The position numbers and the translations under genes were made by a program. DNA of 64,000 bases from NCBI RefSeq assembly GCF_029962835.1, contig NC_080583.1:70665158-70729157 (forward strand), in the 5' to 3' direction. Below, in pieces: positions 1 to 64,000 of the stretch (its first letter is position 1; each line of letters begins with the position of its first letter). The DNA is from Magnolia sinica. Its lineage: Eukaryota > Streptophyta > Magnoliopsida > Magnoliales > Magnoliaceae. The notes under the pieces are model-generated. The model saw nothing but the letters and a program-made list of their open reading frames with translations, was not told the DNA's origin and did not search any database.

Positions 1-2489
1 TTAGAAAGAAGATACTTAAGTGCCGCATGATCTGTATAGATAATGATCTTGGATCCGATCAGGTAGGACCTAAATTTGTCCAAGTCGAACACTACGACTA
101 AGAGTTCTTTTTCCGTAGTTAAGTAGTTCACTTGGGCCGGATTTAAAGTCCTACTCGCGTAATGGATGACGTAGGGTCTCTTATCTTTTCTCTGGCCTAG
201 AACCGCTCCAAGAGCATAATCAGAAGCGTCACACATAAGCTCAAAAGGAAAGCTCCAGTCGGGTGGCTGCATGATAGGTGCAGTGGTTAACGTGCCCTTA
301 AGCTTGGTGAAAGCTTCCTGGCATTGCTCAGTCCACTCGTACGGAGCATCCTTTTGAAGAAGATTATATAAAGGATGAGAGAGGAGACTAAAGTCCTTTA
401 TGAATCGCCTGTAAAATCCTGCGTGTCCTAAGAAGGATCGCACGTCTCTGATGTTCTTGGGTGGAGGTAGGTTAGAGATAAGATCAATTTTTGCCTTATC
501 TACCTCGATTCCCTTGGACGAGATGATATGCCCAAGGACAATTCCCTTCTGAACCATGAAATGGCACTTCTCCCAATTAAGTACCAAGTTCTTTTCTTCA
601 CATCTTTTCAGCACACATTTAAGACTTTCCAAGCACTTGCTGAAAGATGGACCGTAAACAGAGAAATTGTCCATGAAGACCTCTAGATATTGCCCCACCA
701 TATCAGAAAAGATACTAAGCATACATCGCTGAAAGGTGGCAGGGGCATTACATAGTCCGAATGGCATCCTTCGGTAGGCAAAGGTGCCGTAGGGACATGT
801 AAATGTGGTCTTTTCCTAGTCTTCAGGGGCTATCTCTATCTGGTTGTAGCCCGAATACCCGTCAAGGAAACTGTAATAGGAATGACCAGCTAACCTTTCC
901 AGGATCTGATCAATGAATGGTAAAGGAAAGTGGTCTTTCCTCGTGACGGTATTCAACTTCCTGTAGTCAATGCACATTCTCCAACCAGTAGTGACTCTAG
1001 TTGGCACGAGTTCATTATTAGCATTGGCTACGATGGTGATTCCGGACTTCTTAGGGACCACTTGAGTTGGACTCACCCATTGACTATCAGATATAGGGTA
1101 TATGATACCCACGTCCAATAGTTTAAGAACCTCGGCCTTAACCACTTCCTTCATGTTTGGATTTAGTCTACGTTGTGGTTGCCAAGCGATTTTTGCATTA
1201 TCCTCAAGATATATGCGGTGAGTACAAATCAAGGGATCGATTCCCTTGAGGTCCGCTATCGTCCATCCCAGGGCTCCTTTATGCTCAATGAGAGTAGATA
1301 TGAGCATACTCTCCTGTTCTTTCTCCAGGTGGGCAGAGATCACCACCGAGTATGTCTCATCTTGACCTAAATAGGCATATTTCAAATCAGAGGGCAAAAG
1401 TTTTAGGTCAAGCTTCGGCGGCTTGAGGTTAGACGGTAGAGGCATTACATAGGTTTGTGGTAATTCTTCAAATTGTGGCATCCACCGGTTAACTTCAAGT
1501 ACCGGTGCAGTATCAAGTAAGGCGTACATCTCCCTAATCATGTCATCATCAAAATCATAGGAGTGGGCCAGGCACGTCTCCAGATGGTCGGAGGATAAGG
1601 TCAACGGTGTCGTATCTTCCACGAAAGAGTCAATCATGTTAATGTCATGCAAATCGTCATCCTCCTCTAAGTTTCTGCCGTTATTGAAAAAGATGTTTGA
1701 CTCTAATGTCATATTCCCAAAAGACATAGTCATGACACCATTCCTGCAATTGATAATTACATTTGAAGTGGCAAGGAATGAGCAGCCAAGAATGACGGGG
1801 ATCTGAGTGCTTATGTTATTGATGGGTTCGGTGTCCAGGATGATAAAATCTACAGGGTAGTAAAATCTATCAATTTGGACCAACACATCCTCAATTATCC
1901 CTCTTGGTACACGAACAGAGCGATCAGCAAGTTGTAGTGTGGTTAGGGTGGGTTTTAATTCACTCAAACCTAACTGTTTGTATACCAAGTAGGGAATCAG
2001 ATTGACACTCGCTCCTAAGTCAAGAAGTGCGTGATCAATTCGATGGTTCCCGATTACACATGATATGGTTGGGCTACCGGGATCTTTGAATTTCTATGGC
2101 ATGTCTTGCTTTAGGATAACACTCACTTTCTCAGTCAAGAAAATTTTCTTTTGAATACTTTGCCGTCTTTTGGTCGTGTATAAGTCTTTCAGAAATTTGG
2201 TATATGAAGGAATCTGTTTCACGACATCAAGTAGAGGAATATTGACTTTCACTTTTTTCAACACCTCTAGGATATCCTGAGAGTTAGAGAGAGGTTTCGG
2301 TGAAACCAACCGTTGGGGGAACGGAGCAACTGGCTTCTCTAGAAGTTCCAGTTCTAATTTTTGTGGGGCATCACTAGATCCATCATTGTTGTCCTCTTTT
2401 GGTTCTTGAGGCTTTTCGAGCCTAACCGGAAGAGTTTTATCAATGATCTTTCCACTCCTAAGAGTGGTGATGGATTTAGCGTGCCCCAT
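1..2489 (-). pseudogene. Athila-like Ty3/gypsy pol (protease, reverse transcriptase, RNase H), broken
   Basis: This is the pol region of an LTR retrotransposon, read on the minus strand and cut by the left window edge. The segment at 2094-2489 has the gag-pol linker motif SITTLRSGK. A stop (TAG, 2094-2096) precedes the protease, whose catalytic DLGASVN lies at about 2002-2022 upstream of the first Met of the long ORF (816-1988). RT follows, with CIDYRKLN and LDGYSGYNQIEI, then a second in-frame stop (TAG at 816-818) where relatives have Gln. Beyond it RT continues in the same frame. Near 665-690 the catalytic box reads FMDN where active enzymes have two Asp residues. RNase H shows YTDHAALKYL at the left edge. 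Integrase would lie outside the window. The two stops and the altered active site make it inactive. Family confidence is high; lineage (Athila) is supported by the tRNA-Asp-type primer site. Confidence 0.9.
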
Positions 2490-3842
2490 CTGATTTGAAG
2501 AGCTGGGATCATTATCTCGTACTTCGGTTTAAGATTTGGGAGAGGTTGTGTAGGAAGCATCCTCTTTTCTATAACCGTCATACGAGAATCTATCTTTTGC
2601 ATAAAATCTGTAATTCCCCGCATTGCCTGAGCCAGCTCTTGTATGAAATTTTGAACCGGTTCCTCTTGAGGTTTCACTTGATTTGGATTTTGATTGAAGA
2701 AACCTTGAGGAGTAGCCGTTTGTCCATTCCTCCAACTAAAGTTTGGATGATTTTTCCAACCAGGATTGTACGTATATGTATTGGAGTTAAAAGTTCTTTG
2801 ATAGTTGTTTACAGCATTAGCTTGTTCATTCAACACTCCTCGAAAGGCAAGTATTGTAGGACAATTTTCAGTTGTATGAATGTTGCAATCACAGATGCCG
2901 CAAATAATTTCATTAACCTTATCCTTCTTTCCTTCCATGGCCTCAACTTTCCTTATGAGCGTAGTCACTTTACACTTGAGATCATCCTCTTCTTTCAAGA
3001 GATATAATCCACCTTTCTCCTTTAATTGAGTCGGCCTAGACGTGGTGTTTGATTTTGGGTAATAGTCCCAAGATTGTGTTTTTTCAGCCAAACTGTCGAG
3101 GTAGTCCCATACCTCGTCGACATCTTTATTAATGAACTCTCCATTACACATTATCTCAACCATTTGGCGCATGGAAGATGACACTCGTAGAAAAAATTTA
3201 TAATGCGCCACGTTTCAAATCCGTGTTGTGGGCATGAATCGACCAAATCTTTGAACCTTTCCCAACATTGGAAGAATGTTTCATCTTCCTTTGGGCAAAG
3301 TTCATGATTGCTTTACGAGGGTAATCGTTTTATGATGTGGGAAGAATTTTTTATGAATTCCCCTGCATGTCGCTCCATGTGCCAATGGATCTAGGACGCG
3401 ATAAATGTAACCACGTCTTAGCCTTGTCTTTTAAGGAAAAAGAAAAGAGTTTCAGCCTGATTGTATCCTCAGATACATTGAGAAAATATAATGTAGCTAT
3501 AATCTCATCGAACTCTTTCAAATGTAAATATGGACTTTCTGATTCAAGTTCATGGAATTTGGGAAGGAGTTGGATAACTCCTAGCTTGATGTCCATTTGT
3601 CCTGTGTTTTCAGAAAAAATCATGCATGAGGGCGTACTCACTCCCGCCGGTTGTAGATAATCTCGTAAAGTACGAGGCGGGGGTGTCTGATGCACCTCAT
3701 TCTCATCTTGGGTATCCTCCACCCTGGGTGGAAGTAGAGAAGGTTGGTCTTCAGCCATAACTTCAGTTAACTCAGGGGATTTTGAGTGGTGTCTAGTCCT
3801 GCGATGGATAGTTAACCCCTCAACCAATCCTCCTTCAGTCAA
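2354..3842 (-). pseudogene. Athila-like gag, frameshifted
   Basis: This is the capsid/nucleocapsid gene of the same element, upstream of pol on the minus strand. The first part (3351-3842, 163 codons from a Met) has the conserved gag segment PYLHLKEFDEI and LKDKAKTWL. The frame then breaks between about 3211 and 3351, where gag homology continues in other frames. The second part (2354-3211, 285 codons) begins with the gag C-terminal segment (SSMRQMVEIMCNGEF) and has a CCHC zinc knuckle of the CX2CX4HX4C type at residues 104-117. A further frameshift near 2490-2520 is needed to join it to the pol linker. At least two frameshifts make it non-functional. Confidence 0.85.
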
Positions 3843-4610
3843 GAGACGTCAAGTGTTGTCACGGGCCCACTTGGGCATGAAACACTCGCAGCCCTCAATC
3901 AAATTTGAAACCTAATTCTAAGAAGGGAAAAGAAAATCCAAAAAGAAAGAGAGGGTTGAAAAGAAGTTACCAAATTGGAGTCCCTAAGTTAAAAACCTGC
4001 AAAATAAAACAAAATAAGTTAGATTCTAAAGAGAAGGTCTAGAATTAGAAAATCTTTAAAAAAGAAAGATAGAAGTAAAAATAGTTTCTAAAAGAAGAAG
4101 ATCCTAAACTAGAAAGTAGATTACTAAAAGAGAACTGAAAAATAGAAAGTAGAGAAAGAACTTACTGAATTCGAAATTTCTATCTTGAAGGCCTACAAAA
4201 TATGAAAGTTAGTTTTTAAACCAAAAGTCTACAAGTAGAAAATTTCTAAAAATAAATTAGGAAACAAAGTTAGATTCTAAAAGAGCCAAAATTAGAAAGA
4301 ATTTCTAAAAAGGGAAATAACTAACCTAGTTTCTAAAAACAAAAAGAGGAAAGTTTCTAAAAATAAACTATTTCCTAAAAATAGGAAAATACTAGAATTA
4401 GAAATTTTCTAAAATTTAAACCCTAATTGTAAAAGTAGAAAAAGTAGAGAAATTAGGAAGGAATTACCAATTTAGAAACTTATGTTAGGATCCTACAAAA
4501 CAGGAAAACAAGTTAGTTCAAAAAAAAAAAAATCTAAAACTAAAGTTAGTCAAATTCTAATCTTAAACTAATTCTAAACCTAATTAATTTCAGAAAACGT
4601 AACTGTCAAG
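3843..4610 (-). other. Untranslated leader between Athila LTR and gag
   Basis: This is non-coding, A-rich sequence between the primer-binding site and gag. It is full of short variants of TTTCTAAAA and TTAGAAA, giving a loosely repetitive stretch with no ORF. A long leader between the primer-binding site and gag is usual for this lineage. Confidence 0.6.
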
Positions 4611-4627
4611 TCCCGGCAACGTCGCCA
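4611..4627 (-). other. Primer-binding site, tRNA-Asp type
   Basis: On the minus strand this reads TGGCGACGTTGCCGGGA. It differs from the primer site complementary to the 3' end of plant tRNA-Asp by one substitution and one missing G. It lies six bases inside the LTR boundary at 4634, as expected for an Athila-type element. Confidence 0.75.
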
Positions 4628-4633
4628 AAAACT

Positions 4634-6395
4634 TGTTCACTCCCCAAGTATAGGGTTATGATGCAGTAATAAACTTGGTGAGACCGAGGTCGAATCCTAA
4701 GGGACTGAAATTTATACATTTCCTGAAAATAACTAGAACTAGAAAAAGATGAAATCTAAATCAGGTGGATTTGAGGAATAATGATGAAATAGTAAAATAT
4801 GTAGAATTCAAAGGTAGGGAACTAGGGATTCAGAGGATCCACTTGTAGAGATCAGGGAGATCTTGATACCTGCTTCAAAAATCATGGAACTTAAACTGAA
4901 CTTCCTCTGATATAATTTTAAAGGGATGAAAGGTATATGAATTAGAATGGATTCCATCACCAAACCATGCCCAGGAGACAAAGTCAACAACAGAATTAAA
5001 CTAATTACCAACCAATCAGATGATTATGAAGGTTAGGAAGGGTACCGCCATCCAACCATGCCCAGGAGACGATGGCGAACAACAGGGCTTCCTGACGTCA
5101 TAATCAAAGTAAGGAAAAAGAAATACTCAAAGCTATTGCAAACCCATTGTAATGTCAGTCACAACAGGCCATTAAAAACTACAAATATTTCCATAATAAA
5201 ATTAAATCAAAAATCAATTCAGTCTAAAAAAAAGGCATAGCAAAAGTCTCCCATCCCGCTACAGGCTTCACCTCTTAGCCCTAGCTAAGAGGTTTAGCCA
5301 CACATAGACATAACGGGGCTTATCTCTTAGAAGAAGAAAAAGAAAAAGAAAAAAAAAAGCAAAACAAAAAGGAAAAGAAAATACGAACTGCCTACTCTCC
5401 CTGTCCACATTCAAGCTTCTCTCCCACGGCCCTTTTCCCCGCTCCCCTTTCTTTCTCCAGATCCTCCCCTCTTTTTATAGGCACCGGACCCCCCAAGAAG
5501 CAGTCCTGAACTCCTCTTTACGCAGCCCTTTACGTAGAAAAGGGTTCCTGCATGAGCTCTGTTTCTCGCAGCAAGAAACACATAAAAAGCTACGTTTGGA
5601 CTGAAGATCCGGACGTTGATCGTCCCGATTACCGCATCTGCCATCATGGCTAGGGTCAAGCCTGGCTGGGGCTTCCATTGGACAGTTCAGATCTTTGATC
5701 CGATCACGTTCAGGGTCACACAACTCCACGGAAGATCCGGATTTTTCGGACGCGCAATCTTGGCTCCAACCTCCATTGACGTGTTCGGTGGGGCCCACTT
5801 CGCTTTTGTTTTGAAAATCCACAGTCCAGTAAATTCATCTCGAAAAACCGTTTTAATATGGTTGGTTTTGGAGTGCTTCTGACGTGGCCCACTTTCTTTT
5901 CCATTTTGTCGTCCAAGCTGTGTTTGAACGGTTGAAAACCGATCTGTGTTTTTATCTGGAATTCCGACACCTAGGTGTGGGTTGTGGCTACCCCACGAGA
6001 CGAATGGACGGTCCAGATCATTTATCTGGATGATGAATGGGCCTCACAATCTGCAAAAACGGACGGACAGCGAAAACGCTGTTGCGTTTTCTGATTTGGA
6101 AGGAGTCGGTCAGCGTGCGCTGACCGACTATGGCTGTAATGGTGCACGGCTGGTGCACGTGTACACCTTGCACACGCACTGTACATGTGGGTCCCACAGA
6201 GATGTTTATGAGACATCTGTTCCATCCATCCGCTTTCCCATTGAATATAAGGCGTTGAGTCAAAAATTGAGGCATATCCAGATGTCATGTGGGCCCAAAA
6301 TCGACTGTTTATGGGCTGATCTATCTGTTAGGCCACTTCTACTGGGATCCAATGGCTGAAATTTGACGTGTATGGTTAATTTATAATTTCTTTTA
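4634..6395 (-). repeat. Truncated Athila-type LTR (upstream LTR of the element at 1-4633)
   Basis: The left boundary TGTTCACTCCCCAAG matches the left boundary of the complete solo LTR at 47659. The two stay alignable by eye through shared landmarks: CCAAGTATAGGGT, the AACCATGCCCA segments, the CCTCTTAGC hairpin, and the stretch ending GGGCCCAAAATCG...GGCCACTTC. Similarity stops near 6395. About 330 bp present at the far end of the solo copy (49440-49773) are missing, so the U3 end is deleted or displaced. The short ORFs here are not recognisable as genes. Confidence 0.8.
5270..5293. other. Conserved LTR hairpin
   Basis: ACCTCTTAGC and GCTAAGAGGT form a perfect 10-bp stem around the loop CCTA. 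The identical hairpin is at 48359-48382 in the solo LTR of the same family, inside otherwise diverged sequence. Confidence 0.7.
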
Positions 6396-7226
6396 CTATT
6401 TATTTGGATATTCTCATCTGGATTATTTTTTTGTATGATTTTGGCTACTATTTCTATTGTATTAGTAATTTAAAAAGGTGTGTTTGTTTCTTTTGCTGCT
6501 AGGATCATGGTTTGCACATTGGTTTTCTCTGTATTGAATCTGTGAGTATTGCCCCTTTATACAGTTATATCGTTCATGGACGATACTGGTACATATTGGG
6601 AGATATGTACCTGTATCAGATGATATGTCAAACCTTCATTGGGATTTTATCATCTGGTTCATTTGTTTTATTTTTATTTTTGTTTTTTACCATTACTGTT
6701 CTATTAGATTAGATATCACAACAGCTTATATGAGTTGTTTGTTGTTGTTGCTGTTGGGATTTTTCCATCTAGATCGGTTTTGGTTTGATTTTTGTTCTTA
6801 TTACTATTGTGTTTGAACTTAGCTCGAAAGCTCGAAACTGGCTCGAACTCGTCCGATTGCTGACCAAGCCGAGCCAAGCTGGACATGGTGGCTCGGTCAC
6901 CGAGCCAAGCTCAGTTCAAGCTAGGTGTGCCTGGTGAACGAGCCGAGCCGAGCTAAGCCCAGCTCGACTCGGTTCGGCTCAATGTACACCCCTAATGATG
7001 ATGGAATGGGCCAAAAATCAAGCCCATCCCACCATTAGGTGAACCATAAAATAGAAAACAAATGATAACTATCCAAAACTCTAAATTCACAATGGTCCAC
7101 GTGATAGTGGGGTTAGGCCATGTTCAAGATAGTCCTATCCAGTATGATCCTGAGGCATAGTCCTTCTATAGCCTGTACAAGAGCCATTATTAACCTCGTA
7201 ACATGAGATAATTAAAGTAAATGTCG
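6396..7226. other. Intergenic DNA with a GAGC-rich dispersed repeat
   Basis: No gene is seen. At 6820-6995 there is a GC-rich stretch made of AGCTCG, GAGCCGAGC and CGGCTC motifs ending in TACACCCCTAATG. A related stretch ends TTCACCCCTAGTAGG at about 13700-13830. Both look like members of one short dispersed repeat family that I cannot name. Confidence 0.5.
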
Positions 7227-7787
7227 GGGAAATTGCCCATACTGACCTCAATGTATGGTAAAATTCCCTAGAGAGATTCAACCTTCAAAATATTCCGAAG
7301 GTAGCCTTCTTACAAGCTTTGAAATATCTTTTGAACCAAAATGCCCTTGTCTTAGGTTGAGTAGTTGTACAGTTTTTGAATGAATGAGAAGTTACATCAT
7401 ATTTAATTCTGAGAAAGTGATTTGGACGGAAACCTTTTTTGGGCATGGGCAAGGCCCAACTCATGGGGCCCACATTGATGTATGTGTATAATCCATGCCG
7501 CCCATCCTTTTTGCCGTGTCATTTTAAGGCTCGGGCCCAAATATCAGCCTGATTCAGAGTTCATGTGGGCCACATAATAGTAAATAATGGTGACCATGGT
7601 ACCCACCGCTAAAACTTTCTAAGCTCACTGTGATATATGTTAAAAGTGAACACTACCTATGTTAGAACTTTTTGGGTCCACGACGAGCTGGCCGAAAAGG
7701 TGAATGGAACAGATCATCCCATTGTGGCCCTTAGGGTATGGTACCAATGGCTAGCCTTTCATTTGGTAATAAAGGAAGTGAACATAT

Positions 7788-8200
7788 AACATGACAACTA
7801 CGACCCATATAACAAGACAACTACAACCCATACAACTACGACCCATATAATAGGACAACTGCAACCCATATAATAGGACAACTGCGACACATACAACTGC
7901 GATCCATATAACAGGACAACTGCGACCCATATAACAGGACAACTGCGACTCGTATAATAGGTCAACTACGACCCATATAATAAGACAACTACAACCCATA
8001 TAACATAACAACATAAACTCATATAACAGGACAATTGCGACCCATATAACATGACAACTGCGATCCATACAACTGCGACCCATATAACAGGACAACTGCA
8101 ACCCATATAACATGACAAGTACGATCCATACAACTGTGACTCATATAACAGGACAATTGCGATCCATATAACATGACAACTACGACCCATGCAAACCATG
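7788..8200 (-). repeat. 23-bp minisatellite, left arm of the foldback element
   Basis: These are tandem variants of a 23-bp unit reading GACAACTGCGACCCATATAAC plus two bases, mixed with shortened units of about 14 bp that lack the ATATAACAG part. Because 23 is not a multiple of three, all frames cycle through the same peptide (LYGSQLSCYMG). The ORFs here are by-products of the repeat and not genes. Confidence 0.85.
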
Positions 8201-9204
8201 ACCCATATGGGCCCACATTGATGTATGTGTATAATCCATACCGCCCATCCTTTTTACCATGTCATTTTAGAGCTAGGACCCAAATATCAGCCTGATCCAG
8301 TGCTCGTGTGGGCCACATAATAGAAAATAATAGTGACTGTTGAAACTTTTTAGGCTCACTGTGATGTTTATTAGAAGTAGACACTACCCAAATCAGTACT
8401 TTTTGGGCCCACAGTAAGTTGGCCAACAAGGTGGATGGATCGAATCACCCCATTATGGGCCTTAGGCTTTGGTACCACTAGCTAGGTAACAAAGGAAGTG
8501 AATACGTGAAAACCACAATCCATATAACGTGACAACCATAACCCATATAACATGACAACTAGGACCCATGCAAACCACGACCCATATGGGCCCACATTGA
8601 TGTATGTGTATAATCTATGTCGCCCATCATTTTTGCCATGTCATTTTATGGCTAGGGGCCAAATATTAGCCTGTTTCAGTGCTCGCGTGGGCCATATAAT
8701 AGAAAATAACAGTGACTGTTGAAAGTTTTTAGGCTCACTGTGATGTTTGTTAGAAGTGGGCACTCCCAAGTTAGGACTTTTTGGGCCCACGACAAGTTGG
8801 TCGACAAGGTGGATAGATTGGTCTCCCCATTGTGGGCCTTAGGCTATGGTACAAATGGATAGGTAGTAAAAGAAGTGAATACGTGAAAACCAGAATCCAT
8901 ATAACATGACAACCATGACCCATATAACATGACAATTATGACCCATGCAAACCACGACCCATATGGGCCCACATTAATGTATGTGTATAATCCATGCCGC
9001 CCATCCTTTTTTACGTGTCATTTTAGGGATAGGGCCCTATATCAGCCTGATCCAGTGCTCATGTGGGCCACAAAATAGAAAATAAAGTTGACTATTGAAA
9101 CTTTCTAGGCTCACTATGATGTTTGTTAGAAGTGGACACTGCCCAAGTTAGGACTTTTTGGCCCCCACGGTGAGTTGGCCGACTAAGTGGATGGAACAGA
9201 TCAC

Positions 9205-10012
9205 CCCATATGAGTTGTGGTTGTTGTGTTATATGGGTCTTAGTTGTCATGGGTCGTGGTTGTCATAGGTCATTGTTATCATGTTATGTGGATTGTGGTT
9301 GTCATGTTATATGGGTCGTGGTTATCATGTTATATGGATTGTGGTTTTTACATGTTCACTTCCTTTACTACTTAGCCATTGGTACTATAGCCTAAGGCCC
9401 ACAATGGTGTGATCCGATCCATCCACCTTGTCGATCAACTCGTCGTGGGCCCAACAAGTCTTGACTTGGGCAGTGTTCACTTCTAACAAACATCACAATG
9501 AGCCTATAAAGTTTTAACAGACACCATTATTTTCTATTATGTGGCCCACATGAGCACTGGATCAGGCTGATATTTGGGCCCTAACCCTAAAATGACATGG
9601 CAAAAGCATGGGCGACATGGATTATACACATACATCAATGTGAGCCCATATGGGTCGTGATTTGTATGGGTCGTAGTTGTCATGTTATATGGATCGCAGT
9701 TGTCCTGTTATATGGGTTGCAGTTGTCCTGTTATATGGGTCGCAGCTGTATGGATCGCAGTTGTCATGTTATATGGGTCGCAATTGTATAGATCGCAGTT
9801 GTCATGTTATATGGGTCATAGTTGTCCTGTTATATGGGTCGTAGTTGTCTTATTATATGGGTCGCAATTGTCCTGTTATATGGGTTGCGGTTGTATGGGT
9901 CGCAGTTGTGATGTTATATGGATCGCAGTTGTCCTATTATATGGGTCGCAGTTGTCCTATTATATGGGTCATAGTTGTCACGTTCTATAGGTTATAGTTG
10001 TCCTGTTATATG
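9205..10012 (+). repeat. 23-bp minisatellite, right arm (inverted)
   Basis: This is the same 23-bp unit in reverse orientation (ATATGGGTCGCAGTTGTCCTG). It is in two blocks (about 9205-9350 and 9650-10012) separated by a unique-arm segment. The array is interrupted at 10013 by the solo LTR and resumes at 39930 with ATATGGGTCGTAGTTGTCATG, which shows that the LTR landed inside this array. Confidence 0.85.
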
Positions 10013-12359
10013 TGTAAGACACGTATCCTAGCCCGTACCGTTCCATAGGCCTTCACGATCCTCCCGGTCGAATTTCGACAACCCGCGATCTGTAATCGGT
10101 GTTTGTGTGTGATCCTGAGTCGTATCCCATATTCTAGAGTTGGCTCGACCCGAGAGTTATGCAGTAGCGACCGCACCGTCGTCGCTGTTCCAACACCGCG
10201 TATTACGAGCCGAGGCAATACCCAGACCAAGAGATGTGGACCCGAGTTCAGTTCGAGGAAAAACGCCACGTGTTGCATACCCAAGAGAACATCACATCAA
10301 TCCCATTAATCCCATTAATCAAGTACACATCACCTCACATGTCTAGTATAACATCCATCCCTAAGCAACCCCTATTGTCAACTTTCTCTTACAACTAAGT
10401 ACACCCATCACTCACCCCATCCATCTCCCATCCCTCTCTCTCTTACAACCTCTCTCTCATCTCTCTCTCTCTCTCATTCTCCAAGCAACCCAACGTCCAA
10501 CATTTCCATGGGAGAGAGGAGAAGCTAGTGTGGCCCACCTTCCTACCTCCCATCTCCACCATCCAAGATCATCTCGACCGTTGAAATCGTTCCCTTTGAG
10601 CTCTAGAAGCTATAGGCGAAAGAAGGAAGAGGAGATTAAAGGTGGGTATTCATAGTATTTGATTTTGATGTAGGGTCCACATGATTTAGGACCCACTTGA
10701 TGTATGCATTGTATAGGGAGGGCCCATAGTGGCAGGGTCCCTCCCCTTCTCACAATCTCTCTCTCCCTCTCCTTTTCCTTGATTGCATGGCCCACCTTGA
10801 TGTATTATCCTCACCGTCTGATCTTGAGGGCAACCATGTTGCTGGCCATTTTTGGGACAGATCTGATGAAGGAAAAACATAAATATCAGTTTAATCCAAA
10901 GATGGTGGGCCACACTGCTGTGGACCCCACCCTGATGCATGGTGTATCTATGCCGTCCTGCGTGAGGACCACCATGATTTATGGGTCTTATTACACCATC
11001 CACCTTGTTAGATGGTAAGGCCCACTTGATGTGGAAACTGATTGGCTGGTATACCTCAACCAGCTATATAGTTGTTGTATTGCGATAGCATGCTATGTGG
11101 GCTGTTGTGATGTAGGTGATTTATATACACCGTCCATTTTCTTGGATGTGGGCCCACCCCACACGTGTGGCACATGTGGGGCTGGGACCACCTTGTTGTA
11201 TGTATCTTACATCCCCGTCGTCCGTCTAATGAAAGTCCAGGACTGGACGTTTAAAAAAAAAAAAAAAAAAAAAAGAGAAGAAAGAAGAGATATAGATAAT
11301 GTAATAAAATAATAATATATTACATATATAATATATATTATATATACACATTATATATACATGGCTGGTGGGCCACACGTAGGACCCACCAGATGTGCAC
11401 GTTCATTCATCCTCCACTGTCCAGCAAGCTGGACGGTGGGGCCCACCTATGATGTATATATTGTAGTCGTCCGTCCACATGGGACGTGCAGACCCCACCT
11501 TGAGGTCGTGCTTCCTTCAACATGTGGGACCCATGTGATTGTGTGTGAGGCCTGCCATGATCATGTGGTATCCACACCATCTAGACCTTGGATGTATGTA
11601 AATATCCACACTGTCCAGATTGTGCTAGACGGCGCTGGACAATGTTTGAATGGTGCTGGACTATGTTTGGACAGTGTCGATCATCATTAGTGGCCATGTG
11701 CCTCATAGAATGATAGTGTACAACGATACACATGTTATAGCTGCAACTAGTGAAATGATTTTTGGTGTGGTCCAAGCCCATTTGAGGCCCATTAGTGCAG
11801 CCCATTGATGTGGCCCACTTGTTGTATATAATGCCCATTTGTGCGGCCCACATATTTGTATTTTTAGCCCATGTGATGGCGCCCACCTGTTTTATATTTG
11901 AAACCCATATTGAGGCCCATGAGTCGTAGCCCATTGTGATGTGTTTGGGGCCCATGGTGATGAATATTAGGCCTATATGAGCGTCCCATTGTGATATTTT
12001 TTCAGGCCATGCATTGAGGATCATTGTGATATATTTCTGTATTTCCAACCCATTTGGTAAGACCCAATGAGATGTATTTTTTGGCCCATGTATTGTAACC
12101 AACTGACATATATGAGTCCCATGTACTGCGGCCCATTGTGATGCATATGCGGCCCATGAGTGAGGCCCATCGTGATGTGTATTAGGCCCTTGAGTGAGGC
12201 CCATCGTGATGTACATTAGGCCATTGTGTGAGGCCATGGGCCCACTATACGTTTGGCTCTATGTGGGCCACTCTTGGGAGCAATGTTGGTTAAATGTCCA
12301 CATTAATGGGCAATGATGGTTAAATGTTCTCATTCTAACCTTCCCTTGGGCCCTTTGTT

Positions 12360-12510
12360 AGGCCGATTCCAATTATTGAGATCGATTTCAATTGTTGAGG
12401 CCAATTTCGATTGTCGAGGCCGATTCCGATTGTCGGGGCTGATTCCAATTGTCAAAGCTAATTCCGATTATCGAGGCCGATTTCGATTGTCGAGGCCGAT
12501 TATCGATGCT
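12360..12510. repeat. 19-bp minisatellite
   Basis: About seven diverged tandem copies of a 19-bp unit resembling CGATTCCGATTGTCGAGGC lie in the outer solo LTR, just before the CACTA insertion point. Confidence 0.8.
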
Positions 12511-13040
12511 AATTACCAATACCGGTTATCGATACCAATTATGAGTATGTGACAACATACTACCAAAAAAAGGGGCAAAGGATTCAGACCACATTACTAT
12601 TTTACTACGGATATAAACCTTAGCTATACTTGCTACGGTTTTAATCCGTAGCTAAAAAGTTGATACACCATTAATAATTATTAGTGTTGTAAGGGGCTCT
12701 ATGAGGCCTAAAAAACTATATGTTATATCTAAGCCGTCTATATATTTTTAAATATTACTTTAGACGTTGAAAAAAAATCAGCTAGATCAAAGCCTCAAGT
12801 GGACCACACGGTAGGAAACATTGATATTAAATTATAGTTGCTTTTTATGGTGTGGTCTAGTTAGGTCTTAGATATATCTGAAATTTGGTTTCCTAAAGCA
12901 AAATAATTTAATAAAATTATGGATAGGAATGGATTAATTAAATACATCATGGTGGGCCCCACGGAGTCCCTAATCGGTTCGTCCGTCAGAAGATCCCCAA
13001 TTTTGGGCGCGCGCTCAAAACAGAGTCATGCCCAAAGACT

Positions 13041-13133
13041 CTAATTTGCGCACTCTCTCTCCTATCTCTCTCTCATGCACTCTCTCTGTGTCTCTCTCTC
13101 TCTCTCTCACTCTCCCTAAGTCTCTCTCTCGCG

Positions 13134-13184
<51 letters not shown>

Positions 13185-13220
13185 TCTCTCTCTCTCTCGC
13201 ACACTCTCTTTCCCTGTCTC
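13041..13220 (+). repeat. CT-rich microsatellite leader of CACTA element 1
   Basis: Long CTCTCT runs, broken by GCGCACTC, follow about 480 bp after the terminus. The same layout recurs in element 2 (about 41520-41660, 42010-42043) and upstream of the transposase (56730-57110). Short ORFs here are low-complexity Ser/Leu reading frames. Confidence 0.7.
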
Positions 13221-13599
13221 TCTATCTTTGTCATTTGCCTTGCAGACATGTCATAGCTCTGTTCTACAGCAACCCAGCTGCCCTACGACGGCATTGTAAT
13301 GGTGCTCCGACCACACCTCATCGACATACAAATCCAACGGATTAGGGTTTCCACTTCTGGAAGGTGATATTCTTTTGATCTTCTTAGCTTTAATATATTT
13401 AAGATTGTTTGATAGTGCTAAATTCATGAAACGAAATTCTCTTTCTTTTTTATTTTCAGGATTTCTTCTTTGAAGTTCGATGACTCGGTTATTTTGATAT
13501 TGATATTGCTCACCAAGTGTTTGATGAAATGACTCAACGAAGTGTTGGCTAGTGGCAAGGAAGGTATGCACACCAAACAAATACCATTTTTCCTTAATT

Positions 13600-15700
13600 T
13601 TGATGTTGCATATAAGGTGTTTAAGGAATACTTGCTGCAGTTTTACAAATAGTGAGAAACTGAAAGTGCCCTATATGTGTTTGTGAAAATGCTGCGTAGG
13701 CTCAATTTTGGCTAAAACTCGGGTTTACTGGCCCGACCTGCTAACCAAACCGAGTCGAGCTAAGTTCAAGCTGGGATCAGCTAGTGGCGGAGTTGAGGTT
13801 AGCTTGACTCAGTGTTCACCCCTAGTAGGACGCAATCACTCAGGTGGATACAAAATTCAGGTGGGCCTCACCACAAGAAACAGTTAGAACGGAAACATCC
13901 GCCATTGAAACCTTCCTGGGGCCAACTATCTAAACCGTTCATAGGCTTATTACCACTCAAATAAAGTATAGGTACAAATATCATTCCGATACAAAACTTT
14001 CATGGCACCCAAAATGTTTCCAATGGTAGGCTTTAAATCCCTTTTGTTTCTTATGGTCTGGACCACCTAAGTTTTATATCGGCCTAATTTTTGGATTCCT
14101 TTTATGCATTTTTGTGGCCGTTTCAGCTTGATTCTTCGAAAATAATTTCACTTTTATTTCTATTCCAATGTGGTAGAAAGAATTGGGTGTTCCACTAAAC
14201 TTAAATGATTTAGTCTTATTGGCTTCAGATTCTGAATTTCACTAAGAATTTGGATGTGTTGCTCTTTTGCATGTATTTCAGAAAGGTAAACAAGTACCGT
14301 ATTTGTTTGAAAAATCATGTTTGCAACAGTAAGCAGGATTCAATTTTTTGATTTTATCTTTAATTTTCCTGTTAGACTGGATTCACCTGTCTTTCGTCTT
14401 GGATGATTTTTGTTATGGTTCCTTGCTATTTTGTATTAATTTGTTGGGTTTTCCTGGTTTCATTTGTGGTCCCCTAGATGTAATTTTCAATTATATCAAT
14501 GAAATTATAGATGGTCTCTACCCAACCCATGGATTATGATGAAACTTGGGCCTGGCTCATCCCAATTCCAAGTGGTCCAACCCAATTGTTCCATAGTGGG
14601 GATGTTTATTTGTTTATCAACACTCTTAATCATGTTTATCCAATCTAGATAAACAGGCACTGTTGGATAAATGTTTGGGTTGCCGAGTTGAGGTAGGTCT
14701 GGAAATTGGGTCCCAGTACATGCCTAATTTTCAATCCTAACCAGTGAGCTATGGAATTGAGCTTTGGTAGGCTCACTAGCCAAATACTCACCCCTCCAAA
14801 GGACTCTTATACTAAGCTTGGAGATCTCTAGTGTGCTAGAAAATTCTACTACAAATACATTGTGAGGTTACAAACCAATGATCTACTATTCTGAGCATAA
14901 TGAATTATGTTCTAATAGATCATTTTGTTTTCTAACTTCTTGCCTGGACCACAATAAGTCATCCAAATAGGGCCTTTGTATTTTTTTTCTACTTTTGGTA
15001 ATCATTTAATGTAGAGATCTCATAATTTAATCAGCCAATTAGACAAAATTTCAAATGAAGTTTATTGCTCATCAGTTAGATGTGTCTCCAACACACATTT
15101 ATGTACAACCTATAACCTTCATAAGGTGGCCCCTATGGATGAATGCCCCTTTGATCCCCAAGAATCAAGCTGGTCCATTTATCAGGTGGCAATGGATGTC
15201 TAAATAAATGGGTGGCTTGGAAAATGACAACCAATGGATCTGAAGCTGCAATTCACTTCATCTTCATGCATTTCTTGTTGCCTCAATAAACTTTTGTATG
15301 TTTAGTTCTGGATTGCCATGGATCATTATGTAATTATCTCCTTCAAGTCTTTCAAAAGTTTTTTTAAAAAAAAATACTCCTTTAAATCTCCACTATTGAA
15401 CAGGTGAACTGCCCCACATGTGTCAAAATTGCATGTATGTTCAACATATGAGCCTGGTGCCAGGTCTGGCACTATATATACATGAATATGCCTTGTACCT
15501 TCTTCTTTTTTTTTAAGAAATAGAAAACAAGTTAATATCCTTCACCATCATGTCTTAAACCACACATAAAATTTCTAAAATATAAAAACCAATAAAGAAA
15601 AGCTTATGCCATAGAGACTAAAATCTCAAATAACTTGAAAGCATCTCAACTTTCTAATAGTTTCAACGAATCTGATCTGGCAACACAAAGTCGCATACAT
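13600..15700. other. Non-coding interior of CACTA element 1
   Basis: No gene is recognised. The stretch holds the second GAGC/CACCCCTA dispersed repeat (13700-13830) and copies of the dispersed 'gtggaccacc' type. The rest is intron-like T-rich DNA. Confidence 0.4.
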
Positions 15701-15712
15701 CATTGATTAGAA

Positions 15713-16085
15713 TTACATGAACAAATTAGGCCTCGATGCCTTGAATGTTGTCTTAAGCTTCCTAGTTGGTGGCCTAACCTTCTTTAACACCAACGAGAAC
15801 TTGATTTTGGAATCATGAAATTGCTTGGTATTCTCTCTCTTGCAAAGCGAGTCAGGTATGGTAGTTGTCTTGATGATTTAAATGCAAGGAGACCTTACCC
15901 TGTGGCAAGAAGCCATCTCGTCATACATCTGCTGAACAACACCATTAAGAGTGGTGTCCCGGCATTCCTTGTACATATTGTGGTAACCAGTTATGCTCTA
16001 GTGGCGCAACCAAATTCCATTTTTCTCAACAATGGTGGGATTCCTCTCAAAAATCTCATTGATGGCAAGCACTTGCCCGATATTG
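15713..16085 (-). pseudogene. RPL18A: Ribosomal protein L18a (eL20) processed pseudogene, 5'-truncated
   Basis: The minus strand reads a recognisable large-subunit ribosomal protein L18a C-terminal half: [47 protein letters not shown] and the exact end [13 protein letters not shown] followed by TAA (15713-15715). It runs without introns, which suggests a reverse-transcribed copy, though truncation leaves this unproven. In-frame stops at 15998-16000 (TAG for Gln) and 15878-15880 (TAA for Gln) kill it. Similarity fades upstream of about 16085. The plus-strand 129-codon ORF at 15815-16204 is its antisense shadow. It lies opposite to the other captured exons in this CACTA element. Confidence 0.85.
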
Positions 16086-16849
16086 ATGGAACATGCCTTG
16101 TACCTAAATCCATGTTGGTCCCAACCCTCAATATGGACAATCCATCAAATGGGTCCATCCTTGATTGCCCCTCTCTCTCAAAAAAATCACTTTTGACTAG
16201 ATGATCTTAACTATCCAATCAATGGCTAAGGAAATTGATGGTTTATATTGTTCATACTGCAAACAGTCTATTAATCTAGACTTTCCATGTCACGCCCCAA
16301 ACTCGGAAACCCATTCATTTTTCCATATCATTGTGGGTCATGAACCCAAAAATGAATGGGTGTTCAATAATCATTGTTTTGTCTTATGTAATCCACATAA
16401 GATTTGGATCTTCCTCTTTTCGGTCTCATGCCCGAACATGATGTAGAAAAATGGATGAATGGCATGGGTGAAACACATACATCATGTGCTGACCCGCACA
16501 GCACCGTCAATAGGCAATCCAGGTCCCTCGTGATATGCCCATGAAAAGTTAAAGTTATTCAAAGACTAAACTCCAATGATAGTCATAGATGCATGTGTTT
16601 AGAATTAGATCCATGAATGGGTGAAAAATAATAATTATTATTATTTGTTTTTGTAAGGTGCAAGTTCAAAATGAACCCCGTGGTTAATCAGGATCCGGCT
16701 ATAACAGATAGGCAAAAGCAATCCCAACAAAAATAAGACTGATTCAATTCCATCTTTAATAGACAACAAGGTGCATTCTTGCACACACTTCTTATTGTAA
16801 TTGGTGCATTCTTGCACATGCTTATTTTTAAATTTCGATGCATTTAATT

Positions 16850-17337
16850 GTGAAAGGATTTATGACTTTGAAAATGAAAGAGAGAGGCTCATTATGGAGA
16901 AGGACGTAGTCATTCAAGAGCATGCTTCCCTAGAAAATCAATTGCAGAAGTAGATAACCTTATAAGTAAGGTGCTTAGACTTACAATCTAACCCTTTTTG
17001 TTAAACACAAAATGCACGAGTCTTTATTGCCTTTCCTATTGCAGGTTAGTTCCATAAAGAACGAATATGATCAAGCCCAATCTGAGCTCAATTTGAGTCG
17101 TTCAAAGATGAAAGAATGTGACGCTGAGATCAGTGCCACTAACCAGTACCTTATTGTGTTGTTTCCTGTGCTTCTTGGTTTTCTTTTTTTTAAATTGAAT
17201 TTGTTTATGTCTGAAGTTGTTTGTTTACTGTATTCTTCTCTTGCTTAGAATGATAAGTCAAAAATCAAGAAGCTGATTGAAGAGCTTGATGAAAAGAAGA
17301 AGGAAACACTAAAATTTACTCGGGTTAAAGTGAACAA
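16850..17337 (+). pseudogene. SMC2: Condensin subunit SMC2 exon fragments
   Basis: Three coding blocks match the second coiled-coil arm of plant SMC2, the condensin ATPase. Block 1 (about 16850-16953) contains ENERERLIMEKDVVIQEH and ends at an in-frame TAG. Block 2 (17045-17146, after a TTGCAG acceptor) contains QSELNLSRSKMKECDAEIS. Block 3 (17249-17337, after CTTGCTTAG and before a GTGAGT donor) contains NDKSKIKKLIEELDEKKKE and ends VKVN. About 95 residues that normally separate blocks 2 and 3 are absent, and the ATPase head exons that should follow are missing. It is therefore a captured, internally deleted fragment. The next downstream DNA is satellite. Confidence 0.8.
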
Positions 17338-17411
17338 GTGAGTCAACACTTCTCTACTTTCATGTTTCAGTTCATATTTTGTTTTCTTTCTAGTTGAAAA
17401 TCAAGAATGCC

Positions 17412-17740
17412 ATTTATGTATTTGCTCGAAATTAATGGAGCAGACCCGAATCTGCGTCGGAGCTATCCGGATGAGTGGGGGTCCCTGAAAGGTGGGAACT
17501 ACTATTATGACCATGATGAAGCTGTCTAATTCCTATGGATAGCATTGGACAGGCCTGGCCATTTGGACAGGCCATGTTTATGTATTTACTCGAAATTGAT
17601 GGAGTAGACCCAAATGTGCGTCAGAGCTATCCGGATGTTGAGTGAGGGTCCCTGGAAGATAGGAACCGTTGCTATGACCATAATGAAGTTGTCCATTTCC
17701 TATAGAAAGCATTGAAAGGGCTTGGTCAATTGCAGCAGGC
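17412..17740 (+). repeat. Tandem duplication of about 165 bp with coding-like content
   Basis: Two diverged copies start at about 17412 and 17576 (TTTATGTATTT[GA]CTCGAAATT). Both keep a similar reading: MYLLEINGADPNLRRSYPD in copy 1 and a close variant in copy 2. I do not recognise the peptide. Confidence 0.55.
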
Positions 17741-17764
17741 CGTGTTTATATCCGTATTTGCAGG

Positions 17765-20700
17765 GACCACACCCTTAACCTATAACCTAAACCTATTTTT
17801 AAAAACCAAAACCAATAACTACAACCTAAACCTATAACCTAAACCTATAAACTATAACCTAAACCTATAACATAAACTCAATTCCCTAAACTTTAACCTA
17901 CAACCTAACCTAAACCTATACTTATAACCTAAACCTATTCTCAAATCCCAAAACCTATAACCTAAACCTTAACCTAAACCTATAACATATAACCTATAAC
18001 CTGAACCTATAACCTAAACTCAATTCCCTAAACCTTAAACTATAACCTAACCTAAACCTATACTTATAACCTAAACATATTCTTAAATCCTAAACCTAAA
18101 CCTAAACCTATAACAAAACCTATAACCTACACTTATAGCCTAAACCGAAACCTAAACCTATAACCTAAAACCTAAACCTAAACCTAAAACCTAAATGTAT
18201 TCTCAAATCCGAACCTAAACCAGAACCCGATTTCCTAAACTTAAACCTTAACCTATTGTCAATTACCTAAACCGTAACCAACAACCTAACCTAAACCTAA
18301 ACCTATAACCTACACTTATAACCTAAACCTAAACCTGTAACCTTAACTTAAACGTAAAACCTAAACCTAAACCTAAACCCAAACCCCATCTCGAACCCAA
18401 ATCTAAATTCCTAAATCCGTAGCCTAAAACTAAAACCCAAACATAAACCCGATAACCTGATTTCCTATACACGTATTCTCAAATCCCTAAACTTAAACCA
18501 ACACCTAATTCTAATCTCAACTCTCTAACCTAAACTTAAACCTAAACTTGAAAACCTAAACCTAAACCCGATCCCGAACCCGAACCCAATTTCCTAAACC
18601 TAAACTTATAACCTTAACCTAAACCTATTCTCAAATCCCAAAACCAATAACCAATAACCTAAACCTTAACCTATAACCGAACCTAAACCTATAAACTAAA
18701 ACCTAAACCTAAACCTAAAATCTAAATATATTCTCAAATCCCTAAACCTAAACCTACACCTAATCCTAATCTCAACTCCCTAACCTAAACCTAAACCTAA
18801 ACTTGAAAACCCAAACCTAAACCCGATCCCGAACCCGAACCCGATTTCCTAAACCTAAACCTTAACCTATTCTCAATTTCCTAAAGCTTTAACCTATAAC
18901 CTATAGCCTAAACCTAAACCTTAACCTAAACCTAAACCTATAACCTTAACCTAAACTAAAACCTGTAACCTAAACCTTAACTTATAACCTATAACCTATA
19001 ACCTAATCTTAACCTAAAACCTAAAACCTAAACCTAAACCTATAACCTAAAATCTAAACCTAAACCTAAACGTAAAACCTAAATGTATTCTCAAATTCCT
19101 AAACTTACACCTAATCCTAATCTCAACTCCCTAACCTAATCCTAAACCTAAACTTAAAAACCCAAACCTAAAACCGATCCCAACCCGAACCCGATTTCCT
19201 AAACCTAAACCTTAACCTATTCTCAATTCCTTAAAGCTATAACCTATAACCTATAACAAATAACCTAAACTTAAACCTTAACCTAAACCTATAACCAAAA
19301 CCTAAACCTAAAAACTTAACCTAAACCAAAACATATAAATTAAACCTTAACCCATAACCCATAACCTATAACCTAAACATATAACCGATCGATAACCTAA
19401 CCTAAACCTAAAACCTAAACATAAACCTACAACCTAAATGTATTCTCAAATCTCTAAACCTAAACCTACACCTAATCCTAATCTCACCTCCTTAACATTA
19501 ACCTAAACCTAAACTTGAAAACCCAAACCAAAACTCGATCCTGAACCCGAACTTACTAAACCTAAACCTTAACCTATTCTCAATTCCCTAAAGCTATAAC
19601 CTATAACCTACACCTAAACCTAACCTAAACCTATAACCTAAACGTATTCTCAAATCCTTAAACCTAAACCAACACTTAATCCTAATCTCAACTCCTTAAC
19701 CTAAACCGAAACTTGAAAACCCAAACTAAACCTAATCTCAAACCCGAACCCGATTTTCTAAATCTAAACATTAACCTATTCTCAATTTCCTAAAGCTTTA
19801 ACTTATAACCTATAACCTATAACCTATAATCTAAACCTAAACCTAAACCTATAACCTTAACCTAAACTAAAACCTATAACCTAAACCTCAACCTATAACT
19901 TATAACCTATAACCTAACCTTAACCTAAACCTAAACCTATAAACTAAAACCTAAACCTAAACCTAAAACCTAAATGTATTCTAAAAATCCCTAAACCTAA
20001 ACATACACCTAATCCTAATCTCAACTCCCTAACCTAAACCTAAACCTAAACTTGAAAACCCTAACCTAAACCCAATCCCAAACTTGAACCTGATTTCCTA
20101 AACCTAAACCTTAACCTATTCTCAATTCCCTAAAGCTATAACCTATAACCTATAACCTAAACCTAAATCTTAACCTAAACCAAAATCTATAACCTTAACC
20201 TAAACTAAAATCTATAACCTAAACCTTAACCTATAACCTATAACCTATAACATAACCTTAACCTAAACCTAAAACCTAAACCTAAACCTATAACCTATAA
20301 CCTAAATCTAAACCTAAAACCTAAATGTATTCTCAAATCCCTAAACCTAAACCTACACCTAATCCTAATCTTGACTCCCTAACCTAAACTTGAAAACCCA
20401 AACCTAAACTCGATCCCGAACCCGAACCTGAACCTGATTTCCTAAACCTTAACCTTAACCTATTCTCAATTCCTTAAAGATATAACCTATAACCTACACC
20501 TAAACCAAAATGTATTCTCAAATCCTTAAACCTAAACCGACACCTAATCCTAATCTCAACTCCTTAACCTAAACCTAAAATTGAAAACCCAAACTAAACC
20601 CGATCTCAAACCCGAACCCGATTTCCTAAACCTAAACTTTAACCTATTCTCAATTCCCTAAAGCTTTAACCTATAACCTATAACCTATAAACTAAACCTA

Positions 20701-23700
20701 TAACCTAAACGTAAACCGAAACCTATAACCTTAACCTAAACTAAAACCTATAACCTAAACCTTAACCTATAACCTATAACCTATAACCTAACCTTAACCT
20801 AAACCTAAAACCTAAACCTAAACCTATAACCTATAACCTAAAACTAAACCTAAAACCTAAATGTATTCTCAAATCCCTAAACCTACACCTACACCTAATC
20901 CTAATCTCAACTCCCTAACCTAATCCTAAACCTAAACTTGAAAACCCAAACCTAAACCCGAACCTGATTTCCTAAACCTAAACCTTAACTTATTCTCAAT
21001 TCCTTAAAGCTATAACGTATAAACTAAAACATATAAACTAAACCTAAACCTTAACCTAAAGCCATCACCTAAACCTAAACCTTAACCTAAACCTAAACCT
21101 AAACCTAAAACCTTAACCTAAACCAAAACCTATAAACTAAACCTTAACCCATAACCTATAACCTATAACCTAAACTTATAACTGATTGATAACCTAGCCT
21201 AAACTTAAAACCCAAACCTAAACCTATAACCTAAAACCTAAACCTAAACCTAAACCTAAACCAAAACCTATAAACTAAACCTCAACCCATAACCTATAAC
21301 CTATGAAATAAACTTATAACTGATCGATAACCTAACCTAAACTTAAAACCCAAACCTAAACCTATAACCTAAAACCTAAACCTAAACCTATAACCTAAAT
21401 GTATTCTCAAATCTCTAAACCTAAACCTACACCTAATCCTAATCTCAACTCCCTAACATAAACCTAAACCTAAACATGAAAACCCAAACCTAAACCCGAT
21501 CCCGAACCCGAACCTGATTTCTTAAACCCAAACCATAACCTATTCTCAATTCCCTAAAGCTATAACCTATAACCTACACCTAAACCTAACCTAAACCTAA
21601 AACCTAAATGTATTCTCAAATCCTTAAACCTAAACCAACACCTAATCCTAATCTCAACTCCTTAACCTAAACCTAAACTTAAAAACCAAAACTAAACCCG
21701 ATCTCAAACCCGAACCCAATTTTCTAAACCTAAACCTTAACCTATTCGCAATTCCCTAAAGCTTTAACCTATAACCTATAACCTAAACGTAAACCGAAAC
21801 CTATAACCTTAACCTAAACTAAAACCAATAACCTAAACATTAACCTATAATCTATAACCTATAACCTAACCTTAACCTAAACCTAAAACCTAAACCTAAA
21901 CCTAAACCTATAACCTATAACCTAAAACTAAACTTAAAACCTAAATGTATTCTCAAATCCCTAAACCTAAACCTACACCTAATCCTAATCTCAACTCCCT
22001 AACCTAATCCTAAACTTAAACTTGAAAACCCAAACCTAAACCCAATCCCGAACTCGAACCCGATTTCCTAAACCTAAACCTTAACCTATTCTCAATTCCT
22101 TAAAGGTATAACCTATAAAATAAAACATATAAACTAAACCTAAACCTTAACCTAAACCCATAACCTAAACCTAAACCTAAACCTTAACCTAAACCTAAAC
22201 CTAAAACCTTAACCTAAACCAAAACCTATAAACTAAACCTTAACCCATAACCTATAACCTATAACCTAAACTTATAACTGATTGATAACCTAACCTAAAC
22301 TTAAAACCCAAACCTAAACCTATAACCTAAAACCTAAATCTAAACCTAAACCTAAACCAAAACCTATAAACTAAACCTCAACCCATAACCTATAACCTAT
22401 AAAATAAACTTATAACTGATCGATAACCTAACCTAAACTTAAAACCCAAACCTAAACCTATAACCTAAAACCTAAACCTAAACCTATAACCTAAATGTAT
22501 TCTCAAATCTCTAAACCTAAACCTACACCTAATCTTAATCTCAACTCCCTAACATAAACCTAAACCTAAACATGAAAACCCAAACCTAAACCCGATCCCG
22601 AACCCGAACCTGATTTCTTAAACCCAAACCATAACCTATTCTCAATTCCCTAAAGCTATAACCTATAACCTACACCTAAACCTAACCTAAACCTAAAACC
22701 TAAATGTATTCTCAAATCCTTAAACCTAAACCAACACCTAATCCTAATCTCAACTCCTTAACCTAAACTTAAACTTAAAAACCAAAACTAAACCCGATCT
22801 CAAACCCGAACCCAATTTTCTAAACCTAAACCTTAACCTATTCGCAATTCCCTAAAGCTTTAACCTATAACCTATAACCTATAACCTAAACGTAAACCGA
22901 AACCTATAACCTTAACCTAAACTAAAACCAATAACCTAAACCTTAACCTATAATCTATAACCTATAACCTAACCTTAACCTAAACCTAAAACCTAAACCT
23001 AAACCTATAACCTATAACCTAAAACCTAAATGTATTCTCAAATCCCTAAACCTAAACCTACACCTAATCCTAATCTCAACTCCCTAACATAATCCTAAAC
23101 TTAAACTTGAAAACCCAAGCCTAAACCCAATCCCGAACCCGAACCCGATTTCCTAAACCTAAACCTTAACCTATTCTCAATTCCTTAAAGTTATACTCCT
23201 AAATAAAACATATAAACAAACCAAACCTTAACCTAAACCCATAACCAAACCTAAACTAAACCTTAACCTAAACCTAAACCTAAAACCTTAACCTAAACCA
23301 AAACCTTAAACTAAACCTAACCCTAACCTATAACCTTAACCTAAACTAAATATAAACCTAACCCGAACCCAACTAAACCTAAACCTAAACCTAAATTAAC
23401 CTAAACCTAAACCAAACCTATAACTAAACCTAACCATAACCTATAACCTATAAAATAAACTAAACACTCTCAAGTAACTAAACCAAACTAAACCTAAACA
23501 AAACCTAAACCTAACCTAAACCTAAAGTATTCTAAATCCTAAACCTAAACCTAACTAAACCTAATCAACTTCCTAACTAAACCTAAACCTAAACTGAAAA
23601 CCCAACCTAAACCCGATCCAGAACAACCGATTTCCTAAACCCAAACTAACCTATTCTCAATTCCCTAAAGCTATAACCTATAACCTAACCTAAACCAACA

Positions 23701-26700
23701 ACTAAACAAGTATTCTCAAATCTTAAACCTAAACCACTAATCTAATCTCACAAACATGTTCATCGGGTCTAAAATGTAAGATCTAAACCCAACCCAATTT
23801 TCTAAACCTAAACCTTAACCTATTCCAATTCCCTAAAGCTTTAACATACATAACCTAAACCTAAACTAACCAAACCTAAACCTTAACCTAAACTAAAACC
23901 AATAACCTAAACTTAACCTATAACTATAACTATAACCTAACCTTAACCTAAACCTAAAACTAAACCTAAACCTATAACCTATACCTAAAACTATATGTAT
24001 TCTCAACTCCCTAAACCTAAACCTACACCTAATCCTAATCTCAACTCCCTAACATAATCCTAAACTTAAACTTGAAAACCCAAGCCTAAACCCGATCCCG
24101 AACCCGAACCCGATTTCCTAAACCTAAACCTTAACCTATTCTCAATTCCTTAAAGCTATAACCTATAAACTAAAACATATAACCTAAACCTAAAACTTAA
24201 CCTAAACCTATAACCTAAACCTAAACCTTAACCTAAACCTAAACCTAAACCTAAACCTAAAACCTTAACCTAAACCAAAACCTATAAACTAAACCTTAAC
24301 CCATAACCTATAACCTATAACCTAAACTTATAACTGATCGATAACCTAACCTAAACTTAAAACCCAAACCTAAACCTATAACCTAAAACCTAAACCTAAA
24401 CCTAAACCTAAAACCTTAACCTAAACCAAAACCTATAAACTAAACCTTAACCCATAACCTATAACCTATAACATAAACTTATAACTGATCGATAACCTAA
24501 CCTAAACTTAAAACCCAAACCTAAACCTATAACCTATAACCTAAACCTAAACCTATGACCTAAATATATTCTCAAATCTCTAAACCTAAACCTACACCTA
24601 ATCCTAATCTCAACTCCCTAACATAAACCTAAACCTAAACTTGAAAACCCAAACCTAAACCCGATCCCGAACCCGAACCTGATTTCCTAAACCTAAACCA
24701 TAACCTATTCTCAATTCCCTAAAGCTATAACCTATAACCTACACCTAAACCTAACCTAAACCTAAAACCTAAATGTATTCTCAAATCCTTAAACCTAAAC
24801 CAACACCGAATCCTAATCTCAACTCCTTAACCTAAACCTAAACTTGAAAACCCAAACTAAACCCGATCTCAAACCCGAACCCAATTTTCTAAACCTAAAC
24901 CTTAACCTATTCTCAATTCCCTAAAGTTTTAACCTAAAACCTATAACATATAACCTATAACCTATAACCTATAACCTAAACCTAAACCTTAACTTAAACT
25001 TAAACCTATAACCTTAACCTAAACTAAAACCTATAACCTAAACCTTAACCTAAACCTTAACCTATAACCGAACCTTAACCTATAACCTAAACCTAGAAAC
25101 TAAACCTAAAATCTAAATGTATTCTCAAATCCCTAAACCTAAACTTACACCTAATCCTAATCTCAACTCCCTAACCTAAACCTAAACCTAAACTTGAAAA
25201 CCCTAACCTAAACCCGATCCCGAACCCGAACCCGAACCTGATTTCTTAAACCTAAACCTTAACCTATTCTCAATTCCCTAAAGCTATAACCTATAACCTA
25301 TAACCTAAACCTTAACCTAAACCTAAACCTAAACCTATAACCTTAACCTAAACCAAAATATATAACCTAAACCTTAACCTATAACCTAAAACCCATAACC
25401 TAACCTTAACCAAATCTCAACCTAAACCTAAAACCTAAACTTAAACCTATAACCTAAAACCTAAATGTATTCTCAAATTCCAAAACCTAAACCTACACCT
25501 AATCCTAATCTCAACTCCCAAACATAAATCTATAACTAAACTTGAAAACCCAAACCTAAACCCGATCCCGAACCCGAACCTAATTTCCTAAACCTAAACC
25601 TTCACCTATTCTCAATTCCCTAAAGCTATACCCTATAACCTACACCTAAACCTAACCTAAACCTATAACCTTAACCTAAACCTAAAACCAAAATGTATTC
25701 TCAAATCCTTAAACCAAAACCTACACCTAATCCTAATCTTAACTCCTTAAAATAAACCTAAACTTGAAAACCCAAACTAAACCCGATCTCAAACCCGAAC
25801 CCGATTTTCTAAACCTAAACCTTAACCTATTCTCAATTCCCTAAAGCTTTAACCTATAACCTATAACCCATAACCTAAAACTTAAACCTAAACCTTAACC
25901 TAAACCTTAACCTAAACTAAAACCTATAACCTAAACCTTAACCTATAACCTATAACCTATAACCTATAACCTAACCTTAACCAAAACCTAGAACCTAAAC
26001 CTAAACCTATAACCAAAAACCTAAACCTAAACTTAAAACCTAAATGTATTCTCAAATCCCTAAGCCTAAAGCTACACCTAATCCTAATCTCAACTCCCCA
26101 ACATTAACCTAAACCTAAACTTGAAAACCCAAACCTAAACCCAATCCCGAACCCGAACCTGATTTCCTAAACCTAAACCTTAACCTATTCTCAATTCCTT
26201 AAAGCTATAACCTATAACCTACACCTAAACCTAACCTAAACCTATAACCTTAACCTAAACCTAAAACCTAAATGTATTCTCAAATTCTTAAACCTAAACC
26301 TACACCTAATCCTAATGTCAACTCCTTAACCTAAACCTAAACTTGAAAACCCAAACTAAACCCAATCTCAAACCCGAACCCGATTTCCTAAACCTAAACC
26401 TTAACCTATTCTCAATTCCCTAAAGCTTTAACCTATAACCTAAACCTAAATCTTAACCTAAACCTAAACCTATAACCTTAACCTATAACCTAAACCTTAA
26501 CCTATAACCTATAACCTATAACCTAACTTTAACCTTAACCTAAAACCTAAACCGAAACCTATAACTTAAAACCTAAATGTATTCTCAAATCCCTAAACCT
26601 AAACCTACACCTAATCCTAATCTCAACTCCCTAACATTAACCTAAACCTAAACTTGAAAACCCAAACCTAAACCCAATCCCGAACCCAAACATGATTTCC

Positions 26701-29000
26701 TAAACCTAAACCTTAACCTATTCTCAATTCCTTAAAGCTATAACCTATAACCTACACCTAAACCTAACCTAAACCTATAACCTTAACCTAAACCTAAAAC
26801 CTAAATGTATTCTCAAATTCTTAAACCTAAACCTACACCTAATCCTAATGTCAACTCCTTAACCTAAACCTAAACTTAAAAACCCAAACTAAACCCGATC
26901 TCAAACCCGAACCCGATTTCCTAAACCTAAACCTTAACCTATTCTCAATTCCCTAAAGCTTTAACCTATAACCTATAACCTAAACCTAAATCTTAACCTA
27001 AACCTAAACCTATAACCTTAGCCTAAACTAAAACCTATAACCTAAACCTTAACCTATAACCTATAACCTATAACCTAACTTTAACCTTAACCTAAAACCT
27101 AAACCTAAACCTATAACTTAAAACCTAAGTGTATTCTCAAATCCCTAAACCTAAACCTACACCAAATCCTAATCTCAACTCCCTAACTTAAACCTAAACC
27201 TAAACTTGAAAACCTAAACCTAAACCCGTTCCCGAACCCGAATCTGATTTTCTAAACCTAAACCTTAACCTATTCTCAATTCCCTAAAGCTATAACCTAT
27301 AACCTACACCTAAAGCTAACCTAAACCTAAAACCTTAACCTAAACATAAAACCTAAATGTATTCTCAAATCCTTAAACATAAACCTACACCTAATCTTAA
27401 TCTCAAATCCTTAACCTAAACCTAAACTTGAAAACCCAAACTAAACCTGATCTCAAACCCGAACCCGATTTCCTAAACCTAGACCTTAACCTATTCTCAA
27501 TTCCCTAAAGCTTTAACCTATAACCTATAACCTAAACCTAAACCTTAACCTAAAACTAAACCTATAACCTTAACCTAAACTAAAACCTATAACCTAAACC
27601 TTAACCTATAACCTAACTTTAACCTAAACCTAAAACCTAAACCTAAACCTATAACCAAAAACCTAAATGCATTCTCAAATCCCTAAACCTAAACCTACAC
27701 CTAATCCTAATCTCAACTCCCTAACCTAAACCTAAACCTAAACTTGAAAACCCAAACCTAAACCCGATCCCGATCCCAAACCTGATTTCCTAAACCTAAA
27801 CCTTAACCTATTGTTAATTCCCTAAAGCAATAACCTATAACCTACACCTAAACCTAACCTAACCCTAAAACCTAAACCTAAACCTAAAACCTAAATGTAT
27901 TCTCAATTTCTTAAACCTAAACCAACACCTAATCCTAATCTCAACTCCTTAACCTAAACCTAAACTTGAAAACCCAAACTAAACCCGATCTCAAACCCGA
28001 ACCCGATTTGCTAAACCTAAACTTTAACCTATTCTCAATTCCCTAAACCTTTAACCTATAACCTATAAACTAAACCTATAACCTAAACCTATAACCTATA
28101 ACCTATAACCTATAACCTAACCTTAACCTAAACCTAAAACCTAAACCTAAACCTATAACCTATAACCTAAAACTAAACATAAAACTAAACCTAAAACCTA
28201 AATGTCTCAAATCCCTAAACCTAAACCTACACCTAATCCTAATCTCAACCCCCTAACCTAAACCTAAACCTAAACATGAAAACCCAAACCTAAACCTGAT
28301 CCCGAACCCGAACCTGATTTCCTAAACCTAAACCTTAACATATTCTCATTTCCCCAAAGCTATAACCTATAACCTACACCTAAACCTAACCTAAACCTAT
28401 AACCTTAACCTAAATCTAAAACCTAAACCTAAACCTAAAACCTAAATGTATTCTCAAATCCTTAAACCTAAACCTACACCTAATCATAATCTCAACTCTT
28501 TAACCTAAACCTAAACTTGAAAACCCAAGCTAAACCCGATCTCAAACCCGAACCCGATTTCCTAAACCTAAACCTTAACCTATTCTCAATTCCCTAAAGC
28601 TTTAACCTAAACCTAAACCTATAACTTAAACCTGAACCTAAACCAAAACCTATAACCTAAACATTAATCTATAACCTGCAAACTTAATCTAAACCTAAAA
28701 CCTAAACCTAAACCTAAACCTATAACCTAAAACCTAAACCTAAACCTAAAACCTAAATGTATTCTCAAATCCCTAAACCTAAACCTACACCTAATCCTAA
28801 TCTCAACTCCCTAACCTAAACCTAAACCTACACCTAATCCTAATCTTAACTCCCTAACCTAAACCTAAACCTAAACTTGAAAACCCTAACCTAAACTCGA
28901 TCCCGAACCCGAAACCGATTTCCTAAATCTAAACCTTAACCTATTCTCAATTCCCTAAAGCTATAACTTATAACCTATAACCTAAACCTAACCTTAACCT
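17765..29000 (+). repeat. Telomere-like CCTAAA satellite in an alternating two-type higher-order array, main block
   Basis: The basic unit is a degenerate 6-7 mer, CCTAAA or CCTATAA, on the plus strand; the canonical plant heptamer CCCTAAA is uncommon. Superimposed is a longer period marked by ATGTATTCTCAAAT. From about 25 to 29 kb the spacing mostly alternates between about 227-247 and 305-314 bp, giving a dimer near 540 bp. Type A has TCCCTAAAC, GATCCCGAACCCGAACC and AAAGCTATAACC. Type B has TCCTTAAAC, GATCTCAAACCCGAACCC and AAAGCTTTAACC. Longer duplications are also present: a roughly 1.09 kb block around 20.9-22.0 kb is repeated at 22.0-23.1 kb. There are no ORFs. It sits between captured exons, in an intron-like position. 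Confidence 0.9.
23180..23960 (+). repeat. Irregular satellite segment, possibly uncorrected sequence
   Basis: Compared with flanking copies, this stretch has scattered 1-3 base losses in otherwise conserved words (AACCTAAACTAAACC, AAGTATTCTC, AATCTTAAACC). It also has a foreign run at about 23750-23790 containing CATGTTCATCGGGTC. The error-like density changes sharply at both ends. Confidence 0.5.
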
Positions 29001-30604
29001 TGAAATGGCCAAGCTATATGTCCTAGAGGGGGGGTGAATAGGACTATGCCAAATTAAAAATAAATACTACGGAATATTAAACAAAGAATAGTTAGCACTA
29101 TACACCAATCACAGTAAAGGAATGGAAAGCAACCTACAACAGAAAAATTGAAACAAAAATTGTTCTAAGGACAACCTTACATCAAAAACCAAAGTTTATA
29201 GTATGACAACCTTATTTCTAGAACAAATAGTGAAACAAAAGCTCAACGTAATAAATAGATAGCAAAAATATAACGCTAAAATATAAATCTAAATTATTAC
29301 AACATTCCCCACTGTGCTTGAATTGAAATGATTACAACATTCACATTCACACATACATTCCACAATTCAGAATGATAAAAGATAGGAAATATAAATCACT
29401 CATCCACAACACAAAGAATTATAGTGGTTCGCCTATGTGTTCACCAACTGTTAAACAACAGCCACACAGAATGCTACTCCACTCCTAATATCCCCACACA
29501 GGGGATATTAGCGTTCACTATCAAATAGGTTTTCACAGGTTCACCCAAAACCTTCACAATTGTGTCTTTTTTAAAGGGCTTACACAATTCAAAAACCCTC
29601 ACTTCTAAGTTTTCTGACTCTCCTCAGATAACCAACTACTTTGAGATTTTTCTGGCTTAACCTCAAATTAAACCAAACAATATAAATTACACAAATTATA
29701 AAATACCTGATTTTCTCCTTCGTTGTAGCAGCCCAGAAGAACCAAGTCGGAGTAGAGATTTGAATGTCCAAGTTCAATGTCCAATACTCACTTTATAATG
29801 GTTCTATGTTCTAATAGATTTTAAATTAAAACATTAGGGCTAGCTCTAATTGATTTTGATTCCAGAAAAAGGAAAACAACAATTCCCCTTTTCAGATTAG
29901 ATTGGAATACAAGAAACAAAATCAATTAAAAAAGCTAAAGAAAGAGAATATTAAATATGCACACTTAGCTTATATGGAGCACCGACTTATCTTTCAGAAG
30001 ACTGAATTAATTTGGCTTGAAGTTCTTTAATTTCAATTATCTATAATTCTGAGATTCGTGCTCTATTTATAGGTGAGCAAATCATGCCTTCGACTAGTCT
30101 AAGAACCTCTACGATTGGTCATAGAACCAACAGTTATTTGAAAAATTCGGGCGTGATAAGATTTGGCAGTTTTACAACTAGCCGTAGGTGGTCTACGACT
30201 GGTCGTGGGTCTCCTACGACTGGTCGTAGGTTCACACGACTGGTTAAAGCAAGTCGAATTTCAGTACTGTACATTGAGTCGTAGCTCTACGACAGGTCGA
30301 AGATGCAGTTGACACTGTTCCTACGACTGATCAAACAGTACCCAGGACTAGTCGAAGCCTAATAGAAAATTTCTAATTTTGGAACAAACTTACGACTGAT
30401 CCAGGAATTTCTTAGATAGGTCGAAGCAGTGCTAGGACTAGTCGAACAAGGTCCAAGACTAGTCTTAGAACAAACAAAACTCACTTATAGAAAATATATG
30501 AATTATGTATCCAAAATGACCTACTCTAAAGGTCAACCTAAGGTCAGTCATACCTCAGGATTGAAGTAAGGACATTGAACGAGACAAGTGACCTTTGAAA
30601 GTAA
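29001..30604. mobile_element. LTR-like insert in satellite, copy 1 (right end truncated)
   Basis: It begins TGAAATGGCCAAGC after AACCT. It is nearly identical to 32690-34305 but stops at TTTGAAAGTAA, about 180 bp short, where satellite resumes. It contains the phrase CCTAGAGGGGGGGTGAATAGG and a cluster of CGACTGGTCG-type motifs (30085-30475). No gag or pol is present and small ORFs are not recognisable. The flanking satellite is shared with copy 2, so the two arose by duplication of a larger block. Confidence 0.7.
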
Positions 30605-32689
30605 CCTAAACCTAAACTTGAAAACCCAAACTAAACCCGATCTCAAACCCGAACCCGATTTCCTAAACCTAAACCTTAACCTATTCTCAATTCCCTAAAG
30701 CTTTAACCTATAACCTATAACCTAAACCTAAACCTTAACCTAAACCTAAACCTATAACCTTAACCTAAACTAAAACCTATAACCTAAACCTTAACCTATA
30801 ACCTATAACCTAACCTTAACCTAAACCTAAAACCTAAACCTAAACCTAAAACCTAAATGTATTCTCAAATCCCTAAACCTAAACCTACACCTAATCCTAA
30901 TCTTAACTCCCTAACCTAAACCTAAACCTAAACTTGAAAACCCAAACCTAAACCCGATCCCGAACCCGAACCCGATTTCCTAAACATAAACCTTAACCTA
31001 TTCTCAATTCCCTAAAGCTATAACCTATAACCTAAACCTAAACCTAAAACCTAAATGTATTCTCAAATCCTTAAACCTAAACCTACACCTAATCCTAATC
31101 TCAACTCCTTAACCTAAACCTAAACTTGAAAACCCAAACTAAACCTGATCTCAAACCCGAACCCGATTTCCTAAACATAAACCTTAACCTATTCTCAATT
31201 CCCTAAACCTTTAACCTATAACCTATAACATATAACCTAACTTTAACCTAAACCTAAACCTATAACCTTAACCTAAACTAAAACCTATAACCTAAACCTT
31301 AACCTATAACCTATAACCTATAACCTAACCTTAACCTAAACCTAAAACCTAAACCTAAACCTATAACCTAAAACCTAAATGTATTCTCAAATCCCTAAAC
31401 CTAAACCTACACCTAATCCTAATCTCAACTCCCTAACCTAAACCTAAACCTAAACTTGAAAACCCAAACCTAAACCCGATCCCGAACCCGAACCTGATTT
31501 CCTAAACCTAAACCTTAACCTATTCTCAATTCCCTAAAGCTATAACCTATAACCTACACCTAAACCTAAAACCTAAACCTAAAACCTAAACCTAAACCTA
31601 AAACCTAAATGTATTCTCAAATCCTTAAACCTAAACCTACACCTAATCCTAATCTCAACTCCTTAACCTAAACCTAAACTTGAAAACCCAAACTAAACCC
31701 GATCTCAAACCCGAACCCGATTTCCTAAACCTAAACCTTAACCTATAACTTATAACCTATAACCTTAACATATACCTATAACCTAAACCTATAACCTATA
31801 ACCTATAACCTAACCTTAACCTAAACCTAAAACATAAACCTAAAGCTATAACCTAGAACCTAAAACTAAACCTAAAACCTAAATGTCTCAAATCCCTAAA
31901 CCTAAACCTACACCTAATCCTAATCTCAACTCCCTAACCTAAACCTAAACCTAAACCTAAACTTGAAAACCCAAACCTAAACCTGATCCCGAACCCGAAC
32001 CTGATTTACCTTAACATATTCTCAATTCCCCAAAGCTGTAACCTATAACATACACCTAAACCTAACCTAAACCTATAACCTTAACCTAAATCTAAAACCT
32101 AAACCTATAACCTAAATGTATTCTCAAATCCTTAAACCTAAACCTACACCTAATCCTAATCTCAACTCCTTAACCTAAACCTAAACTTGAAAACCCAAGC
32201 TAAACCCGATCTCAAACCCAAACCCGATTTCCTAAACCTAAACCTTAACCTATTCTCAATTCCCTAAAGCTTTAACCTAAACTTAAACCTATAACTTAAA
32301 CCTAAACCTAAACCAAAACCTATAACCTAAACCTTAATCTATAACCTGTAAACTTAACCTAAACCTAAAACCTAAACCTAAACCTAAACCTATAACCTAA
32401 AACCTAAACCTAAACCTAAACCTAAAACCTAAATGTATTCTCAAATCCCTAAACCTAAACCTACACCTAATCCTAATCTCAACTCCCTAACCTAAACCTA
32501 AACCTACATCTAATCCTAATCTCAACTCTCTAACCTAAACCTAAACCTAAACTTGAAAACCCAAACCTAAACTCGACCCCAAACCCGAACCCGATTTCCT
32601 AAATCTAAACCTTAACCTAATCTCAATTCCCTAAAGCTATAACTTATAACCTATAACCTAAACCTAACCTAAACTTATAACCTTAACCT
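30605..32689 (+). repeat. Telomere-like CCTAAA satellite, middle block
   Basis: This is the same type A/type B array as at 17765-29000, with markers near 30855, 31055, 31377, 31606, 31878, 32116 and 32432. Its last 250 bp include the partial-unit duplication (ACACCTAATCC twice in quick succession) that also precedes copy 1 at 28755-28860. Confidence 0.9.
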
Positions 32690-34484
32690 TGAAATGGCCA
32701 AGCTATATGTCCTAGAGGGGAGGTGAATAGGACTATGCCAAATTAAAAATAAATACTGCGGAATATTAAACAAAGAATAGATAGCACTATACACCAATCA
32801 CAGTAAAGGAATGGAAAGCAACCTACAACAGAGAAATTAAAATAAAAATTGTTCTAAGGACAACCTTACACCAAAAACCAAAGTTTATGGTAGGACAACC
32901 TTATTTCTATAACAAATAATGAAACAAAAGCTCAACGTAATAAATAGATAGCAAAAATATAACGCTGAAATGTAAATCTAAATTATTACAACATTCCCCA
33001 CTGTGCTTGAATTGAAATGATTACAACATTCACATTCACACATACATTCCACAATTCAGAATGATAAAAGATAGAAAATATAAATCACTCATCCACAACA
33101 TAAAGAATTATAGTGGTTCGCCTGTGTGTTCACCAACTGTTAAACAACAGCCACACAGAATGCTACTCTACTCCTAATATCCTCACACAGGGGATATTAG
33201 CGTTCACTATCAAATAGGTTTTCAAAGGTTTACCCAAAACCTTCACGATTGTATCTTTTTCAAAGGGCTTACGCAATTCAAAAACCCTCACTTCTGAGTT
33301 TTCTGGCTCTCCTCAGATAACCAACTACTTTGAGATTTTTCTGGCTTAACCTCAAATAAAACCAAAACAATGTAAATTACACAAATTGTAAAATACCTGA
33401 TTTTCTCCTTTATTGTAGCAGCCCAGAAGAACCAAGTCGGAGTAGAGATTTGAATGTCCAAGTTCAATGTCCAATACTCACTTTATAATGGTTCTAGGTT
33501 CTAATAGATTTTAAATTAAAACACTAGGGCTAGCTCTAATTGATTTTGATTCCAGAAAAAGGAAAACAACAATTCCTCTTTTCAAATTAGATTGGAATAC
33601 AAGAAACAAAATCAATTAAAAAAGCTGAAGAAAGAGAATATTAAATATGCACACTTAGCTTATATGGAGCACCGACTTATCTTTCAGAAGACCGAATTAA
33701 TTTGGCTTGAAGTTCTTTAATTTCAATTATCTATAATTCTGAGATTCGTGCTCTATTTATAGGTGAGCAAATCATGCCTTCGACTGGTCTAAGAACCTCT
33801 ACGACTAGTCGTAAAACCAACAGATATTTGAAAAATTCGGGCGCAATAAGATTTGACAGTTTTACGACTGGTTGTAGATGGTCTACGACTAGTCGTGGGT
33901 CTCCTACGACTGGTCGTAGGTTCACGCGACTGGTCGAAGCAAGTCGAATTTTAGTGTTGTACATTGAGTCATAGCTCTACGACAGGTCGAAGATGCAGTC
34001 GACACTGTTCCTACGACTGGTCGAACAGTACCCAGGACTAGTCGAAGCCTAAAAGAAAATTTCTGATTTTTGTAACAAACTTACGACTGATCCAGGAATT
34101 TCTTAGACAGGTCGAAGCAGTGCTAGGACTAGTCAAACAAGGTCCAAGATTAGTCTTAGAACAGACAAAACTCACTTATAGAAAACATATGAATTATGTA
34201 TCCAAAATGACCTACTCTAAAGGTCAACCTAAGATCAGTCATATCTCAGGAGTGAAGTAAGGACATTGAACATAGGAGACAAGTGACCTTTGAAAGTAAT
34301 GGAGCTTGAAGTCTTGATGGAGCTCAAACTTGAGAACTTCTTGAGATCTTGAGTTGTGAACAGTGCTTGATAAACAAAGTTGATCTTGAGTAGAGCATTG
34401 TTCTTCACAGATGCAAGCTTCACAGTAGTGTCTTTGGCACCACAAATTTGACAACACAAAGGGCTATAAACTATGGCAGTTACA
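32690..34484. mobile_element. LTR-like insert in satellite, copy 2 (complete)
   Basis: It is 1,795 bp, starts TGAAATGGCC and ends GGCAGTTACA. It is flanked by AACCT on both sides (32685-32689 and 34485-34489). TG...CA ends and a 5-bp duplication fit a solo LTR, but AACCT recurs every few bases in the satellite, so the duplication is weak evidence. No coding capacity for a retrotransposon is visible. ACGACTGGTCGTAGG-type imperfect palindromes cluster at 33775-34160. Confidence 0.6.
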
Positions 34485-34602
34485 AACCTAAACCTAAAAC
34501 CTAAACCTAAACCTATAACCTTAACCTAGACCTAACCTAAACCTATAACCTTAACCTTAACCTAAACCTAAACCTAAACCTATAACCTTAACCTAAACCT
34601 AG
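34485..34602 (+). repeat. Telomere-like satellite, terminal block
   Basis: The last units of CCTAAA/CCTATAA end at about 34602 (ACCTAAACCTAGG). Ordinary intron-like sequence follows. Confidence 0.85.
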
Positions 34603-34798
34603 GTTTTGAGTTTAAAAGTCCATCCTAGGTTTGAACACATTACTCATGTTGGATTTTGCCATAGTTTAGAAGATTTGTGGGTATATTTTTTATTTCTCCA
34701 TATATGTGTGTTTTTTTTTTCTTTTTGTCTTTCTTCTTTTTGAAATGTGTACAAAGTCATGCTTGATTGATTGTGTCTACAAATGATGTTTTATACAG

Positions 34799-34947
34799 GC
34801 TGACAAACTAAAGAAGTCAGTGGAGGATGAAAGTGATCTTGTGTCGAAGTCCACGGAAGTTACATCTGCAGTTTCAAGGAAAGAAGAAGTTTTATCTTCT
34901 ACATTTGCTGAAATTGACCGTCTGAAGGAAGAAAATTCTGTAAAAAT
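34799..34947 (+). pseudogene. Single coiled-coil exon, possibly nuclear-pore-anchor (TPR-like) derived
   Basis: After the acceptor TTTATACAG an open block of about 49 codons reads ADKLKKSVEDESDLVSKSTE and continues SRKEEVLSSTFAEIDRLKEE up to a GTGAG donor. Heptad-like spacing and charge indicate a coiled coil. The sequence resembles my memory of plant nuclear-pore anchor (NUA/TPR-like) proteins, but SMC or golgin origins cannot be excluded. No partner exons are present, so it is a captured fragment on the same strand as the SMC2 exons. Confidence 0.5.
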
Positions 34948-35254
34948 GTGAGAATTATTGAATGCATATAGAGGGTGTTTATTATGTTGGAGTATATTTG
35001 TTTCTTATACATGAGGGCATGCTTTAGTTGTAATTCTTATGATAGGTTGAGCAAAGTGAAGTATTGTTTATGTAGAAATGTGAATGTAGGATGCATTGTA
35101 TGATTTGATTGCATTTTGTAATAAATGCATCGTTTCATTTTTTTCTGATTGCATTTTATATACTATTTCTATCAGCATTAAGCTTAGATGAGTTATCAAT
35201 GACAACAGGTTCTTGTAATGGAAACAGGTCGTATTATGATAATTTTTTTTTAAA

Positions 35255-35647
35255 ATAGCTAGAAATATAATCCGTACCTATAGCTACGGCTTTTGTTCGT
35301 AGCTCTTAGTATCTAGTGCTACGGATATTATTGGTGTTATTGGTATCTACAGCTACGGATAAAATCCCTTTTACTACGGATTATATCCATAGCATGTCCA
35401 CCGCTATTGGTGGGATAACTAAAGCTATTGCTACGGATATTATCCGTAACTATTGGTATCTATTGCTACGGACAATATCCATAGCTATTGTTACCTATTG
35501 CTACAGATATAGTCCGTAGCAATTGGTACCTTTTGCTACAAATATAGTTCGTAGCTGGACATTTAGCTACCCCACCAATAGCAGCGGAGGTGCTACGAAT
35601 ATAATCCGTAGCAAAAGCCATAGCCTTTGCTCATTTTTCTTATAATG
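35255..35647. repeat. 3' subterminal repeats and terminus of CACTA element 1
   Basis: At least ten copies, in both orientations, of GCTACGGATAT / ATATCCGTAGC with spacers of TATTGGTATCTA type end at CATTTTTCTTATAATG. Such dense subterminal motifs are where CACTA transposases bind in known families. Confidence 0.8.
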
Positions 35648-36649
35648 ACATAGCATTATAATACCTACACCTTATAGCCCAGCTTGTGTATATTGGGCCT
35701 TATAAAGAAGTCCAAATTATTGCGTGATAGGGGGTAAGGAAGCCCACTTATTGTACTTAGACTCGGATTTGCCCTCGGTGGGGGATATTGTGATGCTCCA
35801 TCATTATGATCACATGTGGGCAGGCGCATGTGGGCGGACACTGAGTGGGCTGGGCATAAGGACCTGAGCGAGCTACCAGTGATTGGCAGACTATTGTGCA
35901 CACAGTGAAGCCAAAACTTTGTCTCACATCGGGAGCATCGTCCGATGTTGTGGTGGCTATAAGTTGGATTCTTTCCTTAACTATATGACACGTTTTAAAT
36001 CAATGAGCTTATCTTGATATTTGGACTAGATCTGTCATCCTTTTGTGGACCCCCATCATTTGTATGCATGTTGTGATGGATGTTTGATTAAAGCAGATGT
36101 CATTGGGTTGAGACGTTTATGGGACTCCTTGTGAGACGGAGTCATCCCCACATGATCGCAGGATACTGCAGGTTTGATATATGGTGTAGATGAGGCTGAT
36201 GGTATTCATGGCTCTTTAGGTTTTGCATATTGCATTGCATCATCGGCATCTGATATTTAGTTCACTATGATTCCACATTTACATAATCGATCCGCATTGC
36301 ATATTCTAATATTGTACGATTTATAAATTGTCAGTATTTTCGCTTACTCTAATATCGTATGATTCATGATCTTACCAGTATTTTCGATATTGTATGATTA
36401 TGGCATTGTATTGAATACTTGGCACTTACCCTTTACACACACTTACACCACCCTCTAAGCTTTCTATAAGCTTATGCACGATAGATGAGTGCAGGTGATG
36501 TTAGGTTACAGCAGTATTGAGCTTGGAGCGTGCAGCGGTCTTCTAGAGCTTTGATTTTCGATATGTGTATGTTTCCTTTTTAGCATTGTATTCAATTGTT
36601 CATATTAGTGGATATGTGATGATGATGTTCTCTTTGTGATTTGGGTAAA
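35648..36649. other. Middle piece of the split outer solo LTR
   Basis: No gene is present. The sequence resembles the 3' part of long gypsy LTRs (GGAGCGTGCAGCGGTCTTCTAGAG at about 36524-36547). It joins 12557 on one side of the CACTA element and 39746 on the far side of the next solo LTR. Confidence 0.6.
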
Positions 36650-39600
36650 TGTAACGCCCTGAAATTCGGGGGTCGGGCATAACTCAGCTCCCGAGTTCCA
36701 AAACATCACTTATGCAACATATTTAATGATGGATGTATGTTGTCTGTATTAGTGCATAAAACATGGAATAGATTAAGCCAAATAGCAAATATAATTCAGG
36801 GATAAGTGAAGAAAGCAAGCGGAAGACTTATAGAAATATATGTGTACAAGTACAAATCCCTGAAGTACATATACATACCAGGTCGTAAAGTAAGTGTTGC
36901 TATCAAAATTACAAGTATTATATTACATCATTTAATTTCCCAAAAGAAATCCCAGCATCCCGCGCATCAGAACGAGGCTCACTAGAACCCGTCTGAAAAC
37001 TGCATAAAAGAGAAAGCAGCCTCATCATCATCCATCTCCCGCTCTGCCTCAGAGGTCGCCTCAACATCTGCAACATCAGCAACTAAGACAGAGTCTAGTG
37101 GGTGTTTAACACCGCCCCAGAACGTGGGAGTGAGTGATCAACTCAGTGGAATAATAAAGCACAGGTTAACATGTTATCAGTTCAATCAAGCAGTAATGAT
37201 AAAGCAGAACAATTAAACATGTCCTAAGTACTCTTGTTAATGTAAGGATGTATGCAGAATGATGCGTGCCCTCACGCGTACACCCTCAGCGTCTTCATCT
37301 TACGTTACGCATGACATCGCCTCAAAGTGCGCCACGTCTACAAAGCACATGCAAATGCGGTGCATGAACATGATTACCAAGTTGTTATTAGTCCTTTTCA
37401 TACAGCAGGATTGGGAAGCTAAGGTACCTTCCTCATATCACCATCCAAACAGTGATCCATTCTAGGGTCGTCAGTCCTAGACATCTCATACGATCATATG
37501 GTTTGAGGTCATTGTAAAGGGCTCATCACCAATCAATGCACGCCTATTATACCTTCGTTACTACACTAAGGCTCGTCACCTCAATGCAGTATCCAGGTAT
37601 GCTCAAGGTCACTACAAAGGGCTCGTCACCAATCAATGTAGGCCGACAGCGCGAATATAGTGTCTCATACCACCATAATCGGCTCACGAGTTTAGTTACT
37701 CACTGGTCACTATGGGGAGGCTCGTCACCCCAGCGTAGGCCGACAGCTCGACCACGGTGTCCCATACCACCATGTCCGGCTCATGAGTCTTAGCAGATCA
37801 AGGTACCATGGTTAATAGGATTTCATTGGTAAGTTTGGTACCCTAGATTCAAGCAGTAGCGTCCATACATGGTGAACATACATCGAACAATCGGGTTACT
37901 TGACGAACTCGACTAGTACAAGCGCACGTTGGGTTGAGCGACATAGAGTGCGCAAACACTCTGCGTGGCCAAACCACTGCCGACAACTCTAATACGACTC
38001 AGGTTCGTCTAATCACGTCCTACGTGGTGAAAGCAACCTTAGCCACAATCTTAAGGCCGATTACCGATTTCCTGGACTAATGCATAGTCCCACACACATT
38101 ACACTACAACAAATATTGGTATTGAATGTAGAACAGTAATGGAGCAACAACTCAAATCATGTGGTACTCAAGCATTTGAAGAATATAAACTTAACATGGA
38201 ATTTCACATAAGTAATACTTGAAATTAAACAATGAGGAATGTAACTTGCAAGAAGCAAATCATACATACTAGTGGGAGAGTTGAGAATCGCTTCTCAACG
38301 CCCATACTAGGTTGATATATCACACTTTAGATCATTCAGACATTTCTACAAACACTTAAAATACATAACACAACATACATGACGTATGTTGAAATACGCA
38401 CATTTGGACAATTCCTTTTGTCAAGGAGTTGTCGCACATACAATTAGCATAAGTACACGACAAATAATCATGGCAAACACAGGTTCATATTTTATACGCA
38501 TACGATACTTTATACATATACATAGAATACACAAATCTCAATATAACACATGCATATCAGGAACGCAACATAAACATAACATTTGGCATGTGAAATCTCA
38601 TCCATAGCAAGAATAAACCATTAACTAACATTGAAAGCCTTGAAAACCATAACCTATACACTTAAAGTCCGCACCTTAAGCCAGAAAAGAACACCGAATT
38701 GATTTCAGACGATATGTCTTCGTCAATGGCGACAGAATAACCTAAGGCAAGAATAGGAATGAGATACAACAACACCAAGACTATTCTAAGCTCTAACACA
38801 TATTAGGGTTAGGTTAACTTACCCAAAGATGAACTCAGAATCGCCGGAATAACGATTCTAAAGTGAAGGTTAAAGGATGAAGAAGAACAGGAAAGAATCT
38901 AAGATGATTCACCAACTTCTCTCTCACTTTCTCTCTCTTTTCCTCTCTCTTTCTGGCTAGGGTTAGGAAATTCGTATGGAAAAGAGAGCTAGGGTTTTAA
39001 GGACTATAAATAGGCCTAAAATTGATAAAAATAACCCCAGGGCCAAGGTATACTTAGTGTATAACCAAAACCAGCCTCTCGCAATCCAACGAAGCACTTC
39101 CGGTGGGCTTAAAACCACGAAAGGTCGGACTTAAGCTCACTAACCATGGATCTAGGTCAAGCTGAGTTTTCGTACCGACCGGATCTTCAAATCAGCTGTA
39201 GCAGACCACACTCAATTCAACGGTCACAGAATCTCGATCAGGTCCACAAGCACAAGGACATGCCTGGGCCACCTTCCCTGATCATAGGGTGAAATTGGGT
39301 CAGAATCCAATGGTCAAATTGCTTAAAATCGTCGCGCAAGCGACACGACTCAGATTTCATAATAGCTTAATAAATTTCCAACCGTTCTCATACTCTTCAC
39401 TCCGAACTTAATCAAATCGACCCAGAACATCACATGGACTTGATTTTCGAGGTGATGGTCAAGCCCAACATGGTGACCGCAACAGCCTAAGATCATCGCT
39501 ATCGAACTTTCGACGCGTAGTCTAGGTCCGATCCAGAACTTCCAAAAATTCTCAAGAACAACTGGATTTAGCGATGGATCCTAGATTTCAGAGTAACATA

Positions 39601-39745
39601 GCGCTAACTAATCTACAGGTTTTGAGTCATGCAGATCCAATTTAAAGTGATTGATGCAAATTTCACAAGCAATCAAGTATAGCGCTAATTACCCCAAAAA
39701 CAACTACTAGGGAAAGAATAGCACAAAATTTTCAGGGTCATTACA
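36650..39745. mobile_element. Solo LTR, 3.1 kb, nested
   Basis: It starts TGTAACGCCCTGAAATTC and ends AGGGTCATTACA. The perfect 5-bp duplication GTAAA flanks it (36645-36649 and 39746-39750). No retrotransposon gene is inside. A degenerate tandem region lies at about 37505-37800, with repeated GGCTCGTCACC and TAGGCCGACAGC. CT-rich sequence and AGGGTTAGG precede GGACTATAAATAGGCC at about 39000, which could be the LTR's own TATA box. If so, the LTR reads on the plus strand. Confidence 0.85.
39001..39013 (+). promoter_or_regulatory. Possible TATA box in the nested solo LTR
   Basis: GACTATAAATAGG matches the plant TATA consensus closely and lies about 740 bp from the LTR end. It is a candidate U3 promoter; no transcript evidence is available. 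Confidence 0.4.
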
Positions 39746-41519
39746 GTAAAGTTATGGTTATGCTTCTTATGAAACAAATGTTCGTTAAAAATCCTCCTTG
39801 TAGGATCCTAGGATCGGAATCTAGTGTATGGGCGTTGGAAGCCGAGAATGGGGTACTATGAAGACTGCCGGCACCGGATTCAATGATCGAAAATTTTGTG
39901 AGCCCAGTTTCCGAGTTTGGGGCGTGACAATATGGGTCGTAGTTGTCATGTTATATCTTCACTTCCTTTACTACCAAATGAAAGCCTAGCTATTGGTGTC
40001 ATACCCTAAGGCCCACAATGGGATGAACTGTTCCATTCACCTTTTTGGTCAGCTCGTCGTGGGCCTAAAAAGTTCTGACTTGGGCATTATTCACTTCTAA
40101 CATACATCACAGTGAGCCTAGAATGTTTTAATAGTGGGTGCCATTATCACCAATATTTTCTATTATGTGGCCCACACAATCTCTGGATTGGCTGATATTT
40201 GGGCCCTAACCCTAAAATGACACAGCAAAAAGGATGGGCGGCATGGATTATACACATACATCAATGTGGGCTTCACGAGTTGGGCCTTGCCCATGCCCAA
40301 AAAAGGTTTTCGTCCACCACGTCACTTTCTCAGCATTAAATACGACGTAACTTCTTATTACTGGAAAACCGTACAACAACTGGAAAACCGTACAACTACT
40401 GAACTAAGGACAAAGGCATTTTGGTCCAAGTAATTTTCAGAAGCTTGTCAAAAGGCCACACTCGTAATATTTGAAAGGTTGAATCTCTTTCAAGAATTTA
40501 ACCATACATCGAGGCTTGTATGATCAATTTCCCTAAATGTCATGGATGGCCAACATGGAATAACGTTTGACCACTACCAAAAAATCAAGCAAAGGCTACG
40601 GACTTTGGAAGTTTTTAGCTACGAATATAAACCGTAGTGAATATGCTACAGATTTAATCCGTACCTAAAACCTACTTAATATGTAGCTAAAACTTATATC
40701 CCACCATAATCTTATTAGAGATTGATGGTGCTTAAGGGGCTCCATGGGGTCCATTGGAATATATGTGTTTTATCTAAGCTGCCCATCAATTTTGATATAT
40801 AATTTTAGTAGATAAGCCCAAAAAGTAGGTAGATTGAAGCTCTAAGTGGACCACACCATTAGAAATAAATAAATAAAAAAATTCTATCGTTAATATTTTA
40901 TGCGGTCCGCTTACAGCTTCGATCTGACTCATTTTTTGGATCAACCCTTAAAATGATCCATTAAAATGAACGGCGGGAGTAGATAAATAACACATATCAC
41001 GGTGGGCCCCACAAGACCTAAAACTAAGCACTAAAAAGTTCCGTCCGTCACCCCCCAAAACACAATCCCCCGCTATTCCTCCCGTGCGCGTCCATCTCCC
41101 AAGACCCAAATAAGGAATGAAATCCCTCAGGGCCCGTTTGGCCGGGTGGATTGGGAGGGATTGAATGGTATTAGGGTGGATGGCATGGATTTCTAGGTAA
41201 TAATGGTGTTGTCGGTGGATTGTCTGGAGATCCATGGGATTGCTATATCCAGTCTGTTTGGCACGCCCGGGCAAACCCGGGATTAAACCTTCTCATCCCT
41301 TCCAATCCCTCAAACCAAACACGTCCTAGGCAAATTTGAAAGGATTAGGGTGGATTGGATGGGATTTAAAGGTAATGATGGTGTTGTCAGTGGATTGTCT
41401 TAAGATCCATGGGATTGGGATCAGATCACCGACTCTGTTTGGCACGGCAGGCCAATCCTGGGATTTGACTTCTAATCCCTTCCAATATCATCCAATCCCC
41501 TCCAATCCGACCGGCCAAA

Positions 41520-42003
41520 CGGGCCCTCAATCTCTCTCGCGCACCCGCCCCTCTGCCAAAGCCCAAACATTTTCTCTCTCCCGCGAGGTCGCCCCTTCCA
41601 AAACCAAAACCCTCTCTCTCTCTCGCGTGGCCGACCCTCTGTTTCCCAACCCTCTCTCTCTCATTAGGGTTTTAAAAACCTCCTTTCGTCATAAACCTAC
41701 ATTAGATTTGATTGAAGAGCGATTTGCTCTATTTTTCCTATTTTTCTCTTGTTTTTACAGAACTTAGGGTTTGGAGATGCTTTCTTGAAGAAATTCCAGC
41801 TTTTTCTTTCTTTCTTCTTATGAGGTGAGAATCTGGAAATTCGGTCTCATCTTTGTAAAATTTCAATGATTTTTTTTCTTAAAGAGTTTCAGCAGCTCCC
41901 AGCAATCATCCCTACCATAAGTAGTCGGCCCCACCCACCGCTCCTTCAATTAAAGACCCTAACACCCATGCCACCACTTCCAATCCCACTAGTGAAGAGT
42001 TCT

Positions 42004-42051
<48 letters not shown>

Positions 42052-42060
42052 CAATCATAA
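41520..42060 (+). promoter_or_regulatory. CT-rich leader and possible promoter region of CACTA element 2
   Basis: CTCTCTC runs, TCATTAGGGTTTTAAAAACC (about 41660) and a pure CT tract (about 42008-42043) lie directly upstream of the first captured exon. This composition is common around plant transcription starts. The region 41130-41525 has GGGCCCGTTTGG-type inverted segments (41132 and 41514) enclosing TGGATTGGGA-like repeats. Confidence 0.4.
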
Positions 42061-42109
42061 TCATCTTCTTCTTGTTGTTTTTTCTCTTCCTTAGAAATGT
42101 TATTTCAAT

Positions 42110-42471
42110 GCCTTCTTTGCAAGTCCGTATGATCTTCATATCTAGTCTTCCGACCGATCTCAAAGAGAGAGAACTCCAGAACCAGGTGAGATGGTTGTTG
42201 GGCTATGAGGCTTCTCAGCTGAACTTCAAGGGTGAACAGTCAATGGGCTTTGCCCTCTTCTCCACTGCCCATCTTTCACTCGCTGCCAAAGCCGTCATTC
42301 AGGTATAATAGTCTTCGGTGAAAATAAAATTCTGCTCATGCCATCCTCTTTACTCACATCGAGTATCTTTGAATGGTTAAATTTTTAGGTTTTACAGGAC
42401 ATGGTTTTCAATGCAGAATCCAAGTATGTTCTTCATGCAGAGATGGCAAAGAATAATCTTTTCATCAAAAG
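42110..42471 (+). pseudogene. RRM RNA-binding protein fragment (two exons)
   Basis: Exon 1 (about 42110-42302) reads LQVRMIFISSLPTDLKEREL then GYEASQLNFKGEQSMGFALF, ending CAG before a GTATAA donor. Exon 2 (42398-42471, after TTTTACAG) reads DMVFNAESKYVLHAEMAKNN and LFIKR. The phase-0 junction joins smoothly into an RRM with RNP2-like IFISSLP and RNP1-like MGFALF. It resembles the first RRM of a plant two-RRM family (often annotated scw1-like). The site after LFIKR is AT instead of GT, so the donor is lost. The second RRM and linker are absent. Confidence 0.75.
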
Positions 42472-43490
42472 ATGTGATATTATTTGTCAATTTAAGTTCA
42501 TACCTGTGGGGTCCATGTTTGAGTGGTCTAAGCTGATGATATAATGTGCCCCATTGCAGATGAACATTGCAAGGAAATCTCCCAGGTGGGAAAACCTAAC
42601 CATTTTAAGTAAGAATATGCTACAACAATTTATATTCAAGTAAGAAAATGTTGTATATTATCTATGTATAATCTTGCAGTCCAGGAGATTTTTAGTGCAT
42701 GAGCCATCAATGGATGGATCCACCATATCAATTGTTTGGATCACTCAAGCCGTGGGTCCCACTTGTACAAAATGGAAACCTACTCTATTCTCCATAATGT
42801 CAGCCCTAGCATTGCATTAATACCTCTTTATTTATCCATGGTTTGTTGTTTCATTACTAAATTTTGGTGGACTATGATTCTTCATAGAGTTGATGCCTTG
42901 AAATGTTTCTTCATGTTTCTTCACCCCAAGTAAAAATTTTGAATTCTTATGCTCTTGAAATTTGAATTATGATGGTCGATCTTGAATTGGTATTTAATAA
43001 TTGGGTTGTCTGAGACATTCATATCTTATGATCAGATGAATGAATAGGGATTGATTTCTACGGGCTTTGGTTGCACATGCTGCAGTTCTTGTAAGAAAAT
43101 AGAATATAGTTTTGAATGTATTTCCAATGTAGTGAATTTTTAAAGTTGTATCTAGTTGTAAACAAGGGCACTTCTGTGATTTGAGGCTTCATCTCATCAA
43201 CAATAATGCCAGGTTTGCTATTTTAAGTTACTAGATTGTAATATCTTACTGATTGGATGTTTCTGAGTGTCCAAAAATAGTTGGACATCAAGTTTTAGAA
43301 AGGCCCACTTATTCAATCGTTAGGATCACAATGTGGGGTAATTTGAAGATAATTCTCATGTTTCAAATGTCCATGCGATATTTCACATTTTACTCTAGTG
43401 TAACAAACTTAAGATTTAAAACTTTCTGAAAGAAAGTTGATAATTGAATATTAATTGATTTGGAGGCTATGTATTGCTGATTTTCTCCAG

Positions 43491-43585
43491 GCCATGACTG
43501 TCCAACAAGTTAAGGCATCTATGGATCTAAAGAAAGAAATGGGAAGATTAATAATTGAACAAAAGTATGGGGAAGCATTCACTCC
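43491..43585 (+). pseudogene. VARICOSE/EDC4-like C-terminal exon fragment
   Basis: After TTTTCTCCAG an open stretch reads VKASMDLKKEMGRLIIEQKY then GEAFT, after which similarity ends and the frame runs to a stop. It resembles the region of plant VARICOSE (enhancer of mRNA decapping 4) where an acidic linker meets a helical repeat domain. Identification rests on about 25 residues from memory, so it is tentative. It is in the same orientation as its neighbours. Confidence 0.45.
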
Positions 43586-44163
43586 CATGAATTGTTGGAT
43601 GTTTATTTGGTTTTTAGATGATGCATATTTTGCTTAGTTTTTCAGAGTTTATAATTGAGTAGATGAGCATGTGCTCTTGAAGTATTGTCTCTGTTTTTTT
43701 TATGACATCTCATCCCTGTCCTTTTCTATATTTTTAGTTCTTTTATTTTGGGGCATAACTTTTCTGTATGATGATATTCATTGTAGGATCAATCAATTCA
43801 TACTGTAGATTTGAGTCCATACTCATCTTTTGATATTTTTAGGTTACAAATGGATTATTGCCACTACAAAAGCTTTATCCAAGCAGAATCTACCAAAATC
43901 ACTAGGAAATTAATTTGGGTTTGTTTTGGATTTTTGAGTTTTTAATTCCAATTGCATAATCTAATGCAATCATTCCATTTAGGTTTTCTTTCTGTTTTTT
44001 CATGATGATTGATTGCTTTTATTTAGCTGGTCGTTGAAAAGGGAACTGGTGACCTACACAACTACCTGTAGTTTACCTAACACACAATCCACTTTTACAA
44101 GCATTTTGTGCCAGGGTCCAATTGGAAACAAAATTCCAAAGGCACATCTTTTTTCATATGCAG

Positions 44164-44232
44164 GCTAGTGCATTCAAAGGGCCTATTTTCACCCATGCAG
44201 ATGTCGAGCCCGATATGGTGGTGAAGGGAAAG
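44164..44232 (+). pseudogene. RRP5: RRP5 (rRNA-processing S1 protein) exon fragment
   Basis: A 69-base block between the acceptor CATATGCAG and the donor GTACTT encodes ASAFKGPIFTHADVEPDMVV then KGK. This resembles the start of an S1 RNA-binding repeat in plant RRP5, a pre-rRNA processing factor in the nucleolus. Both splice sites look usable. Only one short exon is present; the rest of this very large protein is absent. Confidence 0.6.
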
Positions 44233-45297
44233 GTACTTTTTTTTCCTGCATTCATTGTTACTTCTGTTTTGCTGACAGTCTTCAAGCCACTCTTTGTTTG
44301 TTTGTAATGGTATTAATACTTGATTTATGCATAGACTATGTACCTAGCTCCAATGGAGAAATCATGTGCAAGGATGGGCTTTTTTCATCATTTGAGTTGA
44401 TGTTTTACAATGGAATTTGTTCGCTCCCTTTCCTGCTAATATTTATAATCTGTTCCACTTAAATTGAGGTTTCTGCATCATTAGTTACTACCATTTGCAG
44501 GCTATGGATATGGATTTTTCATTTTTACAATGATGCATTGTATTCGAATCTGTTTGTTGGAAGTCAGAACCCACTCGATGAATCATAGTTCGAAAGCTTG
44601 ACCTGACTCAGAGGAGTTGACTCAACCAGGTTATATCTAGACTCAGAGAAAATCACATTTCAGTCACAAACCTTTAAAAAAAAAAATAAATAAATAAATA
44701 AAATTGTAGTAGTTACTTTGACTGAGTTAGGTTTTCAAGTTTTAAGCAATGAGATGAACGGTCTAGACTTGGGTTAAGAATCAAGAGATACTATTTGTAA
44801 AGTTTTCTAAGGACACAATTGAGAGCTTTCAGTCAATCAAGGTTGTAGAAGTCTTTTATTTTATTAGAAGATGGATTCCTGATTTTTCAAAGGAGATTAC
44901 CTAACTTGCCCATAGTTAGCCTGCCACTACTCCCATCAAGCACATGAATCAAAATCTTTTTTTGTCACTTCCCATGTCGCTGAAATTGCATATGATATGC
45001 ACTGCTCGAGGTACCCATTTTTGCTTCCTTTATGCATTATGGATTTTTTATTTTTATTTTTTTATTTTTGCTTAATTTTAGAACTCTTGAATACTGCTGA
45101 TGTGCACTGCCCTTGAATGTTGACTTTCCTGCAATGAGTTCTAGGTAAGAATTTGTTGAAGGTCATAGCCCTGTTCAACTTGAGAATGACATGCACAGTG
45201 GCTACACTTTGATCTGGCTGGTCCATACTTTGTATGCAATTCCTCTTGCAACTGTTTTATGGGTGTTCTTAAAGTGGAATGCTGTTGTGTTATGTAG

Positions 45298-45677
45298 GTG
45301 ATCAAGATGCTATCCAGTATAGGTGTAGAGAGGCACCAAAAGCTGTCATAGAGCTTGAAAATTATGGGTTGCCATTTTCCCGAACTGAAGAAGGGAAAAT
45401 ATATCAGCTTGCAATTGGTGGTCAAAGCCTGAATTTCGGAAAAGGTTCACATACTCAACTTTGTTATAGGGGTAGTTAGTTTCACGAGTTATCTATAACA
45501 TTTCCTGATTTTTACCATCTTCCGTGTTGCAATTATAGGTGGGCAGGCCTATCGCTATGCATGTGCTGTCGATCGAACTGGTCATGCTTTATTGCACATG
45601 CTTTATGGCCAGGCAATGAGACAATACACAGTTCTTCGTGGAATACTTTTCTTTGGATCTTATAATGGACAGTACGG
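45298..45677 (+). pseudogene. SDH1: Succinate dehydrogenase flavoprotein (SDH1) exon fragments
   Basis: Two adjacent exons of the mitochondrial complex II flavoprotein are recognisable. Exon 1 (45298-45444, after TATGTAG) encodes [20 protein letters not shown] and [16 protein letters not shown], up to a GT donor. Exon 2 (45539-45677, after AATTATAG) encodes [20 protein letters not shown] and LYGQAMR, then shifts frame at about 45625 by loss of one base. The expected continuation is readable in another frame up to a GTAAG donor. Active-site and FAD-binding exons beyond are absent. The one-base deletion confirms a pseudogene. Confidence 0.9.
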
Positions 45678-46650
45678 GTAAGTTACTTTCTGAGTGATAT
45701 ATTTCTCCACCCAAAAAATTGACCTAATCTCGCTTTCCTCTGATTTGAATTTGAACTTTTTGTGGTTCTCACTTGTCAAACACATGTTGAGTGTGATACA
45801 ATTGAATTGCTTCAGTGCAGATAGAAAGTGCTGAATGATTATCTTTTGAATTTTATTTGGCATTCTTTTCCATTATGTGGGAAATCATAAGGTGATAACT
45901 TGACATATTAAGGTAGGATACACCAGATAACTGAAGTATGGACCAGCCAGATTCATGTGCTTTTCTTCCTATTGCTGAAAGAAAGACTGACAAAAAAAAA
46001 AAACAGTTTTGGATTGAGAAAATCAGTAAGAGAGAAAAATGCTAGCATTGTTTGAGAAATCAATGGCAAAGAGCCCAGAAGGGTTGAAGTTTTGAACATC
46101 CACTCAATGAGTTGAAGCCAATGGTGAGGGTTAATAGTCAAGGCCAGGTGTGCGGTTCAAATTATAAGGTCGATGCGGAGTCGAAGAAGGATACCGGCAT
46201 GCCTAGAGTCGGGAGCGCTGTAAATTGGTCTGCGCACTACTGATCTAATATCCACCACCCAGGGAGGCTTTGTTATAGTGTGGCCTCTGGCTGGTATTTA
46301 TCATCCTATTCATAACATGGACATCATTTCTAGTTCTTATATGATTGACTTTGTTGCTTTTATATAAAAGGATGTTATGACTCTCGGGCATGTTTAAATT
46401 AATAGATTTTCTTTATATGAAGTTTTTATCCCTTGATTTGGGTGTTCTGAAACACTAAAAATAAAATAAAAATGTGTTTTTCTTCCTTGCGTTTGCTGAC
46501 TTCACTTGTCTCCTTTTTTATCAAGGAAATGTCATATTAAAACTCATTAGGCACTAAGCTTTTGGCTCAGCAAGCCTTGCTTGTTGCATAGACCATTACA
46601 AATCCATCATGGAATGTAACCGGTTAATGTTTCCATGCTGCAAATTGTAG

Positions 46651-47130
46651 TGTTCTCTTTCAAGAGATATGACCGATATGACCGATATGTAAAGATGCGC
46701 CTAGATAAAGTTTCAGAGTTGATACACAATTCTACCAATCACCAAAACTTGGATAGTACAGGCATTTCTGTTCACTTACAAGAGATAATTGATATGGTGA
46801 GACCATTCCTTTTGTGTCAATTTCATTCCTCTTTGAGTTTTTATTAATTCCTTATGGAAAAAAAAAAATGGTCATACATGATGCACTTCTTTCACTTTGT
46901 CCTTTTTCCCCCAATGGTCATTCCGATTTATGAATGTCATAACTATTTGTAGGATGATGGAACATATGAAGCTGTTGCAGGAAGTGACTTTGTCATTACT
47001 AGAGTTGCATTTCGAGACAACTCTTTAAAGTACTACATAAATGACCGTGAAGTAATTTTACAAAGGTCGCTAACAAATTGAAAGGAAGAGGAGTAGACTT
47101 GGACTTAGAAGTAATTTTACAAAGGTCGTC
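46651..47130 (+). pseudogene. SMC4: Condensin subunit SMC4 exon fragments
   Basis: Exon 1 (46651-46796) reads MRLDKVSELIHNSTNHQNLD then STGISVHLQEIIDM before a GTGAG donor. Exon 2 (from 46953, after TTTGTAG) reads DDGTYEAVAGSDFVITRVAF and RDNSLKYYINDR. These match the N-terminal ATPase head region of plant SMC4, the condensin partner of SMC2. A short ATATGACCG duplication disturbs the start of exon 1. After YYINDR one base is missing (about 47051), shifting the frame. The segment AGTAATTTTACAAAGGTCG is then repeated at 47110-47130, and homology ends. No Walker A-containing exon is present. Confidence 0.85.
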
Positions 47131-47261
47131 AAGATTTGTATTTTCAGCATTATTGTAATTGTAATTGATTCATTATTGAATGAATGAATGATTGTAATTA
47201 AATGAATGAATGATTATGCAGGTGGTAAATGAATGAATTATTATAATTTTTTTTAAATGTA

Positions 47262-47583
47262 GGCAGTAGCTACGGATATTGAGCGTAGTTGGTAATCTGA
47301 CAACCGTAGCTATTATTAAATTCAGTATATTGCTACGAATCTAGCACTACTTTTATCTACAAATACTATCCGTAGTTGTACGTACTTTTTGCTACAAAAA
47401 TGGTTGCTACAGATTATATCTGTAGCTATTGTAATCTATGGTTATAGATTAAATCTATAACCATAGATTTTAGACCTATTGCTACGGCACCTACGACTAC
47501 AATCGTGCTACAGACTAAAATCGTAGCCATATGTCTATGTCTATAGATTAAATCCATAGCTTTTGTCCAGTTTTCTAGTAATG
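47262..47583. repeat. 3' subterminal repeats and terminus of CACTA element 2
   Basis: Many GCTACGGATAT / ATCCGTAGC-like motifs, in both orientations, end at GTTTTCTAGTAATG. They match the equivalent region of element 1 at 35255-35647 in motif and spacing style. Confidence 0.8.
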
Positions 47584-47658
47584 GATCCACTAATTGGCAG
47601 CTCTTTGGGCATTCTTTAGTGAATCCCAGTGCATCTGGACATCTATACATGGGTCCAT

Positions 47659-49773
47659 TGTTCACAACCCCAAGTGTAGGGTCATAATGTAGTAATAATC
47701 TCGGTAAGACCAAGGTCGAATTCACAGGGACTTAACCTTATACGTATTCTGAAAGTAACCAGAACTAGAACTAGAAGAAGATGTAATCTAAATTAGGAGA
47801 ATGTAAGATAATAATTGTAAAGTACTTAACTAAAACTTGTAAAATTTAAAGGTGGGAAATTAGGGTTTCTAAGGATCCACTTGTAGAGATGAGGGAGATC
47901 TATGCTTGATTCAAAACACAACTGAAATCAGAATCCCATCTTCATCCAATTGGAAGATATCTCATTAAAACTCAACTATGAACTTCATTTAATCTAGTTC
48001 TCAAGATATGAGAGGTATTAGAACTAGAATTGATTCCATCACAAAACCATGCCCATGAAACAAAGCAAACAACAGAATTTAACCAATCCACAACCAATCT
48101 AAGAGAGTTATGAACGCTAGGAAGGATTCTATCATCCAACCATGTCCATGAGATGATGGTGAACAACAGAGTTCCGATGCTCACAACCTCGATACATGCA
48201 CAAAGTATACTCAAAGCTATCGCAGATCTAGTGTAATTTAAGTCACAACAAACCATTAAAAACTATGAATATTCCTCATAATCAAACCAAAATCAAAGAT
48301 AGTTCAACTTAAACATGAATCAAAAGCATAGAGAGCATCCCATCACGCTACAAGCTTCACCTCTTAGCCCTAGCTAAGAGGTTTAGCTCATCATAGACAT
48401 GATCAAGCTATAACTCAGAAAAACATCAAGGAAAACAAATAAAACTAAAGAAGAGGAAGAGAAAAACTCATCCGGCCCACGTCTCTCTCTCTTTCTCTTG
48501 CCTTTGCTTCCCACGTCCAAGGATGCCCTTCTCTCTCTCTCTTCTTTTCTCCTTTTATAGCCAAGGGAGGTCGGCTAGAGACAGTGGAGAGAGTCGGTTG
48601 CTGCATAAGGAGTTATACACTCCCTTTCGCAGCGAAAGAAAACGCAAACTAAGCTACAGTTAGAAGAGATTTTGGTGTCGTTTTTCATCTCAGCTCCTGT
48701 TCTGTCTTCATGGCTATGGCCGTGGCCCCCTTTTTGAGATTTTGGACGGTCTGAATCTTACATCCGACCCTTCCCTTGATCACATAGTGGCCCACAGAGG
48801 GCTGGACGCTGCTGCGCACGTTCCTGCGCATGAACCTACGCAGGGATTTGCGTTGGGCGACTGGTATGCATCAAAAGAGAAATTCACTCCGTCCATTGGA
48901 TTCATGGTGAAATTTTAGTCAAGAATGGATGGTTTTACTTGAGTTTGGTGCCGCCCAAGGGATCAAATCTTCCTGCCGTTCATCTTGCGTTTGATGGTGA
49001 ACTTCATGTGTGCACATGCATGGTTGTAGAAAGACACCATGGTTGTGGTCGGCCTCACCGTCTAGACACGTTGGATGGTTCAGATCAACCATCAGGACAA
49101 CAGTGGTGGGCCACTTGTCATCTCAGCGAACTGACGTCTGCACTTGCTGTGTAAATGAGAGCCAAGTTGGGTCAGCTACCTTTGACCGGACTCTCCGGTC
49201 CGATGCGGTGCCGCTGTGCACCTTCCGTGCACATTCACCAATGCATGTGGGGTACACTATGATGTTCATGAGAAATCTGCACCGTCCATTCAGTTTATCA
49301 TCTAATTTAAGGAGTTGAGACCAAAATTGAAGCATATCCAGGGATCAAGTGGGCCCAAAATCGGTGGTTTTGTAGCTGATCTCTCTGTTGGGCCACTTCC
49401 ACAAAAATCCAATGGTTGAAATTTTATGTGTACGGTTACTTTATGATCCTTAGGCCAAATATAAAGTTCGAGTCAAATGGATGGTGGGAACCCTATGATC
49501 TTCCATTCAAGAGATTTTCAAGCCTCTTTATCGTTAATCATTGGGTTTTCTCGGATCTTTGGCATGTGAATTCTTCGATCTCGGTCCCCTAAGATCCGTC
49601 CCTTGCCTTGGTGATTCTTAAGCATCAAATTCATTCCTTTAGCACCCTTTTTCAATCTAAGCTCTTAAATTCACCTTGCAACAAAAACATGATTAAAATG
49701 GAATGTTAAGCATTATCATGTTCATAAAACCAAGTAATAATTGGGTCTAATATGCAATATTTGACCCTCAACA
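47659..49773 (-). mobile_element. Solo LTR of an Athila-like element, complete
   Basis: It is 2,115 bp, starts TGTTCACAACCCCAAG and ends TTTGACCCTCAACA. The perfect 5-bp duplication TCCAT lies at 47654-47658 and 49774-49778. It is homologous to the truncated LTR at 4634-6395 in the same plus-strand sense. By comparison with that element, transcription would run on the minus strand. No internal gene is present, so it formed by LTR-LTR recombination. Confidence 0.9.
48359..48382. other. Conserved LTR hairpin
   Basis: ACCTCTTAGC, CCTA, GCTAAGAGGT: this is identical to the hairpin at 5270-5293 in the other LTR of this family. A perfect 10-bp stem preserved in two diverged copies hints at an RNA or DNA structure used by the element. 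Confidence 0.7.
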
Positions 49774-50560
49774 TCCATAAAACTTAAAACAAGGGGCTAC
49801 GCATTACTCTTGGATCGAATTTGAAATTCTACTCAGGTTCCACCTTTAGATGAAGGCTCTGCTGTGCACAACTGCTGCATGTTACGCAATAGAGAAAAGA
49901 AAATCTTGAGTACAAATTTTATGTGCAAAAAATCTTTTCAGGAAAAAAAACAGCAACACTAAGAGATAATCAATCCATTATATCATAAACATACAATAGA
50001 TGGAACAAGTTACATATTTGAAAACTCTCTTCTTTGTAGACGAAATCCCTTCTCGAAACCCTAACTTTTCTTTTAGAAGAACGAGATTCCTCCTAATTAC
50101 ATTTACAATTGTATATAAATCCCTCTTTATATTATTAAGAAACAATCCCGCACTTCATAAAACTTACGTGTATCTGATTGGTCGAATCAGTTGTCACCTT
50201 CGGTCAGACTGAGTCGAGCCAATGATATATTCGGTCGAACCTTAAATGACCAAATTAGAATAGCAAGCAACTTGTCTAAATTAGGAGTTTTTGGTTAGAC
50301 CGAGTTAGGTTTCGATTGAACCGAAACCATCCAAAACATCATAGCGAGCAACAGTTCAAAAATACAATTTTTTATCATATTGAGTATGAATTTGGTTGGA
50401 TTTAAACAAGGTGTCTGCATAGATTAAAGGCAACCTAACAACAATCTCCACCATGCCTTTAACATTTCAGCTCCACTACTCTAAGTTGCTATCACAATCT
50501 CTAACCATCTTTAACACAGTTTCATCATTATTTCATGTGCACACTTTGTCTTTAATTCTT
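49774..50560. other. Probable copia-flanking or LTR sequence, no gene
   Basis: No coding region is recognised. Sequence such as GGTCAGACTGAGTCGAGCC and GGTTAGACCGAGTTAGG, together with AACAATCTCCACCATGCC next to the copia remnant, suggests degraded Ty1/copia LTR on the minus strand. Ends were not found. Confidence 0.35.
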
Positions 50561-50564
50561 CTTG

Positions 50565-50935
50565 GCCAAGCCCAGAGAAGTTGAGAAAAACTTTTTTTTA
50601 CAGGATAAAATGATGGAGAACATTAATGTGTTTAGTCTGAAAATGAAACACCGGGTTCTTTGCCAAACTGATTGCGCTCTCGTTGTCATAATGTACAAGC
50701 ATGACCATAACTCATTCATCATCCTTTTCAACCTAAAACTTCCTTGAATACTTATTTGATTGCCATATACTTAGCTTTGATTATGGAAAAAGCAACCACA
50801 GAATGAAGCTTCAATATCCAACTGATTGCTCCACCCGTTAACATGAACGAGTAACCAAAAGTCGACCTTATGTTATCCACATTACCAGTATAATCGATGT
50901 CCACATAGCTTACTAGTTTCTCCTTAGCTTTATTA
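50565..50935 (-). pseudogene. Ty1/copia RNase H remnant
   Basis: Read on the minus strand, broken frames give VDIDYTGNVDNIRSTFGYSF, SVVAFSIIKAKYMAI and DNESAISLAKNPVFHFQTKH followed by INV. These are the three hallmark blocks of copia RNase H in the correct order. Frameshifts and stops separate them. Degraded copia sequence may continue to about 51100. Confidence 0.8.
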
Positions 50936-51167
50936 AATATTAAGACATAATTAATCGTATCTTATATGTACTGACGTTACAATTTCATAACCTCTCGATT
51001 TTTCTTACTGGGGTTCGACATATAACTACTCACAACACCCACTACATGTAAAATATTCAGTCTAGTACAAGTCACAACTGTCAACTGTGCCTGAGTAGGG
51101 AAAATGAGATATATATCGCTTTGTTGCATCTGACTAAGGACGTTACTCTAAAGAAAGTTGAAAGTGA

Positions 51168-53110
51168 CACTACAAGAAATAGCGTTTTTAGCGACGAATT
51201 TTTTACAGACGAAAAAAATTTCATCGGTAAAAGTACTGTTTTACCGATGAACTTTTTTTTCGTCAGAAATATTTTTTTTACTAACGAAAATTTTCATCGA
51301 TAAAAGTAATTTTCCCTCTAGTTTGAAAATTTTCCCTCTAAGAGTTTTACCGACGAAAAAAAAGAGAACCACTTTTATCGATGAAAATTTTCATCAGCAA
51401 AAGTGTTGTGTATTTAAGTAAGAAAATTTTCGCCCTGACTTTTACCAACGAACCAAAACCATCGGGAATAATATTTTTACCGCCGAAACTGTTCGTCGAT
51501 AAAAGTGTTGTATTTAACTTGGAACATTTTCCACTAAGAGTTTTACCGACGAACATATTCATCGGTAAAAATCAGAGAAAGACTTTTACCGACGAAAGTT
51601 TTCGTCGGCAAAAGTGTTGTGTATTTAAGTTAGAAAATTTTCACCCTGACTTTTACCAATGAACCAAAACCGTCGGGAATAATATTTTTACCGACAAAAT
51701 TGTTCGTCAGTAAAAGTGTGGTATTTTTAACTTTAGAAAATTTTCCACTAAGAGTTTTACCGGTGAATATTTTCGTTAGTAAAAATCAGAGACTTGTACC
51801 GGCGAAAGTTCTCGTCGGCAAAAGTGTTGTGTATTTAAGCTAGAAACTTTTCTCCCTAACTTTTACTGACGAACCAAAACCATCAGGAATACTATTTTTA
51901 CCGACGAAAATTTTCGTCAGTAAAAATATTATATTTTCCCCTGTCAAGATTTTCAGGGTGAGTTTTACCAACAAACTAAAACCGTCGGTAATGATAGTTT
52001 TACCGAGAAAACTTTCCGTCGGCAAGTGTTCTGTTTTTCACTTGGAAAATTTTTACCCCAAGTTTTACCGACGAACTAAAACTGTTTTTACTGACGAAAA
52101 TGTTCGTTGGTAAAAGTGTGATATTTTTAAGATAGTAAATTTCACACTAAGACTTTTTACCGACGAAAGCTTTCGTCAGGAATAATGACATAATTTTTGA
52201 CTAAGAAAATTTTCCCACTACCTTGAAATGTTTCCCACTAAGAGTTTTATTGACAAACAAAAGCCGTCAGGAATAATTTTTTACCGATGAAAAGTATGAT
52301 ATTTTTACAATGAAAAATTTTGCACTGACTTTTACCGATGAACACGTTCGTCGAGAATAATGACATAATTTTTAACTTAGAAAATTTTCGCGCTGTAGTG
52401 AAAAATTTCCCACTAAGAGTTTTACCGATGCACGAAAGCTGTCGGGAATAATGTTTTTACCGACGAAACATTTTGTCGGTAAAAGTGTTCTGTTGTTCAC
52501 TTAAAAAAATTTGGCCCTAAGTTTTACCGACAAACCAAAACCATCAGGAATAATGTTTTTTTCCAACGTAACGTGTTGCCAGTAAAAGTGTCGTATTTTT
52601 AAGATAGAAAAGTTTTCGCTGAGAGTTTTACTGACGAATAGTTTCGTTGTGAATAATGATCTAATTTTTAACTTAGAAAATTTTCCCACTGTCTTGAAAA
52701 AGTTTTGCGGTAAGAGTTTTACCGACGAACTAAAACCGTCGGGAATAATATTTTTACCGACAAAAATGTTCATCAGTAAAAGTGTTCTCTAACTTCAAGT
52801 ATTTTCACCCTGACTTTTACTGACGAATCAAAACCATCGGGAATAATATTTTTACTGACAAAATTATTTTTACCGACAAATAATATCATTGGTAAAAGTG
52901 GTCTATTTAAGTTAGAAAATTTTCGCCTTGACTTTTACCAACGAACCAAAACCGTCGGGAATACTCTTTTTACCGACGACGAATGATTTCATCGGTAAAA
53001 GTGGTCTATTTCTGTTAGAAAATTTTCGCCCTGACTTTTACCGACGAACCAAAACCGTCGGGAATACTCTTTACCGACAAAAAGTTTCATCAGTAAAAGT
53101 GTTAATTTTT
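51168..53110 (+). mobile_element. CACTA terminus with about 2 kb of subterminal repeats (different family)
   Basis: CACTACAAGAAATAGCG at 51168 is a classic CACTA terminus. It is followed by many copies, in both orientations, of a motif close to TTTTACCGACGAAAATTTTC and its complement TCGTCGGTAAAAGTG, spaced by GAAAATTTTCCACT-type sequence. The preceding triplet is TGA. The other end was not found, so the element may extend right and include the transposase region, or be a terminus only. The small ORFs are products of the repeats. Confidence 0.75.
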
Positions 53111-53560
53111 CAACAAATATTTAATTTATTTATATTATATTATATTATATTTTATATATATATATATAGTTTTTATATCTTACAAGTGGAATTGTTTTAT
53201 ATATATAATTAAAAGGTAATATTTAAATGATTTGTAATATCACATGAAAAAGAATATTGAAAAGTTTAGAAATTTTAACTATGTTTGAGAAAAATTTTGA
53301 GAAGAAAATAATGCTTTTAAAGAAAAAAAAATCAGCATTTTGAAATTTTTGAGAAGAAATTAAAATATGAGAAAATTTTTGAGATTTTGAAGATAAAAAT
53401 TCAGAATTTGTATTTTAAATATTTTTTGAAATATTTTTTAATAAAAGTGATATTTTGTTAAAAGAGAAAAAATATACATTTTGAAAAAAAAATGTTATTT
53501 TTAAAAAGAAATTGAATTTTATCTGTAAAAAATAAAATTACTAAATTATTAGGCACATCC
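53111..53560. other. AT-rich non-coding stretch
   Basis: TATATTATAT runs and TTTTGAGAAG/AAATTTTTGAGA-like A/T-rich sequence, with no gene or clear repeat unit, follow the subterminal array. Confidence 0.5.
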
Positions 53561-53574
53561 ACTAATTGAACCTT

Positions 53575-55025
53575 TAACTGTTTTTGGACAATCTGATCAG
53601 TTTAAATTGAAGAGTAAATAACTTCAGATGTTTAAATCAAAATTCACTCAAATTGTTGATCAATCTTGTTTGCCCAATATCTTTCTCATATGTAGCATGA
53701 TTGGGGCGAGTAACTAGTCAAATTGAGGGTAGTGATTAGTAAAATAGAGTGAATGGACCAGACATGTAAAATGGGCCAAATATTCTGGTCAAAATTCTAA
53801 CCCAACTTATTGACCTTATGAGAACCTAAGAATTGATATTAATAAGTATTGTGGGCCCCGTCATGATGTATGTCGAACATCAACACCGTGGATTTGATGT
53901 GTCCCCTTTAGGTTATGAGATATCTAAAAAATCATCGGTAAACGAAACTCAAGTGGGCCATACCATCTAAGACTATGTGAAGACATCCTAAAAAATATAA
54001 AAGCACTTGGTGGGGCCCACATGAGTTTTGGATGCGGTTGAAACTTGGTTTGACCCCTCATCCAAGTGGGACACACATAATGAGTGGGTTGGATATGTGA
54101 ATCACATTTAGGCAGGCCCAATATATGGTTATGAATGTTTTAAGGAAACCCTTCTCCACTACATTTAGGTGAGTTACTCATTACCCTTACCAGAGTAAAC
54201 TCTGTGGGGTCCACCATTATTTATTTATTTTATCCACTCCATTCATCCATGTTAACAGATAATTTGAGGTCTAAAGAACAAAAAGGAAGCATATCCAAAG
54301 CTCAAGTGGACCACACAACAGGAAATAGTGTGATTAAACCTCTACCATTTAAAATTTCTTGGAGGCCATAGAAGTTTTGGATCAAGCTGATGTTTGTGTT
54401 TTCTATTCATTCATATATTTTTGATATTATGAACAACCTTCGACCATTTTTGGACAATTTGATCAGTCCAGATTGAAGAGTAAATAACTTCAAATGTTTA
54501 AATCAAAATTCACACAAATTGTTGATCAATCTTGTTTGCTCAATATCTTTCTCATATGTAGCATGATCGAGGTGAGTAACTAGTCAAGTTGAGGGTAATG
54601 ATCAGTAAAATAGAGTGAATGTACCAGACATGTAAAATGGGTCAAATATTCTGGTCAAAATTGTGACCCAACTTATTGACACCCTGAGAACCTAAGAATT
54701 AATGTAAGTTTTGTGGGGCCCATCATGATGTGTGTCGAACATCAACACCGTGCATTTGATGTGTCCCCTTTAGCTTATGAGATATCTCAAAAGTCATCCG
54801 CATACGAAACTTAGGTTGGCCATACCATCTAAGACTATGTGAAGACATCCTAAAAAATATAAAAGCACTTGGTGGGGCCCACATGAGTTTTGAATGCGGC
54901 TAAAACTGGGTCCGACCCCTCATCCAAGTGGGACACACATAATTAGTGGGTTAGATATGTGAATCACATTTAGGCAGGCCCAATATATGATTATGAAAGT
55001 TTTAAGGAAACCCCTCTCCACTATA
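53575..55025. repeat. Direct repeat of about 870 bp, two copies
   Basis: Copy 1 (about 53575-54180) and copy 2 (about 54440-55025) match closely. Shared stretches include TTGTTGATCAATCTTGTTTG, CTCATATGTAGCATGAT, CATCTAAGACTATGTGAAGA and AAGGAAACCC(T/C)TCTCCACTA. The offset is about 866 bp. The unique 54180-54430 segment lies between them. There is no coding content. Confidence 0.8.
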
Positions 55026-56700
55026 TTATGTGGTGTGGCCCACCCAAGTCATGGATTGACATTCTTCATACCATTCAATGCTTTTCTTGGATCATTTTAA
55101 GATATTAACTAAAAAATAGGGCGGGTCCAAGGCTTAAGTGGACTACAAAGTGGGGATTGAACATCCACCATTAAAAATAACATTCATAGAAGTTTTGAAT
55201 CAAGCTGATGTTTGTGTTTTCCCTTCATTCATATCTTTTTTTATTTATAGAATTATCCAAAAAATGAATCATATCCAAAGATTAAATGGACCACACCACA
55301 ATATATGATTGGCTACTCCCCCTGACACCATCCAATGGCTAGTGGTTGGTCAGTTTACGGTATGAGACCAAAAATGAGATATGTGTTTAATCCATGTCGT
55401 CTATCTATTTTTAAAGATCATCTTATGGTATGAGACCAAAAATGAGATATATTCAAATCTTAAGTGGACGACATTCCACCTAAACAGTGTGGAAACAGTG
55501 TTGAAAGATAATCTTACGGTATGATTATGAATGTTTTAAGGAAACCCTTCTCCACTATGTTTAGGTGAGTTACTCGTTACCCTTACCAGAGTAAATTTTG
55601 TGGGGTCCATCGCGATGGGTGTTGAACATCTACCTAATCAGTTAGATGCACCATTCCATGGTGGGCCTGGGGCTTAAAAATCAAGTCAACCCATGACTTT
55701 TTGGGGCCACACCACATACAAAAGTTAAGAGGGGTTACCCTCCATTAAAATATTCATAATCATTTGTTGGGACCACCAAGATGTGGTTCACAAATCCAGC
55801 CCATCCATTATGTGTGTCCCACTTGGATGAGGAGTCAAACCAAGTTTAATATGCAGTGGACTATAGGGGGACAGTGACGCCCACCATTATAGTTTTATAT
55901 CCACCATTAAAAACTTTTAAAGGCCATAAAAGTATTATATCAAGATGATATTTGTGTATCATTACCATTCATCTGTTTTGTCGTCTCATGGAGCACATCC
56001 AAATTTCTGTTGGACTACACCACATTTTGGATGAAGCTTATATTTGTTTTTGTAATTTTTTTATTTTTATTTTCCTTTGTCCAGGTATGTCTAACCTAAT
56101 CAACAAGTCAGATAAAAATAAATATTACAATGGGCACTAAGGTGGGCCCATGAAGTTTTTAATGGTGGGTGTTCAATTACCATTGCTTTTTATGTTGTAG
56201 TCTACTTAAGATTTGAATATGATTCATTTTTGGGCTCATATCCTACAGTGAGTTGGCAGCATGAAAATATATTCTTTGTATCTACTCCATCCATCTATTT
56301 GGAGAGATCATTTTAGGGAAATAGGTAAAGAATGAGTCTAATCCAAACCTACAATGGACCACACCACAGAAAAGAGTGGTGAGAGTGACGCCCACCATTA
56401 AAATCTTCTAAGGCCCATAAAAGCTTTCGATCAAGCTGATACTTGTGTTTTACCTTCTTCCGTGTCTGTGTTAACTTGTGAGTAGTTTGGATTTCAAATA
56501 AACATCATGGTCTGCCTTAGGAAGGTTTCAACAGTGAGAATCACTCTCCCCACTGTTTTCTGTCATGGGGTCTACTAAAGCTTTCGATCTGCCTCATTCT
56601 TTGGATAATGCCTTAAAATGATATCTCCAAGTGGATGGACAGTGTGGATACAACACATACATCGTAGTGGGCCCCATAGAACTTGGTGACGTCACTTCAG
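55026..56700. repeat. Mosaic of dispersed repeats, partly inverted
   Basis: A third short direct copy of the 870-bp unit is at about 55515-55605. An inverted copy is at about 55725-55850 (complement of AAACTTGGTTTGACCCCTCA to AACCCTTCTCC). The rest is variants of 'aagtggaccacaccac' and 'gtgggccccat' sequences. No gene is seen. Confidence 0.65.
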
Positions 56701-56729
56701 TAGCATCTCGCTACATAACCAGTCAGTAG

Positions 56730-57110
56730 GTAATCCGCGTCCCCCCTCTCATCTATCTCTCGCCCTAATCCTCTCTCTCTCTCTCTTGCTCTCTCTCTCA
56801 ACATGTCAGTGGCTAATCCGTGTCCCCCTCTCTCTCTCACCCTAATCATCTCCCTCTCTCTCTCTCTCTCAACCCATCAGTAGCTAATCCGCGTCCCCCT
56901 CTCCTCTCTCTCTTGCCCTAATCCTCTCCCTCTCTCTCTCTCTCTCCCTCTCTCGCTCTCTATCTTTGTCTCCCAAACCTTTCTTGATTTTCTTTGATCC
57001 ACGAATGCCCTGCACACGCACGCCCTCACTCTCTCTCTCTCTCTCTCTGAAGCTCAGTTGACAGGGATTTGTCGAACATGAGGTATCTCTCTCTCTCTCT
57101 CTCAATGCCG
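56730..57110 (+). repeat. CT-rich leader with three tandem units upstream of the transposase
   Basis: Three copies of a unit near GGTAATCCGCGTCCCCC, followed by CTCTCTC and CCCTAATC, lie at about 56729, 56811 and 56883, then more CT runs follow. The placement parallels the CT-rich leaders of the two Pack-CACTA elements. Confidence 0.7.
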
Positions 57111-58100
57111 ATTTAGGAATTTGGGGATTTAGTAATTTATGGATTTTTGATTTGATGTGGACCCACTTTTAGGGATTTGGGGATTTTAGGGCTTACAGAT
57201 TTGAATGTGGACCTTGAATTGGGGTTTTTCTGATTTTACAAATTAGGGATTTAAGGATTTTGGGATTTTGGGGATCTGAGGATCCAACCAGAATTAGGGA
57301 TTTCTGATTTTACAAATAAGAGATTTTAGGGTTGATAAATTTAAATGTGGACCCCGAATTGAGGGTTTTATCTCATAAGGATGATGTATCTGATACTAGG
57401 AATTTGTTTTGCCTCAATCGGAATTGCATAATGAAATTTATTATAGTAGTATGAATTGTTTAAGCTCTTAGTTGTATGGATTATGGTGATCTAATATGCT
57501 CATTCTGTTCTCACACAATGATAGTAACTAATGTATATTTTGTTTTAGGTAAACTGATTTTATTTTCAGTTTATGGTCGGTCTGCTCGAATTGAAACTTT
57601 TAAGATTAACCTAAGTAGTTTTTATGCAACTTTTATGATCCTGCCCTGCTGAGTAGTTTATTTTGTTCAAAATGCACAAAGACAATGAAGATGTTCTCTG
57701 TCAAGTAGACATGGATAGATTTTCTTTTCACAAGTCTTGTTGACTACCTCGATACTTGCATGCTAGCCCATGAAATATGTATTGGACCTAATAAAAAGTC
57801 TAGATCAATGAATTGGACTCTTTAAGTGTCCCAATACAACTAGGAGCCCTACAATATTCCACAATATTCTAGGAGCAGTGGAGTATTTCTCTCTCTAAGT
57901 TCACATGCCTGCACAAGTTGGTTAATGCACAGGCCACTATACATGCCAACGTGTACACAAGTGAAATATCAAGCCATCCATCATGTGGATCTCTAAGGTG
58001 GGTCCACTTGATTTTTGGTATAGGGTACCCTTATGATGGATGGCTTGGATATTGTAGCTATCCCTTCACATATTTCAGTGGCGTGTGCATTTAGTTGACT

Positions 58101-58134
<34 letters not shown>

Positions 58135-58469
58135 CATGTGTTCAATGAATTTGATTAGATAAGGAGGATATGTTGTAAGGGAGAGGTAGATTAATGGCTG
58201 GGTGTCCACACAAGATGGGTTGGTTGGTGGTGCTTTCTCAACTTAAAAACTATAATAATAAAAACATTAAATATTCACTTGACTTTAAGATATTACATTC
58301 TAGAGCTTTTCTTTCACGTAAAAGTTTGTTTCATATATGTAACATGTTTAGCAACCTATTTAATTAATTTGTAACATGTTTATTCATATGTGTTAAAGAG
58401 GTTTTTCCTCTAAATGTCCTAAGGTACTTGAGATGAAGCACACACTCCGCCAAATTCCTCTACTCATTA

Positions 58470-58546
<77 letters not shown>

Positions 58547-58860
58547 GCCATTGCGGCCAACAAGGGCTGTAAAACATCGATTTTTCAGATTGTTGAACAT
58601 GAGCCTTAATGGTTAGATCACTAAAACGGCCAACTATATAAAGGGTTTGGATTGGTTAAAACTATAGTGATCTATGCACTCCTCTAAATATACACTAGAT
58701 AATCTCGAAAGAAAAATATAGTAGAGATTCACATTCATTATCATTGTCATTGTATCACCATCACCATAGCTTGTTAGAAATGGTGTGTTTGACTATAGTG
58801 ATCTATAGTGATCTATGCACTCCTCTAATTGAAGTCTTTTATTTGAGTTTATTAATGTTA
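57111..58860. other. Non-coding, with GGGATTT-type repeats and two microsatellites
   Basis: At 57110-57370 TTAGGGATTT and GGGGATTT recur loosely. A GA tract lies at about 58104-58131 and a long TA tract at about 58471-58542. Two copies of ATAGTGATCTATGCACTCCTCT lie at about 58664 and 58806. No gene is recognised. Confidence 0.5.
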
Positions 58861-61606
58861 GATTAGGTCTTACAAGTGATAGTTTTAATCCATTTGGTAA
58901 TATAAGTAACTCGTACAGTATGTGGCCAGTGGTACTTATGCCCTACAATTTACCTCCCTAGTTGTGTATGAAGAAGTCATTTTTCAAGAAGTCATTGCTT
59001 ATTCTTAGACCTAAGTCACCTGGGAATGACATTGATGTATATTTCCGATCATTAGTAGATGAGTTAAATGATTTATGGAGTCAAGGTGTACAAACGTATG
59101 ACACATTTGCAAGACAGACATTTCAATTGCATACAGTAGTCTTGTAGACAATAAATGACTTCGCCACGTATGAAAATTTGTCTGGGTGGAGTACGAACAA
59201 AAAGTTGGCTTATCATACATGTGGTATTAAGACTTGTTCATTGTCATTGAAGCATGATAGAAAAACGTGTTATATAGGCCATCGTCGCTTCCTTCCGAGC
59301 AATCATAGTTGACGCAGGGAGACGATGATCTTTGATGGCAAACAAGATCATACGCCAACCCCGAAAGAGTTATATGGAGAAGATGTGATACAACAACTAA
59401 GTAACATTAGAGAGTTAGATTTGGTAAGGCATCACACTTGAAGAAGAGAAAACGTACAGTATTAGACTATAACTAGAGGAAGAAGAGCATTTTTTTAAGT
59501 TGCCCTATTGGGCTGATCTGAAATTATGACACAACTTGGATGTCATGCATATTGAGAAAAATATATGTAATAATGTCTTCGGAACATTAATGAACATAGA
59601 GAAGAAAATAAAAGACAGTTTCAAGGCTCGATTGGATCTACAAGCAATGAGTTTAAGGAAAGAGTTGCACTTGCAACCACATGAAAATTTGTATATTATA
59701 CTAGCAGCCTGCTTTACATTAACAAAACTAGAGAGAATGCGTTTATGTGAATGGTTGAGATTGGTGAAGTTTCTTGATGGGTATGCGTCAAATATATCTC
59801 GGCGCGTAAACTTTATGGACTGTAAGGTAACAGGAATGAAAAATCATGATTGTCACGTCCTTCTGTAATGCCTACTACCAGTTACGATTTGTGGATTCCT
59901 GAGCAAAGATATCAATGTGGCACTGATTGAGTTGGGGATATTCTTTAAGGACTTGTGTTTGAAATCGTTGAATATAGATGTTATTAAACGACTAGAGAGA
60001 GACATTGCCATAATCCTTTGTAAACTTGAAAGAATATTTTCACCTGCGTTTTTCGATGTAATGGTATACCTAGTGATTCACTTATTACATGAGGCGAAGC
60101 TTGCAGGCCTAATACAATATCGTTAGATGTATACGATCAAAAGGTGGTAGAACCTATTAAAATTTTTATTCATTCCATAAACTACATATATCCATGTTTT
60201 CATACATATAACATAGTGGTTTTGTGTACAGATACATTCACACACTCAAACGATTTGTGAGAAATGAGGCACGACCGGAGGGATCGATAGCTGAAGCGTA
60301 CATTAATAATGAGTACCTTACATTTTTCTCCATGTATCTTTGTGGCATAGAGACTAGATTCAACCGAGAAGTTCAGAATGTCGATGAAGGGCAAGAGCAT
60401 GAACAAGGACTCATATATATATTTGCACATAACGTTCGTCCTTTAGGATCCCCAATGTTTTAGAATATGGACCTTGGGGATCTAGCAAAGGCGCGATGGT
60501 ATGTTACATAATTGTGAAGAAATAGAGTCGTACTCTAGAAATAGAGTCATACTTGGAGTAAGTCTTCCCTCGATTATTGTTTTCTCTACAATATATGATC
60601 TTAATATTTCTTGTTGATGACGTGCCATTTATGTGTAGCGAACACATCGACGAGATGAAGTCCAAATTCCTGACAAATTATGATCGAATACATCACGATC
60701 AGTTTTCAGAATGGTTCACAAAACATGTAAGATTTCATATTATATCTTACCACACTTAGAATTTTCGTTGAATTGCACATTATTTGAACCTAAGAAAATC
60801 CTTAAACAATTGCATTCTGTACATGATAATAGATGAAGATGTTGCGCATGAGCAACTCTGCGGATGCGTCTGATGCACTATACTCACTAACGTGTGGCTT
60901 TGATAGACGTGTATCTAGATATATAGGTTGTATTGTAAATAGGATTTGGTTCCACACCAAAGAACGTGAGAAGTATAAGACCACACAAAATAGTGGGGTG
61001 GTTGTGAAGGGAACGAATGAGGAGGATGAAATTGACTTTTATAGCATTTTGACAGATATTATTGAGCTGGGTTATTATATGAGAAAGCGGGTATACTTAT
61101 TTAAATATGATTGGTGGGACATTAGAAATAAGAAGTTGGGAATACAGACTGATAACTACTTTACGAGAGTAAATTTATCTCGAAAGTGGTGCAAGGATGA
61201 CCCATTTGTCCTCGCCAGTCAAGCCGAACAAGTATTTTACGTCGCCAACACCCAGTTAAGCGGCTCTTGGAATGTGGTGCAGAAAATAAAGCTCAGGAAC
61301 GTATTTGAGTTCCCATACTAGAAGTTGAAGATAACGAGGACGGGGGAAATGAAACATCTAGCGTTGAACAAGCATATCAAGAAGACATGCCATCTGGGAT
61401 ACAAGTACCGATTCAAGTGTTGATATTGATGTGGTGCAATTGGATAAAGATGATGTGCCACCTAATCATATTGATGGCTCAATAATACATGACATTGTTA
61501 GAGATGATAGTGGTTTCATTGATGACGACGTTGTAAACAATGAAGGGAAAATACTAATCAACGATAGTGATGGTGAAGAAGAAATAGTCCTAACCGATGT
61601 GATGTA
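58860..61606 (+). pseudogene. En/Spm (CACTA) TNP2-type transposase, decayed
   Basis: Homology to plant CACTA TNP2 transposases starts at DSFNPFGNISNSYSM and MWPVVLMPYNLPP, followed by SPGNDIDVYFRSLVDELNDL. A cysteine motif follows (HTCGIKTCSLSL), then LDVMHIEKNICNN, the DUF4218-like block (ALIELGIFFKDLC, FFDVMVYLVIHLLHEAKLAG) and the DUF4216-like block (VYLFKYDWWDI, DPFVLASQAEQVFYV). An acidic tail ends at TAG near 61606. Introns are visible (about 60143-60231, 60728-60840). In-frame stops are at 58959, 59145, 59310, 59474, 59527, 59866 and 60124, plus a frameshift near 60500. The N-terminal part is missing. It cannot encode a working protein. Confidence 0.92.
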
Positions 61607-61756
61607 GACGACAATTATTAAATGTACACATGATTTATGTCATTTTTCAATTCGAATAATTTATGTATTCCATGTATACGTGAAAATTACAAGTCATGAT
61701 TAATTCCTTTTATTACTTGTTTATAATCCACATTCGCGGTTGAGTCAATTCTGATT

Positions 61757-62143
61757 ATGTCCTCCTCAAACCGGAGCGTAACAGAAGCACGCAACATACT
61801 TCATCAGCTGTTGCAGATGGATGTTTCGGTCCTATCTTCTTCTGGTAGGGCCAAAGAGATACCCGGTCTAGTCGATGAGTGTATCATGGAATATATCGAT
61901 GACGACTCAAATGAAATATTATACCCTCTCAAAGAAATTTTGATGTTGATGGAGATATATAACCGCGGGAAACTTGATATGGAAGATGCGACTCTATCAC
62001 TTGCACATCTGAATGGAGTCCTGAGAGATCAGATTTCTCCTATTGTGACTGGCGTGCTTATGCATAAAATGTCGAGTGCTTTACACAACATGACATATGC
62101 TTCTAAAGCGTATGATAACTTACGCAGGGAGTACTTCAGATAA
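61757..62143 (+). CDS. Uninterrupted 128-codon ORF between the two CACTA genes, function unknown
   Basis: ATG to TAA is open with no defect, while both neighbours have nonsense codons. The product starts MSSSNRSVTEARNILHQLLQ and is acidic in the middle (DECIMEYIDDDSNEI). It is leucine-rich and helical throughout, with no signal peptide, membrane segment or cysteine motif. I do not recognise a family. It lies 150 bp after the transposase stop and 280 bp before the TNPA-like gene, on the same strand, so it may be an accessory product of the CACTA element or an exon of one of its transcripts. A chance ORF is possible, though 128 codons in AT-rich decayed DNA is long. Confidence 0.5.
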   Translation: MSSSNRSVTEARNILHQLLQMDVSVLSSSGRAKEIPGLVDECIMEYIDDDSNEILYPLKEILMLMEIYNRGKLDMEDATLSLAHLNGVLRDQISPIVTGVLMHKMSSALHNMTYASKAYDNLRREYFR

Positions 62144-62420
62144 TTTACCTCAAAATTATTTCGTATTACAACGAAATATGTGTATTTAATATAGAATGAC
62201 AATGTGTAATGGAATTTTCAAGAGTTATAGATTAACGTTTTCAGTTTTATTATATTCTACTTGTATTATAGTGTAATGGTCTAATCATATTTTAATCATC
62301 TCTCTAAGCATAAGCACAAATGCATTGTACCATCAACACTACTTATATAATATTTTAGTATATTCTACTTGTATTGACATTGTTTAAATTTATAAATTTG
62401 TAACTCGCACATATTCAGTG

Positions 62421-63888
62421 ATGGCACTAGGTGAGAGACCACATCGTTCACGCACCGGATCTATCCCTTCTACCCGTGATGCGACGAATCCAGCATCGTC
62501 GTCAATTGCGCATACACTAGGCATTGCATGTAAGTCTAGATATATATTTCTTTTAATGACTTCTATTTATATTTAGATTTACATATTTCTTTTACAACAG
62601 CATCGTCGACCAGCCAACGAGGACGTGGACCCATGCATGAGTTGATTTTAGAGCAACTTACACGTAAGGGTAGGGTGATGGTAGAGTTCCCACAAGACTG
62701 CATTAGACTTATTAGGAACAATGCCCGGTTGTTTACGTCAGACGTGACAGATAATGTGCGGCAGATAATCCGTCAGCGGCTTAAGGTAAATTTTAGTAAA
62801 TTAAAATTTATTTTATAAAAGTTCATTTACGGTTAAGTTATTTTGTTAATAAGTTTATTGCCTTAATATATTATATACGAAACTGCAGGATAAATTCGAC
62901 TTAGATTTGAGTGTTCTGCACATTTCCCATGCCGTCGACGACATGGTCAAGAAGCGATTCAACGAGTACCGCAGTGACTTACACAAGCAGTACAAGCGGT
63001 GCATGAGCCACGAGGAGGCCGTACAGTCCGCACCGCCGTACATGACCCATGACAACTAGCGGATACTCTGTGATAGATTTTTGTCTGATTCTTTTTAGGT
63101 AATATTTAAATATTTATGATATCTTAAGGTAACAATTAAACTAGCAATTAATAACAATATATTATGAATAATGTGTTCAGGAGAGGAGCAAAATAAATTC
63201 TAACAACAGGAGAAAGTTAGAAGTGAACCACGTGGGTGGTTCAAAGTCATTTGTACGACTTTGTCACGACATGGTAAGAAATTAATGGTAATTAATAAGT
63301 TGATATATTCTTTTCATGCATTTATATTAACTCTATTGTCCTTTCGATTGCGCAGCGAGATTCCATCACTGGCCAGGAGCCCGGACCAGTAGACCTCTAC
63401 AAAGGGACTCACTGTCGGCAGGCAACAGGAGCTTGGGTACATCCTAGAGCCAACGAGAATTAGGTAAAAAATCCTTACATTGTAAAATTTAATTGCATTG
63501 AATTATAATAATGTCATTTGTTATAAAAATTCATATGTTTTCATTACAAGCGGGGATAGACCCCTTATGCAGTCAGCCCACTCTCGATGGTACTCAGCGG
63601 AGTGAGCCAGAGGTCCTGAATGAGGTGCTTGGCACCCGTTCTGGATATGTGCGTGGGCTTGGCCATGTGTCAAGCTCATGGCACCCGCTAGAGCCGCCTC
63701 CATCTGATCCATCGTTGTTGGCGACAGCGCCATACACCGAGCTGAAGAGGCAGAGGGAGGAGGAGAAGAGGAGGATGGAGGAGATGACGAGGCAGAGGGA
63801 GGAGCAGGAGAGGAGGATGGAGGAGCAGGAGAGGAGGATAGAGCAGATGCGGGTGGACCATGAGCGACGGATGACAGTGATGTTTTAG
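62421..63888 (+). pseudogene. Transposase_24 (TNPA-like) CACTA protein, six exons, with nonsense codons
   Basis: Six exons with GT-AG introns can be traced: 62421-62529, 62601-62785, 62889-63098, 63181-63273, 63356-63463 and 63551-63888. Exon 2 has QRGRGPMHELILEQLTRKGR; exon 3 has FNEYRSDLHKQYKRCMSHEE; exon 4 has NRRKLEVNHVGGSKSFVRL; exon 5 has PVDLYKGTHC; exon 6 has EVLGTRSGYVRGLGH. A charged coiled coil rich in REEEKRRMEE ends the protein. This order is typical of plant Transposase_24 proteins, which act with TNP2 by binding subterminal repeats. TAG codons at 63057-63059 (Trp expected) and 63096-63098 (Gln expected) interrupt exon 3. Confidence 0.88.
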
Positions 63889-64000
63889 GCTCTCGCTGCA
63901 CGCTTACCCACCGATGCCCCACCACCTCCGCCTTTATCTTTGTGACCTTTTATATTTTTATTTATGATTTTAAACTTATATGTATTTATGCGTGAATGAA
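63889..64000. other. Downstream flank of the TNPA-like gene
   Basis: A short non-coding T-rich stretch runs to the window end. The 3' terminus of the CACTA element is not reached. Confidence 0.4.

Follow-up and report, generated by a model that had tools for sequence, protein, structure and literature searches.

The window, a 64,000-nucleotide stretch of the Magnolia sinica genome, contains at positions 40572-47583, corresponding to C11:70705729-70712740, a genuine non-autonomous CACTA element of ~7 kb. Its 5' terminus and subterminal region (40572-41130, plus strand) were defined by genomic matches, end sequence, and motif count. The 5' end, CACTACCAAAAAATC at 40572, recurred at at least 39 other genomic places at 83-89% identity (best 40 of 4093 candidates scored); among the matches listed, all 39 began no more than 2 bases from 40572. 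The 3' subterminal region and terminus (47240-47583, plus strand) also occurred at at least 39 other places, at 84-87% identity. For its end, TTTTCTAGTAATG at 47583 (best 40 of 1640 candidates scored), 35 of the 39 other matches listed stopped exactly at 47583. We refer to the elements that share these boundaries as family A; a CACTACCAAAAAAT end was present in family-A copies L002-L007. The first-pass annotation had described matching CACTA termini at this locus. As boundaries of a transposon family the termini were confirmed, but they match each other imperfectly: the 5' CACTACCAAAAAATC and the 3' reverse complement CATTACTAGAAAACT are identical at 10 of 15 positions, and the 3' terminus reads CATTA, not CACTA. 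No exact 3-bp target-site duplication was found, with GAC preceding and GAT trailing the element (1 mismatch). This mismatch plausibly reflects decay, because the family copies are only 83-89% alike.

Subterminal repeats, also noted in the first-pass annotation, were well supported. With up to one mismatch allowed and both strands pooled, GCTACGGA-like motifs occurred 4 times in 40572-40692 and 9 times in 47264-47583, versus means of 0.02 and 0.11, respectively, in mononucleotide shuffles; neither count was reached in 1000 shuffles. The short subterminal repeats in both orientations by which CACTA elements are recognized are present here, the motif being counted on the two strands together. 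No stop-to-stop frame of at least 150 aa was detected in 40572-47583; judged on frames alone, the element is without a transposase of its own, as is typical of the Pack type. Transposase_21 is abundant in the genome (at least 150 places, best 150 of 1669 candidates scored). Inspection by eye of these 150 places for proximity (up to 20 kb) to the listed family-A ends, both lists being small samples, revealed no family-A element carrying a transposase of its own. A search of Rfam with 40500-47700 gave no match at the gathering score.

Downstream of the 5' terminus, a CT-rich leader occupies 41524-41710 (plus strand) and forms part of the family-A 5' module, lying ~0.5-0.8 kb behind the 5' end in all seven family-A copies fetched. 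It is the transposon's own sequence and not the promoter of a captured gene. The leader proposed in the first-pass annotation is therefore present; it may be promoter-like, as described there, but the sequence is that of the transposon family. Two insertions blur the map of the element. One is a MITE-like nested insertion (41131-41523) with ends GGGCCCGTTTGGCCGG and CCGGCCAAACGGGCCC, recognized from its sequence and its absence from family-A copy L002, in which the alignment passes from 41129 directly to the leader at 41524. The other, of ~500 bp (45971-46471), interrupts an SDH1 intron.

All fragments within the element lie on the plus strand in sense orientation, as first proposed. The most upstream, an RRM-gene fragment (41892-42917), aligned contiguously, introns included, to a donor at C9:8423246-8424302 (84% identity) and comprises a 5' leader, exon 1 (42108-42302), exon 2 (42398-42473), and introns. 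It is followed by a repeated segment (43235-43788, plus strand) with an exon-like portion at 43491-43564, which recurs in other repeats; in some of these it is accompanied by a tandem array with a period of ~436 bp. An RRP5-like exon fragment (44144-44241) matched C4:79131000-79131096 at 90%; the peptide of that locus, read across the one in-frame stop in the stretch, matched Rrp5 chain 6rxy in PDB (E 1.8e-4). Next are internally deleted fragments of a nucleotide-sugar-transporter-like gene (44237-45213), with a donor at C9:9144461-9149399 (85-88%) that was overlooked in the first-pass annotation. Three pieces aligned to this donor (44282-44435, 44437-44566, and 44822-44935), while 44237-44281, 44567-44821, and 44936-45213 were assigned to the transporter by neighbouring loci only. 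The donor peptide matched the GDP-mannose transporter 5oge in PDB (E 4.4e-4), and there was no Pfam match. The SDH1 fragment (45229-46659), with exons at 45298-45444 and 45539-45677 and accompanying introns, is 94-95% identical to the SDH1 gene at C16:73452486-73453372 and matched the SDH flavoprotein in PDB (E 1.3e-33). Finally, an SMC4 fragment (46684-47104; exons at 46695-46796 and from 46953) matched C17:65849075-65849496 at 93%, a second SMC4 locus at C3:7480356 at 89%, and Smc4 in PDB (E 1.8e-14).

Of the five donors named in the first-pass annotation, four were located (RRM, RRP5-like, SDH1, and SMC4), but the fifth, a VARICOSE-like gene assigned to the segment at 43235-43788, was not confirmed. 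Genome searches with this segment found no donor, and it had no Pfam match. EDC4_C (PF21289) had 22 matches in the genome. Of the loci, 3.5 kb was inspected at C9:88.76 Mb and 7.5 kb at C3:122.13 Mb; the latter presumably holds VARICOSE-like C-terminal exons, but nothing in either stretch matched 43235-43788 convincingly. Loci of the L034 and L036 types were not accepted as donors, because on visual inspection each is frameshifted in that same exon.

A row of sense exons with splice sites looks gene-like and could represent a multi-exon host gene in decay, or several adjacent pseudogenes, on either side of which CACTA ends inserted by chance. However, the donors of the five identified fragments lie at five different loci, at C9:8.42, C4:79.13, C9:9.14, C16:73.45, and C17:65.85 Mb. 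These loci lie elsewhere in the genome and not together in this order, which largely contradicts such an origin and leaves it with hardly any credibility. Comparison to the donors also revealed that introns were captured together with exons. Host-gene fragments with introns, drawn from separate loci and enclosed by shared transposon termini, support the earlier reading of the locus as a Pack-CACTA element. The two findings named in the first-pass annotation as refuting it, parental loci with the exons already in this order and termini absent from other copies, were both contradicted.

The retention of acceptor and donor sites was borne out, with AG/GT kept at 12 of the 12 splice sites compared with the donors. 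These splice sites, the leader, and the sense orientation would also be expected if the element had a selected function, yielding a chimeric protein or a regulatory RNA. However, reading frames are broken by a 2-bp deletion in the second SDH1 exon and a 1-bp deletion in SMC4, and SDH1 exon changes relative to the donor are 7 nonsynonymous and 2 synonymous in the gene's frame. Among six aligned cassette copies (see below), some have stops or gaps in the RRM exon. A chimeric frame in full order was rejected: splicing of all exons in order yields only 97 aa, with no long shared reading frame. We consider a selected function very improbable. Judging from sequence, transcripts started at the leader could give chimeric RNAs on splicing, and these would be mostly non-coding.

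The fragments recur in other genomic copies as two modules, an upstream cassette (RRM, the exon of 43235-43788, RRP5-like, and nucleotide-sugar transporter) and a downstream module (SDH1, SMC4, and the 3' end). The portion of the cassette with RRP5-like and transporter sequence (44140-44700) was detected at 11 other places (40 of 41 candidates scored). A CACTA-type 3' end lay downstream in 9 of these 11; for the other two (L022 and L023), the stretch examined revealed no clear end of this type. Since the cassette joins recur in this way on other chromosomes, the copies also argue against a decayed host gene. In the one cassette copy whose 5' end was read (C13:73206574), this end, CACTACTAAAAAAAGGGG, is from another CACTA subfamily. 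The join between cassette and SDH1 was spanned elsewhere only at C17:63533257 (31 of 31 candidates scored). A copy at C6:64.80 Mb combines SDH1 and SMC4 with the family-A 3' end; it includes at least 797 bp of the SDH1 gene upstream of the point where the SDH1 fragment of the window starts, and no cassette was found within the 5.0 kb fetched. Given a cassette with another CACTA 5' end and an SDH1-SMC4-3'-end module without the cassette, the element looks like a stepwise fusion of modules, and its relatives in the genome suggest a gradual addition and exchange of pieces.

That the cassette occurs behind differing CACTA 5' ends is also consistent with a different beginning, in which a Helitron or other transposon first assembled the upstream fragments and CACTA elements later acquired the block. 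Parts of the cassette do occur in other contexts (43235-43788 in repeats, and 44237-44469 at C3:35459010, outside the cassette), and stepwise capture is described for maize Helitrons (PMC3288121). However, given the CACTA-type 3' ends downstream of 9 of the 11 other cassette copies, we regard this order of events as unlikely, although a CACTA 5' end was read for just one of these copies. Very probably, the window holds a Pack-type CACTA element of the large family A, with at least five, probably six, sense fragments, assembled stepwise from fused modules. The cassette and the downstream module would each once have been a separate CACTA-borne unit, mobilized in trans by a CACTA transposase. Their fusion at 45213/45229 would have occurred most likely by joint mobilization of neighbouring elements or by recombination between CACTA subfamilies. 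The RRM donor portion is 177 bp longer in the window than in all six cassette copies compared, and so the other copies look derived from a longer cassette. Because the tree of cassette copies is star-like, with no supported fork, we infer the order of events from lengths and junctions.

Other family-A copies carry different host exons in sense behind the same leader, namely histone H4 and DEAD-box exons in L007 and an AAA helicase in L008. All eight donors recognized with support across three family-A copies were in sense (five in the window, two in L007, and one in L008). Stop-free segments of at least 42 aa in seven family-A copies numbered 69, with 38 in sense and 31 in antisense. A scan of ten of the 69 (7 sense and 3 antisense), picked on visual inspection and in two cases trimmed, gave two sense segments that matched AAA helicase. 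The histone H4 and DEAD-box identities rest on PDB matches; in Pfam, the histone-like segment had no histone match, only Neurensin under the cut-off, and the DEAD-box-like segment had none. These data are suggestive of a sense bias among captures and are not a controlled count. We tentatively raise the possibility, at rather long odds, that family A is a one-way exon collector, whose 5' module keeps only sense captures and whose exon chains pass entire, as cassettes, from one CACTA subfamily to another. The CT-rich leader would then drive transcription, and each element would become a series of foreign exons under the control of that leader.

Of most interest here are the cassette exchange and the possible sense bias. 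Should capture prove to be in sense only throughout the family, behind a leader that belongs to the transposon, there would be a concrete way for new multi-exon transcripts to arise or, alternatively, a sign that selection removes antisense captures. Collection of several genes by DNA transposons has so far been mostly a model; with donors, intermediate modules, and fusion product legible in one genome, capture order and the joining step become directly testable.

Capture from several donors by CACTA elements is already published (PMC1947982, PMC8903248), so to call the number of donors striking, as in the first-pass annotation, is an overstatement. The closest parallel is Tgm-Express1 of the soybean wp allele, a 5.7-kb CACTA element that likewise holds exon and intron sequence from five unrelated genes (PMC1947982). 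Its chimeric transcripts have proven splicing and its cDNAs begin in the interrupted F3H gene, whereas the Magnolia element is known from DNA alone, has an internal family-wide CT-rich leader, draws on at least five, probably six, donors, and has a cassette in common with a different CACTA subfamily. The Pack-CACTA elements of Arabidopsis, rice, and maize are non-autonomous, with CACTA ends enclosing genomic DNA from several loci, and joint mobilization of neighbouring insertions has been proposed for their capture (PMC8903248; PMC13317346). The Magnolia element differs from these accounts in that modules and junctions can be traced across two CACTA subfamilies whose 5' ends differ, and in that every recognized fragment is in sense. 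CACTA-like elements of Chenopodium also carry captured gene fragments, but single fragments are named in the available part of that report, which mentions Magnolia there only for its transposase domain arrangement (PMC8978399). Maize Helitrons resemble the Magnolia element in gathering several gene fragments sequentially, but the ends here are CACTA, not Helitron (PMC3288121). Relative to these systems, the Magnolia element is of a kind already known and is an unusually readable example of it.

The genome searched spans 1.84 Gb and has plant-like genes, and the window occupies C11:70665158-70729157. The element at 40572-47583 starts with CACTACCAAAAAATC at base 40572 and finishes with TTTTCTAGTAATG at base 47583. 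The first-pass annotation had proposed matching CACTA termini, and we found both ends shared with other copies: 39 other places matched the first 600 bases (83-89%), beginning no more than 2 bases from 40572 (best 40 of 4093 candidates scored), and 39 other places matched the last 344 bases (84-87%), 35 of them stopping at 47583 (best 40 of 1640 scored). Subterminal GCTACGGA-like motifs were more numerous at both ends than in any of 1000 mononucleotide shuffles. Counting against a CACTA element are the imperfect ends (CATTA in place of CACTA at the 3' terminus, with 10 of 15 positions identical between the two ends) and the flanks, GAC/GAT, which form no exact target-site duplication. We take the element to be old and mutated.

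Four of the five donors named from sequence alone were placed in the genome. The RRM fragment (41892-42917) aligned to C9:8423246-8424302 at 84% in one 1063-column stretch including introns. Pfam RRM_1 matched the donor exons below the family cut-off (E 0.006) and did not match the window's own peptide, so the RRM name is presumably right but comes partly from the first-pass label. The RRP5-like fragment (44144-44241) matched C4:79131000-79131096 at 90%; the peptide of that locus, read through one stop, matched Rrp5 chain 6rxy (E 1.8e-4) and Pfam S1 at E 0.12 only. The SDH1 fragment (45229-45970 and 46472-46659) matched an SDH1 gene at C16:73.45 Mb (94-95%), flanked on both sides by more SDH1-like exons, and the SMC4 fragment (46684-47103) matched C17:65.85 Mb (93%), where neighboring SMC4 exons are open; a second SMC4 locus, at C3:7.48 Mb, is 89% identical and has one broken frame. 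An extra donor, absent from the original list, is nucleotide-sugar-transporter-like: three pieces (44282-44435, 44437-44566, and 44822-44935) matched C9:9144461-9149399 at 85-88%, and its joined exons matched GDP-mannose transporter 5oge (E 4.4e-4) and no Pfam family. For the VARICOSE-like exon, a donor was sought and none could be assigned. Elsewhere, at C3:122131342-122139317, two VARICOSE-like 3' gene parts seem to form a large inverted repeat, and EDC4_C had 22 genome matches, several clustered on C10. The stretch 43561-43788 is found again in other repeats, there as a tandem array of ~436-bp period.

All identified fragments lie on the plus strand, as had been claimed, and the reported retention of splice sites held at all 12 sites compared with donors, each keeping AG or GT (RRM donor 1, acceptor 2, and donor 2; one acceptor each for RRP5 and the transporter; four for SDH1; acceptor, donor, and acceptor for SMC4). 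At the RRM exon-2 donor, the G before GT is gone, and the GT following the RRP5 piece (44233) differs from the donor gene's own site. Small deletions break the frames of SDH1 (2 bp) and SMC4 (1 bp). Synonymous-to-nonsynonymous substitutions, which include donor-branch changes, were 17:18 (RRM), 1:6 (RRP5), 2:7 (SDH1), and 5:10 (SMC4) in the gene's own frame, RRM exon 2 and SDH1 exon 2 each having two open frames. Splicing all exons in order would give 97 aa, and among 256 exon subsets no frame that opens at the RRM start exceeds 210 aa, the longest one. Taken together, these data suggest that splicing could work, and that a conserved chimeric protein is unlikely.

The CT-rich leader (41524-41710) is transposon sequence: it was matched behind the 5' end in 7/7 fetched copies of the element's family (family A). 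Host exons followed it in two. One carries histone H4 ~50 bp past the leader (PDB E 3.5e-23; no histone match in Pfam), and a DEAD-box helicase (E 3.6e-4) lies in it at a distance of 1.9 kb from the 5' end. The other carries two exons of AAA helicase type (AAA_11, E 7e-15; AAA_12, E 7e-13). All are sense, the more distant fragments being assumed to lie within the elements. By eye, over ~1.5 kb each with few segments searched, the other five showed no host fragment. Counting those of the window's element, supported donors were sense in 8/8 cases. Fair coin tosses would all fall one way with a chance of 1 in 128, but the search was made by eye and not blind.

The upstream fragments form a recurring cassette. 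The stretch from 42069 to 44681, 44730, or 45213 has whole or partial copies elsewhere (89-92%), at 11 other places counted on 44140-44700 (best 40 of 41 candidates scored), nine with a CACTA-type 3' end downstream within the DNA fetched. The one copy whose 5' end was read (C13:73206574) begins with CACTACTAAAAAAAGGGGCAAAGG, of another subfamily, B, whose similarity to A is ~71% across 107 bases. In all six copies compared, the RRM fragment begins at one point of the donor (shifted by 3 bases in one copy, to a later start). This point lies 177 bp inside the start seen in the window, so the copies seem to descend from a longer cassette of the window's type. The cassette/SDH1 join recurs only at C17:63533257 (31 places scored for 44560-45235). 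The copy at C6:64.80 Mb carries SDH1 and SMC4 together with the 3' end of family A. Its SDH1 extends upstream by another 797 bp or more (L041 1-915 versus L049, 91%), and no cassette turned up in the 5.0 kb fetched. About 30 places match only from ~46734 onward (best 40 of 1398 scored), which covers the SMC4 piece and in many cases the 3' end as well. In the simplest history, SMC4 would have entered family A, SDH1 would have joined that unit, and a cassette existing separately would have fused with it at 45213/45229. Donor identities (RRM 84%, SDH1 95%) agree with an older cassette; the cassette-copy tree speaks neither for nor against stepwise history or cassette age.

The window contains other repeats. 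A second, family-B-like CACTA element of ~23 kb (12557-35647), whose 5' (12559-13198) and 3' (35028-35647) parts match the B element at C13, encloses a degenerate, telomere-like CCTAAA repeat of ~15 kb in which GC skew falls as low as -0.86. DUF4216, which occurs beside CACTA transposases, lies in a 162-aa open frame at 60833-61321 (E 9.9e-23); with a CACTACAAGAAA end at 51168 as well, the window may hold a third CACTA family. Open frames on the minus strand at 816-3848 are LTR-retrotransposon-like by eye, and 23-bp unit arrays run directly, then inverted, at 7783-10012.

Among the papers listed on Magnolia, CACTA, and gene capture, no title or abstract opening describes family A, and the paper that mentions Magnolia most does so for a transposase domain (PMC8978399). 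The papers listed on captured fragments in the same orientation concerned Helitrons (including PMC3288121). The kind of element is known: Pack-CACTA elements holding DNA from several loci (PMC8903248) and Tgm-Express1, with five donors (PMC1947982), are published, and multi-locus capture is common to them and the window element.
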